From the NCBI GenBank assembly GCA_964019135.1, contig OZ025248.1, positions 17,243,574 to 17,307,573 of the forward strand: DNA of 64,000 nucleotides, read 5' to 3'. Numbering within the stretch: position 1 is the stretch's first letter; the number at the start of each line of letters is the position of its first letter. Made by a program: the position numbers and the translations under genes. This DNA comes from Arenicola marina. Its lineage: Eukaryota; Annelida; Polychaeta; Arenicolidae. The notes below the pieces were generated by a model. The model ran no database searches. It saw nothing but the letters and a program-made list of their open reading frames with translations, and was not told the origin of the DNA. Shown here one piece after another: positions 1-64,000 of the stretch.

Positions 1-3000
1 TGAGCCGGCTAAAGGGCAGTGACGAAGAGGGCGAGGAGTTCATGGATATCGAGCAGAGCACAGGCGAAGCAGAGGTTTCCCCCGGAGAGAGCTTAACCCC
101 CAGGTAGGTCATATTCCATTGCTCATCTTGTCGAATTTTAACTCTTTATGCCATTTTGACAACTGTGAATATTACAAAGGATTGGAAGCAGCGAGCGGGA
201 GCTCCTCTTTTGGTCTGCATTATACACCGCTCCCTGACGTACTATCGAAATTTCCACCACAACTTAGGGCTCCCCACCAAAAAGCGAGAAAAAGGCCACC
301 AATGGCAGCATGTATAGATAATCTATTGACCTGTGGCACCTTGTCTGTCGGTGCAGGCCGGCGCGCTCCTCCATGGCGACAGAGGAGGCGGAGAACGGTG
401 TCCGGGAGACTGTCATCCACTTCTACATAATGAGCGGAGCCTCCAACTTCTTCATGTTGGCCAAGACTGCATGGAGGAACTACCTAGTCGTAAGTGTGCA
501 AACCCAGGACAAAATACATTAAGTCTTTTTTTGTTGACAACTCTACTAGGGAGTGAACCATTTTACATTGTTCTTATTCATCGCCATTGCATTTATATGA
601 AGCATTGGTAGCATTAAACATTTTTTTATTCATATTTATATATACTTTGACTGTAGCTATAATTTTTTAGGCGAAATTGGATCGCATTGTTTTGCCACTG
701 ATTTACCGTTACAACGGTTGGTTTCAGAGGGGCACACTGGAGGAAGACCCGCGTTACGTGGTGCGCGTCACGCCGCAGACAGCACAGCCAGCCAGGTGAC
801 AACCGGTGGAGCTTATGTCACAGATATCGCCATGTTCGCAGTGTCTTTGTTTACGGCTCTCCACACGTTACCATGACACCGGTTACACTGGCACTGGGCG
901 CTATGAACGATGGCAGGTCTCTCCTGGGCTTGTAGTGAAAAGGAAAGAGTGTGGTCCATGATGTGGTCCTATTATTATGTCATATGGCAGCTACTACAAA
1001 TGTTGTAGTATTCCTACTACCACTACCGATACTCCTACGCCGACCAATTCTAGCTAGCTACTTTCACAACTAATGTTATCACTACTAAAATTAGATAAGT
1101 CACATTATGTCTTTATTTCTTAATTACGTTTTACTCCGCTTCAGTGTGAAATTAGAACTTCTCTTTCGTCAACTCAAAATGGAACTTCTCCACCCGGCGA
1201 ATACCATGGAGACAACATTTCACCTTTTGGACGAGCTGAAAGTGGCAACGGAGAGAACCTTCACTCTCAAGAAACTATTTTGGAAGGTACATGCAACAAT
1301 CAATTAAATTGTGTTATCTTTTATTTAAAACTTGAGTCTTAGTGGCCGTATTCATAATAGCTAGCGCAAGCAAGCTCTTAAGGTAACATGCATGCATATT
1401 CAAAGTCTATTTCAAGTATAGGATTAGGACTTTCATTTCGCGTAACAACCCCCATGAGACGTTTTCGGATTCGGAGTAAATATCAGCTGTACATAAATAT
1501 ATACAAGCAAAGAGAGGTTCGAAGCCTATTATGTCATGTCTTTAATAATTAAATCAGCTGCCCCACAAAATGAACGAATTAATTATTCAATGTTAACACT
1601 GAATGTATACTTCAAATTAAAGTTAATTTATAAGCGACGGGCTAAATGTCTGTTGCCAAGCAGAGCGCTCTTGGTGACCGCCCATCGGCTGCTGTAGTGA
1701 GTAGTTGTGACGTCAAAATGTTATAAACATGACGTCACAATGGGAGTTCCTAAGCAACCGAATGATATGCCACATACACGTGCATGGTATACGTCATCCC
1801 GCCAAAGATATTCTTTATGGCAAGCCGAAGTGAGATTAATTTTGAATATTAATCTAGATATATCCCATCGGAATATCTGAATTAATAAATATACGCTCGC
1901 ATTTATTAGGTAGCACCTATCCATATTAAATTATAATGACTAAACAATGTATCTTCCATTGCTTATAACTTTGCATGGTGTTCCCAGTATTTGCATCAAG
2001 TCACGTGTTACAGAGTCCAGAGTCGTTTCTGTTCCTGGTTCGGCAGTTACACAAGTATGTCCCTGTGTCACCATGCTGCACAGATCCGGCAGAGACCGGC
2101 GACTCACAAGCACAGGCCCAGCGAGCGGATGAACTTGAGTGAGTGCTTTTGTGGTGCTCTGCTCATATCGCACATAAATATATGTTCCTAATGTATACAA
2201 CTCAACATCATCAGAATTGTGGTTGTTGGCAACTGTTTGGTCTCTTATTCGAATGTAAGGCACGAGGTGATTGATGAGTACAAGCACTCGTTACTCACAT
2301 CACTAGCTTAAGCGGAACGCCCTCTGTCCGGAAATGAGTATGTCCATATGTCCATATGTTAGTAGCTTCAATATGACTGGTGCACACATTACCAGTATAT
2401 AAGTGATATCACAATCGAGTATCTACGATCGAGTATTTACAATCCAGTATCTTCCATCACATCGAATATTTCTGCCATTGAATTTCTACCTTTATATGGG
2501 GTAGATTTTCACGTGGTACTTTTTCTATCTCCTCGTTTTGTAATTTAAAGACCGGAAGCGTTTGATGTATATTTTAACACGCACTTGGGGTCACTGCGGC
2601 AAGGCAATGGAGGCGACTCAAGAGTGGGGGGTGGGGGGGAGGGCGACTCTATTATACTGGTGGGAGGCTTCCCTGGATGCCTGGCCTGAATGTTCAGACG
2701 GTACAGTCTTGACACTTGTTCTTGTGACTGTAACAGTCAAACATTCAGGCTACTGGATGCCAAGTAATGCTTGAAAGAGCTACATTTGTTGTGAAAATGA
2801 TGCACAAATAGAGCGGATATGTTTCATAAAAAGAACTAAGAAATTCATATAGTTACCCGGGGCCCGCCCGGTAGCTCAGTGGACTAGAGAGCTCGCATTG
2901 TGTGCTCTGGTCACCTGAGAGCCTAACGGCACGTGGATCGATAGTTCGAGCCCTGCTGTGGCCATTTCTGTGTGGTCGCAGGATAAAGATCCTATGTCTT

Positions 3001-6000
3001 TTTGTTCGCAAAGAGTGGTGGGCTACCCTCGGGGAAATGGCTCTACTCTCCCTTCCTTCTCCCATTGACGCGATATGACCAAAGGTGGCTAAACGTCATG
3101 AATATACAACAAACCAATCATAAAGTTACCCCACACAAGTAGTATTTTACATGTAAACCTACACCAGGTTTTAGTTCTGTCTGTTTGTACAACGGGTTGG
3201 GCGTGAAACAAAGAATAAACTAAGCGGGCCTGCGCGGTTTCTCGAGTAAAATGATGATAAGGTCAATATCTTGCCGCCCTCCCGATCCGCTCCACATCTC
3301 CACATCTCCCCGTCACCCACAGCGTCGTCATCCACATCTCTCTGTCGCCCACGCCACATCTTCACATCTCCTCGTCACCCACAGCTTCGTCATCCACATC
3401 TCCCTGTCACCCACTTCATATCTCCACATCTCTCCGTCACCCACAGCGTCGTCATCCACATCTCCCCGTCACCCACAGCTTCGTCATCCACATCTCCCTG
3501 TCACCCACTCTGCATCTCCACATCTCCCCGTCACCCACAGCGTCGTCATCCACATCTCTCTGTCACCCACAGCTTCCTCATCCACATCTCCCTGTCACCC
3601 ACGCCACATCTCCACATCTCCCCGTCACCCACAGCGTCGTCATCCACATCTCTCTGTCACCCACAGCTTTGTCATCCACATCTCCCTGTCACCCACGCCA
3701 CATCTCCACGTCTCTCCGTCACCCACAGCTTCGTCATCCACATCTCTCTGTCACCCACAGTTTCTTCATCCACATCTCCCTGTCACCCACGCCACATCTC
3801 CACATCTCTCCGTCACCCACAGCTTCGTCATCCACATCTCTCTGTCACCCACAGCTTCGTCATCCACATCTCTCCGTCACCCACAGCTTCGTCATCCACA
3901 TCTCTCCGTCACCCATAGCTTCGTCATTCACATCTCTCTGTCACCCACAGCTTTGTCATCCACATCTCTCCGTCACCCACAGCTTCGTCATCCACATCTC
4001 CCCGTCACCCACAGCTTCGTCATCCACATCTCCACATCCCTCCGTCGCCCACAGCTTCGTCATCCACATCTCCTCGTCACCCGCATCGTCGTCATCCACA
4101 TCTCTCTGTCACCCATAGCTTCGTCATCCACATCTCCCTGTCACCCACAGCGTCGTCATCCACATTTCCCTCACACCTACTCCGCGTCTCCACATCTCAC
4201 CGTCACCCACAGCTTCGTCATCCACATCTCCCCGTCACCCACATCGCCGTCATCCACATCTCTCTGTCACCCATAGCTTCGTCATCCACATCTCCCTGTC
4301 ACCCACAGCGTCGTCATCCACATCTCCCTGTCACCCACTCCCCATCTCCACATCTCCCCGTCACCCACAGCGTCGTCATCCACATCTCCCTGTCACCCAC
4401 TCCACATCTCCACATCTCTCCGTCACCCACCCCTTCGTCATCAGCATCTCTCCGTCACCCACAGCTTCGTCATCAGCATCTCCCCGTCACCCACTCCACA
4501 TCTCCACATCTCCCCGTCACGCACAGCTTCGTCATCAGCATCTCCCCGTCACCCACTCCACATCTCCACATTTCCCCGTCACCCACATCATCGTCATCCA
4601 CATCTCCCCGTCACCCACTCCACATCTCCACATCTCCCCGTCACCCACATCATCGTCATCCACATCTCCCCGTCACCCACTCCACATCTCCACATCTCTC
4701 CGTCACCCACCCCTTCGTCATCAGCATCTCTCCGTCACCCACAGCTTCGTCATCAGCATCTCCCCGTCACCCACTCCACATCTCCACATCTCCCCGTCAC
4801 CCACATCATCGTCATCCACATCTCCCCGTCACACACATCATCGTCATCCACATCTCCCCGTCACCCACATCATCGTCATCCACATCTCCCCGTCACCCAC
4901 TCCACATCTCCACATCTCCCCGTCACCCACATCATCGTCATCCACATCTCCCTGTCACCCACTCCACATCTCCACATCTCTCCGTCACCCACCCCTTCGT
5001 CATCAGCATCTCTCCGTCACCCACAGCTTCGTCATCAGCATCTCCCCGTCACCCACTCCACATCTCCACATCTCCCCGTCACCCACATCATCGTCATCCA
5101 CATCTCCCCGTCACACACATCATCGTCATCCACATCTCCCCGTCACCCACATCATCGTCATCCACATCTCCCCGTCACCCACTCCCCATCTCCACATCTC
5201 CCCGTCACCCACAGCGTCGTCATCCACATCTCCCTGTCACCCACTCCACATCTCCACATCTCTCCGTCACCCACCCCTTCGTCATCAGCATCTCTCCGTC
5301 ACCCACAGCTTCGTCATCAGCATCTCCCCGTCACCCACTCCACATCTCCACATCTCCCCGTCACCCACATCATCGTCATCCACATCTCCCCGTCACACAC
5401 ATCATCGTCATCCACATCTCCCCGTCACCCACATCATCGTCATCCACATCTCCCCGTCACCCACTCCACATCTCCACATCTCCCCGTCACCCACATCATC
5501 GTCATCCACATCTCCCCGTCACCCACATCATCGTCATCCACATCTCCCCGTCACCCACTCCAGATCTCCACATCTCCCCGTCACCCACATCATCGTCATC
5601 CACATCTCCCCGTCACCCACATCATCGTCATCCACATCTCCCCGTCACCCACAGCTTCGTCATCCACATCTTCCCGTCACACACTTCACATCTCCACATC
5701 TCCCCGTCACCCACTCCACATCTCCACATCTCCCCGTCACCCACATCATCGTCATCCACATCTCCCCGTCACACACATCATCGTCATCCACATCTCCCCG
5801 TCACCCACATCATCGTCATCCACATCTCCCCGTCACACACATCATCGTCATCCACATCTCCCCGTCACCCACTCCACATCTCCACATCTCCCCGTCACCC
5901 ACTCCACATCTCCACATCTCCCCGTCACCCACTCCACATCTCCACATCTCCCCGTCACCCACATCATCGTCATCCACATCTCCCCGTCACCCACATCATC

Positions 6001-9000
6001 GTCATCCACATCTCCCCGTCACCCACTCCACATCTCCACATCTCCCCGTCACCCACATCATCGTCATCCACATCTCCCCGTCACCCACATAATCGTCATC
6101 CACATCTCCCCGTCACCCACAGCTTCGTCATCCACGTCTCCCCGTCACCCACTCCACATCTCCACATCTCCCCGTCACCCACTCCACATCTCCACATCTC
6201 CCCGTCACCCACATCATCGTCATCCACATCTCCCCGTCACCCACATCATCGTCATCCACATCTCCCCGTCACCCACTCCACATCTCCACATCTCCCCGTC
6301 ACCCACATCATCGTCATCCACATCTCCCCGTCACCCACATAATCGTCATCCACATCTCCCCGTCACCCACAGCTTCGTCATCCACATCTCCCCGTCACAC
6401 ACTTCACATCTCCACATCTCCCCGTCACCCACATCATCGTCATCCACATCTCCCCGTCACCCACTCCACATCTCCACATCTCCCCGTCACCCACATCATC
6501 GTCATCCACATCTCCCCGTCACCCACTCCACATCTCCACATCTCCCCGTCACCCACATCATCGTCATCCACATCTCCCCGTCACACACTTCACATTTCCA
6601 CATCTTCCCGTCACCCACAGCTTCGTCATCCACATCCTGGAGACGCTGGCGCTGATGTTTCGGGAGACGGAGATCATGTCATCCAGAACCCAGATCCTGC
6701 AGGGCTCGGCCGGGCGGGCGGCACGTGACCTGTTGGCAGTCCTGGCGTGTTCCCCGGGACTCGCGTCCACCGCCCAACGCCAATCATCTTGGATCCTGAA
6801 TGACGAGCCAGAGGTACGTGCGGGGGGTTCACCAAAAGGAGGGGGGGTGGTGGGGGTGAGGGTCAAGAGACGATAGGAGGACATGAAATAATGTCAGTAT
6901 TCGTGGCTACTACTTCATGGCCGAGTGGTAGGACAATCGGGTTCCCGCTATCTACAAGAAGCAAAAACGGTTGAATACGATTTGACGCCTTACCCGTTCC
7001 ATCTCCTTACCAATTACAACAAACCGTCATATCGTTGTAACGTGTGTGTACTCTTTTATCCTGAGTGGCCGTAGACACCCGCTACAATACTATAGGTCTA
7101 TCGAATCACCTGCTTTTTGCGTTCTTAGAGCCATGTGACTTCTTCGTTTATCATATTTACTTGAGGTGTTCAGCTTGCAACTAACCTATATCTTCTTCAA
7201 AGTCGTACAGTAAACATAGCTTATGCAATAAATTGTCATATTATGGTAATCTCATAATCACGTAGGTAGAATCCATCAAAGTAACTGCGTTATAGCATAT
7301 TGTTCTATGTTTTCAGTTGACTGAGCTCCAAGACGAGTACATTCGTACCGCGGCGTCAGTATTGTTCGAGCTGCTTCTTGTGGCAGAACAGGTACAGCAC
7401 CCGCTTCAGGAGTAATTTAGGCTCAGCTTGACATTAGGGAACGGCATTGCCATTGCGTTCTCTTGCTTGTTAATTACATATCTTCTTAGTTACGAGATCT
7501 ATTTCCAATAATGAGGATACGGTTTGTATTTACGTAATTCATCTCTGATAATTGCGACACGGTGCATGGCAGCTTGAATCGAATCGCTTGCCTTTCGGGA
7601 GGAAGTATATAATTGTGGGTAAATGCTGGAGTAAACGTTTCGACGGATGTAGATTGCGACATCATTAACGCCCTGATCGTGCGTTGAACAAGCTACCACG
7701 ACGAACCATGGCCATGGAAACGCGTCATGAATATTATATTAGCAGTAATTAGCACAGGTCCGGCTTATATGCATAGGGTGTAAATGATTACTCATTAGGC
7801 AATGGATGATAATATAAAGTAAACAAGTGCTTACGTCATCACCGGCTGTGGGAGGCGTTTAACCCTGGATATCGTGTTAACGCCATGTAAACACTAACTT
7901 CTTCCTGGAAGTCTGTGCCAAGTGTGAACGCCGTGCGAACGCCGTGCGAACGTCGTGCGTACGCCGTGCGAACACCGTGCTATGTGTGGGCGCTGTGTGA
8001 ACGCCGTGCTATGTGAGGGCGCTGTGTGAATGCCGTGCTATGTACGTGTGGGCGCTGTGTGAACGCCGTGTTATGTGTGGGCGCCGTGTCAACGCCGTGC
8101 TATGTGTGGGCGCCGTGTGAACGCCGTGCTATGTGTGGGCGCCGTGTGAACGCCGTGCGCTGTGTGGGCGCCGTGTGAACGCCGTGCTATGTGTGGGCGC
8201 CGTGTGAACGCCGTGCTATGTGTGGGCGCCATGTGAACGCCGTGCTATGTGTGGGCGCCGTGTGAACGCCGTGCTATGTGTGGGCGCCGTGTGAACGCCA
8301 TGCCAAGTGTGAACGCCGTACGAACGCCATGCCAAGTGTGAAGGCCTTGCGAACCTGGATGAACGTCATGTATACTTCCACGCCGCTTCCTTCCACATGG
8401 CGTTCACACGAGATCCACAGGGCGTTCACACGAGATCCACACGGCGTTCACACGATATCTACATGGCGTTCACACGAGATCCACACGGCGTTCACACGAT
8501 ATCCACATGGCGTTCACACGAGATCCACACGGCGTTCACATTAGACACATTCAGACGTCACAAAACGTTCACACGTGTCTAGTTCACACACAATTAACAG
8601 ACCGGTCGCACTGGGAGTGGTTGTGCATGTTTGATACTGAATCTCTCAGTGTACTTGTTTTATTGCAGGCCTATTGGAGTTCTAGCAACGTGAGCACGAT
8701 CAGCGTTAACTGGTTAGTCCAGCAGCTTGATGAACTACCCACAACGGTGAGACACGATCAGATAACATCAAATTCAGCATATATCAACGCACCAAATTTA
8801 CTTATTGCAAAATATCCGACAATCGAGATATTTTTCCTCTCCAACTCCGATTTGGCCTCACGAAAAGGGGGCGTTTTGTCCCCTAAATTCAAATTTTGCC
8901 GACTAAAGGGCTACTTTGCCATCAAACGTCCGATATGCAATCAGAAAAACTGATTTTCCTTCCAGTAAATGGTCTTTGATTTGGTTGACATTTCCAACGG

Positions 9001-10342
9001 TGATATGGTGTACATTGTTCAGAGTAAAGCGGTAAAGCACCATTATGTCAACGGAATTTACTCCACGCCATGTGGGTACTTTCACTGTATCGCTGTAACC
9101 ATATATGTGTATGATATGACACAGAGTTTGTATACAATGAGAGGTATTACACTATTCAATGTTCACTTCTTCACTGCAGGATCAGTTTGTATCAGCGCTT
9201 GTGAAGGACGTCCTTGTGAAGATCACGAGGAACAAGTCGGACTCCCAGCTGACCCCTAATACGGCGGTGCTCCTCTACCAGGAACTGACCATCATCAAGA
9301 CACTGGTCACCAACAGCGCCAGAATCCTAGCCTTCATCCGGAACAACTTCATGGAGGAGTTTAAGTAAGTCATCATGTGCCATCCATTAAACCATTCTTT
9401 AAAAGTCATTATTTTAAGTGGACATGCTATGGCTATCCATAAGGACAGCTGCTGTAATATAAAAAAATAAAATAAAGAAGAGGATTTACTGTTACATTGT
9501 TGCAGCTAAGTGCGCGTTAGAGTGGTGCTTTGCGTAGTACGTACGTCATCCGTCCGGGCATAGTTGAAGCCACTCTCTGCCTTCGATTCACATCGCTGGG
9601 GGCTCCATTATCATCGTCATCCTACTCCCTCAACACATTTTCATACGGGCTCGCCGGGGCGGCGCTGCGCAAATTGATGGGAGAAATGCGCCGCGCATTT
9701 CTACAAATTAGTACCGGGGACTCAGCCTAAGCCTAATAACACACGCTATCGGGTGATGAAAAGAAAGAGTTCAGTCGCAATTATTAATTTGTCGAAAGAG
9801 TTTTGCTGTATTAAATACACGTAGCTCGTTATTTTTATGTTTTACCTTGAAAAATATAATGTTGCAAGAAATTACAGCTGATTTGACCTTTTTTTCATGA
9901 ATGTTGAAATTGGCCCCCGGCAGACAGCAGCGGTAAAAGCGAGTTTGCGTAGCGCCACCGGGCGGGGAGCTTGAGATGAGGCCTCTTACTAGTTAAAGTC
10001 AACATAAATATGATAAAATATTCTGAAGCAGATCAAAGAATGTGTCCAGCTCATGTAAGCGAGCAAATTATTACTTATAATTCAGAGCTTTGAACACAGA
10101 TACTGACAAGAAAACGAAGCAGTGGATCAAATCGGTTTAAAGTGGGGAGCATTCCACAGTCGAAATCTATGAAACCCTGCGTATTAATAATAAATGTATG
10201 TTGTGTTTAAAGGTACTTTATCCGGAGCCCCGTCGTCAGCAAGCAGCTGCCAAGCCACTATCTAATCCGTCCGTACATCATAGACACCCTCGATGACGTC
10301 ATCGATGACGTACTACAAAGACCCGTCCAACTCGCCGCCTGA
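1..10342 (+). CDS. Gene A: C-terminal part of an unrecognised helical protein (10 exons, 5' end outside window)
   Basis: Ten exons join in one consistent frame: 1-103, 357-489, 728-795, 1145-1286, 2047-2138, 6621-6813, 7317-7391, 8669-8746, 9180-9364 and 10213-10342. All borders are GT-AG, the phases match at every junction, and the last exon ends in TGA. The window holds 398 codons plus the stop. The product starts acidic (SDEEGEEFMDIEQ) and then becomes a run of amphipathic helices (FFMLAKTAWRNYLV, HLLDELKVATERTF, FVIHILETLALMF, YIRTAASVLFELLLVAEQ, LIRPYIIDTLDDVIDDVL). This resembles an ARM/HEAT-like solenoid, and I see no signal peptide, membrane segment or catalytic motif. I do not recognise the family. 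The intron before exon 6621-6813 is about 4.5 kb and is mostly minisatellite; the array's unit includes that exon's acceptor. Other introns over 300 bp (1287-2046, 6814-7316, 8747-9179, 9365-10212) show nothing else I can name. The gene converges on the QSOX gene. The exon structure is firm; the function is unknown. Confidence 0.85.
1705..1740. other. Inverted pair of TGACGTCA boxes in a gene A intron
   Basis: TTGTGACGTCA and its exact inverse TGACGTCACAA are separated by 14 bp. Each arm contains the consensus cAMP-response element TGACGTCA. This may be an intronic regulatory site or the chance core of a decayed inverted-repeat element. There is no further support. Confidence 0.3.
2859..3123 (+). 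mobile_element. tRNA-derived SINE, copy 1, with target-site duplication
   Basis: The head carries an A box (GGTAGCTCAGTGGACTAGAG) and a B box (AGTTCGAGCCC), as in a tRNA-derived pol III promoter. The long stretch between them suggests a tRNA with a long variable arm. A shared body follows (GGATAAAGATCC, CTCCCTTCCTTCTCCCATTG) and an A-rich tail. An 8-bp direct repeat, AGTTACCC, lies at 2851-2858 and 3124-3131 and looks like the target duplication. Two clear relatives lie at about 25415-25636 and 32983-33234 on the minus strand. This copy sits in a gene A intron. Confidence 0.85.
3288..6636 (+). repeat. 3.3-kb minisatellite whose unit contains the splice acceptor of a gene A exon
   Basis: Variants of a roughly 32-bp unit (CCGTCACCCACAG, then CTTCGTCATCCACATCT) are mixed with a shorter unit built on CACTCCACATCTCCACATCT. 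The array runs directly into the exon at 6621: the last copy supplies TCACCCACAG as acceptor and CTTCGTCATCCACATC as the first 16 bases of that exon. The array therefore copies the intron-exon border. Copies that keep CACAG before CTTCGTC or CGTCGTC are dense at about 3.3-4.5 kb. Nearer the exon most copies read CACATCATCGTC, which lacks the AG. Long plus-strand open frames here come from the repeat and are not taken as genes. Confidence 0.95.
7913..8548. repeat. Two facing minisatellites in a gene A intron
   Basis: From about 7913 to 8352 a 29-bp unit built on GTGTGAACGCCGTGCTATG repeats about 15 times. From about 8397 to 8548 a 22-bp unit built on GGCGTTCACACGAGATCCAC repeats about 7 times. 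GGCGTTCACACG is the reverse complement of CGTGTGAACGCC, so the second array is an inverted relative of the first. The pair lies between the gene A exons ending at 7391 and starting at 8669. Confidence 0.9.
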
Positions 10343-11531
10343 TTGGTTGTTACGCCGATATCTCGTCTGCGCTATGATGTGTGATACTGCGAACGTCTGA
10401 CATACCTATAAATGAAATATCCCGTTTCAAAGGACGCTTTGTTGCGAGGAATCACCTATATACGCCAAAATTCATGCAAAAAATTGAAACAATGTGAATA
10501 AACCTATATAATATAAGAATACTTTTATTGTTGTTTATACATGCTAGCCTTAACTCCAATATCAAGATGCCTCATTAAAGTGTTTGTGCCACGATGTTGT
10601 CTTGCTCAGAGTTAACTTGGTTTAGGGAAGATAAACAAATGACAATTTGTTTTAATGGGAGTTTACAGCCTTTATTCCACTATATCACTATAAACGGGTT
10701 CGTTAAAGTAGCAAAAGTGAGGTCCGGCGGGTTTATTTCTGGGAGCATTGCATCTGAGCGTTATTTTAAAATTCCCCAATGATGTCACAAGATTGACAGG
10801 TGAGCTTTGATGCAGTGCGTAGACATCTGTGGTCGAGGGCGTGTATTGTTTTTATGGTTGAATGCGTCTCGTTGAGTTCAAGCCAATGAGCAGACAGAAT
10901 CTGAGTCTCAATATAAAAGCACGTGGGTTTGTATTCCCCTTTGACGTCACTTTCCTCGCTCGCAGAAGTTAAATTGGTAAGTACGAAAACAAGTGGAAAA
11001 AGTATGCCCGTCTATTATTTGGGGTGTTACAGCTCGATAATATAAGCGCGGACACACAGAAGATTAATATGAGCTAAAGTTGTTTAGGCGTGGCACGAAC
11101 ACTTTAAGCCTCGATGGATTCATATTTGGCTTTCCATTCAATCGACGTTACGTTTAAATAGGACGCTTTAATCTCTGTAGATATATCCCGAGAACGCTGA
11201 TAGTAGAGCGCAAACCATGGCGTCGGGAACAGCTCCCTACCCTTGACGAAGAAAGGCTTGATATATAAATCCTTCACAACACAGGTCGGAAATAACCGAA
11301 CGCCTTACGTATTAGGCCACGGGGTGACTCCAAGATACGAACGGACAGCATACGACCGACGACTACAAACGTGTGTTACATACCTCCTTACACAAAAATC
11401 ATTATCCCACACAAGTGTATAATATGACGATCACTGATGCGTAAAAATTAAGTAATCATACGTCGTAATCGTTGTTACACTTCAAAATCTGCATCACACA
11501 ATTTTTTGTGCAATGGAATTAAAGTCACCGT
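10343..11531. other. Intergenic stretch between two convergent genes
   Basis: This holds the 3' flanks of gene A (+) and QSOX (-). A plus-strand AATAAA lies at 10497-10502. Minus-strand AATAAA hexamers lie at 10529-10524 and 10737-10732 and could serve QSOX, which would give it a 3' UTR of roughly 0.8-1 kb. No coding exon was recognised. Confidence 0.55.
10497..10502 (+). terminator. Probable polyadenylation signal of gene A
   Basis: A canonical AATAAA lies about 155 bases after the gene A stop codon. No transcript evidence is available. Confidence 0.55.
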
Positions 11532-14500
11532 CTATGAGCACGGTTCGCATGTGCAGCGACTGATCCAGAGCGCCTGGGTGAGTCCTCTGACGGAGCTGCA
11601 CTGGATATCCAGAGACACGGTCTCCGTCACAGTCGGCCTGCAGCACAAGCCAGAACACAGGCCGCAGTAGCGCCATCTGTAGGGCAGGACGCTGATGCAA
11701 TCGTCGTTAAACCGCAGGTATTTAGGGTTCGATTCCCGATAGGTGGCGCCATAAGCGGCGCAGTATTGTCGTCGACTGTGGTGGCGCCACTGTAGTGTGA
11801 ATAATAAGAATACGATCATGGTGCATGTTATTGCAACGACAAACGAGTGTTAAATTGCTTGAATAACTAAAATTTACGCCATTTTTGTAAAACATGAGTT
11901 CCGAATAAACATCAGTGCGCTGTCTATAATATCTATGATGTAAACTCAGCGGAAGTGAAGGGAATAGTGAAGTGACGGGCAACCAACGGTTGTCAGACTT
12001 TTGCCACTTACACCGCTGAAGTCAGCATGACAGGGGCGAAGTCTGCACAGGCGGAGTTCCAACTCCATCCGACAGAGGGGGTTGTGGTTGCTGAGGCGCG
12101 TGGAGTACCCGGCGTCACAGCTGGCCGAGCAGTCGCTCCACTCGGTGGCTTCCGGTGTACAGTTGGCGTTGGGCGCCAGGGTGGTCGGCGTGCTGGAGGC
12201 TATCACGCCCAGCGTGAACCCCAAAGAGGCAGTCCGTGGCTCAATTGTCGAACCAGCTGAAAAAATACAATTTTCTAGCAGGAAGTGTTCTTTCTTCATA
12301 AGCGACTAAATATCGAAATGATATGCCAAGCGTCGGAATGTCACTTCCTTCGTTTGAAGATGTATATATTGCCGTAATATTGGCTTGCAAAAGTGATCTG
12401 TGACTTATTCAACTTTGGTTGGATTGAAATTTGCAGTGACTGGTACATGATATAGCGATAAATCACTCACCTGTAAATGTAAAAGGCAAGTCGTCCTGTA
12501 TAATATTGGCGACATTGAAGAATTGCAGAAGGTATCTGAATACCGCTTCCTCGTCCCACTGAGTTAGATTGCTATAGCGTCCAGCCGGTGGCGACCCCAA
12601 GCGGCACTGCGGACAGACTTCCTGCGTTGGGAACTGGACCTTTGGATGTTGGGGATCTTCCGTGTCGTCTCCGTGCAGGCGGTGATTGGCTCTGAAGGAG
12701 GTCACGCGGTAACCACATTGATTAACATTCATTTACATATGACCCATATTTTGGCCTGACGTAACCAATATACAATTTAAGCTAGATGACAGTGACCCTT
12801 ATCGCTATAATTTACCTCTTACTTGCCTTCCATAGCTAGAGGACCGCGGCCCGGTTTACCTGTTTGCGCCTTCCATAGCCAGAGGAGCGCGGCTCGGTTT
12901 ACCTGTTTTATGCCTTTCATAGCCATAGAACCGCGGCCCGATTTACCTGTTATGCGTTTTCCATAGCTAGAGGACCGCGGCCCGGTTTACCTGTTATTCG
13001 CCTTCCATAGCCAGAGAACCGCGGCCAAGTTTACCTGTTATGCGCCTTCCATAGCCAGAGAACCGCGGCCCAGTTTACCTGTTATGCGCCTTCCATAGCC
13101 AGAGAACCGTGGCCCAGTTTACCTGTTATGCGCTTTCCATAGACAGAGAACCGCGGGCCAATTTACCTGTTATGCGCCTTCCATAGCCAGATAACCGCGG
13201 CCCAGTTTACCTGTTATGCGTCTTCCATAGCCAGAGAACCGTGGCCCAGTTTACCTGTTATGCGCCTTCCATAGCCAGAGAACCGCGGCCCAGTTTACCT
13301 GTTATGTACCTTCCATAGCTAGAGGACCGCGGCCCAGTTTACCTCTTATGCGCCTTCCATAGCCAGAAAACCGCAGCCCAGTTTACCTGTTATGCGCCTT
13401 CCATAGCCAGAGAACCGCGGCCCAGTTTACCTGTTATGCGCCTTCCATAGCGAGAGAACCGCGGCCCAGTTTACCTGTTATGCGCCTTCCATAGCGAGAG
13501 AACCGCGGCCCAGTTTACCTGTTATGCGCCTTCCATAGCGAGAGAACCGCGGCCCAGTTTACCTGTTATGCGCCTTCCATAGCGAGAGAACCGCGGCCCA
13601 GTTTACCTGTTATGCGCCTTCCATAGCCAGAGAACCGCGGCCCAGTTTACCTGTTATGCGCCTTCCATAGCCAGAGAACCGCGGCCCAGTTTACCTGTTA
13701 TGTGCCTTCCATAGCCAGAGAACCGCGGCCCAGTTTACCTGTTATGTGCCTTCCATAGCCAGAGAACCGCGGCCCAGTTTACCTGTTATGCGCCTTCCAT
13801 AGCGAGAGAACCGCGGCCAAGTTTACCTGTTATGTGCCTTCCATAGCCAGAGAACCGCGGCCCGGTTTAGATTGACTGAGTCCTGTAGGTCTCTTCCCAT
13901 TGTCTCCGCCATATTACCGAAGTGGTCGGCGCACTCTCGGCATCCCAGGAAGTGGCGTACGTAGCCCTGGATGGCCCGAAGCGCCGCGACACCTGCACAG
14001 ACGCTTGAATACTTTAGACCAGCTGTATCGATCCTGTGGCGCAACGGCAATGGCATAATTCATATCAATGATCGACGTCGTAAGTAATAAAGGTATCCGA
14101 AGTCCGATTTGCAGTCTTGTCCAACCCATATTTCGAGTTAATTTGCCGGGGTTTTTCGGGCAGGCCGGGTTTTTTCAGGATTCCTAAAGAAGTCCACCTA
14201 GTTTTCATGTTTCCCTTTCACCGTTTACGTATGTGAGGCAACGCAGGAAACAGGAACGCTTGAGTATTTAGCACGGTCTATGTACCTTCGACAGTGGAGA
14301 ACGATATATCCTAGACATGTTTGGTTGATTGGGTTAAATAGGACGGTTTACCCACTGTGTGCCCCAACGGGAAGTTTAAAGGGTCCAGACGAGCCATGTC
14401 TCGGGGATTAACTCCCCAATCTTTGCACACAAAAAAAGCTGCGATCTTTATCCTGTACAATTCTTTGCACTGGTGAAGCCCGAACCACGAACCTGCCACT

Positions 14501-17500
14501 TGGGGTGGCCTCGTAAGGCACACTCGACTACGGAGGCGACCTGACATACTGACTACGTTACGCCTTAATGAGGAGCGATTGGCTACCCTACCGCTGGCGA
14601 GGTTTCCGGTGCGGTATACTTGGACCGTCAGGGCGTGAAACGTCATCCACAAGCTGCACGGATATCCACGAAAACGAGGCTCGCTGCCTTGGCAACCAGT
14701 CCAGCGTAGGAGATTCGGAACGTGGGCTTCCGTGGTCTGTATCGGAATAAGAGGCATGGGTCAATGTTAGCCTTGCCAAATATCCTCATCGAAGCTACCC
14801 AGCCCATATATCTTCCTTGCCGCTAGTCAGCGATATCATAACGCACCCATTATAATGCTCGACCACCTCTTGTGACGATATCTATTCATAGATATCCGAT
14901 GTTAAAGTTGCATGTGGAGTTCTTTCCCGCCAAAACTAAGCCAAGGCAAAATTTATATCAAAATTTGCAGAAAACTCGATTGTTTCATTCTATAAATTCA
15001 GAAACCTGATAAACATCGCTGTTTCGGCTGTGGTGTGGCAAACGTGTCTATCCCGGGACACCACAGAACTCGGTCGCGGCACTGCTACTTATACCAAAGC
15101 ATCGCGAAGCACACTGCAGTCTGGTATGGGTGGAGTATAGATAAAAGAAGTCTTGAATGATTCAAGGACTGATTCTTATATGTATTTTGACCTCATTAGT
15201 TTTGGCGGGAAAGAGCTCGACTTGCAACTTTAACTGTGAATAAGTTATACGGGCACATTATGATGAATAATATTTATATTACCGTTCGGCTCAAAAACTG
15301 TTCGCACATGTCAGTCGACAAGGAATCTGAAAAGACCCCGCCATTGGTAGTCGTGGGAATATGCTACAGTTTATGGCAGTGTTTGAAGTGGAGACTGACA
15401 TCACTATAATACTGATGCCCTATATTATTAAAATGGCAATATTTAAAGTATAGAGATGGTCAAACTACGGTCGATGTGCTCACCTGCATTTCGGTAATCA
15501 TATTGACCCATTCCTCGCCAGTCATGTCATGGCCGACGGCGTTCAAAGTCCGGTCAACTTCCTCCAGAAAGTTGATTAGTGTGTGTTGTCCCGGGTGGAA
15601 CTGTATCATAAAAGACGTATTATTATTTCGCCTTGCATGATCATGCACCAAGACTATAATATATTGGCCAGCAACTCAGACCCATTCCGACTCAAGCATT
15701 TGACCAACACAACAAAGTTAGGGATTAAAGAAATTGTGCGGGCGTATACAGTAATGATTAAGCAGAGAGTGCAGTCATAATACGAGCATTGTCCCAACTA
15801 CCTGTGCCAGAATGTGGATGTATGCCTTGAGGGCCTGTAGTGTCGGGCCGGCGATGTTCTGGTGGGCCCCCACCTCCACCCACAGCGAGTAGTACAGACT
15901 GGACTCCAGGTCCTGCATGTGGAGGCCGTCTGAAGGTCTGAATGAGGGGCCAATGGGAAGCTATTAGACCGGAGACATGCAGTCAGATGGTAGACTGACA
16001 GGGGACACAAATTGTTATCCAGGGTTGAATAGACATTTGCAGAACAAGCTTTATGATAAAAGGGCTATTGTTGTGTGGAATGAATGTAGGCTATAAAACG
16101 ATGCAGTATTGTGGCCCGCGAATTGACATGATCACAATTGCATTATGTGCATGTCACAAAATGAGAAGAATGTAATCAAACAGACGCTTCTTGTCCTAAG
16201 AACAATGACCTTAACAATAAGTACTTTTATATTCACTGTAATTCCTCAAGAAGTTCTGTTAAACTCACAGTACTACTTAAACAAATACGGTTAAACACAC
16301 GTACAGTAGTTCCTCAAAATCAGGTACTCTCAATGTATTCATTGTTGTAACTAAAGATCAGCTTACAAAAAAAATCACTACCTAAAATAGTCTCTTCACG
16401 TCTCTCAGTGGTTAACCTTACATACTTACTCATAGGGTACCAGTGTACTATGTACACCAGGGGATATGGTGATCTCTGGCGCAGGTGTAACCGGCGTCGG
16501 TGATGCGGCTTGGTTCACTGTATCCCTCCGCAGGTCGCGTCGTATGGCGTCCACCATGCCGTATCGGGTCGAATCTCTGCAATGAGTACATCCTTTTAAT
16601 GTCTTCGCAGGCTTCTCCACAACCACCATGTCAAAGGGGAAGATACCTAAATAAATAGATATGAAACTGAATCGTGTGCAAACATTAGGAATCAAGGTTT
16701 GTGACATTACGTCAATGTAAAAGCTGGCCACTGTGGGTTATTTAAAGTGATGACGCCATGTTTACTGGGGTTCACACATTATTTGATATAGTATTATGTA
16801 CCCACGTGGCCACCAGACTGGTCGTTATAGACAGGTGTACACAGTAGAGGTTACCCACGTGGCCATCAGACTGGTCGTTATAGACAGGTGCACACTGTAG
16901 AGGTTACCCACGTGGCCATCAGACTGGTCGTTAGAGACAGGTGCACACAGTAGAGATTGCCCACGTGGCCATCAGACTGGTCGTTATAGACAGGTACACA
17001 CAGTAGAGGTTACCCACGTGGCCAACAGACTGGTCGTTATAGACAGGTACATGCAGTAAAGGTCACCCACGAGGTCATCAGACTGGTCGTTATAAACCGG
17101 TGTACACAGTAGAGGTTACCCAGGTGGTTATCAGACTGGTCGTTATAGACAGGTGTACACAGTAGAGGTTACCCACGTGGCCATCAGACTGGTCATTATA
17201 GACAGATGAACACAGTAGAGGTTACACACGTGGCCATCAGAGTGGTCGTAATAGATAGGTGCACAGAGTAGAGGTTATCCACGTGGCCATCAGACTGGTC
17301 GTTAGAGAAAGGTACACACAGTAGAGGTTACCCACGTGGCCAACAGGCTGGTCGTTATGGATAGGTGCACACAGTAGAGGCTACCCACGTGGCCATCAGA
17401 CTGTTCGTTAGAGACAAGTGCACACAGTAGAGGTCACCCACGAGGTCATCAGACTGGTCGTTATAGACAGGTGCACACAGTAGAGGTTACCCACATGGCC

Positions 17501-20500
17501 ACCAGACTGGTCGTTATAGACAGGTGCACACAGTAGAGATTACCCACGTGGCCATCAGACTGGTCGCTATAGACAGGTGCACACAGTAGACGTTACCCAC
17601 GTGGCCATCAGACTGGTCGTTATAGACAGGTGCACACAGTAGAGATTATCCACGTGGCCATCAGACTGGTCGCTATAGACAGGTGCACACAGTAGACGTT
17701 ACCCACGTGGCCACCAGACTGGTCGTTATAGACAGGTGCACACAGTAGAGATTACTCACGTGGCCATCAGACTGGTCGCTATAGACAGGTGCACACAGTT
17801 GACGTTACCCACGTGGCCATCAGACTGGTCGCTATAGATAGGTGCACACAGTAGAGTTTACCCACGTGGCCATCAGACTGGTCGTTATAGACAGGTACAC
17901 ACAGTACAGGTTACCCACGTGGCCACCAGACTGGTCGTTATAGACAGGTGCACACAGTAGAGATTACCCACGTGGCCACCAGACTGGTCGTTATAGACAG
18001 GTGCACACTGTAGAGGTTACCCACGTGGCCATCAGACTGGTCGTTATAGACAGGTGCACGCAGCAGAGGTTACCCACGTGGCCAGAAGGCTGGAGCTGCC
18101 ATCGGGATTGACTCTGTACACCGCTGGCAGCCGTTCCGGAGTGTTCTCAAAGTTTGCGTTACTCATACGGCCGATCACAGTTGTAGGATACACTTCGGAG
18201 AAGTCTAAGATCGCCTTTAAAAACACATGAAAACGGTATAATTGTAATTTTAAAACTTAAACGTGATTTAAATTTTGGGAATTTAACGATTTTGCCATCG
18301 CCCAACGTCGCCTTACCCAAACAAAACAAAATAATGTTTCGATCACCAAGTCATAACAATCATGTACGTTTGCTTTAGTAGTTCAGGATTTCCAAACCAC
18401 TTTACCATTTTACCCAGTTCGGTGGGGTTGTGGCTGTCCTCTATAATCACATACACGTGGGACGTTCCAGGTCGCCGGTACCAGGCTTGGAGGTCTCGGT
18501 AGTCACTGTGGGATACAATGGGTCAATCTGCAATAATAATTAACTACTCCCAATCGTTAATGGCATCAACGTTAATTGTTTGCTAATTAAGTACACGTGA
18601 TATTGGGTTATCATGATGCGATCGTTGGCGTATCACGTGCATTGCCTGTCGAGATTCGAACCTGAGACTTTACCCGCCTCCGGCAAGTCACGATTCTTTT
18701 TCTCATTGTTCTTATGGCAAGAGGCGTCGGAATTTCAACGCTTCCAGGCAGGAAAATGGGTTGAATTGGAGCGTCAGCAACCGTTATTGATGATAATTAA
18801 TACTAAGGCTTATATCACTTGAGAACGGAAATAATGGCGCTCCGACTTAATAATGGTAGCGGATTTGCCAGCAACCTATATATAATTTATAGATTAATAC
18901 GTAAATACAAATAGGACATACCGGTTGTCCGTCACCTGTACTCACGTGGGGTTGGGGCAAGGAAAGAGGGTATACATGCTGCTTTTGTCAAGTGGGAGAT
19001 TCTGATTTTAACCCATATAGCCAAGTTGACATGCTGTTATGTTTGACTTCATCAAAGACACAATAGACACGGGCCTCATTTATATAACGGCGCCGGTTAC
19101 AGGGTTACATCATGGTGTAACCTTCTCTTCATCGTCAGCCGCCACTCGGTGGTCTCTACGTACGTGTAAATTTTTGCATCCAAGAATATTTATGAGAAGC
19201 ATGCAACTATATTAAAGGGAACAGCTAGCCCTCTAACGCTGCTTTACCGATTCATATAATACCCAATTGTCTATCCTCCAAATTACAGAATTTGTTGTCC
19301 TATCTATAGCTCACAATAAAATTTAGAAGTGACGCCCGGCACGATTTCGCCGCCTACCCGGGCGCCAGCCCTTCTTGGAGGTGTGTCCGCGATTGACCAA
19401 TCAGAAGGCGATACTCTAATTTATTCAAACCGGAAATTGCGCCTATTGTGTGAGCAAAACAAGAGCGCGTGGTCATTGCTAATATAAATAGCTGCGATTC
19501 TAACTCCAATCATGGCATTGTTGCGGAGTCAATCGTCGCAAGGCGTATATCAATTTGTTTGGACGGTACTTTTCTATGAAACACTAAGATCATGGTCTAC
19601 TGCGCGGCTTGGAACTACCGCTGTTCATCCGTAAGTCGCGGCCCTGATCTCTCTCTCCGCGAGTGATAATATAAGGCGGTGCCACATGAATAGTCACAAT
19701 ACGCGTCACTGCTCCCGGCAAAATGGCGCTCTGCTTGACATTGCTGGGGGCGGTTTGCCTTATTTTTTTTCTCCTTACCAGTCAGCCGAAACGAAGCTTC
19801 AACACTCGCCAATTTAATTTCAAGATGTAAACTTTCGGTGCAGATCGCGATTAAATTAGGTTAGACGCCCGCTTTAACTGTGGAATGGCTCAATATAAGA
19901 GCAGTGCTGCCATCTGGCGCCAGAGACGAAGACCTACCTGTAGAATCCCACCCTGGGCCTTTCATTGGACGGATGTGTTCGTTCCACTGTTTCCACATAG
20001 TGTAGGGTGTCCTGTCGCACGGCCACTAACGTCTTCCTGGATGTGAACTTCTGGCCACCTGTCATTGTGGCCATGGCGGGTGGGAAGAACTATGACACAG
20101 ACAGACAGACAATTAACAGTCGGCGAAATGCACTTGTGATAGATATTCTGAAAACCACACTAAACTGCCTGTATATAACACAAGTGCGGATCCAGGACTG
20201 TGCAACAATACTTAAATTGGAACCTAAAACACGAGGGGGTCAACCAAAAATCTCCATATCAGATGGCTTACGTTTTGCATATAAAAAAGGCATTACCGCT
20301 ACAAAACGGGAGGGAGTGGGAGGGGGTGGGGTGGGGGTCAGGACCAGGATCCCTTCCGTGGGCTCTACCATGGAAGATGCACCGCTGACACACAGCCGTA
20401 CCTTGATGGTGGGGTAACCCCAGACGTTCTGCTGGCGACACAGCGCGGCATTGCTGGCCTCTGAGCAGGCCACGGTGGCCACACGAACAGCCTTGGACCA

Positions 20501-22821
20501 CCCTGCAACAAGGAAGAAAGTCAATGACCACCTCAACTTACACGCTGGTCAAGGGTCCCGGTCAACCCAAGGTCACGATAGCCACGTGGGTCGATCCAAG
20601 CGCGTCACCCTGGCAACCGGAAAAGTAAGTTAATTTTTTCCGCTACGATGGTTCGAGGGCAAAGGCCACGCAATGTCGTACCACATCTTGGATACCAAAC
20701 GGGATGACCAGACAAGTAACTTATTCTCAGCTTATATAGAACACGTGTTCTTGTGTAATTCATCGTCAAATCCTAGGAATTAGATGGTAAGAGCTGTAAA
20801 CTGCATTTGCACAATCTGTAATAGATCTATGTATATTTCAGAAGACATCATTCATTGTAGAGTCGTTGTAGCATCTAAATGTGAAATATAGACCAACTTG
20901 AATGAACGGTTTCAAAACAGCATTTTGACCGATGTATTGGTCCTGTTATAATTTCGTAGATGAAAATCGGATTATGTTCAAACCATAGAGCCATAACAGT
21001 CTTTGTATGACAAGTCACACCTTTGCTAGGCCTGCTAGAGTCTCGTCTTAGATGTAAGCTCTGTAGCAATATATATAGTAATATGAATATTTTCGCTTAC
21101 TGCATTTTAATGGTTTCACTTAGAATCACTTCTGATGTTTATCCTGTTTCATGTGTTTGTTATTTGCTTACTACGGGCGGGAACTCATGTTGTGATATTA
21201 TGGGTCCAGGCCGAGGTCATTTAGATGAGGAGGAAATAACATTGAACATATGCTAGCACCTTTGGCCTGAATGATGCGTAACTTATCGCGGGTACTGCAC
21301 AAACAGGTTCGTAACCGTTTCAAGGAATAGTCCACCAAAGTGAACCCTTTTTAACGTTTCATATCCACATGATGTAGCACCAGACATGCAGACGGAGGCC
21401 GTTTTACCAGTAACTGAGTTTTTTCGCAGAACGTAAATTCCTTGCATCGCCTGACATGCAGTAACAGCTCGTAAAGTAATTAGTCGCCCGGGATGCTCGT
21501 TGACTCTGGTCCGCCCTGCCTTCACTCATCCCGCCGCCCACCGCCAGGCCTGTCGAGAATTGCTAATAAAGACCAGACAGCTAGGAATACCGGGATCAAG
21601 GGTATGCCATGTGGGAGGGGGAGGGGGAGGGGTGGGGAAGGGGAGGGGGCCGGCGCGGGCCTACGTGGGAGGGGACAGTTTTGAAAAGTTCATTCGGTAT
21701 TTCTACGATGAATATAATAGATCTATGTGGGTGTTTCACGTCAGTTTTGTGGACACATGCACCTATTTACGGTACACCTCCTGCCTCATTTGTCGCCAAA
21801 ATGTCAAATGACGCATTTCATTGAGCTGTGAGGGGACATGGTGACGCCGGTTTACCTCATACAATTTTGCTAGGCGTTCGCGCTCGATCCAAGACGTGGT
21901 CATGCATCTCCACAATAAAAAAATGAGTGTCTTCTGGATGTGGAAATCGCGACATAATGATGACACTAAGATTGTGCAATCTTTGTGTCCTCGTTATATC
22001 GCGATTTCCACATCCAGAATACACTCGTTTTATTTTCTTGTAGATATGCGCGTAAACGTCTTGGGATCGAGCGCGAGCGCCCAGTAAAATTGTACGAGGT
22101 AAACCGGTAAAACCGGGAAATTTGCCGCTTCCGCCCTGTAGCGCCATCTGTTGACAAAGTTGCCGCTTGTCACTTCGAATGGCTGCGCGCATTTTACGAA
22201 TGAAATGCGGAATATCGCCGGTATTGTGGACATCAACAGTTCTTCAAAGAAACAAACTATACGTAAATAGATAGTTTAAGGTATGTAGAATTCAAATATA
22301 ATAAGGATTGGACGTGGTATTCACCCACAAAGTGATACTAGTCAGATTAAAGTGGAGGGGTTTCAAATCGCTGAGGATTTGCAGGCTGCACTTCAGGACC
22401 CTGGCCGAGCGGTAGCGAGGCTTGGGTTCTTCAGGGCTATACAGACAGAGGCTAAACCTAAACCAACCAACCAAACAATTACCGACCGACATCCCCGTCC
22501 AGTTCTGTGATATATATAATAATCTTTGATACCTTTAATGTCGTGCGCCAGTTGTCTCCATGTGGGTGCGAACCTTTGGCAATGTCCACACCATGCGGCG
22601 TAGAACTCGACCAGCCAGGCATGGGGTGTCCCCAGCAAGTGCGCCTCGAACTCATCCGCCCCGTTCACCTGCACGATGGGTTCGCTGGCGGCGTACAGGC
22701 TCTGGGACGCCACACCGCAGGGCGTACACAGCGTGACCGCCAACAGCCACAGGAATGACCCCCCTAGCAGGCCTGGGGCGAGCGAACCCGCCACCGGCGA
22801 CTGTTTCCCTGGACGAGCCAT
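11532..22821 (-). CDS. QSOX: Quiescin sulfhydryl oxidase fused to CCN-type TSP1 and cystine-knot domains (13 exons, 737 aa)
   Basis: QSOX enzymes make disulfides in secreted proteins and pass the electrons to oxygen through FAD. Exons, 5' to 3': 22821-22533, 20502-20402, 20089-19938, 18505-18406, 18214-18078, 16576-16430, 15937-15802, 15600-15484, 14736-14592, 13992-13827, 12691-12471, 12256-12012 and 11789-11532 (stop). All are GT-AG; the phases agree and the total is 2,214 nt. Residues 1 to about 40 look like a signal peptide. A thioredoxin domain carries WCGHC (78-81). The Erv/ALR domain has [17 protein letters not shown], then CREC (459-462), [12 protein letters not shown] for FAD, and CPQC (523-526). 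QSOX normally continues to a membrane anchor. Here exon 12 (571-652) encodes a TSP1 repeat ([16 protein letters not shown]) and exon 13 (653-737) a ten-cysteine knot ([10 protein letters not shown]), both with CCN spacing, and no membrane helix follows. The exon 5 donor (CAC|GTGGGT) is the weakest border, chosen by phase. Confidence 0.93.
12828..13870 (-). repeat. 44-bp minisatellite made of the 3' end and donor site of QSOX exon 10
   Basis: About 23 copies of a 44-bp unit. Read on the minus strand, each copy is the last 38 or so bases of exon 10, which encode [12 protein letters not shown], followed by the donor AG|GTAAAC. The exon ends at 13827 inside the first copy and the remaining copies fill the intron. 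The intronic GTAAAC of each donor matches CTAAAC in the exon at the start of the unit, so the donor itself looks like the product of tandem duplication. Nearly all copies keep CAG|GTAAAC. Using any donor but the first would read straight into TAA. Confidence 0.95.
14385..14560 (-). mobile_element. Diverged SINE-like copy in a QSOX intron
   Basis: The stretch shares the layout of the SINE copies read on the minus strand. It has GGATAAAGATC, a TTCGGGC/GGTTCG box and a CCCC-rich segment in similar order. The match is much weaker than between the other three copies, and no target duplication was found. It may be an old copy or a related family. Confidence 0.4.
14902..15233. mobile_element. TTAA-flanked MITE in a QSOX intron
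   Basis: A 324-bp element (14906-15229) has terminal inverted repeats of about 34 bp. One end reads AGTTGCATGTGGAGTTCTTT and the other, inverted, AGTTGCAAGTCGAGCTCTTT; both continue CCCGCCAAAACTAA, with three mismatches overall. TTAA flanks both ends (14902-14905 and 15230-15233), the target duplication typical of piggyBac-type transposons. The terminal bases are not the usual CCY of that superfamily, so the family is tentative. There is no coding capacity, so it would depend on a transposase made elsewhere. Confidence 0.8.
16795..18085 (-). repeat. 53-bp minisatellite that includes the donor site of QSOX exon 5
   Basis: About 24 copies of a 53-bp unit. Read on the minus strand each contains TGGCCACGTGGGTAACCTCT, which is the last bases of exon 5 (TGGCCAC) plus the intron start. 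Exon 5 ends at 18078 in the copy next to the gene, so this array repeats a donor border too, though only about 7-10 bases of each unit are exon. Single-base variants are common, and most copies keep CCACGTGGGTAA. Confidence 0.92.
19214..19435. repeat. Dispersed repeat of unknown type, copy 1 (QSOX intron)
   Basis: This stretch and 63776-64000 match over about 220 bp. Shared blocks include CTCTAACGCTGCTTTACCGA, TATCCTCCAAATTA, CTCACAATAAAATTTAGAAG, ACGATTTCGCCGCCTAC and GGCGATACTCTAATTTATT. There is no open frame, and I found no terminal repeats. It is probably a non-autonomous mobile element. Confidence 0.75.
21847..22107. mobile_element. Foldback element (long hairpin) in QSOX intron 1
   Basis: Two arms of about 128 bp are near-perfect inverse copies. 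They open with CCGGTTTACCTC at 21847 and close with GAGGTAAACCGG at 22107. Shared inner blocks are TCGCGCTCGATCC, TTCTGGATGTGGAAATCGCG and AAGATTGTGCAATCTT near the centre at about 21978. Loop sequence is almost absent. This is typical of foldback MITEs. No target duplication was recognised. Confidence 0.8.
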
Positions 22822-25244
22822 CGTCTCTGTGTAGAGAGCTTCGCGAATGTCGCTGCTATCCTTGTCTGGTTATAACTTATCCGTTGGTATGTTCCTCAGC
22901 GTAAATCGGCGATACGGTACATTTAAGAGAGTGACATTCGCTCCAGATACTGCCCTCGCAGACCGCGGTTGGAGTCTGTGTGAGGCCTCCGCCAAGACCC
23001 AACTGCGCACTTCAGAAGTTAATGGCTGCTCATCGGTAACGGGGGAGAAAACTAAGCTGCTGGGCCGACAACAAACATCCCGTCCAAATTTAACTTAAGC
23101 CGGTTGGAATCTCGCTTTTAGTCCGGCGTCCAGCGTCGCCCAAGGCTGGTGGCGGGGCCTGGTGCAGAGGCACAACACTAGTCGGGGTGGAGGGGACGGC
23201 GGCGAGGGAGAGAGCGATAGGTGGGTCTCTGGAAGCGTTGGACCGGAGAGGATGGGGATGATGGTGGGGGAAGCAGGGATTAAGGGAGAGGAGATGAGTG
23301 CAGAGATTCCACACGGACACCAGCAGAACATGAATGTGGCAGGACTCTTCAGAGGGATTCTGTCAGTAGTGGGTCTGCCGAATATCGACGCCAGTGTGTG
23401 TGTGTTGGGGGTCCGATGGGCATGGGGAGAAGGGGGTGGGGAGCATAGAGGGCGCTTCAAACATGGAGTGGAGAGAGGGGGTGGGGTGGGGGGAGGTGCC
23501 ACCGTACAGATACTGGACCATCAGTTACACGTACCCCACTGAAATAGATAAACACTGGTAAATGTCAGGCGTGAGCTCTACGTGAGCTGTACCGACATAA
23601 TGGCATGTGGTCATATCGACATGAAATTAGGACCGTTTGGAGATTTAGAAAATATGTTATAATCTCATGTGAGAGATTATAGGCTTTCAATGATGAGGTA
23701 TTTAACATGTATGTTTAGATTTCTCGTGTAGAGTTTGAAACTGTAGAAAAAGCGAAACGCCCAGCTCTACGAGTGGTCTACATTCCGGAGACAATGCAAC
23801 CTCCGTACGGTGGAACTGATAGTCGAGAAACTCTGGGAGTGGTGGGTGAGGTGTGGGGATAGGTGGGAGGGGAGCTATATCGACACCCATGCCGGATGAG
23901 TCATTATTTAAGGCCACGGCGACATCTGCTCAGAGTGTGCCCACCGTCAAGGCCCAGTCGTTGTTCTTGTCAAAAAGCTATTGCTCATGGCCTCAACGAT
24001 GTTTCCGTTAAGATCAAGTTAAACAAAACAACGTAGGCCACTCTGTTTCCTCGTTTGTATGCAGATCTGGCTTAACATCTGTATGTCTTTGCTTATACAA
24101 GCATGATTACGTTACTAAGCGTCTACTCATGTTTGTGTTGATTGCCATGACGACGGTTGCTCCGGTGAAACCGACTGAACGTGCCCGGATAACGGTGCTA
24201 GATCCGTGCTAAATCCGGGTCTGATCTGGCAGGGGCGGATCTGCTGGATTAGGGGTTAGGGGGGTTGCAACCCCGCCCCCCATTGGGACCTTGAGCATAC
24301 ATTGAAAAAAGGGGGGGGGGGGGGGCAAGGGGGGTCGTGGTCCCAGATCATAAAGAATAAATGTCTTTATTCCCAGGTCACGATGATAACTCCCAGTATA
24401 CATAGAACGGGCAGACACATTATATAAATTAGCGATTTCCCGATTCACGGTTATTTAATATTAAAATTCCCAGTTCACGATTAATGAAAATCACGGCGGT
24501 CGAGTAATATCCCATTCCCAGTTCACGAAGAATTATTTTCCTCATTCCCAGTTCACGATGAAATAAAAAGCCCAATCCTGAGGAACGTAAATAACCCTTG
24601 CCCCACCCCCCCCCCCCCTTGAAACGACGGCATTCAAAAGGTCTTGCCACCTTATTTGACGCTGTTTGGAACGAATATATGTACTGACATCTTTTTACCC
24701 CGAAATATACATTTTCATTGGCACACTTTCTATTATTGGTAATGCTTCTATAAACTTTAAGTAATTACTATAATCAAAACTGTAACGTTTCACTACAACG
24801 GATGTTCAACATCTCAGTATAATAAACATTTATTTCATGGCCGCCCTTTTTGATATCTGGGTACTAAAATGTCTAAATAGAGTTTAGGAAATACTTTATT
24901 TGAACTCAGCACACCTCTATAGTCCATTATCATTGCAAAAACTGTTTTCGATATTTGGGTAATAAAAATTCAAAATACAGCCTTGCAAACAATTTACATG
25001 AAATCAGCACACCTTAATTATCCAAAATAAGTTGTTCGATAACTATTAACACAAAATGCTTACAACACTTTTTTGGACCGGACTACTATGATCAGATGAT
25101 GATTCCACACATCACTCGTGGGTTTAGCATGGGGAGGCGAGGCGCAGTGGGGACGGGCTGGTTGGTGGAAAGGGAGAGTCTGACTTTACGGTGACGTTAT
25201 GATAGGGTTACACCGCACCATGGCTTCTCGGCAAAGTACTGTAG
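22822..25244. other. Upstream flank of QSOX; no gene recognised
   Basis: The 5' flank of QSOX must hold its promoter, but I see no TATA box. From about 23120 to 23510 the plus strand is strongly G-rich (runs of GGGGTGGGG type), 0.3-0.7 kb upstream of the ATG. A G homopolymer lies at about 24308-24324. A short array built on CCCAGTTCACGA lies at 24430-24570. Near 24229 AGGGGCGGATCTGCTGGATT resembles the end of a hAT-type MITE also seen at 61788. Open frames here are proline/glycine-rich by composition and not convincing. Confidence 0.5.
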
Positions 25245-25695
25245 TAGTGGGCTTAGCTAGGTAATTAGGCTTTAGTAGTGGGACTATCTAGGTACTTGCG
25301 TTTGTAGTTGTGGGTTTAGCTAGGTACTTGGGTTGTAGTTGTGGGTTTAGCTAGATATTTGGGTTGTAGTTGTGGGTTTAGCTAGACACTTGGGTTGTAG
25401 TTGTATGCTTAGCTAGGTTTGGTTTTATATTCAAGACGCTTTAATCGTTTGATAATTGTAGTCATATCCCCCGCGGTAACCCCTTACTCTTTGCGAAGAA
25501 GGCCATGGGATCTTTCTCTGGCGATCACACAGACATGGCCACAGCGGGCGGCGAACCATGGATTCATATGCCGTTAGGCTCTCAGGTGGCCAGAGCACTC
25601 AAGGCGAGCACTCTAGCCCACTGAGCTATAAGGCTGACCCATGGGCTAGGCACTTGGGTTGTAGTAGTGTGCTTAGCTAGATACTTGGGGTTGGA
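25245..25695. repeat. Short minisatellite interrupted by a SINE
   Basis: Units of about 30-33 bp built on GGGTTTAGCTAGGTACTTGG repeat about six times up to 25415. The same motif resumes at about 25655-25695, after a SINE copy. The SINE probably inserted into an existing array. Confidence 0.75.
25415..25636 (-). mobile_element. tRNA-derived SINE, copy 2
   Basis: Read on the minus strand it has the A box (ATAGCTCAGTGGGCTAGAG), a TGGTTCGCC box B, the GGCCATGTCTGTGTGATCGC segment and a tail ending TCTTGAATATAAAACC, in the same order as the copy at 2859-3123. It lies within the TAGCTAGGTACTTGG array. Confidence 0.8.
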
Positions 25696-28600
25696 GCAGT
25701 CGGCAAAAAGGCCTTCATCTCATCTGATACATGGAGTTAATTCTGCAAGCCGACATACATTTCTCATTTGTACTTTCGAACTAAGCAAGTAGTTAACTAA
25801 TCGGTTTTATAAAATACGAATCAATTCAATGGCTGCCACATTGGTTTATGCAATCATGTGTCATTGTCGTTGTATCCTTAAGATTGTCTTATTGTGCGAA
25901 AAACATCGCAAAAACATCCGATTCGATAAATCGTCGCCTTGACAACGATTCGCTACATCACAATTAATACCATCATAAGATAGCTCATGGACACCATTTA
26001 CCGTCGTTGCTCAACTTCACCGCCATTCATCCTCTCCACACGGACGATTAACCCACACAGCTAGTGGGCTTCTCTAGAATCCTGGTATAATTCCCCATTT
26101 TATTACGTGGCTTGTCCAGCTAAACACTTGGCGCCAACAAATCGTTGACTGATGTGTCGCACAAACTGCAGGGTGGATGATGTTAGGGTCATATTAAACT
26201 CTGCCACACGTTCCAGCCTCATATGTTGGCTCAGCGTGTCGAGATAAACAGTTTCATCTGGCCGAGATCAGTTGTGTGGGCAGATTTCTTCCACACCCAG
26301 AGCATTACAATGCTCCTTTCCTCTACTCAAAGGGCAAAGGGCAAAGGTTAGGGTTAGGGTTACGATTTGGGTTCAGCTTAGGGTTAGTCAAATGAAAAAA
26401 GCGTGGCCGGACAAGTTATCACGGCCGGACCGATTATTACGTTACACCGGCACTAAATTGTAGCAATGTGCGGCACATGTCCTACCACTGTGCGCAGCGC
26501 CACCCTGACGGGGCGAGTACACGAATCCATGGGCGCATTTCTTTGGTACCCCGGGTGTATCCCTACGGTGGGCCGAATACGCACATTACGCATCGGTTCA
26601 CCGCCCGCCACTTCTTTCACCCGGGTATGGATGCGCGCGCATGCATTCGGTATGCCGATGTGCCCCGTTCTAAACAGCACGGGGCATTCGGGAGAAGATG
26701 GCGGCTGATTGAAAGGTGATGAGAGTAGGTTGGTTCCAGTGCCTTAATGTTCACCGGATGTGAACGGTGTGTGCATTTCATTGGAATAGGCATATCCCTA
26801 TCGGCAAACTCGGAAGTTCCCTGTCACGTGTTGCAGGGGCCCGGGGCGGGATACCGAACCTGGCCCAAAGAAATGCGCCCCATCTATACTAATAAAATGA
26901 AGCTGTCTGTCCCACTATGCCGCGGCATGCAAGAGCCCATTGGCGTCAGCAGCCGCCTTGAACCTATTAATATCCAGCCGCCGCTCTTAGATGTGTCAAA
27001 GCTATCGCATGTGTCAACACAACCGCTGGGTGCTTATCACCTTATCCCGCCTGCGGCGGGCTACCTGGCTTGGTGCCAACAGTAATAATATTTCTCCCAA
27101 CGCCTTATCGCCCGAACCGTCATCAAAACAAACAAATCCCGTACTGTCTCGCGTCCACAACTTCCCATTAGTAGCAAGGAAACGAACTCTGCCCGGGGGA
27201 CCTTTCCTATAATACGCTTCTCTTAGAATCAGTCACAGCAGTATCCAATTTTACTACACGTCAATTCTATAGATCCAACCAGGACGTCAGGCAGATTTTA
27301 TCCACTGAAGTTAGTAGTACTACGTTAAATGACGAACAACGGACGGGAAATAGTCCCTTTTTTTACTCAATCAATGTATGAGCTTGGGCCTTAGTGTTAC
27401 TGGACTGATATTCGTTTATATCGCAATTTGAGCATTCTGTACTAGATGCACAATAATTGCACAGGTTGAAAGTGTTTAAATATCCTTAACATTTGTGTCC
27501 CGTTATTCCGTAGCCCTTGGTCTCAATTTATGTCAATATAATTATCGATGTTATTTCTCCCCAATGTCTTCTGCCTGCTAGTATTTGACGCATGGCTAGT
27601 GTATTCAGAATCTAACCGGAAATCGATATAACGCAGCCCCTAGCGGAGTGAGTCACAGGCTGAATGTGCTCCGAGCCCATCTGAGTGTGCGAGACAGTTA
27701 TAATTGTGGTGCTGTGGAAAGTTGATGTGTGTACGTGTTATGTGACGGCAGCAAATTGCCTTACATAACTGTCGATATTAGAAGCATCTGAAATCACATG
27801 CCTGATATTCCCGGTGTCCACAACTTTAATGTACTCTCGGTGTGTGGCTTTCCATGTAAATCGTGGGGACCTTTCATATATCTCATATATCTAACAATAT
27901 GTATATTGCAATGCAAGCGAGATCGAGTTAACACCGATCCCACATAGAGGGGTTACCATTGTACTCCCACCGTTGATATGGTCCGCCAACGGGTTCACCG
28001 ACACCAACAATGACGGGTAAAACACGTATAGTCCGGAAGTGAGGGGGACGGTGTGTTACACGCATCATAAACAGCGAGGGAAACTGACCGTTCCTTTGAC
28101 GCTTTGACGGTACCCCGCCAGATAACTGTCGCACCCGCGACGGCCGCGGTCGTGGGTAACACAATGGGATGATCCCTATCCGTTGCAACGGACGACCGGC
28201 TTCATCCGCTCTGAGGCCGTTGTAGTGGAAGTGCGAGCGTAGATTGGACAACGTGACAAGAATATGTCTGTATCAGTCTGGTGCTTGTGGTCAGCGCACC
28301 CATGTGGGTAGAGGCCCCGGATTGGGTGAAGGCGGGGGTGGACCAAATTAGCTGGTTGCCATGACGGGAGATGCCAGGGTGCCGCACGGATGGATGACAG
28401 GCGGATGAGATCTAGGCACCGTACCATGGAAGGCGGATCCTCTCCCGCTAGGGTTTTGATACGTGGGCATCCGGTGCCCTGGTTTACGTGTGGCTTACGG
28501 GAGGGCGTGGGAAAGTCAACTCGGTGTTACCGGCAGCCTCGTAGGCTATACACTCTCCCACACCCACACTGCCGGAAGAAGGAGCTCGTTCCTCACATCA

Positions 28601-28749
28601 CCTCTGCCCCACGTCACCGCCCACCTCACGGTTGACCCCAACGGTCCTGGGGTCACGAATGGTTTTAGATGGTTTTTTAGATTGGATATTGAATTTTCGA
28701 TGCAGAATTTGAAACATAGGCTATAGACATTTCGTTATCGAATGATCAC
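25696..28749. other. Gene-free stretch as far as can be seen
   Basis: About 3 kb without a recognisable exon. Short TTAGGG-type repeats (GGTTAGGGTTAGGGTTACG) lie at about 26345-26385, too few to be more than an interstitial telomere-like tract. The open frames here, all under about 115 codons, show no recognisable protein. Confidence 0.45.
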
Positions 28750-29850
28750 AATGGAAGAGTTAAGGTGGGTCAACCCCTTGCCAGCTTTCATGAAGCTTCG
28801 GCCACTCCACCTTTCCAGCAGATCCTCTATTAACAACAGTTGGGTCAACCTTTGTCAGCTTTCATGAGTATTCGGCCACTCACATTTCCACCAGGTTCTC
28901 TAGTAACAACAGGTGGGTCAACCCCTTGCCAGCTTTTATGAAGCTTCGGCCACTCACCTTTCCAGCAGATCCTCTATTAACAACAGGTGGGTCAACCCGT
29001 TGCCAGCTTTCATGAAGCTTCTGCCACTCACTTTTCCAGCAGGTCCTCTATTAACAACAGGTAGGCCAATCCTTTGCCAGCTTTCATGAAGCTTCGGCCA
29101 CTCACCCTTCCAGCAGGTCCTCTATTACAACAGGTGGGTCAATCCCTTGCCAGCTTTCATGAAGCTTCGGCCACTCCACCTTTCCAGCATGTCCTCTATT
29201 AACAACAGGTGGGTCAACCCCTTGCCAGCTTTCATGAAGCTTCTGCCACTCACCTTTCCAGCAGATCCTCTATTAACAACAGGTGGGTCAACCCCTTGCC
29301 AGCTTTCATGAACCTTAGGCCACTCACCTTTCCAGCAGGTCCTCTATTAACAACAGGTGGGTCAACCCCTTGCCAGCTTTCATGAACCTTCGGCCACTCC
29401 ACCTTTCCAGCAGATCCGCTATTAACAACAGGTGGGTCAACCCCTTGCCAGCTTTCATGAACCTTCGGCCACTCCACCTTTCCAGCAGGTCCTCTATTAA
29501 CAACAGGTGGGTCAACCCTTGCCAGCTTTCATGAACCTTCGGCCACTCCACCTTTCCAGCAGATCCGCTATTAACAACAGGTGGGTCAACCCCTTGCCAG
29601 CTTTCATGAACCTTCGGCCACTCCACCTTTCCAGCAGATCCGCTATTAACAACAGGTGGGTCAACCCCTTGCCAGCTTTCATGAACCTTCGGCCACTCCA
29701 CCTTTCCAGCAGATCCGCTATTAACAACAGGTGGGTCAACCCCTTGCCAGCTTTCATGAACCTTCGGCCACTCCACCTTTCCAGCAGATCCGCTATTAAC
29801 AACAGGTAGGTCAACCCTTTGCCAGCTTTCATGAAGCTTCGGCCACCTAT
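28750..29850. repeat. 74/75-bp minisatellite
   Basis: About 15 copies built on GTGGGTCAACCCCTTGCCAG, CTTTCATGAA, CGGCCACTC and TTTCCAGCAGATCC. Copies of 75 bp keep a frame, so open frames appear on both strands (for example GVDPPVVNSGSAGK on the minus strand). On the minus strand many copies read CTGGAAAG|GTGAGTGG, a strong splice-donor consensus. Confidence 0.93.
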
Positions 29851-30807
29851 CCGCTGTGCCGAGAACATGATATTGTGGTCACGTGTTACACACAGCCTGC
29901 ATGCATATAGTCAATAACCAGATGCCCGGTGGCCAGTGGTATATCCCTCGTTTCATGTCTTTGGACAGATATAAGCACATGTATGAACTCTGATGACTAT
30001 CGCATGGTTGTTGGGCCCAGAACCCAGGAAGAGGTGAGGATGAGCTAGGGTGAAGGGGGCTACGACTGGACAACGAGTATATATGTATGTGTATGTTAGT
30101 GTGTAGGGTGGGGGCACTAAGCCTAGTTTCCCCTGGCACCCTCTCTCCACGGGCTGGATCCTCCACTGGGGTTCTATACGTGATGTCTGCCACACGCGAC
30201 ACGCTGAGGATACCTTGGTACCCTACATTTCTCTAAGTGGAATTCGTTTGTGGACAATTATATAATCTAATTATTACTTTAATATTTATAAGATATTTAT
30301 GATGAAACCAAATTACAGGCTTTGAGTCAAAAGTCGGCATTTCCGCTTTGAACCAGTTAGGAGCAAGTTATTGATATTCTGCGCAGATGAAGCTGGACTG
30401 GATACGAACCAGAACCAAACGACAAGAGGGTGTGGCATGAAGTAAAATGATCGGGGTGAGAGGTGGACCCGGGTCTCTCCCCTGTGACACATAAGATATA
30501 GCATGTCATAGGTCGTGGCCGGTCATAAACCACCAAGCTGGCCCATGGATGTTCCGCCAAATATCACTGAAATCGTTTCTCCCGGCGATGTGGACGGCCC
30601 GTGGTGGGACCCCAAAGGACGGCTCACGCCCCGACAACCCTCGGGTGAAGAGACCTCGACAAGCCGCACGTCTAGCCCCGTCGGTCATGTGCAGCCCTTT
30701 GGAAGCCTATCCAAGCATTGCCCGGCGCTGTCAGGAAGATGTCTTATGACCTCTATCGCCGACGGCGCAATCCGCACAGGGCGTTTTGTTTCTCTGCCAT
30801 GGATCAG
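29851..30807. other. Spacer between two minisatellites; no gene recognised
   Basis: About 1 kb of unique sequence. Several open frames of 60-110 codons overlap on both strands, with no recognisable domain and no consistent splice pattern. Confidence 0.4.
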
Positions 30808-32560
30808 CTCCAGTCAGTTTCTATCACTGCCTTCAAGGCCATACCAGTAGCCCTGGCACCTGCTTACCAGTCCCTATCACTGCCTTCAAGGCCATACCAG
30901 TAGCCCTGGTGCCTACCTACCACTCCCTATCACTGCCTTCTAGGCCATACCAGTAGCCCTTGTGCCTACCTACCAGTCCCTATCACTGCCTTCTAGGCCA
31001 TACCACTAGCCCTGGTGCCTACCTACCAGTCCCTATCACTGCCTTCAAGGCCATACCAGGAGCCCTGGTGCCTGCGTACCAGTCCCTATCACTGCCTTCA
31101 AGGCCATACCAGTAGCCCTGGTGCCTGCGTACCAGTCCCTATCACTGCCTTCAAGGTCATACCAGTAGCCCTGGTGCCTACCTACCAGCCCCTATCACTG
31201 CCTTCAAGGCCATACCAGGAGCCCTGGTGCCTGCGTACCAGCCCCTATCACTGCCTTCAAGGCCATACCAGTAGCCCTGGTGCCTACCTACCAGTCCCTA
31301 TCACTGCCTTCTGGGCTATACCAGTAGCTCTGGTGCCTACCTACCAGTCCTTATCACTGCCTTCAAGGCTATACCAGTAGCCCTGGTGCCTACCTACCAC
31401 TCCCTATCACTGCCTTCAAGGCCATACCAGTAGCCCTGGTGCCTACCTACCAGTCCCTATCACTGCCTTCTAGGCCATACCAGTAGCCCTGGTGCCTACC
31501 TACCAGCCCCTATCACTGCCTTCAAGGCCATACCAGGAGCCCTGGTGCCTGCGTACCAGTCCCTATCACTGCCTTCAAGGCCATACCAGTAGCCTTGGTG
31601 CCTGCGTATCAGTCCCTATCACTGCCTTCAAGGTTATACCAGTAGCCCTGGTGCCTACCTACCAGCCGCTATCACTGCCTTCAAGGCCATACCAGGAGCC
31701 CTGGTGCCTGCGTACCAGTCCCTATCACTGCCTTCAAGGCCATACCAGTAGCCCTGGTGCCTACCTACCAGTCCCTATCACTGCCTTCTAGGCCATACCA
31801 GTAACCCTGGTGCCTGACTACCAGTCCCTATCACTGCCTTCTAGGCCATACAAGTAGCCCTGGTGCCTACCTACCACTCCCTATCACTGCCTTCAAGGCC
31901 ATACCAGTGGCCCTGGTGCCTGACTACCAGTCCCTATCACTGCCGCCCAGGCCATGCCAGTAGCCCTGGTGCCTGCCTACCAGTCCCTATCACTGCCTTC
32001 AATGGCATACCAGTAGCCCTGGTGCCTACCTACCACTCCCTATCACTGCCTTCAATGCCATACCAGTACCCCTGGTGCCTGACTACCAGTCCCCATCACT
32101 GCCTTCTAGGCCATACCAGTAGCCCTGGTGCCTACCTACCACTCCCTATCACTGCCTTCAAGGCCATACCAGTGGCCCTGGTGCCTGACTACCAGTCCCT
32201 ATCACTGCCGCCTAGGCCATGCCAGTAGCCCTGGTGCCTGCCTACCAGTCCCTATCACTGCCTTCAAGAGTATACCAGTAGCCCTGGTGCCTACCTACCA
32301 CTCCCTATCACTGCCTTCAAGACCATACCAGTTGCCCTGGTGCCTGACTACCAGTCCCTATTACTTCCTCCTTCAAGGCCATACCAGTGGCTCTGGTGCC
32401 TACCTACCACTCCCTATCACTGCCTTCAAGGCCATACCAGTGGCCCTGGTGCCTACTTACCACCACTCCCTATCACTGCCTTCAAGGCCATACCAGTAGC
32501 CCTGGTGCCTGCCTACCAGTCCCTATCACTGCCTTCATGGTCCTACCAGTGGCCCTGGTA
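30808..32560. repeat. 53-bp minisatellite
   Basis: About 33 copies built on TACCAGTCCCTATCACTGCC, TTCAAGGCCATACCAGTAGC and CCTGGTGCC. The unit is not a multiple of three, so the frame rotates between copies and runs open for about 120 codons at a time. Block-level variants (for example CCGCCCAGGCCATGCC and CCGCCTAGGCCATGCC) recur in the right half. Confidence 0.95.
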
Positions 32561-34494
32561 GTGTCTACCGAACCGGTTTAGCATTTGCGATTCAGAAGTG
32601 ACAGCCTCGAACCCGAAACAAACATTCGCCACCAGTGCTACCAGATAAACCGTGTTAGTCCTGGTCCAAAAGATTAACGCCGAAGCGCACATAAGTTCTT
32701 AAGTATTAATGCGCAATACATATCCTTTATTTATCAATATTTTTTAACTATTTAGATTGTGCTACTATGCCCAATACTGATTTATTATTAAATGAATATG
32801 CCGAACAACAGAATGAAAATAGTTTGCCGTGGCCAAGCTATGCCGCTCAGTCGCGAGTTCATTGTGACCAAGGATGTATGCGACCATCGACCTCGACGCG
32901 GAACTCGGCCCTGGATGACCTTCTTACGACCCTGGTGCTCGGCCGCGAGCAGCGATGCTTAATGCATGGGGCTGACGATAGGTCGGTTATTCAGAACGCT
33001 TTAACCACGTTTGGTCCTATCGCGTCAATAGGAGAAGGAAGGGAGAGTGGAGCCATGTACCCGGGGGTAACCCCCTACTCTTTACGAAGAAAGACATGGG
33101 ATCTTTATCCTGCGACTACCCAGACATGGCCACAGCAGGGCTCGAACCACCGACCCACGTGCCGTTGGCTCTCAGGTGACCAGAGCACTCAATGCGAGCA
33201 CTCTAGCCCACTGTGCTGTCGCGCCGGCCGCCATGGGGCTGACGAGATGCGCAGCGGCATGGATAGTTAAACGTATTAGGGACCAGTTATGGGCCCATTA
33301 CGTTGGTAGTATTACGGTCGATCAGCAGCACTGGACAAGACCAGTGGCTCCTAGTTATTGAATGCAGGGGTGACAGCCTTGCGACGTAATGGGATGAAGA
33401 GGCCGTTTGAGATGAGAAGGAAGGCCAGGATTTAATCTTAATTATAAGTAATATAAGATACAGGCGCTGAAGCCCTAATGGATCGGCGGCACTGTGGACC
33501 AATAGAGAGCGGTAAGTATCGGTCGGGGCAGCCAATTATGCTTTGATATTGTATTATAGGAAGTGAGGACGCTACAGGATGCTGGGAATGAGGATAATGA
33601 GTGCCAGGGTCATGAGCCGGAGTGTCCTGAGCATAATGATACGACGCGACAGGTTGGACAAATCGCGAGGGAAGAACCCACACAGCCACGGCCAGAAGGC
33701 TGTCCGCCATTACGGTGGTTATTACCAATGTCAGGGACCTTGGGATTAGGGATAAGTGGGGCGTTGGCTGACAGCTCCCCTTCGTCAGAAGTCGCCTACG
33801 CGAACACCCTTGGCCACCACCAATGTCAGTGCTTCCCCCTGCCGGCCGCCGCGGGGAAGGACCCTCATCCATTGTCTTCGACACGGTACCCTCCACCTTG
33901 ACTCCGCCATCGGTCTATTCATGCCAGTCTCGAACAGCGAGAATTCGGCCCTGGGTGGAAGGTACGAAATGACCTTGTGACGTGCCGCGTCGCACGTAGT
34001 CACAAGGACACTTATTATACGACTGCTGCGGGGAACCATTTCCTGGCAATCATGCCACGAGGCGAGGGTTGGTGGATGGCCGGGTGGGGGCGGGGGGGGG
34101 GGGGGTGTCAGAAGGAGCCGGGTGGGAGGGGAAGATGATCAATCTCCTCTCATCGGTTCCGCTTTCGTCGGCCGTGAAATTTGGCTCGTGTATGTGCTCC
34201 ACAATGCAGAACGTTGCCTTTTAGAAGAAAAAACCGTATGACACGCTCAATAGCATTACACCCCCGCCTTTTCGAGACGGTGCATCTCGCAGCGTCTATT
34301 TGTGATATCCACGATGTGACTAGTGGAGCTGTGTATGTGTGGGTGGGCGTGGAGGTGGGAGAAGGGAGCGGGTGAGGAGGGGCTTGGCGGCTGCTCTGCT
34401 TGTGGCGATCAAACAAAAAGTCAAAGGTGTATGACCAGATGACCTTACCAGAGAAAGTGAAGGCCGTTTGATCAGATGTCGGGTGGCACGACCC
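32561..34494. other. Spacer with one SINE; no gene recognised
   Basis: Apart from the SINE at about 32983-33234 I see no supported exon. A plus-strand open frame from 32767 to 33270 is mostly SINE read as protein. A G homopolymer lies at about 34088-34106. Confidence 0.45.
32983..33234 (-). mobile_element. tRNA-derived SINE, copy 3
   Basis: Read on the minus strand it has the box B region (GGTTCGAGCCCTGCTG), GGCCATGTCTGGGTAGTCGC, GGATAAAGATCCCATG and CTCCCTTCCTTCTCCTATTG, in the same order as the copy at 2859. It ends in TTCTGAATAACC. It is the closest to copy 1 in the 3' body. Confidence 0.85.
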
Positions 34495-35360
34495 TCGACC
34501 CTCGACACCTCCACCTGCGGCATGAACCCCGACATGACCCCCCGAAACGACCCCCGGCACGACCCCCGGCATGACCGCCGGCATGACCCCCGGCATGACC
34601 GCTGACATGGCCGCCGGCATGACCCCCGGCATGACCCCCGCCATGACCCCCGGCATGACCTCCGGCACGACCCCCGGCATGACCGCCGGCATGACCCCCG
34701 GCATGACCCCCGGCATGACTTGCGGCATGAACCCCGGCATGACCTCCGGCACGACCCCCGGCATGACCCCCGGCACGACCGCCGACATGACCCCCGGCAT
34801 GACCCCGGCATGACCCCCGGCATGACCCCCGGCATGACCCCGGCATGACCCCCGGCATGACCCCCGGCATGACCCCCGGCATGACCTCCGGCACGACCCC
34901 CGGCACGACCGCCGACATAACCCCCGGCATGACCCCCGGCATGACCCCCGGCATGACCCCCGGCATGACCTCCGGCACGACCCCCGGCATGACCCCCGGT
35001 ATGACCCCGGCATGACCCCCGGCAAGACCCCCGGCATGACCTCCGGCACGACCCCCGGCATGACCCCCGGCACGACCGCCGACATAACCCCCGGCAGGAC
35101 CCCCGGCATGACCCCCGGCATGACCCCTGGCATGACCTCCGGCATGACCTCCGGCACGACCCCCGGCATGACCCCGGGCACGACCGCCGACATGACCCCG
35201 GCATGACCCCGGCATGACCCCGGCATGACCCCCGGCATGACCTCCGGCACGACCCCTGGCATGACCGCCGGCATGACCCCCGGCATGACCCCGGCATGAC
35301 CCCGGCATGACCCCCGGCATGACCGCCGACATGACCCCCGGCATTGCCCCCGGCATGAAA
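34495..35360. repeat. 12-bp array (CATGACCCCCGG)
   Basis: About 70 copies of CATGACCCCCGG with variants CACGACCCCCGG, CATGACCTCCGG and CATGACCGCCGA. Because the unit is four codons, frames stay open: Met-Thr-Pro-Gly on the plus strand, and PGVM, GGHA or RGSC repeats on the minus strand. One minus-strand frame runs 410 codons (35382-34150) through the array into unique sequence. Occasional one-base shorter units shift the frame, which argues against coding. Confidence 0.93.
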
Positions 35361-36760
35361 ATAAGTCTTTGAAGGACTTCATGCTCTCGTATCAATATGT
35401 CTTTACATATATGTATATATATATATATCGCCATATATTCGGCCCCCCCCCTCCCCCCCCCCCCTACCGCCACTGCATCGGTTTGAATGATGTAGTCTTG
35501 ACAACGCATGTTTCAGAAGAAGAGTGGTTGCCCCATAACTATTTTTATTCTGAGATGAAATTTTTTAATTCAAGTTAAGTAATTTTGCTGTTGAATGTCA
35601 ATTTATAGACGGAAATACTCATCAATAGTGTTTTTGGTGTCTTTCACAGGAGGAGTCGTGGATAAACACCAACAAAGCGAGAGATGCATGACGAGAAGTG
35701 GAATAGGCTTTAATAATTCCAATGTACTTGAAAACATGAAGAACTGTTTTGCGACATTATTTAGGTGATGGTAAAGATGGTAATTGTGCAGTACTGTATC
35801 CTTGTAATGTTTAGATACACGATGCTGGTGAGAAGCATGTGCGTTGGTCTAAGTAAGTTCAGGATTATATCTGCATTGGTCCCCCCACCCAAACAGGCAC
35901 TGATCTGATACCTAAGTAACTGTTCAGAGTTTATACATGTAAACTTCAAGGTGGTGCCCCCCCCCCCCCTCCATAGGGGCTGATTTGGTATGTCTAAGTA
36001 ACTAAGTAACAGTTCAGTAAAGTTCAAGCTAATGGGCTGGTGCAGTGGGCCATATACTTGTCTTGTGGAAAGCGCCAGCCATCGATCCATTCCAATTAAG
36101 TGTCGCTTTGGAGCTGTAATTCTGTGAGGACTCCTTTTGCCTTTTGTTTGAATCGAGGCTGTTCGTTTCCGTGGTGTTTCCTGCAATATCCTTTCATTTG
36201 GTTTCCATTTCCTTTGGTCGCCTAACGCTCAAAGACATGCATCATCCTTGCATGGACGTCCCTGGAGCATTCCGAACATTGCGCAGGTGACACCATCCAG
36301 CACTCCCCCCCCCCCCACCCCCACCCTTTCTCCTAGACTGTGGAACACCACATTCCTACCGAATCCCTCGCTTCATCTTAAGAGCATAGTAAACACAACG
36401 CGTCCTTGAGTGTTAATTCACTTGCCCGATTCAAGGTCGCTGAATGATGCCACTAGTTACGCCGTACAATTAGCAGTGCTTCCTTTGCCGGTGCCTGAAT
36501 TGCCTGATCGGAATGGTGACGTACCAACTCGCCCACGGTCGGTGACGTCATTAATTGGAAACTTCGGCTAATTATGTTCCGACTGGAATGTGAAAGATTG
36601 TAGTGTCAATACTGTCTAAACTGAACGGTCTTACCGAGAGGCCGGCATGGCTTACATTTACCATTGCATGAGTAGGATGCTGCAACAGACACAACATGAG
36701 CAATGGGGCCTAAATGTCATTTGTGTCGTCTTCGGTGTAGATGTATAATATTATGTTTAA
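35361..36760. other. Spacer; no gene recognised
   Basis: Contains C homopolymers at about 35441-35464, 35951-35969 and 36305-36320 and a short TATATA tract at about 35405-35430. The open frame at 36186-35761 (-) has no recognisable domain. Confidence 0.4.
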
Positions 36761-38866
36761 TACAAATACTGGACAGTGAATTAGTCTGATTTATGAACAA
36801 ATACTGGGCAGTGAGTTAGTCTGATTTACGAACAAATGCTGGGCAGTGAATTAGTCTGATTTACGAACAAATACTGGGCAGTGAATTAGTCTGATTTATG
36901 AACAAATACTGGGCAGTGAGTTAGTCTGATTTACGAACAAATACTGGACAGTGAATTAGTCTGATTTATGAACAAATACTGGGCAGTGAGTTAGTCTGAT
37001 TTACGAACAAATGCTGGGCAGTGAATTAGTCTGATTTACGAACAAATACTGGGCAGTGAGTTAGTCTGATTTACGAACAAATACTGGGCAGTGAGTTAGT
37101 CTGATTTACGAACAAATACTGGGCAGTGAATTAGTCTGATTTACGAACAAATACTGGGCAGTGAATTTGTCTGATTTACGAACAAATACTGGGCAGTGAA
37201 TTAGTCTGATTTACGAACAAATACTGGGCAGTGAGTTAGTCTGATTTACGAACAAATACTGGGCAGTGAATTAGTCTGATTTACGAACAAATACTGGGCA
37301 GTGAATTTGTCTGATTTACGAACAAATACTGGGCAGTGAAGTAGTCTGATTTACGAACAAATACTGGGCAGTGTGTTAGTCTGATTTACGAACAAATACT
37401 GGGCAGTGTGTTAGTCTGATTTACGAACAAATACTGGGCAGTGAATTTGTCTGATTTACGAACAAATACTGGGCAGTGAAGTAGTCTGATTTACGAACAA
37501 ATACTGGGCAGTGTGTTAGTCTGATTTACGAACAAATACTGGGCAGTGAATTAGTCTGATTTACGAACAAATACTGGGCAGTGTGTTAGTCTGATTTACG
37601 AACAAATACTGGGCAGTGAATTTGTCTGATTTACGAACAAATACTGGGCAGTGAATTAGTCTGATTTACGAACAAATACTGGGCAGTGAAGTAGTCTGAT
37701 TTACGAACAAATACTGGGCAGTGTGTTAGTCTGATTTACGAACAAATACTGGGCAGTGAGTTAGTCTGATTTACGAACAAATACTGGACAGTGAATTAGT
37801 CTGATTTATGAACAAATACTGGGCAGTGAGTTAGTCTGATTTACGAACAAATGCTGGGCAGTGAATTAGTCTGATTTACGAACAAATACTGGGCAGTGAG
37901 TTAGTCTGATTTACGAACAAATACTGGGCAGTGAATTAGTCTGATTTACGAACAAATACTGGGCAGTGAATTTGTCTGATTTACGAACAAATACTGGGCA
38001 GTGAATTAGTCTGATTTACGAACAAATACTGGGCAGTGAGTTAGTCTGATTTACGAACAAATACTGGGCAGTGAATTAGTCTGATTTACGAACAAATACT
38101 GGGCAGTGAATTTGTCTGATTTACGAACAAATACTGGGCAGTGAAGTAGTCTGATTTACGAACAAATACTGGGCAGTGTGTTAGTCTGATTTACGAACAA
38201 ATACTGGGCAGTGAATTAGTCTGATTTACGAACAAATACTGGGCAGTGAATTTGTCTGATTTACGAACAAATACTGGGCAGTGAGTTAGTCTGATTTACG
38301 AACAAATACTGGGCAGTGAATTTGTCTGATTTACGAACAAATACTGGGCAGTGAATTAGTCTGATTTACGAACAAATACTGGGCAGTGTGTTAGTCTGAT
38401 TTACGAACAAATACTGGGCAGTGAATTAGTCTGATTTACGAACAAATACTGGGCAGTGAATTAGTCTGATTTACGAACAAATACTGGGCAGTGAGTTAGT
38501 CTGATTTACGAACAAATACTGGGCAGTGAATTAGTCTGATTTACGAACAAATACTGGGCAGTGAATTTGTCTGATTTACGAACAAATACTGGGCAGTGAA
38601 GTAGTCTGATTTACGAACAAATACTGGGCAGTGAGTTAGTGTGATTTACGAACAAATACTGGGCAGTGAATTAGTCTGATTTACGAACAAATACTGGGCA
38701 GTGAGTTAGTCTGATTTACGAACAAATACTGGGCAGTGAATTAGTCTGATTTACGAACAAATACTGGGCAGTGAATTAGTCTGATTTACGAACAAATACT
38801 GGGCAGTGAATTAGTCTGATTTACGAACAAATACTGGGCAGTGAATTAGTCTGATTTACGAACTGA
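36761..38866. repeat. 35-bp minisatellite
   Basis: About 60 copies built on CTGATTTACGAACAAATACT and GGGCAGTGAATTAGT. The variable position before CTGATT (ATTAGT, GTTAGT, TGTTAGT, ATTTGT, AGTAGT) recurs in blocks, which indicates multi-unit duplications. No frame is open. Confidence 0.95.
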
Positions 38867-41800
38867 GTGAAAATGTCTTGCCACCAGCATCAGTCCCCAC
38901 CGTCACCTGACAGGTTATTAGATTCTACCATTGTTGGTTGAAAGGATAATCAGTTGGATAAAGTTGGCCTAATTGTATGTCCAGTAGATGTACGTACGAA
39001 ACACTAAGTGTATAATCTAGTCGAACATTTAGACTTAACATCATTTCTATAATGATAATTATTAAAATCAAGGATAATTGTTTTGTAAAGCCAGCTAACG
39101 TCCACTTGTAGGTCATTGGCTTACTTCTGCCACGTGGAGACGCAGCAGACACAGCCCACAGTTCGGTGCTGGTTTGTTTAACATTTCGCTCACAAGGCGG
39201 GGAGACTTGCAATGCACTCATTTCACTCTAAAACGTGGTAGTATGATCATGAAGAAACGAGATATTCTGATTATAATTCAATTTCAGTCTTGATCATGTT
39301 ACTCGGACCACTTATAGCCCTCCCAAACAATAACCTGCTCAACAAAGGATTTGAAACTAAATCTACTGCGTCGTCGTGTTCGCTTTTTGATAAATGTCAT
39401 CGAGATATCTGTTGTAGGTTCCTGTATCGGGCGATGTTGATATACATATCAGACAATGCGACAGCCTTGCAAGTTGAAATTGACACTGCACATGACGCAC
39501 CTGCGTGACGTTCCAATCCCGGGGAGGGGCGGGGGGGGGACACTATTATACAGATCTGGTATCTGGTGGAAGGGTTTCTTGGGTGCCCTGTGATGTCTGA
39601 GAAAGTGGGCATTTCCGGTGAAAAGGATACTTAGTCTATCTACATTTGCAATGAAAACGATACCCCTATAGGTCGGACATTTGTGATGAAAAAGATACTC
39701 CTATAGAGCGGACATTTTTGATGAAGAAGAACGGATATTTTAAAACTTACGACCAGGGATGGGCCAGGGGTGGGAAGGGGGGAAATTTGCATTCAGTGAG
39801 CGGGTTTTTGGCCGTGAAAAAAACCCGAGCGGGTTTGCATGGCGTGGCGACATAAAACGGGTCAATTGGAAAAAAATACCCCTTCCGAGCGGATTTTCGA
39901 GGTGAAAGGGTGGGGCGGGGGGAGGGCTTTACCGCACAACCCTCCTACATCCAGCATTATAAGCTACCCCCCCCCCCTCAACCAGGGTTTCCATTCACCA
40001 GGGGGCGTGTCGTTCCTCCACTCAGACCGCCAAAAACCGGCCCAGTGAGTTGTCGAAGTTAATCATTTACTTGAACAAAGTATAAAAATGGCAAATTCAT
40101 CACTGAGGTCCTGGATGGCTGGTATTGATTTGTCCGCATTATAATTATCCGGTCGATCTGCGCAGTGCCACCCTGGCGCGTGAGATTGCGAATGTATGCA
40201 GGCGCCAATAACAGCTATATAATGGCCCCTGGCGGAGTATGTGGAAGGTAAAGTGTGGACGTTTGCGTGGGAATAACACCATTCAAGCCTAATTGTTGTG
40301 GATCTAAATATATACTGAATGGAAAGCCATTCAGCGAAAAAGGTTCAAGGCAAGGACTGCGTGGTGTATAGCGTTGTCAAGCTAGTCACACTCCTGATGA
40401 AAGCCCACACCTCCGCTGCTGGCTGGGGCCCCGCCATCGATACGCAGCTTGGCGGAATCCCGGTGCACACCAGTAATTCGCTTTCCCTTTTGTTGCCGAC
40501 CATAATAAAAACAGAAATTGCCTTAATTATTTCAACGAGGTCAACGACACGCAAACGACGCACTGTTACGCTTTGGTAAAGCACAAAACAAACATACGTA
40601 ACACCTATGCATGATACAGTTGATCTTTTTGTAAACTTGTCCACCCCAATTTTCAATGTTTAACAGTCGTGTGATTCCATTTTCCATTTTTTAAGCATTT
40701 CGTAAAACCCGCCACATATGACACGATCTTCAAAATTCAAACACATATCTACGGGGATTTTTTCGTGGTGGCGCGGCGATCGCCTCTTGTGTCAACATTC
40801 GTCCGCCATTGTCGGGGTGTCGTGGGGATGCGGGTCGCTAAGTGGTTCAGGTTTACTTGTGTTCAGGAGACTTTATTACAGGTTAATTATAAGTGCCTAA
40901 TCAGACTAACGAGCAGAATGTTTTGTAAATCAAAATCATTAGCCTAATTGGCCTGATTGTGGTGGAAACAAATTTATGACACATTGTGCTGGGGCGAGGC
41001 CACCAATTTGACATCCAATATGGTGATACCAAGCCCGCAGAGAGGGCGACCTTTCTAAATATACTGTAACACTAGATGCAGGGACTACCTTAAACGAGTT
41101 TCCTACCTACACAAATATCGATACAAAACATAACGATTCATCTTCATCTCCAATATTGTGTGAAGTGAGGCAGACATTTTGAATCCAATAATCCGATATA
41201 ATCGCTGATTATAGCAAATATCTAATTAAACCTGGATGCTCTGGGTATACATGTATAATTATATATTTGGGGATAATAGGCTCGTGTGGCTACAATACCG
41301 AATTCGCCAGTCAAATTCCAAAAGGCGCTTTTAAAAATAACATAACAGAAGGAATACTAAATATTGGAAACATTCATCACAATTAGCAATATCAAATAAA
41401 AGAAAAAGGGGTTTGTCAAGAAGTAGATTTTACATCGATAGTGAAGGCATTGTTCAAACTTTCGTTTCGTCCGGCTTTTGGAACCGGTACACGCATGTTT
41501 GAGGGTGTGCGTCACGGACTCATCCTGGATATTGACGCCTCCCCCCTCCTTATCCCTGCCATCTGCGTCCCCGCTATAACACTCAGGGTGTCGGGTTTTT
41601 GTAATGTCCCCAATAATATTGAGGAACAGATATTCTGCGACGTTTTCAGCGGACGGTTCCATCGAAGCGGCTTGGCAAGCCTCTCTATTCCCGCGGCAAA
41701 CATATCCCGTTCGTCTTCTCATGGGCTCCGACGTCATGCGACTGATCAGTGGCATTAACCAAGGGCCGCCCTATAATCCTCACTCAAGGTCAGCCGACAG

Positions 41801-43404
41801 CGACCGCCATCTTAGATATATGCCTGACCTTCGCGGTCGAGTCGCCCTCTTCCAACTCCCCCCCCCCCCCTCCCCACCCCCCTCGCATCCAACTGATTGC
41901 GCACCACCCACCCAGCCACTCTCCCCGGACGCTATACTCCACCAATCTTTAACCCCACCTCAGAAGGCTGCCGACTCTGGCTGTTCTATCTCTCCATTTC
42001 TCCATCTCTCCCCTTACCTCAGCAGGCGAGCGAGCGTTCAGTCACTCCCCCACAGAGTGGCTTATCGAAATCCATCGCTCATCCTTATGAGTCGCGGCGG
42101 TTACTCGGGCCTTGATCCCCGTGTGTTTAGAGAGCCCGATGTGAGCCTTGCTTATTGACAGCGGTCATCGACAATGGTGGGTTACACGTGGCGCCACCTC
42201 GTGGCCGCTCAGGTTCCCATATGAACGTTAGGTGGCGCCACATGCGCACAAAATCAGTCTCGTGTTCAGGGATAAGCGGCAGAAGAATCATGGATATGAA
42301 ATGTTTACGTCATCGTTGTCCGATCGAGATGCGGTGATGAATCGCGGGTTTGTCACATTATACAGACTTATGTGTTGTCGTCAGTGCTTGTAGATGTGAC
42401 CCCCGTCTTTCTGGATCCGCCACGGATCCGCGTCTAAGCAACATGTGTGGTCAGCTAATCAGCACATTTCATGGTATTATTACATCGCGTTGCAGACAAG
42501 ACATGTTGTCAGACTGGTTGGTCCCTCCCCTGAATATGTGCTTACTCCCATGTCAAACTTTTTCTGTCTCTTACCTTTTTTTTGTTCCTTGTTTGTACTT
42601 TCGATGACACTTGTCGCGGTGAAGTATGTATGCTACACCACCCGTAACAAACCCGCACAGCCCTCGGCACAGTCCCGTAATGGGCTAGGTTATATATATA
42701 TCTGTGGTCATATCCGGCCTAATACCGTGAGACAACGTCGCCCGCCAGGGAAGCATGACGCAAATTCATAGGAAAAATGCAAGGCGAATTTCTGTAATTG
42801 AATTTCCGGGCCGAGGCCCAGCTTACGCTTAAGTCCATCTCTTTGGTCTCTGCATTACAATGTCACCCACAAATATTGATTAAAATGTCAGTAGCTTATA
42901 GCAGTTGTTATGACTGAGTGTTAAGCTTTACCTAACGCGATCGGAAATTGCGAAAAGTAGCAATAATCAATCTATAAATAGCGAGAGTTGGCAACTGAAA
43001 GATGGGCTTTAACACATACATATAAAATGCCCATACATATCAGAGTAAAAGCAAAAAAAAAGAATTTCACTTATGGTTTTCACTATACGAAAGTCGTAAC
43101 CTGAGTGGTAGGTGCATAACCTACCCAACTGCTCGGTAATTGAATATTTTTGGCAATCAATGAAATATTTTGGCTGACATTATTGGTGACGAAGCAATGC
43201 TAAAAGTCATTCATGTTTCACATCAAGCGACAGGGAACTGGGGTCCTGGACGAAGTCGAACCACGAGCTTTACCCCGGTGGAATGGTCATCAAGACTTAA
43301 ACATTGTAATAATTATTATCACAACTTGGACAATAGAAAAAAAACGATAATGACACTTCGGACTGCAGAAATGGCATTGTAAGGATTATTATTGGGATAC
43401 ATAG
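38867..43404. other. 4.5-kb stretch without a recognised gene
   Basis: Mostly unique sequence. Three degenerate copies of a unit of about 35 bp (GGACATTTGTGATGAAAA) lie at 39600-39740. C-rich runs occur at 39968-39980 and 41868-41880. GGTGGCGCCAC palindromes lie near 42188 and 42230. Open frames up to about 180 codons at 41604-42158 (+) follow composition and show no domain. Confidence 0.4.
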
Positions 43405-43770
43405 ATTGTTATGAATTATTGTCACGACGCGAATGTTGTGATAATTATTGTCACGACGCGAATATTGTGATAATTACTGTCACGACGCAGGTTATGAAAA
43501 TTATTACCAAGACGCAAACATTGTGATAATTACTGTCAAGACACGGACATTGTGGTACTGAGTGTCACTGCACAGGTATGGTCGAAGGGATTGGCGTGGT
43601 AAGGCGGCAACTCTGAGTGAACTTGATTGACAACCGCGAGGCACACACTATGAGTGAAGTTGATTGACAGCCCTGACGCACACTGTGATGAAGTGACGTT
43701 GACTGACAGCCACGGGGCGCACACTCTGATCGAGTGACCTTGACTGACAGCCACGAGGCCGTCTGAGCCT
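43405..43770. repeat. Two short minisatellites beside the 54-bp array
   Basis: At 43405-43555 a unit of about 34 bp (ATTATTGTCACGACGCGAAT) repeats about five times with decay. At 43600-43770 a unit of about 44 bp (TTGACTGACAGCCACGAGG, GCACACTCTGA) repeats about four times. Confidence 0.75.
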
Positions 43771-43887
43771 AGGAGTTGGCAGACACGTCCCCAGGTGCGC
43801 GTGGCAGGTGGTGTCACCGAGACCTACACGGTTCGTCAGGCACGCGGTCTGCGGTGACCAGATCAGTAAGTCAATCGGATCACCCGC

Positions 43888-46800
43888 CCGTCAATGGCTG
43901 CTCTGAGGCAGTGGGGAGAGAGCCTCTGTTACACTGTAGGCGGCCGTCAATGGCTGCTCTGAGGCAGTAAGGAGAGCCTCTGTTGCACTGGAGGCGGCCG
44001 TCAATGGCTGCTCTGAGGCAGTAAGGAGAGCCTCTGTTACACTGGAGGCGGCCGTCAATGGCTGCTCTGAGGCAGTGGGGAGAGCCTCTGTTACACTGAA
44101 GGCGGCCGTCAATGGCTGCTCTGAGGCAGTTAGGAGAGCCTCTGTTACACTGTGGGCGGCCGTCAATGGCTGCTCTGAGGCAGCGGGGAGAGCCTCTGTT
44201 GCGCTGGAGGCGGCCGTCAATAGCTGCTCTGAGGCAGTGGGGAGAGCCTCTGTTACACTGGAGGCGGCCGTCATTGGCGGCTCTGAGGCAGTGGGGAGAG
44301 CCTCTGTTGCGCTGGAGGCGGCCGTCAATGGCGGCTCTGAGGCAGTGAGGAGAGCCTCTGTTACACTGGAGGCGGCCGTCAATGGCTGCTCTGAGGCAGT
44401 GAGGAGAGCCTCCGTTACACTGGAGGCGCCCGTTAGTGGCTGCTCTGAGGCAGTGAGGAGAGCCTCTGCTACACTGGAGGCGGCCGTCAATGGCTGCTTT
44501 GAGGTAGTGAGGAGAGCCTCTGTTACACTGGAGGCGGCCGTCAATCGCTGCTCTGAGGCAGTGAGGAGAGCCTCTGTTACACTGGAGGCGGCCGACAATG
44601 GCTGTTCTGAGGCAGTGGGGAGAGCCTCTGCTACACTGGAGGCGCCCGTTAGTGGCTGCTCTGAGGCAGTGAGGAGAGCCTCTGTTACACTGGAGGCGCC
44701 CGTCAATGGCTGCTCTGAGGCAGTGAGGAGAGCCTCTGTTACACCGGAGGCGCCCGTTAGTGGCTGCTCTGAGGCAGTGAGGAGAGCCTCTGCTACACTG
44801 GAGGCGCCCGTTAGTGGCTGCTCTGAGGCAGTGAGGAGAGCCTCTGTTACACGGTAGGCGGCCGTCAATGGCTGGTCTGAGGCAGTAAGGAGAGCCTCTG
44901 TTAAACTGGAGGCGGCCGTCAATGGCTGGTCTGAGGCAGTAAGGAGAGCCTCTGTTACACTGTAGGCGGCCGTCAACGGCTGGTCTGAGGCAGTAAGGAG
45001 AGCCTCTGTTACACTGGAGGCGGCCGTCAATGGCTGCTCTGAGGCAGTGAGTAGAGCCTCTGCTACACTGTAGGCGCCCGTTAGTGGCTGCTCTGAGGCA
45101 GTGAGGAGAGCCTCTGTTACACTGGAGGCGGCCGTCAATGGCTGCTCTGAGGCAGTGAGGAGAGCCTCTGTTACACTGGAGGCGCCCGTCAATGGCTGCT
45201 CTGAGGCAGTGAGGAGAGCCTCCGTTACACTGGAGGCGCCCGTCAATGGCTGCTCTGAGGCAGTGAGGAGAGCCTCTGTTACACTGGAGGCGGCCGTCAA
45301 TGGCTGCTCTGAGGCAGTGAGGAGAGCCTCCGTTACACTGGAGGCGCCCGTCAATGGCTGCTCTGAGGCAGTGAGGAGAGCCTCTGTTACACTGGAGGCG
45401 GCCGTCAATGGCTGCTCTGAGGCAGTGAGGAGAGCCTCTGTTACACTGGAGGCGCCCGTCAATGGCTGCTCTGAGGCAGTAAGGAGAGCCTCTGTTACAC
45501 TGGAGGCGGCCGTCAATGGCTGGTCTGAGGCAGTAAGGAGAGCCTCTGTTGCACTGGAGGCGGCCGTCAATGGCTGGTCTGAGGCAGTAAGGAGAGCCTC
45601 TGTTACACTGGAGGCGGCCGTCAATGGCTGCTCTGAGGCAGTGAGGAGAGCCTCTGTTACACTGGAGGCGGCCGTCAATGGCTGCTCTGAGGCAGTGAGG
45701 AGAGCCTCTGTTACACTGGAGGCGGCCGTCAATGGCTGCTCTGAGGCAGTGAGAAGAGCCTCTGCTACACTGGAGGCGCCCGTTAGTGGCTGCTCTGAGG
45801 CAGTGAGGAGAGCCTCTGTTACACGGTAGGCGGCCGTCAATGGCTGCTCTGAGGCAGTGAGTAGAGCCTCTGCTACACTGGAGGCGCCCGTTAGTGGCTG
45901 CTCTGAGGCAGTGAGTAGAGCCTCTGTTACACTGGAGGCGGCCGTCAATGGCTGCTCTGAGGCAGTGAGTAGAGCCTCTGCTACACTGGAGGCGCCCGTT
46001 AGTGGCTGCTCTGAGGCAGTGGGGAGAGCCTCTGTTACACTGTAGGCGGCCGTCAATGGCTGCTCTGAGGCAGTAAGGAGAGCCTCTGTTACACTGGAGG
46101 GGCCCGTCAATGGCTGGTCTGAGGCAGTAAGGAGAGCCTCTGTTACACTGTAGGCGGCCGTCAATGGCTGCTCTGAGGCAGTGAAGAGAGCCTCTGTCAC
46201 ACTGGAGGCGGCCGTCAATGGCTGCTCTGAGGCAGTGAGAAGAGCCTCTGTTACACTGGAGGCGCCCGTTAGTGGCTGCTCTGAGGCAGTGAGGAGAGCC
46301 TCTGTTACACTGGAGGCGGCCGTCAATGGCTGCTCTGAGGCAGTCAGTAGAGCCTCTGCTACACTGGAGGCGCCCGTTAGTGGCTGCTCTGAGGCAGTGA
46401 GGAGAGCCTCTGTTACACTGGAGGCGCCCGTTAGTGGCTGCTCTGAGGCAGGAAGGAGAGCCTCTGTTACACTGGAGGCGCCAGTCAATGGCTGCTCTGA
46501 GGCAGTGAGGAGAGCCTCTGTTACACTGGAGGCGCCCGTTAGTGGCTGCTCTGAGGCAATAAGGAGAGCCTCTGTTACACTGTAGGCGGCCGTCAATGGC
46601 TGCTCTGAGGCAGTGAGGAGAGCCTCTGTTACACTGGAGGCGCCCGTCAATGGCTGGTCTGAGGCAGTAAGGAGAGCCTCTGTTACACTGTAGGCGGCCG
46701 TCAATGGCTGCTCTGAGGCAGTGAGGAGAGCCTCTGTTACACTGGAGGCGCCCGTCAATGGCTGCTCTGAGGCAGTGAGGAGAGCCTCCGTTACACTGGA

Positions 46801-49800
46801 GGCGCCCGTCAATGGCTGGTCTGAGGCAGTGAGGAGAGCCTCTGTTGCATTGGAGGCGGCCGTCAATGGCTGCTCTGAGGCAGTGGGGAGAGCCTCTGTT
46901 ACACTGGAGGCGGCCGTCAATGGCTGCTCTGAGGCAGTGAGGAGAGCCTCTGTTACACTGGAGGCGGCCGTCAATGGCTGCTCTGAGGCAGTGAGTAGAG
47001 CCTCTGCTACACTGGAGGCGCCCGTTAGTGGCTGCTCTGAGGCAGTAAGGAGAGCCTCTGCTACACTGGAGGCGGCCGTTAGTGGCTGCTCTGAGGCAAT
47101 AAGGAGAGCCTCTGTTACACTGGAGGCGCCCGTCAATGGCTGCTCTGAGGCAGTGAGGAGAGCCTCCGTTACACTGGAGGCGCCCGTCAATGGCTGGTCT
47201 GAGGCAGTGAGGAGAGCCTCTGTTGCATTGGAAGCGGCCGTCAATGGCTGCTCTGAGGCAGTGAGAAGAGCCTCTGCTACACTGGAGGCGCCCGTTAGTG
47301 GCTGCTCTGAGGCAGTGAGGAGAGCCTCTGTTACACTGGAGGCGGCCGTCAATGGCTGCTCTGAGGCAGTGAGTAGAGCCTCTGCTACACTGGAGGCGCC
47401 CGTTAGTGGCTGCTCTGAGGCAGTGAGGAGAGCCTCTGTTACACTGGAGGCGGCCGTCAATGGCTGCTCTGAGGCAGTGAGTAGAGCCTCTGCTACACTG
47501 GAGGCGCCCGTTAGTGGCTGCTCTGAGGCAGGAAGGAGAGCCTCTGTTACACTGGAGGCGCCAGTCAATGGCTGCTCTGAGGCAGTGAGGAGAGCCTCTG
47601 TTACACTGGAGGCGCCCGTTAGTGGCTGCTCTGAGGCAATAAGGAGAGCCTCTGTTACACTGTAGGCGGCCGTCAATGGCTGCTCTGAGGCAGTGAGGAG
47701 AGCCTCTGTTACACTGGAGGCGCCCGTCAATGGCTGGTCTGAGGCAGTAAGGAGAGCCTCTGTTACACTGTAGGCGGCCGTCAATGGCTGCTCTGAGGCA
47801 GTGAGGAGAGCCTCTGTTACACTGGAGGCGCCCGTCAATGGCTGCTCTGAGGCAGTGAGGAGAGCCTCCGTTACACTGGAGGCGCCCGTCAATGGCTGGT
47901 CTGAGGCAGTGAGGAGAGCCTCTGTTGCATTGGAGGCGGCCGTCAATGGCTGCTCTGAGGCAGTGGGGAGAGCCTCTGTTACACTGGAGGCGGCCGTCAA
48001 TGGCTGCTCTGAGGCAGTGAGGAGAGCCTCTGTTACACTGGAGGCGGCCGTCAATGGCTGCTCTGAGGCAGTAAGGAAAGCCTCTGTTACACTGGAGGCG
48101 GCCGTCAATGGCTGCTCTGAGGCAGTAAGGAGAGCCTCTGTTACACTGGAGGCGGCCGTCAATGGCTGCTCTGAGGCAGTAAGGAGAGCCTCTGTTACAC
48201 TGGAGGCGGCCGTCAATCGCTGCTCTGAGGCAGTGAGGAGAGCCTCTGTTACACTGGAGGCGGCCGACAATGGCTGTTCTGAGGCAGTGGGGAGAGCCTC
48301 TGTTACACCGGAGGCGCCCGTTAGTGGCTGCTCTGAGGCAGTGAGGAGAGCCTCTGCTACACTGGAGGCGCCCGTTAGTGGCTGCTCTGAGGCAGTGAGG
48401 AGAGCCTCTGCTACACTGGAGGCGCCCGTTAGTGGCTGCTCTGAGGCAGTGAGGAGAGCCTCTGTTACACGGTAGGCGGCCGTCAATGGCTGGTCTGAGG
48501 CAGTAAGGAGAGCCTCTGTTACACTGGAGGCGGCCGTCAATGGCTGGTCTGAGGCAGTAAGGAGAGCCTCTGTTACACTGGAGGCGGCCGTCAATGGCTG
48601 GTCTGAGGCAGTAAGGAGAGCCTCTGTTACACTGTAGGCGGCCGTCAACGGCTGGTCTGAGGCAGTAAGGAGAGCCTCTGTTACACTGGAGGCGGCCGTC
48701 AATGGCTGCTCTGAGGCAGTAAGGAGAGCCTCTGTTACACTGGAGGCGGCCGTCAATGGCTGCTCTGAGGCAGTGAGTAGAGCCTCTGCTAAACTGTAGG
48801 CGCCCGTTAGTGGCTGCTCTGAGGCAGTGAGGAGAGCCTCTGTTACACTGGAGGCGGCCGTCAATGGCTGCTCTGAGGCAGTGAGGAGAGCCTCTGTTAC
48901 ACTGGAGGCGGCCGTCAATGGCTGCTCTGAGGCAGTGAGGAGAGCCTCTGTTACACTGGAGGCGCCCGTCAATGGCTGCTCTGAGGCAGTGAGTAGAGCC
49001 TCTGCTACACTGTAGGCGCCCGTTAGTGGCTGCTCTGAGGCAGTGAGGAGAGCCTCTGTTACACTGGAGGCGGCCGTCAATGGCTGCTCTGAGGCAGTCA
49101 GGAGAGCCTCTGTTACACTGGAGGCGCCCGTCAATGGCTGCTCTGAGGCAGTGAGGAGAGCCTCCGTTACACTGGAGGCGCCCGTCAATGGCTGCTCTGA
49201 GGCAGTGAGGAGAGCCTCTGTTACACTGGAGGCGGCCGTCAATGGCTGGTCTGAGGCAGTAAGGAGAGCCTCTGTGGCACTGGAGGCGGCCGTCAATGGC
49301 TGGTCTGAGGCAGTAAGGAGAGCCTCTGTTACACTGGAGGCGGCCGTCAATGGCTGCTCTGAGGCAGTGAGGAGAGCCTCTGTTACACTGGAGGCGGCCG
49401 TCAATGGCTGCTCTGAGGCAGTGAGGAAAGCCTCTGTTACACTGGAGGCGGCCGTCAATGGCTGGTCTGAGGCAGTGAGGAGAGCCTCTGTTGCACTGGA
49501 GGCGGCCGTCAATGGCTGGTCTGAGGCAGTAAGGAGAGCCTCTGTTACACTGGAGGCGGCCGTCAATGGCTGCTCTGAGGCAGTGAGGAGAGCCTCTGTT
49601 ACACTGGAGGCGGCCGTCAATGGCTGCTCTGAGGCAGTGAGTAGAGCCTCTGCTACAATGGAGGCGCCCGTTAGTGGCTGCTCTGAGGCAGTGAGGAGAG
49701 CCTCTGTTACACTGGAGGCGGCCGTCAATGGCTGCTCTGAGGCAGTGAGGAGAGCCTCTGCTACACTGGAGGCGCCCGTTAGTGGCTGCTCTGAGGCAGT

Positions 49801-52422
49801 GGGGAGAGCCTCTGTTACACTGTAGGCGGCCGTCAATGGCTGCTCTGAGGCAGTAAGGAGAGCCTCTGTTACACTGGAGGCGCCCGTCAATGGCTGGTCT
49901 GAGGCAGTAAGGAGAGCCTCTGTTACACTGTAGGCGGCCGTCAATGGCTGCTCTGAGGCAGTGAGGAGAGCCTCTGTTACACTGGAGGCGGCCGTCAATG
50001 GCTGCTCTGAGGCAGTGAGAAGAGCCTCTGCTACACTGGAGGCGCCCGTTAGTGGCTGCTCTGAGGCAGTGAGGAGAGCCTCTGTTACACTGGAGGCGGC
50101 CGTCAATGGCTGCTCTGAGGCAGTAAGGAGAGCCTCTGTTACACTGGAGGCGCCAGTCAATGGCTGCTCTGAGGCAGTGAGGAGAGCCTCTGTTACACTG
50201 GAGGCGCCCGTTAGTGGCTGCTCTGAGGCAATAAGGAGAGCCTCTGTTACACTGGAGGCGCCCGTCAATGGCTGATCTGAGGCAGTAAGGAGAGCCTCTG
50301 TTACACTGTAGGCGGCCGTCAATGGCTGCTCTGAGGCAGTGAGGAGAGCCTCTGTTACACTGGAGGCGGCCGTCAATGGCTGCTCTGAGGCAGTGAGAAG
50401 AGCCTCTGCTACACTGGAGGCGCCCGTTAGTGGCTGCTCTGAGGCAGTGAGGAGAGCCTCTGTTACACTGGAGGCGCCCGTTAGTGGCTGCTCTGAGGCA
50501 GTAAGGAGAGCCTCTGTTACACTGGAGGCGGCCGTCAATGGCTGCTCTGAGGCAGTGAGAAGAGCCTCTGCTACACTGGAGGCGCCCGTTAGTGGCTGCT
50601 CTGAGGCAGTGAGGAGAGCCTCTGTTACACTGGAGGCGCCCGTTAGTGGCTGCTCTGAGGCAGTAAGGAGAGCCTCTGTTACACTGGAGGCGCCAGTCAA
50701 TGGCTGCTCTGAGGCAGTGAGGAGAGCCTCTGTTACACTGGAGGCGCCCGTTAGTGGCTGCTCTGAGGCAATAAGGAGAGCCTCTGTTACACTGGAGGCG
50801 CCCGTTAGTGGCTGCTCTGAGGCAGTGAGGAGAGCCTCTGTTACACTGGAGGCGGCCGCCATTGGCTGCTCTGAGGCAGTGAGGAGAGCCTCTGTTACAC
50901 TGGAGGCGCCCGTCAATGGCTGGTCTGAGGCAGTAAAGAGAGCCTCTGTTACACTGTAGGCGGCCGTCAATGGCTGCTCTGAGGCAGTGAGGAGAGCCTC
51001 CGTTACACTGGAGGCGCCCGTCAATGGCTGGTCTGAGGCAGTGAGGAGAGCCTCTGTTGCATTGGAGACGGCCGTCAATGGCTGCTCTGAGGCAGTGGGG
51101 AGAGCCTCTGTTACACTGGAGGCGGCCGTCAATGGCTGCTCTGAGGCAGTGAGGAGAGCCTCTGTTACACTGGAGGCGCCCGTTAGTGGCTGCTCTGAGG
51201 CAGTAAGGAGAGCCTCTGTTACACTGGAGGCGCCAGTCAATGGCTGCTCTGAGGCAGTGAGGAGAGCCTCTGTTACACTGGAGGCGCCCGTTAGTGGCTG
51301 CTCTGAGGCAATAAGGAGAGCCTCTGTTACACTGGAGGCGCCCGTCAATGGCTGGTCTGAGGCAGTAAGGAGAACCTCTGTTACACTGTAGGCGGCCGTC
51401 AATGGCTGCTCTGAGGCAGTGAGGAGAGCCTCTGTTACACTGGAGGAGGCCGTCAATGGCTGCTCTGAGGCAGTGAGAAGAGCCTCTGCTACACTGGAGG
51501 CGCCCGTTAGTGGCTGCTCTGAGGCAGTGAGGAGAGCCTCTGTTACACTGGAGGCGGCCGTCAATGGCTGCTCTGAGGCAGTGAGTAGAGCCTCTGCTAC
51601 ACTGGAGGCGCCCGTTAGTGGCTGCTCTGAGGCAGTGAGGAGAGCCTCTGTTACACTGGAGGCGCCCGTTAGTGGCTGCTCTGAGGCAGTAAGGAGAGCC
51701 TCTGTTACACTGGAGGCGCCAGTCAATGGCTGCTCTGAGGCAGTGAGGAGAGCCTCTGTTACACTGGAGGCGCCCGTTAGTGGCTGCTCTGAGGCAATAA
51801 GGAGAGCCTCTGTTACACTGGAGGCGCCCGTTAGTGGCTGCTCTGAGGCAATAAGGAGAGCCTCTGTTACACTGGAGGCGGCCGCCATTGGCTGCTCTGA
51901 GGCAGTGAGGAGAGCCTCTGTTACACTGGAGGCGCCCGTCAATGGCTGGTCTGAGGCAGTAAGGAGAGCCTCTGTTACACTGTAGGCGGCCGTCAATGGC
52001 TGCTCTGAGGCAGTGAGGAGAGCCTCCGTTACACTGGAGGCGCCCGTCAATGGCTGGTCTGAGGCAGTGAGGAGAGCCTCTGTTGCATTGGAGGCGGCCG
52101 TCAATGGCTGCTCTGAGGCAGTGGGGAGAGCCTCTGTTACACTGGAGGCGGCCGTCAATGGCTGCTCTGAGGCAGTGAGGAGAGCCTCTGTTACACTGGA
52201 GGCGACCGTCAATGGCTGCTCTGAGGCAGTAAGGAGAGCCTCTGTTACACTGGAGGCGGCCGTCAATGGCTGCTCTGAGGCAGTAAGGAGAGCCTCTGTT
52301 ACACTGGAGGCGGCCGTCAATGGCTGCTCTGAGGCAGTAAGGAGAGCCTCTGTTACACTGGAGGCGGCCGTCAATGGCTGCTCTGAGGCAGTGAGGAGAG
52401 CCTCTGTTGTACTGGAGGCGGT
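43888..52422 (-). repeat. 8.5-kb array of a 54-bp unit, open throughout on the minus strand
   Basis: About 158 copies. Read on the minus strand the unit encodes 18 residues, SSVTEALLTASEQPLTAA, with recurrent variants LTGA, AYS, VAEA, DQP, LPT and LIA. One frame is open from 52446 to 43891 (2,851 codons). It starts MLLLIIHQTASS and loses the frame in the last copy through a 2-base insertion near 43920. The content suggests a Ser/Thr-rich mucin-like stalk if translated, but there is no clear signal peptide, no flanking exon and no other domain. Differences between copies are both silent (CTC/CTT/CTA, ACA/ACG, TTG/CTA) and amino-acid-changing. A 54-bp unit stays open by arithmetic unless indels occur. 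I treat it as a minisatellite with unproven coding. Confidence 0.93.
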
Positions 52423-53139
52423 TTGATGGATAATTAGTAGCAACATTATTGGAGGGGCAGGGGGTGGGAATGAGAGCTTGCTGGAAAGTCTAGGTTAATT
52501 TGACTTTACTAAGTTATAGGCCTAATAAAAGTTGTCTTAGCGACACATGTTTTCGTTGTGATACACCAAACCAGTTATTCATCCATTCTTCCCAATTGCA
52601 GAAAAAACGATATACTAAACTCACAACGACGTCATTCGTTGTGAGATCGTTACATCGCTACAGAAAATGTGGAACTAGTTTATATCATACAAATAGGAAA
52701 GCAAATCAATGGAAGACCCCCATTCCAAAAGGTACCAAATAGCACCCAAGAGACAAATTACGTCACGAACAAACCTCTCGACGCCAGAGAACCAGAAACT
52801 CGCCTCCATCATCACCCCTAGAGGTCACGACCTTGAGAGGCGTGGCACGTGGCGGGGGCAGTGGCACCAGGTCAGAACATTTAGTAACATGGCGGTCTCC
52901 AGGCGGGAAAACCCTTCTCCACGGTCGTTATCCGGCAAAGTGAAGATACATGGGCTGCTGCCAGTAATGCCCGCCCTGTGACCTTGACCTCGGGCTCAGA
53001 TTACTTGCCCTGTCCCTCGTGTGGACTCAGATGACTCATGCGTCATGTCGTCACGCGGCCTAAGTCTCAATTTAGCCAGTCGACATAGAGATCCAGCCAG
53101 ACTGCCCAATCCCCGCGGTCCGCGCGTACTTACGCCCAC
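52423..53139. other. Spacer; no gene recognised
   Basis: About 700 bp of unique sequence between two large arrays. The open frames at 52500-52742 and 52709-52981 (+) have no recognisable domain. Confidence 0.4.
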
Positions 53140-55712
53140 ATCCCTGTACCCACGTCCTTACCCCCACACCCCTGTACCCACGTCCTTACGCCCACACCCC
53201 TGTACCCACGTCCTTACGCCCACACCCCTGTACCCACGTCCTTACGCCCACACCCCTGTACCCACGTCCTTACCCCCACACCCCTGTACCCACGTCCTTA
53301 CCCCCACACCCCTGTACCCACGTCCTTACGCCCGCACCCCTGTACCCACGTCATTACCCCCACACCCCTGTACCCACTTCCTTACCCCCACACCCCTGTA
53401 CCCACGTCATTACCCCCACACCCCTGTACCCACTTCCTTACCCCCACATCCCAGTACCCACGTCCCTACCCCAACACCCCTGTACTCACGTCCTTACCCC
53501 TACACCCCTGTACTCACGTCCTTACCCCCACACCCCTGTACCCACGTCCTTACCCCCACACCCCTGTACCCACGTCCTTACGCCCACATCCCTGTACCCA
53601 CGTCCTTACGCCCACATCCCTGTACCCACGTCCTTACCCCCACACCCCTGTACCCACTTCCTTACCCCCACACCCCTGTACCCACGTTCTTACGCCCACA
53701 TCCCTGTACCCACGTCCTTACGCCCACACCCCTGTACCCACGTCCTTACGCCCACACCCCTGTACCCACGTCCCTACCCCAACACCCCTGTACTCACGTC
53801 CTTACCCCTACACCCCTGTACCCACGTCCTTACCCCCACACCCCTGTACCCACGTCCTTACCCCCACACCCCTGTACCCACGTCCTTACGCCCACATCCC
53901 TGTACCCACGTCCTTACGCCCACATCCCTGTACCCACGTCCTTACCCCCACATCCCTGTACCCACGTCCTTACGCCCACATCCCTGTACCCACGTCCTTA
54001 CGCCCACATCCCTGTACCCACGTCCTTACCCCCACACCCCTGTACCCACGTCCTTACCCCCACACCCCTGTACCCACGTCCTTACGCCCACATCCCTGTA
54101 CCCACGTCCTTACGCCCACATCCCTGTACCCACGTCATTACCCCCACACCCCTGTACCCACTTCCTTACCCCCACACCCCTGTACCCACGTTCTTACGCC
54201 CACATCCCTGTACCCACGTCATTACCCCCACACCCCTGTACCCACTTCCTTACCCCCACACCCCTGTACCCACGTTCTTACGCCCACATCCCTGTACCCA
54301 CGTCCTTACGCCCACACCCCTGTACCCACGTCCTTACGCCCACACCCCTGTACCCACGTCCTTACCCCCACACCCCTGTACCCACGTCCTTACGCCCGCA
54401 CCCCTGTACCCACGTCATTACCTCCACACCCCTGTACCCACTTCCTTACCCCCACACCCCTGTACCCACGTCATTACCCCCACACCCCTGTACCCACTTC
54501 CTTACCCCCACATCCCAGTACCCACGTCCCTACCCCAACACCCCTGTACTCACGTCCTTACCCCTACACCCCTGTACCCACGTCCTTACCCCCACACCCC
54601 TGTACCCACGTCCTTACCCCCACACCCCTGTACCCACGTCCTTACGCCCACATCCCTGTACCCACGTCCTTACGCCCACATCCCTGTACCCACGTCCTTA
54701 CCCCCACACCCCTGTACCCACTTCCTTACCCCCACACCCCTGTACCCACGTTCTTACGCCCACATCCCTGTACCCACGTCCTTACCCCCACACCCCTGTA
54801 CCCACGTCCTTACGCCCACACCCCTGTACCCACGTCCCTACCCCAACACCCCTGTACTCACGTCCTTACCCCTACACCCCTGTACCCACGTCCTTACCCC
54901 CACACCCCTGTACCCACGTCCTTACCCCCACACCCCTGTACCCACGTCCTTACGCCCACATCCCTGTACCCCCGTCCTTACGCCCACATCCCTGTACCCA
55001 CGTCCTTACCCCCACATCCCTGTACCCACGTCCTTACGCCCACATCCCTGTACCCACGTCCTTACGCCCACATCCCTGTACCCACGTCCTTACCCGCACA
55101 CCCCTGTACCCACGTCCTTACCCCCACACCCCTGTACCCACGTCCTTACGCCCACATCCCTGTACCCACGTCCTTACGCCCACATCCCTGTACCCACGTC
55201 ATTACCCCCACACCCCTGTACCCACTTCCTTACCCCCACACCCCTGTACCCACGTTCTTACGCCCACATCCCTGTACCCACGTCATTACCCCCACACCCC
55301 TGTACCCACTTCCTTACCCCCACACCCCTGTACCCACGTTCTTACGCCCACATCCCTGTACCCACGTCCTTACGCCCACACCCCTGTACCCACGTCCTTA
55401 CCCCCACACCCCTGTTCCCACGTCCTACCCCAACACCCCTGTACCCACGTCCTTACCCCCACACCCCTGTACCCACGTCCTTACCCCCACACCCCTGTAC
55501 CCACGTCCTTATCCCCACACCCCTGTACCCACGTCCTTACCCCCACACCCCTGTACCCACGTCCTTACCCCCACACCCCTGTACCCACGTCCTTACGCCC
55601 ACATCCCTGTACCCACGTCCTTACGCCCACATCCCTGTACCCACGTCCTTACCACCACACCCCTGTACCCACGTCCTTACCCCCAAACCCCTGTACCCAC
55701 GTCCTTACAACC
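53140..55712. repeat. 28-bp minisatellite
   Basis: About 92 copies built on CACACCCCTGTACCCACGTC followed by CTTACCCC or CTTACGCC. No frame of the plus strand contains a stop, so a 919-codon frame (53021-55780) runs through all three phases and repeats every 28 residues. This is a property of the unit and not evidence for a protein. Confidence 0.96.
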
Positions 55713-56492
55713 ACACCTGCGGTATTTTAGGTCCAATACTTTTGCGCCATACTGTAGTTTGCGCGCGTGGGTTACTATAGCAACCACAGCAGTGATGTTA
55801 CCGCTTGGGTTGGGTTTTAAGTCAGTTAGCGAGAGGGCAGCGAGCGAGACGGTCGGATTTTTTGTAAGAAGGAGTAAGAATCTAGTTTTTCGAAGCTTTT
55901 CACTCGGATACACCGCCTCGCGGAGCGAGAGGCTGGCAGCCAGTTAACCAACTGCGGCCAGGTGAGTGACACACCGTTTGACGGAGTGGCTAGCTTGTTA
56001 ATTGGGGTTTTTAAGAGTTTGTAATAAATCATTGAAACTGACCACTTCGATTCGCCTCATTGCCTTCACCACCACGTGTTGACAGGTCGAGTCACAAGCC
56101 CAGATCACGGCAGCCTTTCCTATTTAGGAAAGCGTGTCTTGTTTTGGAAAAGCGCGCATGCGCACGGTGATAATGGTCATTCTCAGCTTACAGCCTTTGT
56201 GCTGTTCATTCACTCCTTACTGCTATCCCTCAAGATTCGCTGACTACAGGCGAACTGGGCATTTATTAGCCTCGGCTCGGGAGACCCACTCTGTTCCGCC
56301 GTTTGGTCTCGGTTCCAGCCTGGGTTTTGCACGGGGACTTTTAAACAGAATAGGCGCATTTGGAAATTCTGAATTATCTGGAGGCACACTGGGGCTAAAT
56401 ATCATATTTTTGTATAGATCAATCTTTTACCTATCAAATTCTTCCAAACAATCAAAAAGATTGATCATCTGTATCTGTGTCTGCAAGATGAT
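55713..56492. other. Spacer; no gene recognised
   Basis: Unique sequence with GAGCGAGA-type motifs near 55840 and 55925 and an AATAAA near 56023. It could be part of an old element or a transcription unit, but I found no boundary signals. Confidence 0.35.
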
Positions 56493-56744
56493 TTACGAAG
56501 CACCAACGTCCGAACCGGGCGCCATACTTGTTTTTGGCGCGTGCTAGTGCCTGTGAATGCAGCCTGGTTCCAAACTTTGAATTCTCTGTGAGAGAGGGCG
56601 CTGCTATTGTCCTTAACTGCAAAGTGCCCGTCTGACAGCGCCATCTAGCGAAGAGTCGTAGACTGGGAACCAAGTTGCATTCACCAGGTACCAGCATGCG
56701 CCAAAACAGATATGGCGCCCTGTTCGGATGTTGGTGGTCCGTAA
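56493..56744. mobile_element. Foldback MITE, about 252 bp
   Basis: Terminal inverted repeats of about 80 bp: one end opens TTACGAAGCACCAACGTCCG, and the inverse of the other opens TTACGGACCACCAACATCCG. Both continue with GGGCGCCATA, TTTTGGCGC, TGAATGCA and TGGTTCC. The arms are about 85% alike by eye. There is no coding capacity, and no target duplication was recognised. Confidence 0.8.
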
Positions 56745-56759
56745 AAACCCTTACAAGAA

Positions 56760-57490
56760 AAGCTCAATGGTATATGAATGGTATATCGTTCAATGGTAAC
56801 TGAAAGGTGTTATGGCCAATGGTATTTTGAGTGGTATATCATTTATGGTTTTATGAATGGTATATCGTTCAATGGTAACTGAAAGGTGTTCTAGCCAACG
56901 ATATATCACTCAATGGTATTTTGAATGGTATTTCGTACGTTCAACGGTATTTTGAACGGTATTTCGTACGTTCAACGGTAAATGAAAGGTGTTCTGGCCA
57001 ATGGTACTTTTTGAATGGTATATCATTGAATGGTATATCACTGAATGGTATATCATTGAATGGTATATCACTGAATGGTATATCATTGAATGGTATATCA
57101 CTGAATGGTATATCATTGAATGGTATATCACGCAATGGTATATCATTGAATGGTATATCACTGAATGGTATATCATTGAATGGTATATCACTCAATGGTA
57201 TATCACTGAATGGTATATCATTGAATGGTATATCACTCAATGGTATATCATTGAATGGTATATCACTCAATGGTATATCATTGAATGGTATATCACTGAA
57301 TGGTATATCATTGAATGGTATATCACTCAATGGTATACCACTGAGGTCCCCAATGATATACTGAAAGGTATATCATTCAATGGTATACCACTGAGGTTTC
57401 CAGTGGTATACTGAACGGTATACCACTGAGATCTCCAATGATATACTGAAAGGTATACCACTGAAATACCCAATGGTAGGCCTATATACC
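56760..57490. repeat. 15-bp array (GGTATATCATTGAAT)
   Basis: A 15-bp unit alternates GGTATATCATTGAAT with GGTATATCACTGAAT or CACTCAAT, giving a 30-bp dimer. The regular core is about 57010-57340, with decayed flanks from 56760 and to 57490. Frames are open on both strands because the unit is five codons. Confidence 0.93.
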
Positions 57491-57667
57491 ATTGAGGTCC
57501 CCACATACCCTTGTTTCCAATGGTGCGATGAAAAGTCCCCAGTGTTTAGTCTGCTGAAAGATCCAAAATTCTCAGTGGTTTGACATTCGGCACTTTTGAT
57601 ATGCTCATATGAAACATCATATTAAAGAAGTAAGATATACTGCAACCGTGCCGTTTCAATAATAACG

Positions 57668-57673
57668 TTTATT
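57668..57673 (-). terminator. Probable polyadenylation signal of the BEN-domain gene
   Basis: AATAAA on the minus strand, about 120 bases past the stop codon at 57793. Confidence 0.6.
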
Positions 57674-57792
57674 TGACGATATCTACATTCGTCTTGTACT
57701 AAACTAGGTCATTGGACGATATCTACATTAGTCGTGTACTAAACTAGGTCATAGTTTCTTTCTTCGCTGGATCCTTTCTGGCATTAGAGAGC

Positions 57793-60700
57793 TTAGAGCG
57801 GGCGAGTAGGTTGAATGTCACTTATGAAGGTCTTGCCCTTCTCGTCTCCAAGTGAGGGATAATGCTCCTTTACGTACTCTACAATGATAAAGTGTCATTT
57901 GACGGTGGTTACAAACATGGTTCAAAGAAAAATATATACATGACAGAGTGCATGGATAAACAGTTACCAGAAAACGTTTCAGAACGTGAACCCCCATATG
58001 TAACTATGCCCGAATTAAGCGGCAGGTTCATTGTCTCGGACCTGATTGAAGTGATATATATCATATACTATTAAATAATTAAATTTAAAAGAAGCATCGA
58101 GTATGTACTCGTATCTCACCTTTTAATTACACAACCGACTTTTTATCTATTGATATATTGGCGACACATTGAATATTCATTATCATTATTCCTATCGGTC
58201 AGGGAGGAAGGGATTAACTGTACCATATTGATATGCTAAATGTAACCTTCATCAATAATAATATAAAAGATATCACAAGCTTTGAAAGCATACCTTTTAG
58301 GGATTTGATTTTTCCCACATACAGCGCCACTTTCGCCTGGCCCGTATGTATGTTGCATTCGGCCCCATACAAACTGCTGGTGCGCATCTCCTCAACAAAT
58401 AAACACGGAGGTCATCAGATCGTTTATCAGCTTCCCGGGTGTAGAGTGGTTGCAGCGCTGCAGCCTCGCAGACGACAGCACGACTGTTTCATTCGCGTCG
58501 CATAGCTGAATAGCACATAAATCAGCATATATCCATAACCTGCACGAGCATAAACCACCACGTGAAGTACGGATTGATAAACACATGCCATTTACTACTA
58601 ATCGCATATATAAGCCTAAAGTAGGCCCACAAAGCGATACTAAGTCATATAAATATGTTATTAGTTAAAATAACACTTTTGTGTGGCTGGACAATATATT
58701 GCCCCATGATTGAAATAAACGCCTGTGTTTTGTTCGATGAGCCATATAAAATAGTTCGCACTCAGTTGGCTGCGGTCGATTGTGACACCAAAACCATCCA
58801 GCACTCTGCGGCTGGGCATTTTCTGAACAACAAGTTTGATTGTCACCTCCTAGGGAATTAGATAGGATTATCCAATCTTCTATGCTCGCCTATAGGGTCT
58901 GACAGGATAGACTTGCGCTGAGATAAACTCGGCCATCTCTCACTCGAACCAATGCCATATATATATGCATAGAAAATAAATTATTATGCTTACATCGGCA
59001 ATTTTGCTGGGGTTCCTTGGATTGCTGCGTCCCACATCGGATGGACGGCGGTCATCTTTTGCTGCCCCCTTTCTCGAATATGCCTACATGAATAAAATAA
59101 ACAACACGTCTAATTGGTATTTTCGATTGAGTGCGTGGGCCATAAAACTGGTCGGATAATTTACTACATTAACATGCATGCAGGATCTGCCGACCAGGGT
59201 ATTAGCCAGACCCGCCTGCCCGCCGGATGGGCAGGCAGTTTCATTTTGGCGGGCAGATTTTCCGTTTGGAAGGCATTCAGCTATGTGCTCTTTACCCGCC
59301 CAAAAAAGGGCCTTTTGGTCAGGATGTCATTCAGAAGAAATTCATAGCGCTCACAATTTAATATGAACACTTTTTTTACCGGCCAATATTTTGGCTGGCA
59401 AAAACAAAATTCTGGCTAATACCCTGCTGTCGACAACTTTGTTCGGGGTCCTGCATGCATCCTGATGAAGGATGAACCTGGGCCGTTGGAACTTGCTTTG
59501 CAGTAATTTTGAATTACTTATAAAATAGGCCTGCCTAAATCACATAAATGTTATCGTTTGTTTACATACAATAACAGCATGATATCCGCGAATATTGTTT
59601 TTTACTTACGTCTGCAACTTTTGGGGTCCTCGGTTCGCCTGTGTTGGTTCCATGCTGGATTTCGCGCTGCGGCGTAGTGACCATCGCCTTCATCTCCCGG
59701 ATAAACTTGGGAAGTTCTGAAAAAGAGCAATAACATTTATGGATGTGGAGATGTGGTCGGTTTTTAGACCATTCATAATCCCAAATTCCTAGGTATGGAA
59801 AGTGGGGATTATGGTTTCCACTTTCGAGCCCCATAGAAGTCAAGCTTTGCTGAGGGGACCGAAGATAAAGTGCGACCAGTGTGCAACTGTAGTTAGCAGT
59901 GTTTATAATTTTCCTGCTTGAAGTATTTATTATATTGGTTTATTTTAATTATATATATACCTTGCAAGGTTGAGAGCGCATGCCTCAATGCCACATTTTC
60001 CGTTCGCAATAGGCTATTTTCACTCTCCAGACCAAGTTTGCAATCAATGTTGTTCGTTGATATTAATGCCTCGTCCGATAACTGCAATAGAGGAAGTATT
60101 TATTGAAGAATTAATTACTTGATTAGAAAAAAATCCACTTTGTATATGAAATAATAAAATTTCATCTGTTGGTATACATGAACGTGTTTTTGCTATATAC
60201 CGTTTGATGCTGCTCGTTAGCACTTAGGACATCCTGGAATAGTTCCTTCGCGGTCTGACGTTTCACCTCCTTTAAATCCTTTCTCTTGCGCTGCTTCTCA
60301 ACCTTAAAAGTAAATAGTACATGTGGAATACAGGTGAAATATTGACTTCAAACTTACAAAGAACGTTGACAATTAAATTATCAAAACAGAATAGTAGTGC
60401 AGGTCTTTCTTTAAAATATGGGTATAGAAGCTAGTATAACCAAATATACCTTCAGTGGTTGCATTGGCCACAACATAGCTGTGTGTGACCGTGGCATAAG
60501 TAATTTTACGGTATTGTATATAAATTTGACATTATTTAATGCCAGTCAGCAGTCCTAATAATATAATCAACATTTTGTTTCATTTTGTTGTTGTTTCCTA
60601 TTCCAATTGTTAAGAAATGGTTATATATAGGGTTTTGTCATAGCAGGCCATACTGAATATTTGACAAGCACCTTTGCCAGTGACTGGGCTTCAGCATGTT

Positions 60701-62842
60701 CAACACAGGCTGCAGCTGGTAGAGAGTAGGACATCTTTTCCTTCCTTTGTCGCTTGAGAGGTAATGGAGACTTAACATTGACATCTTGGCAATCCAGTGC
60801 CCTTTTTCTGTAGGAAATTAATGCTTTCGCACTTTCTGAAAACAAAAGCATGTAATAGACGTGTAACGCTAGCAGGATGAAAGTCAAATGCAAATTGAAT
60901 AAAAATAGAGCTTTAATTAGCACTATATATACAATATTGATAAATTGTTTTCTGTATGCCACAACGAAGACACAAGTTGGAGTAGCTACGGGGTACCTAG
61001 CTCTTACCTTTATACCAATCTTTTTAGGCAAAATGATTAAATGAGGGTGATTAAGTAACTAAAATATTCCTTGGAAATGTTCCTAGAGTATTATGGCAGA
61101 GTTGATTATTGTCATATCATTGCATGCTGCTGAATCCTGTATAAGCTTAAGTATTAGACAGTTCAATGCCGTCCTCTACTGGCTGAACCACTCAAAGATC
61201 CACATGCATAGCAGGCACAATTTTGTAATAATATGCAATCTTCACCAGATAGCATCGCTGGGGGGGTGGGGGAGGTATGATGTTGGCATTTTGGTGGTCT
61301 AGCTGTGATTGACCCACACCTTGCATAAATATGCATTGATTAAGTAGATATAAAATCACTTGCGTACTATAGGCCTACATTTGCACTTTCATGTCATAGT
61401 CAGTTCGTGACACGGCCACTTGGTTCATGGGATGGAAGTCCTATGGCCTGTGTATATGTTAAATATAACTAGTCCTATGGCCTGCATATGTATATGCTAT
61501 ATATAACTTGTTATATATAGCATATACACAAGACATAGGACTTCCATCCCATGAACTGAGTGTCCGTGTCATGAACTGACTATGACATGAAAGTGCAAAT
61601 GTAGGCCTACAGGGGAACATGGGGCAAAATGACCCATCATGGTCAAATGGCCCATCACAATATCACGCACTTGCGGTGCTGCCACCTGTATTAAAGCGAA
61701 AAAGAGGGTGCTCTACCCCAGAACCCTCCAAACTCAGCAATATATTATTTACCCCCCCCCCCCTCCCTAAATCTGGGTGGCCGGTTTCAGGGTCGGATCC
61801 AGATATGCTGGATAGGGGGGCCGGTAAATGGTATAAATTATATACATTTCCGCCCTAAAAAGGGGGGCCGGCCCCCCTTGGATCTGCCCCCGTCTCAGGT
61901 CTGTTCAACACTAGGCCTCAGATGGCCTAAATTTTGCACTAAAAATGGCAAAAAGTGGGGGAACGGGGTGTCCCCCCCCCACCCGATCTGCCTCTGCTGA
62001 CGTAAACGTTATTTGTAATGTCTGTGTGTGATCTTTCTGGGTCAAACTGTTCCAGAGTTAGGAGTTTGCCTTCTTAGGCTGTTCAGTTCACTCATATGCT
62101 GCAATAATGTGCTGACCATTCAATTTGCCCCATTAGGGGGGCAAAAAGGACCCACTAACATGTATTTTGTGCTAGGCCTAGTAAAAATTGTGTTCATGTC
62201 ACTCGCATGTATCCAAGCAATGTTATTCACAATAGACTACTACTATTGGCAGTTTACAAAAATTTGGCTCTTTTTATGGCCCTCTTTTTATAGCACTGCT
62301 TGTCCTCCAAAAAATACAAATAAAGTTAAGGTGGTCATTTATTTTGCCCCATGTTCACCTCCTAGGCTATAAAAGTACACAAGTGATTTTATATCGATCA
62401 CTTAATCAATGCATATTTATGCCTAATAATCCATATGTATAGTCTAGGCCTATACGTTGCTGGTTGGGGAATACGTTTGCCGCCTGACAAGTTTGTCTAC
62501 CTTCAAATCAAAATTAGAGAAAATGTTCACTGATACCTTATACTAAGTAGATCTACTTAGGATTAACGCCACACACAAATTAAGTCGAAGGTCAAGGCTG
62601 TTAATGGTGAAGGCACAGTAATCAAGAAGAAGCTAGATGAGTTGGTTTAATTCCGTGGGTTTACACTTACCACCTAATCTTAAAACAGAAGCCGGATAAG
62701 CCTTCCCTCCGTATTGGGTCTCGTAGATTTGTCCTTGCCAGTCGTCGTCAGACTCTAATCCGCATATTTCTGACGTTTCCACGATCTCAATAGTGTTGTC
62801 TTCTTCGAAATGCACCAGGGCGTAAGACGTTTTAGATGACAT
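57793..62842 (-). CDS. BEN-domain protein (8 exons, about 350 aa) with one apparent frameshift
   Basis: BEN domains bind DNA or mediate contacts in chromatin regulators. Exons, 5' to 3': 62842-62671, 60835-60672, 60302-60201, 60081-59961, 59716-59610, 59083-58994, 58505-58294 and 57878-57793 (stop). All are GT-AG with matching phases, except that exon 7 is one base too long. The N-terminus (SYALVHFEEDNTIEIVETSE) resembles the N-terminal module of BEND5-like proteins. A basic stretch (KRQRKEK, residues 85-91) is a likely nuclear signal. Exon 4 has a Leu-rich segment that could be a short coiled coil. The BEN domain spans exons 7 and 8: LSSARLQRCN and KLINDLMTSVF, then in the next frame EEMRTSSLYG, then KEYVKEHYP after the last intron. 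The frame changes near 58391-58403 in a T-rich run (TTTATTTGTTGAGG), either a real lesion or a sequence error. The start is the first ATG with this domain in frame. Confidence 0.85.
59195..59426. mobile_element. hAT-type MITE in a BEN-gene intron
   Basis: A 232-bp element with perfect 16-bp terminal inverted repeats, CAGGGTATTAGCCAGA and its inverse. It is flanked by an 8-bp target duplication with one mismatch (CTGCCGAC left, CTGTCGAC right). The 8-bp duplication and CAGGG ends fit the hAT superfamily. There is no coding capacity. Confidence 0.85.
61314..62425. mobile_element. Nested inverted-repeat element in BEN-gene intron 1
   Basis: The outer ends match as inverse copies: ATAAATATGCATTGATTAAG and TATAAAATCACTTG at 61324-61362 against 62376-62425, and GAACATGGGGCAAAAT at 61615-61630 against its inverse near 62340-62357. 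The left copy is split by a 240-bp near-perfect palindrome (61371-61610) that starts and ends in GTAGGCCTAC-like sequence. Inside, at about 61788-61998, are CAGGGTCGGATCC and GATCTGCCTCTG ends of a possible third, hAT-like element. No coding capacity was found. Confidence 0.65.
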
Positions 62843-63428
62843 GGCAAATATTGAAAATGTTACGATACACTGATTGACGGAAAATGAATCTGAAGTTGAC
62901 GTAATCTTGAGGTTGATGAGCGCGATCCGGATCGAGTGCTGGCTGTAAAGGCTGTTAAACTTTTGCGCGCCTTTTGTGCTGACGTCATGGATTTCACCGC
63001 ACGCGCGCGCGCGAAACAAATTTGAAATGTACGGAAGCCCTGTTGGTGCCAATTAGAGGTGATAACATTTTCTTTTCAAGATCATCTTCACTTCACTTCC
63101 TGCCAGGTAATTAAGTGGCGGTCGCCAGATAAATATGTGGGAACCGCAAGGTAAATATGTGGGGACCGCAAGGTAAATGTGGCCATCGCGCCAAAGAATA
63201 TGATAAGTGGCGGCTGCCAAATAATCTGAAAAAAGGGTTCTATCGACGCGATCACCTTGGCATCAACGGGCTTCCGTAGAAATGAGTTCCTGGCTGCTTG
63301 GTTGCTGGGCACCTGCTAATTGGTGGCGTCAAAGATCGATCTTGCTAGAGATCTTAATTGCTAGATAATAATTATGGCAAGGACCAAATAGACATTGTTT
63401 GATATCGATCATAAGCAAGGGCTTACAC
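62843..63428. promoter_or_regulatory. Divergent intergenic region, probable shared promoter
   Basis: About 590 bp separate the ATG of the BEN-domain gene (-) from the ATG of the next exon (+). There is a CG-rich run (CGCACGCGCGCGCGCG) at about 62999-63013. A short direct repeat (GTAAATATGTGGG, ACCGCAAG) lies at 63126-63180. No TATA box was seen. Confidence 0.4.
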
Positions 63429-63627
63429 ATGTCTTTGCGAAAAAAATACTTGACATCGGAAAATGGTGCAGTGCCTCGCCGTACAAAAAGCCGTTGGGAA
63501 CAAGACGAACGAGGGCCAATCGAAGAAGATTCTCAAGAACTTGAAGATGAAGTTGAAGCACCCTTTCAAAGCCAATCGCGGGCAGGAGCAGAATCAGAAT
63601 TTCACCAGTCACGACAAGCAAATAAAA
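63429..63627 (+). CDS. Probable first coding exon of an unknown gene running off the window
   Basis: An ATG opens 66 codons up to a strong donor (AATAAAA|GTAAGT, phase 1). The peptide is charged and looks protein-like: MSLRKKYLTSENGAVPRRTK, then an acidic Glu-rich segment (EEDSQELEDEVEA). An in-frame ATG also lies 30 bases upstream. I do not recognise the family. The exon is divergent from the BEN-domain gene. The next exon would lie beyond 64000, since the rest of the window is mostly a dispersed repeat. Confidence 0.5.
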
Positions 63628-63775
63628 GTAAGTTTTCTGGTGAGCCTGCAGTTTCTGACCTGACTCCTATAAGGCCTATTGTCGCTCATGCTTATCTGCT
63701 AGTCAAGCTTTTATGATCAGATGAAAGGGATATCTTTCTGGTGTGGGCGATAATAGGGATCAGGTGAGAAACTGC

Positions 63776-64000
63776 TTAAAGGGAAACGCCAGCCTGGCCT
63801 CTAACGCTGCTTTACCGATTCCTATTATTCCTAATTATCTATCCTCCAAATTATAGAATTTGTCGTTATCTGTAGATCTAGCTCACAATAAAATTTAGAA
63901 GTGACCGCCAGGTACGATTTCGCCGCCTACTGAGGCGGCAGTTCTATTTGGAGGCGTGTCCGGGATGGACCAATCAGGAGGCGATACTCTAATTTATTAA
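63776..64000. repeat. Dispersed repeat of unknown type, copy 2 (cut by window end)
   Basis: Same element and orientation as 19214-19435, with small differences throughout. It continues to the last base of the window, so its right end is not seen. Confidence 0.75.

What the first reader, a model, noticed from the sequence alone, without database searches (positions are those of the whole stretch)
11532..22821. A QSOX enzyme fused to the C-terminal half of a CCN growth-regulator protein
The sequence shows a 13-exon frame with matching phases from a signal peptide through the Trx and Erv/ALR domains into a TSP1 repeat and a cystine knot. TSP1 spacing is C-x9-C-x3-C-x14-C-x8-C-x4-C, identical to CCN2 as I remember it. 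The knot has all ten cysteines in CCN-like order (C-x20-C-x10-C-x2-C-x3-CC-x13-C-x14-C-x1-C-x2-C). Known QSOX proteins end in a membrane helix or a plain tail. Here a matrix-, heparin- or receptor-binding module could tether a secreted disulfide-forming enzyme to the extracellular matrix or to cystine-knot ligands. I know of no described protein with this architecture.
Basis: partly seen in the sequence, partly recalled or inferred. Interest (0 to 1): 0.88.

Follow-up and report, generated by a model that had tools for sequence, protein, structure and literature searches.

The report
Annelid disulfide enzyme with matrix-protein tail
A marine worm gene joins an enzyme that makes disulfide bonds (QSOX) to the last two modules of a CCN matrix-signalling protein, and relatives of the joined protein exist in other samples, so the fusion looks real and old, and it probably places the enzyme in the extracellular matrix.

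Summary
On the minus strand, 22821-11532, thirteen GT-AG exons give one open frame: hydrophobic N-terminus, Trx, FAD_SOX/Erv, linker, CCN-type TSP1, ten-cysteine knot (737 aa with my preferred exon 6 start). Six database proteins, each one ORF on a 2.3-2.8 kb contig, carry QSOX domains plus TSP1_CCN. With the window gene, a Capitella fragment and one tail-less ORF they form one 100/100-supported QSOX clade. The organism is an annelid (mitochondrial COX1 closest to Phyllodocida), not amphioxus. Its genome also holds a membrane-anchored QSOX and exons of an ordinary CCN gene, both on contig C19; the CCN TSP1/CT exon border has the same phase as the border of fusion exons 12/13. Pfam misses the knot, but profile comparison, cysteine-fixed shuffles and a moderate-confidence fold (best tail match VWF CTCK) support it. 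All three CXXC motifs are intact; no transmembrane helix was found in the tail. I file it as a QSOX with a CCN-derived tail, not as a CCN protein. Tethering to matrix or growth factors is inferred, untested. My literature searches listed no description of it.

The parts
22533..22821 (-). exon 1: hydrophobic N-terminus (signal-peptide-like) and start of Trx1 with WCGHC
20402..20502 (-). exon 2: Trx1
19938..20089 (-). exon 3: Trx
18406..18505 (-). exon 4: Trx2 region
18078..18214 (-). exon 5: Trx2 region
   Evidence: aligned with relatives
16430..16576 (-). exon 6 (preferred start 16576; 16666 is also open): Thr/Pro-rich linker before FAD_SOX
15802..15937 (-). exon 7: FAD_SOX / pseudo-Erv
15484..15600 (-). 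exon 8: FAD_SOX / pseudo-Erv
14592..14736 (-). exon 9: start of Erv, [17 protein letters not shown]
13827..13992 (-). exon 10: Erv with CREC and LWLWKAHNR
12471..12691 (-). exon 11: end of Erv and C-terminal CPQC; ends in phase 1
12012..12256 (-). exon 12: linker and CCN-type TSP1 repeat; phase 1 in, 0 out
   Evidence: TSP1_CCN 6.3e-15
11532..11789 (-). exon 13: ten-cysteine CT cystine-knot domain and stop TAG; phase 0 in

Best explanation
This is one gene encoding a secreted, soluble QSOX sulfhydryl oxidase. In place of a membrane anchor it carries the TSP1 and cystine-knot (CT) modules of a CCN matricellular protein, probably because two CCN exons were joined behind the last QSOX exon. The fusion is kept in several distant lineages; the window is annelid and one relative is very close to an annelid protein. 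Shown: gene structure, domains, intact redox motifs, recurring architecture, single QSOX clade, and a moderate-confidence knot fold of the tail. Inferred: the Trx/Erv part forms disulfides in client proteins, while the CCN tail binds heparan-sulfate proteoglycans, integrins or cystine-knot growth factors, and perhaps dimerises. That would hold the oxidase in the extracellular matrix or on its clients, so that disulfides are made there rather than mainly in the Golgi.
Confidence: 0.6

Rival explanations
1. The fusion is real, but the enzyme works mainly in the Golgi like vertebrate QSOX1. The tail only aids folding, dimerisation or recognition of clients such as CCN-like or mucin-like knot proteins.
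For: QSOX1 acts in the Golgi and outside the cell (PMC12839041 passages); CT domains are implicated in dimerisation (PMC2683937 passages); five of six relatives lack the strict heparin pattern, one of them cut short.
Against: No membrane helix in the tail; the complete tails are CCN-like and basic. Retention signals were not searched for.
Confidence: 0.25
2. It is chiefly a CCN-like signalling or matricellular factor, in which the QSOX part took the place of IGFBP and VWC and its enzyme activity is secondary.
For: TSP1 and CT cysteines are complete in 6 of 6 full tails.
Against: The cysteines of all three CXXC motifs and much of the Erv core are invariant across five diverged fusions, which points to a working enzyme.
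Confidence: 0.1
3. Two neighbouring genes or read-through: QSOX ends at exon 11 and exons 12-13 are a CCN fragment or belong to another gene.
For: No RNA from this species; P0144 ends soon after the Erv domain.
Against: Intron 11 is only 214 bp; no IGFBP or VWC exon found in the window and no IGFBP match on contig C1; six relatives have QSOX domains and TSP1 in one ORF.
Confidence: 0.03
4. The locus is a decaying copy (pseudogene), or an assembly artefact.
For: Large minisatellites sit in introns 5 and 10.
Against: Open frame over 13 exons with cysteines and motifs kept; architecture found in other sources.
Confidence: 0.02

Closest known systems
QSOX1/QSOX2 (quiescin sulfhydryl oxidase), mouse 3T58
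   Same: Trx with CGHC, FAD_SOX/pseudo-Erv, Erv with CXXC, C-terminal CXXC; 6.8e-86 to mouse QSOX1 over residues 41-563.
   Different: QSOX1 ends in a membrane helix or, by splicing, a short soluble tail (PMC12839041 and PMC3616962 passages); here a CCN TSP1-CT module follows.
CCN proteins (CCN1-6)
   Same: TSP1_CCN repeat, ten-cysteine CT domain, one module per exon.
   Different: No IGFBP, no VWC; a catalytic QSOX stands in front.
Canonical annelid QSOX on contig C19 (L004)
   Same: Same catalytic core, same genome.
   Different: Continues after Erv into a transmembrane tail, within one open frame.
CTCK proteins (VWF CTCK, sclerostin, norrin)

Membership tests
QSOX | N-terminal thioredoxin-fold domain with redox CXXC (CGHC in most animals) | tested here: met
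   Pfam Thioredoxin 5.2e-18; WCGHC; motif rule from PMC3616962 section 9
QSOX | C-terminal Erv sulfhydryl oxidase domain with CXXC, behind a pseudo-Erv | tested here: met
   FAD_SOX 1.6e-21, Evr1_Alr 1.6e-17, QSOX_pErv below its cut-off; CREC; relative P0001 folds as QSOX
QSOX | third, C-terminal CXXC | tested here: met
   CPQC
QSOX | enzyme activity with FAD | not testable with these tools
   needs purified protein
CCN | TSP1 repeat of CCN type | tested here: met
   TSP1_CCN 55.6 bits against cut-off 27; general TSP_1 only 18.5, under its cut-off
CCN | CT cystine-knot domain with ten cysteines | tested here: met
   ten cysteines in CCN order; Pfam silent, Foldseek E weak
CCN | IGFBP and VWC modules in front | tested here: not met
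   none in protein or window; four IGFBP places in genome, none on C1
CCN | one module per exon | tested here: met
   TSP1 on exon 12, CT on exon 13; TSP1/CT border phase 0 as in the C19 CCN gene; TSP1 entry phase there is 1 or 0, two AGs being possible; five-exon rule from PMC2683937 passages

The most novel reading that the evidence does not exclude
Annelids have, since early in their history, a disulfide-forming enzyme that is aimed by a CCN matricellular module. It makes or rearranges disulfides in the extracellular matrix, cuticle, tube or growth factors at the site where they assemble, and so separates an extracellular QSOX from the membrane-anchored one in the same genome.
Probability: 0.45. 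Interest if true: 0.82.

Novelty: new variant of a known kind. Interest (0 to 1): 0.7.

Why it matters
In vertebrates one QSOX1 gene makes anchored and soluble forms, and how these differ in place and function is described as poorly explored (PMC12839041 passages). Here two separate genes exist, one with a membrane helix and one with a matrix-type module, so the roles could be tested apart. It would also add a new architecture to both QSOX and CCN evolution and suggest a natural design for placing a disulfide catalyst at a chosen extracellular site.

Tried and rejected
Many exon 5/6 joins keep the frame. With normal GT-AG borders I weighed 16666 and 16576 and set 16666 aside on alignment. A split into two genes was tested with IGFBP, VWC and membrane-tail queries against the whole window: one chance VWC hit with stops, E 0.96, and nothing else from those three. 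An alternative membrane exon was sought by hydropathy between 12470 and 9000: one stop-free hydrophobic 19-mer near 11849, in the pyrimidine-rich end of intron 12, and one near 9485; both look like chance, but an isoform is not excluded. Pfam and PDB sequence searches for the knot gave nothing useful. The first AlphaFold model left the tail unfolded. A Darwin Tree of Life paper with this assembly size was sought and not found. No signal-peptide predictor was run; the N-terminal hydrophobic stretch (hydropathy 1.8) is.

I repeated the tree with all seven tails cut: same nine-row clade, 100/100. The show step itself failed. I had also written that the CCN gene has exactly the same phases; one search shows that only the TSP1/CT border is certain, and that TSP1 entry is phase 1 or 0 depending on which of two neighbouring AGs is used; 3 of the 5 GT sites before the stop in the VWC frame would leave phase 1.

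Literature searches bearing on a QSOX with CCN, thrombospondin or cystine-knot modules, or in annelids. No title in the listings describes such a protein; the listings show only the best 15, 10 and 8 of 802, 64 and 432 papers. Searches returned zero papers. Of PMC3616962 I saw the abstract, sections 6, 9 and 10 and two passages; its main text has no occurrence of thrombospondin, annelid or Capitella. Of PMC12839041 and PMC2683937 I saw passages; of all other papers only listings. Most subscription papers are not in that library.

Full report
What is there. On the minus strand from 22821 to 11532 thirteen exons with GT-AG borders join into one open frame. The protein starts with a hydrophobic stretch (no signal-peptide predictor was run), then a Trx domain with WCGHC, FAD_SOX/pseudo-Erv, Erv with CREC, a C-terminal CPQC, a linker with 35% Ser/Thr/Pro, a TSP1 repeat and a ten-cysteine tail domain. 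One border needed correction: exon 6 opens in frame from 16666 (767 aa) or from 16576 (737 aa). The second lines up with relatives without an extra stretch and is preferred.

Which organism. COX1 of contig C762, read with the invertebrate mitochondrial code, is 91% identical to Pilargis wolfi (Pilargidae), the best of 7999 scored. The next are Saccocirridae, a Phyllodocida cluster and Namalycastis, and every named hit in the list down to P0070 is an annelid; gastropods follow. The host is an annelid, probably Phyllodocida.

Relatives. Two protein searches gave 49 distinct proteins. Six carry QSOX domains and TSP1_CCN in one ORF: P0001, P0002, P0003, P0004, P0142 and P0143; P0003 was not listed in the second search. 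Their longest contigs are 2.3-2.8 kb with uninterrupted reading frames, which suggests transcripts (inference). P0004 is cut after TSP1 and P0142 lacks the N-terminal part. Of the complete tails, 6 of 6 including the window have 16 cysteines. P0001 is 74% identical in the aligned part to P0168 from Paralvinella palmiformis, whose short gene model ends within the linker, so P0001 is probably from that part of the annelids. The source of the others is unknown.

One origin. In a tree of 31 QSOX proteins with the fusion tails cut off, the six fusions, the window, a Capitella teleta fragment (P0166, cut off within Erv) and P0144 (ORF ending soon after Erv) form one group with 100/100 support, apart from the molluscs, arthropods, hemichordate and vertebrates sampled. 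An earlier run gave the same group, but there the tails had been cut from only one of seven rows. As labelled the fusion trait needs two changes because of the two short rows; P0166 is a partial model, while P0144 could be a loss, a short form or a cut contig. The six fusion tails separate from three CCN tails with 94/94; long branches were flagged, and two of the three CCN rows share one TSP1 exon. A single old fusion passed on by descent is the simplest reading.

Parents in the same genome. A genome-wide search for TSP1_CCN (150 of 171 candidates scored) gives three places over the cut-off: the window, C19:16119507 and one weak place on C1 about 40 Mb away. Around the C19 place lie IGFBP, VWC and TSP1 exons and two alternative CT exons. 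There the TSP1 exon can end in phase 0 and both CT exons begin in phase 0, as exons 12 and 13 do here; its TSP1 exon begins in phase 1, as here, if the first of two neighbouring AGs is used, and in phase 0 if the second. C19 also carries an ordinary QSOX, whose reading frame runs on into a membrane helix. The C4 matches gave no tblastn hit to three QSOX queries and look like ALR. So the fusion could have arisen by joining two CCN exons to a phase-1 border after QSOX exon 11 (inference).

Against a two-gene reading. Intron 11 is 214 bp. No IGFBP or VWC exon was found in the window, and the four genome IGFBP places are on C8, C19, C14 and C17.

How it likely works. The catalytic core aligns to mouse QSOX1 over residues 41-563 at 6.8e-86, and the predicted core of P0001 matches it structurally, so thiol oxidation is expected but not shown. 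The tail lacks a membrane helix (highest 19-residue hydropathy 1.1, against 2.1-2.8 in five anchored QSOX). CCN TSP1 and CT modules are reported to bind sulfated glycoconjugates, heparin, some integrins and VEGF, and CT is implicated in dimerisation (PMC2683937, passages). QSOX1 acts in the Golgi and outside the cell and supports laminin assembly (PMC12839041, passages). From these I infer a secreted oxidase held at matrix or ligand by its tail. Against this, the strict heparin pattern xBBxBx appears in one of seven tails only.

Known or new. The 2013 survey of QSOX evolution (228 sequences, 132 species; PMC3616962, abstract and sections 6, 9, 10 seen) defines QSOX by Trx plus Erv, and its main text does not mention annelids or thrombospondin. 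Searches listed no description of this architecture. The gene is a QSOX by its defining domains and not a CCN protein, since IGFBP and VWC are absent. I rate it a new variant of a known kind.

Noticed in passing
window 12811-13869 and 16799-18084: Two minisatellites (44 bp x 24 and 53 bp x 24) overlap the ends of exons 10 and 5, and their units copy the exon end with its 5' splice site. In exon 10 plus intron 10 there are 24 AGGTAA sites; only the first gives the full protein, the other 23 would stop at 497 aa.
   Followed up: partly
genome contig C19, loci L017-L018: The ordinary CCN gene of this annelid seems to have two alternative last exons, each a complete CT knot with stop codon (TSP1-CT tails 69% identical with the shared TSP1 exon counted), suggesting two isoforms.
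   Followed up: partly
window 43888-52421: A 54 bp minisatellite with 158 copies carries an open frame of 2851 aa on the minus strand; nature unknown.
   Followed up: no
window 53125-55717, 36762-38863, 3292-6636: Further long minisatellites; the window holds many of them.
   Followed up: no
window 1-2150, plus strand: Coding-looking stretches with splice-like borders, judged by eye; perhaps part of another gene.
   Followed up: no
P0144: A close relative of fusion P0002 has an ORF that ends soon after Erv; a tail-less form or a cut contig.
   Followed up: no
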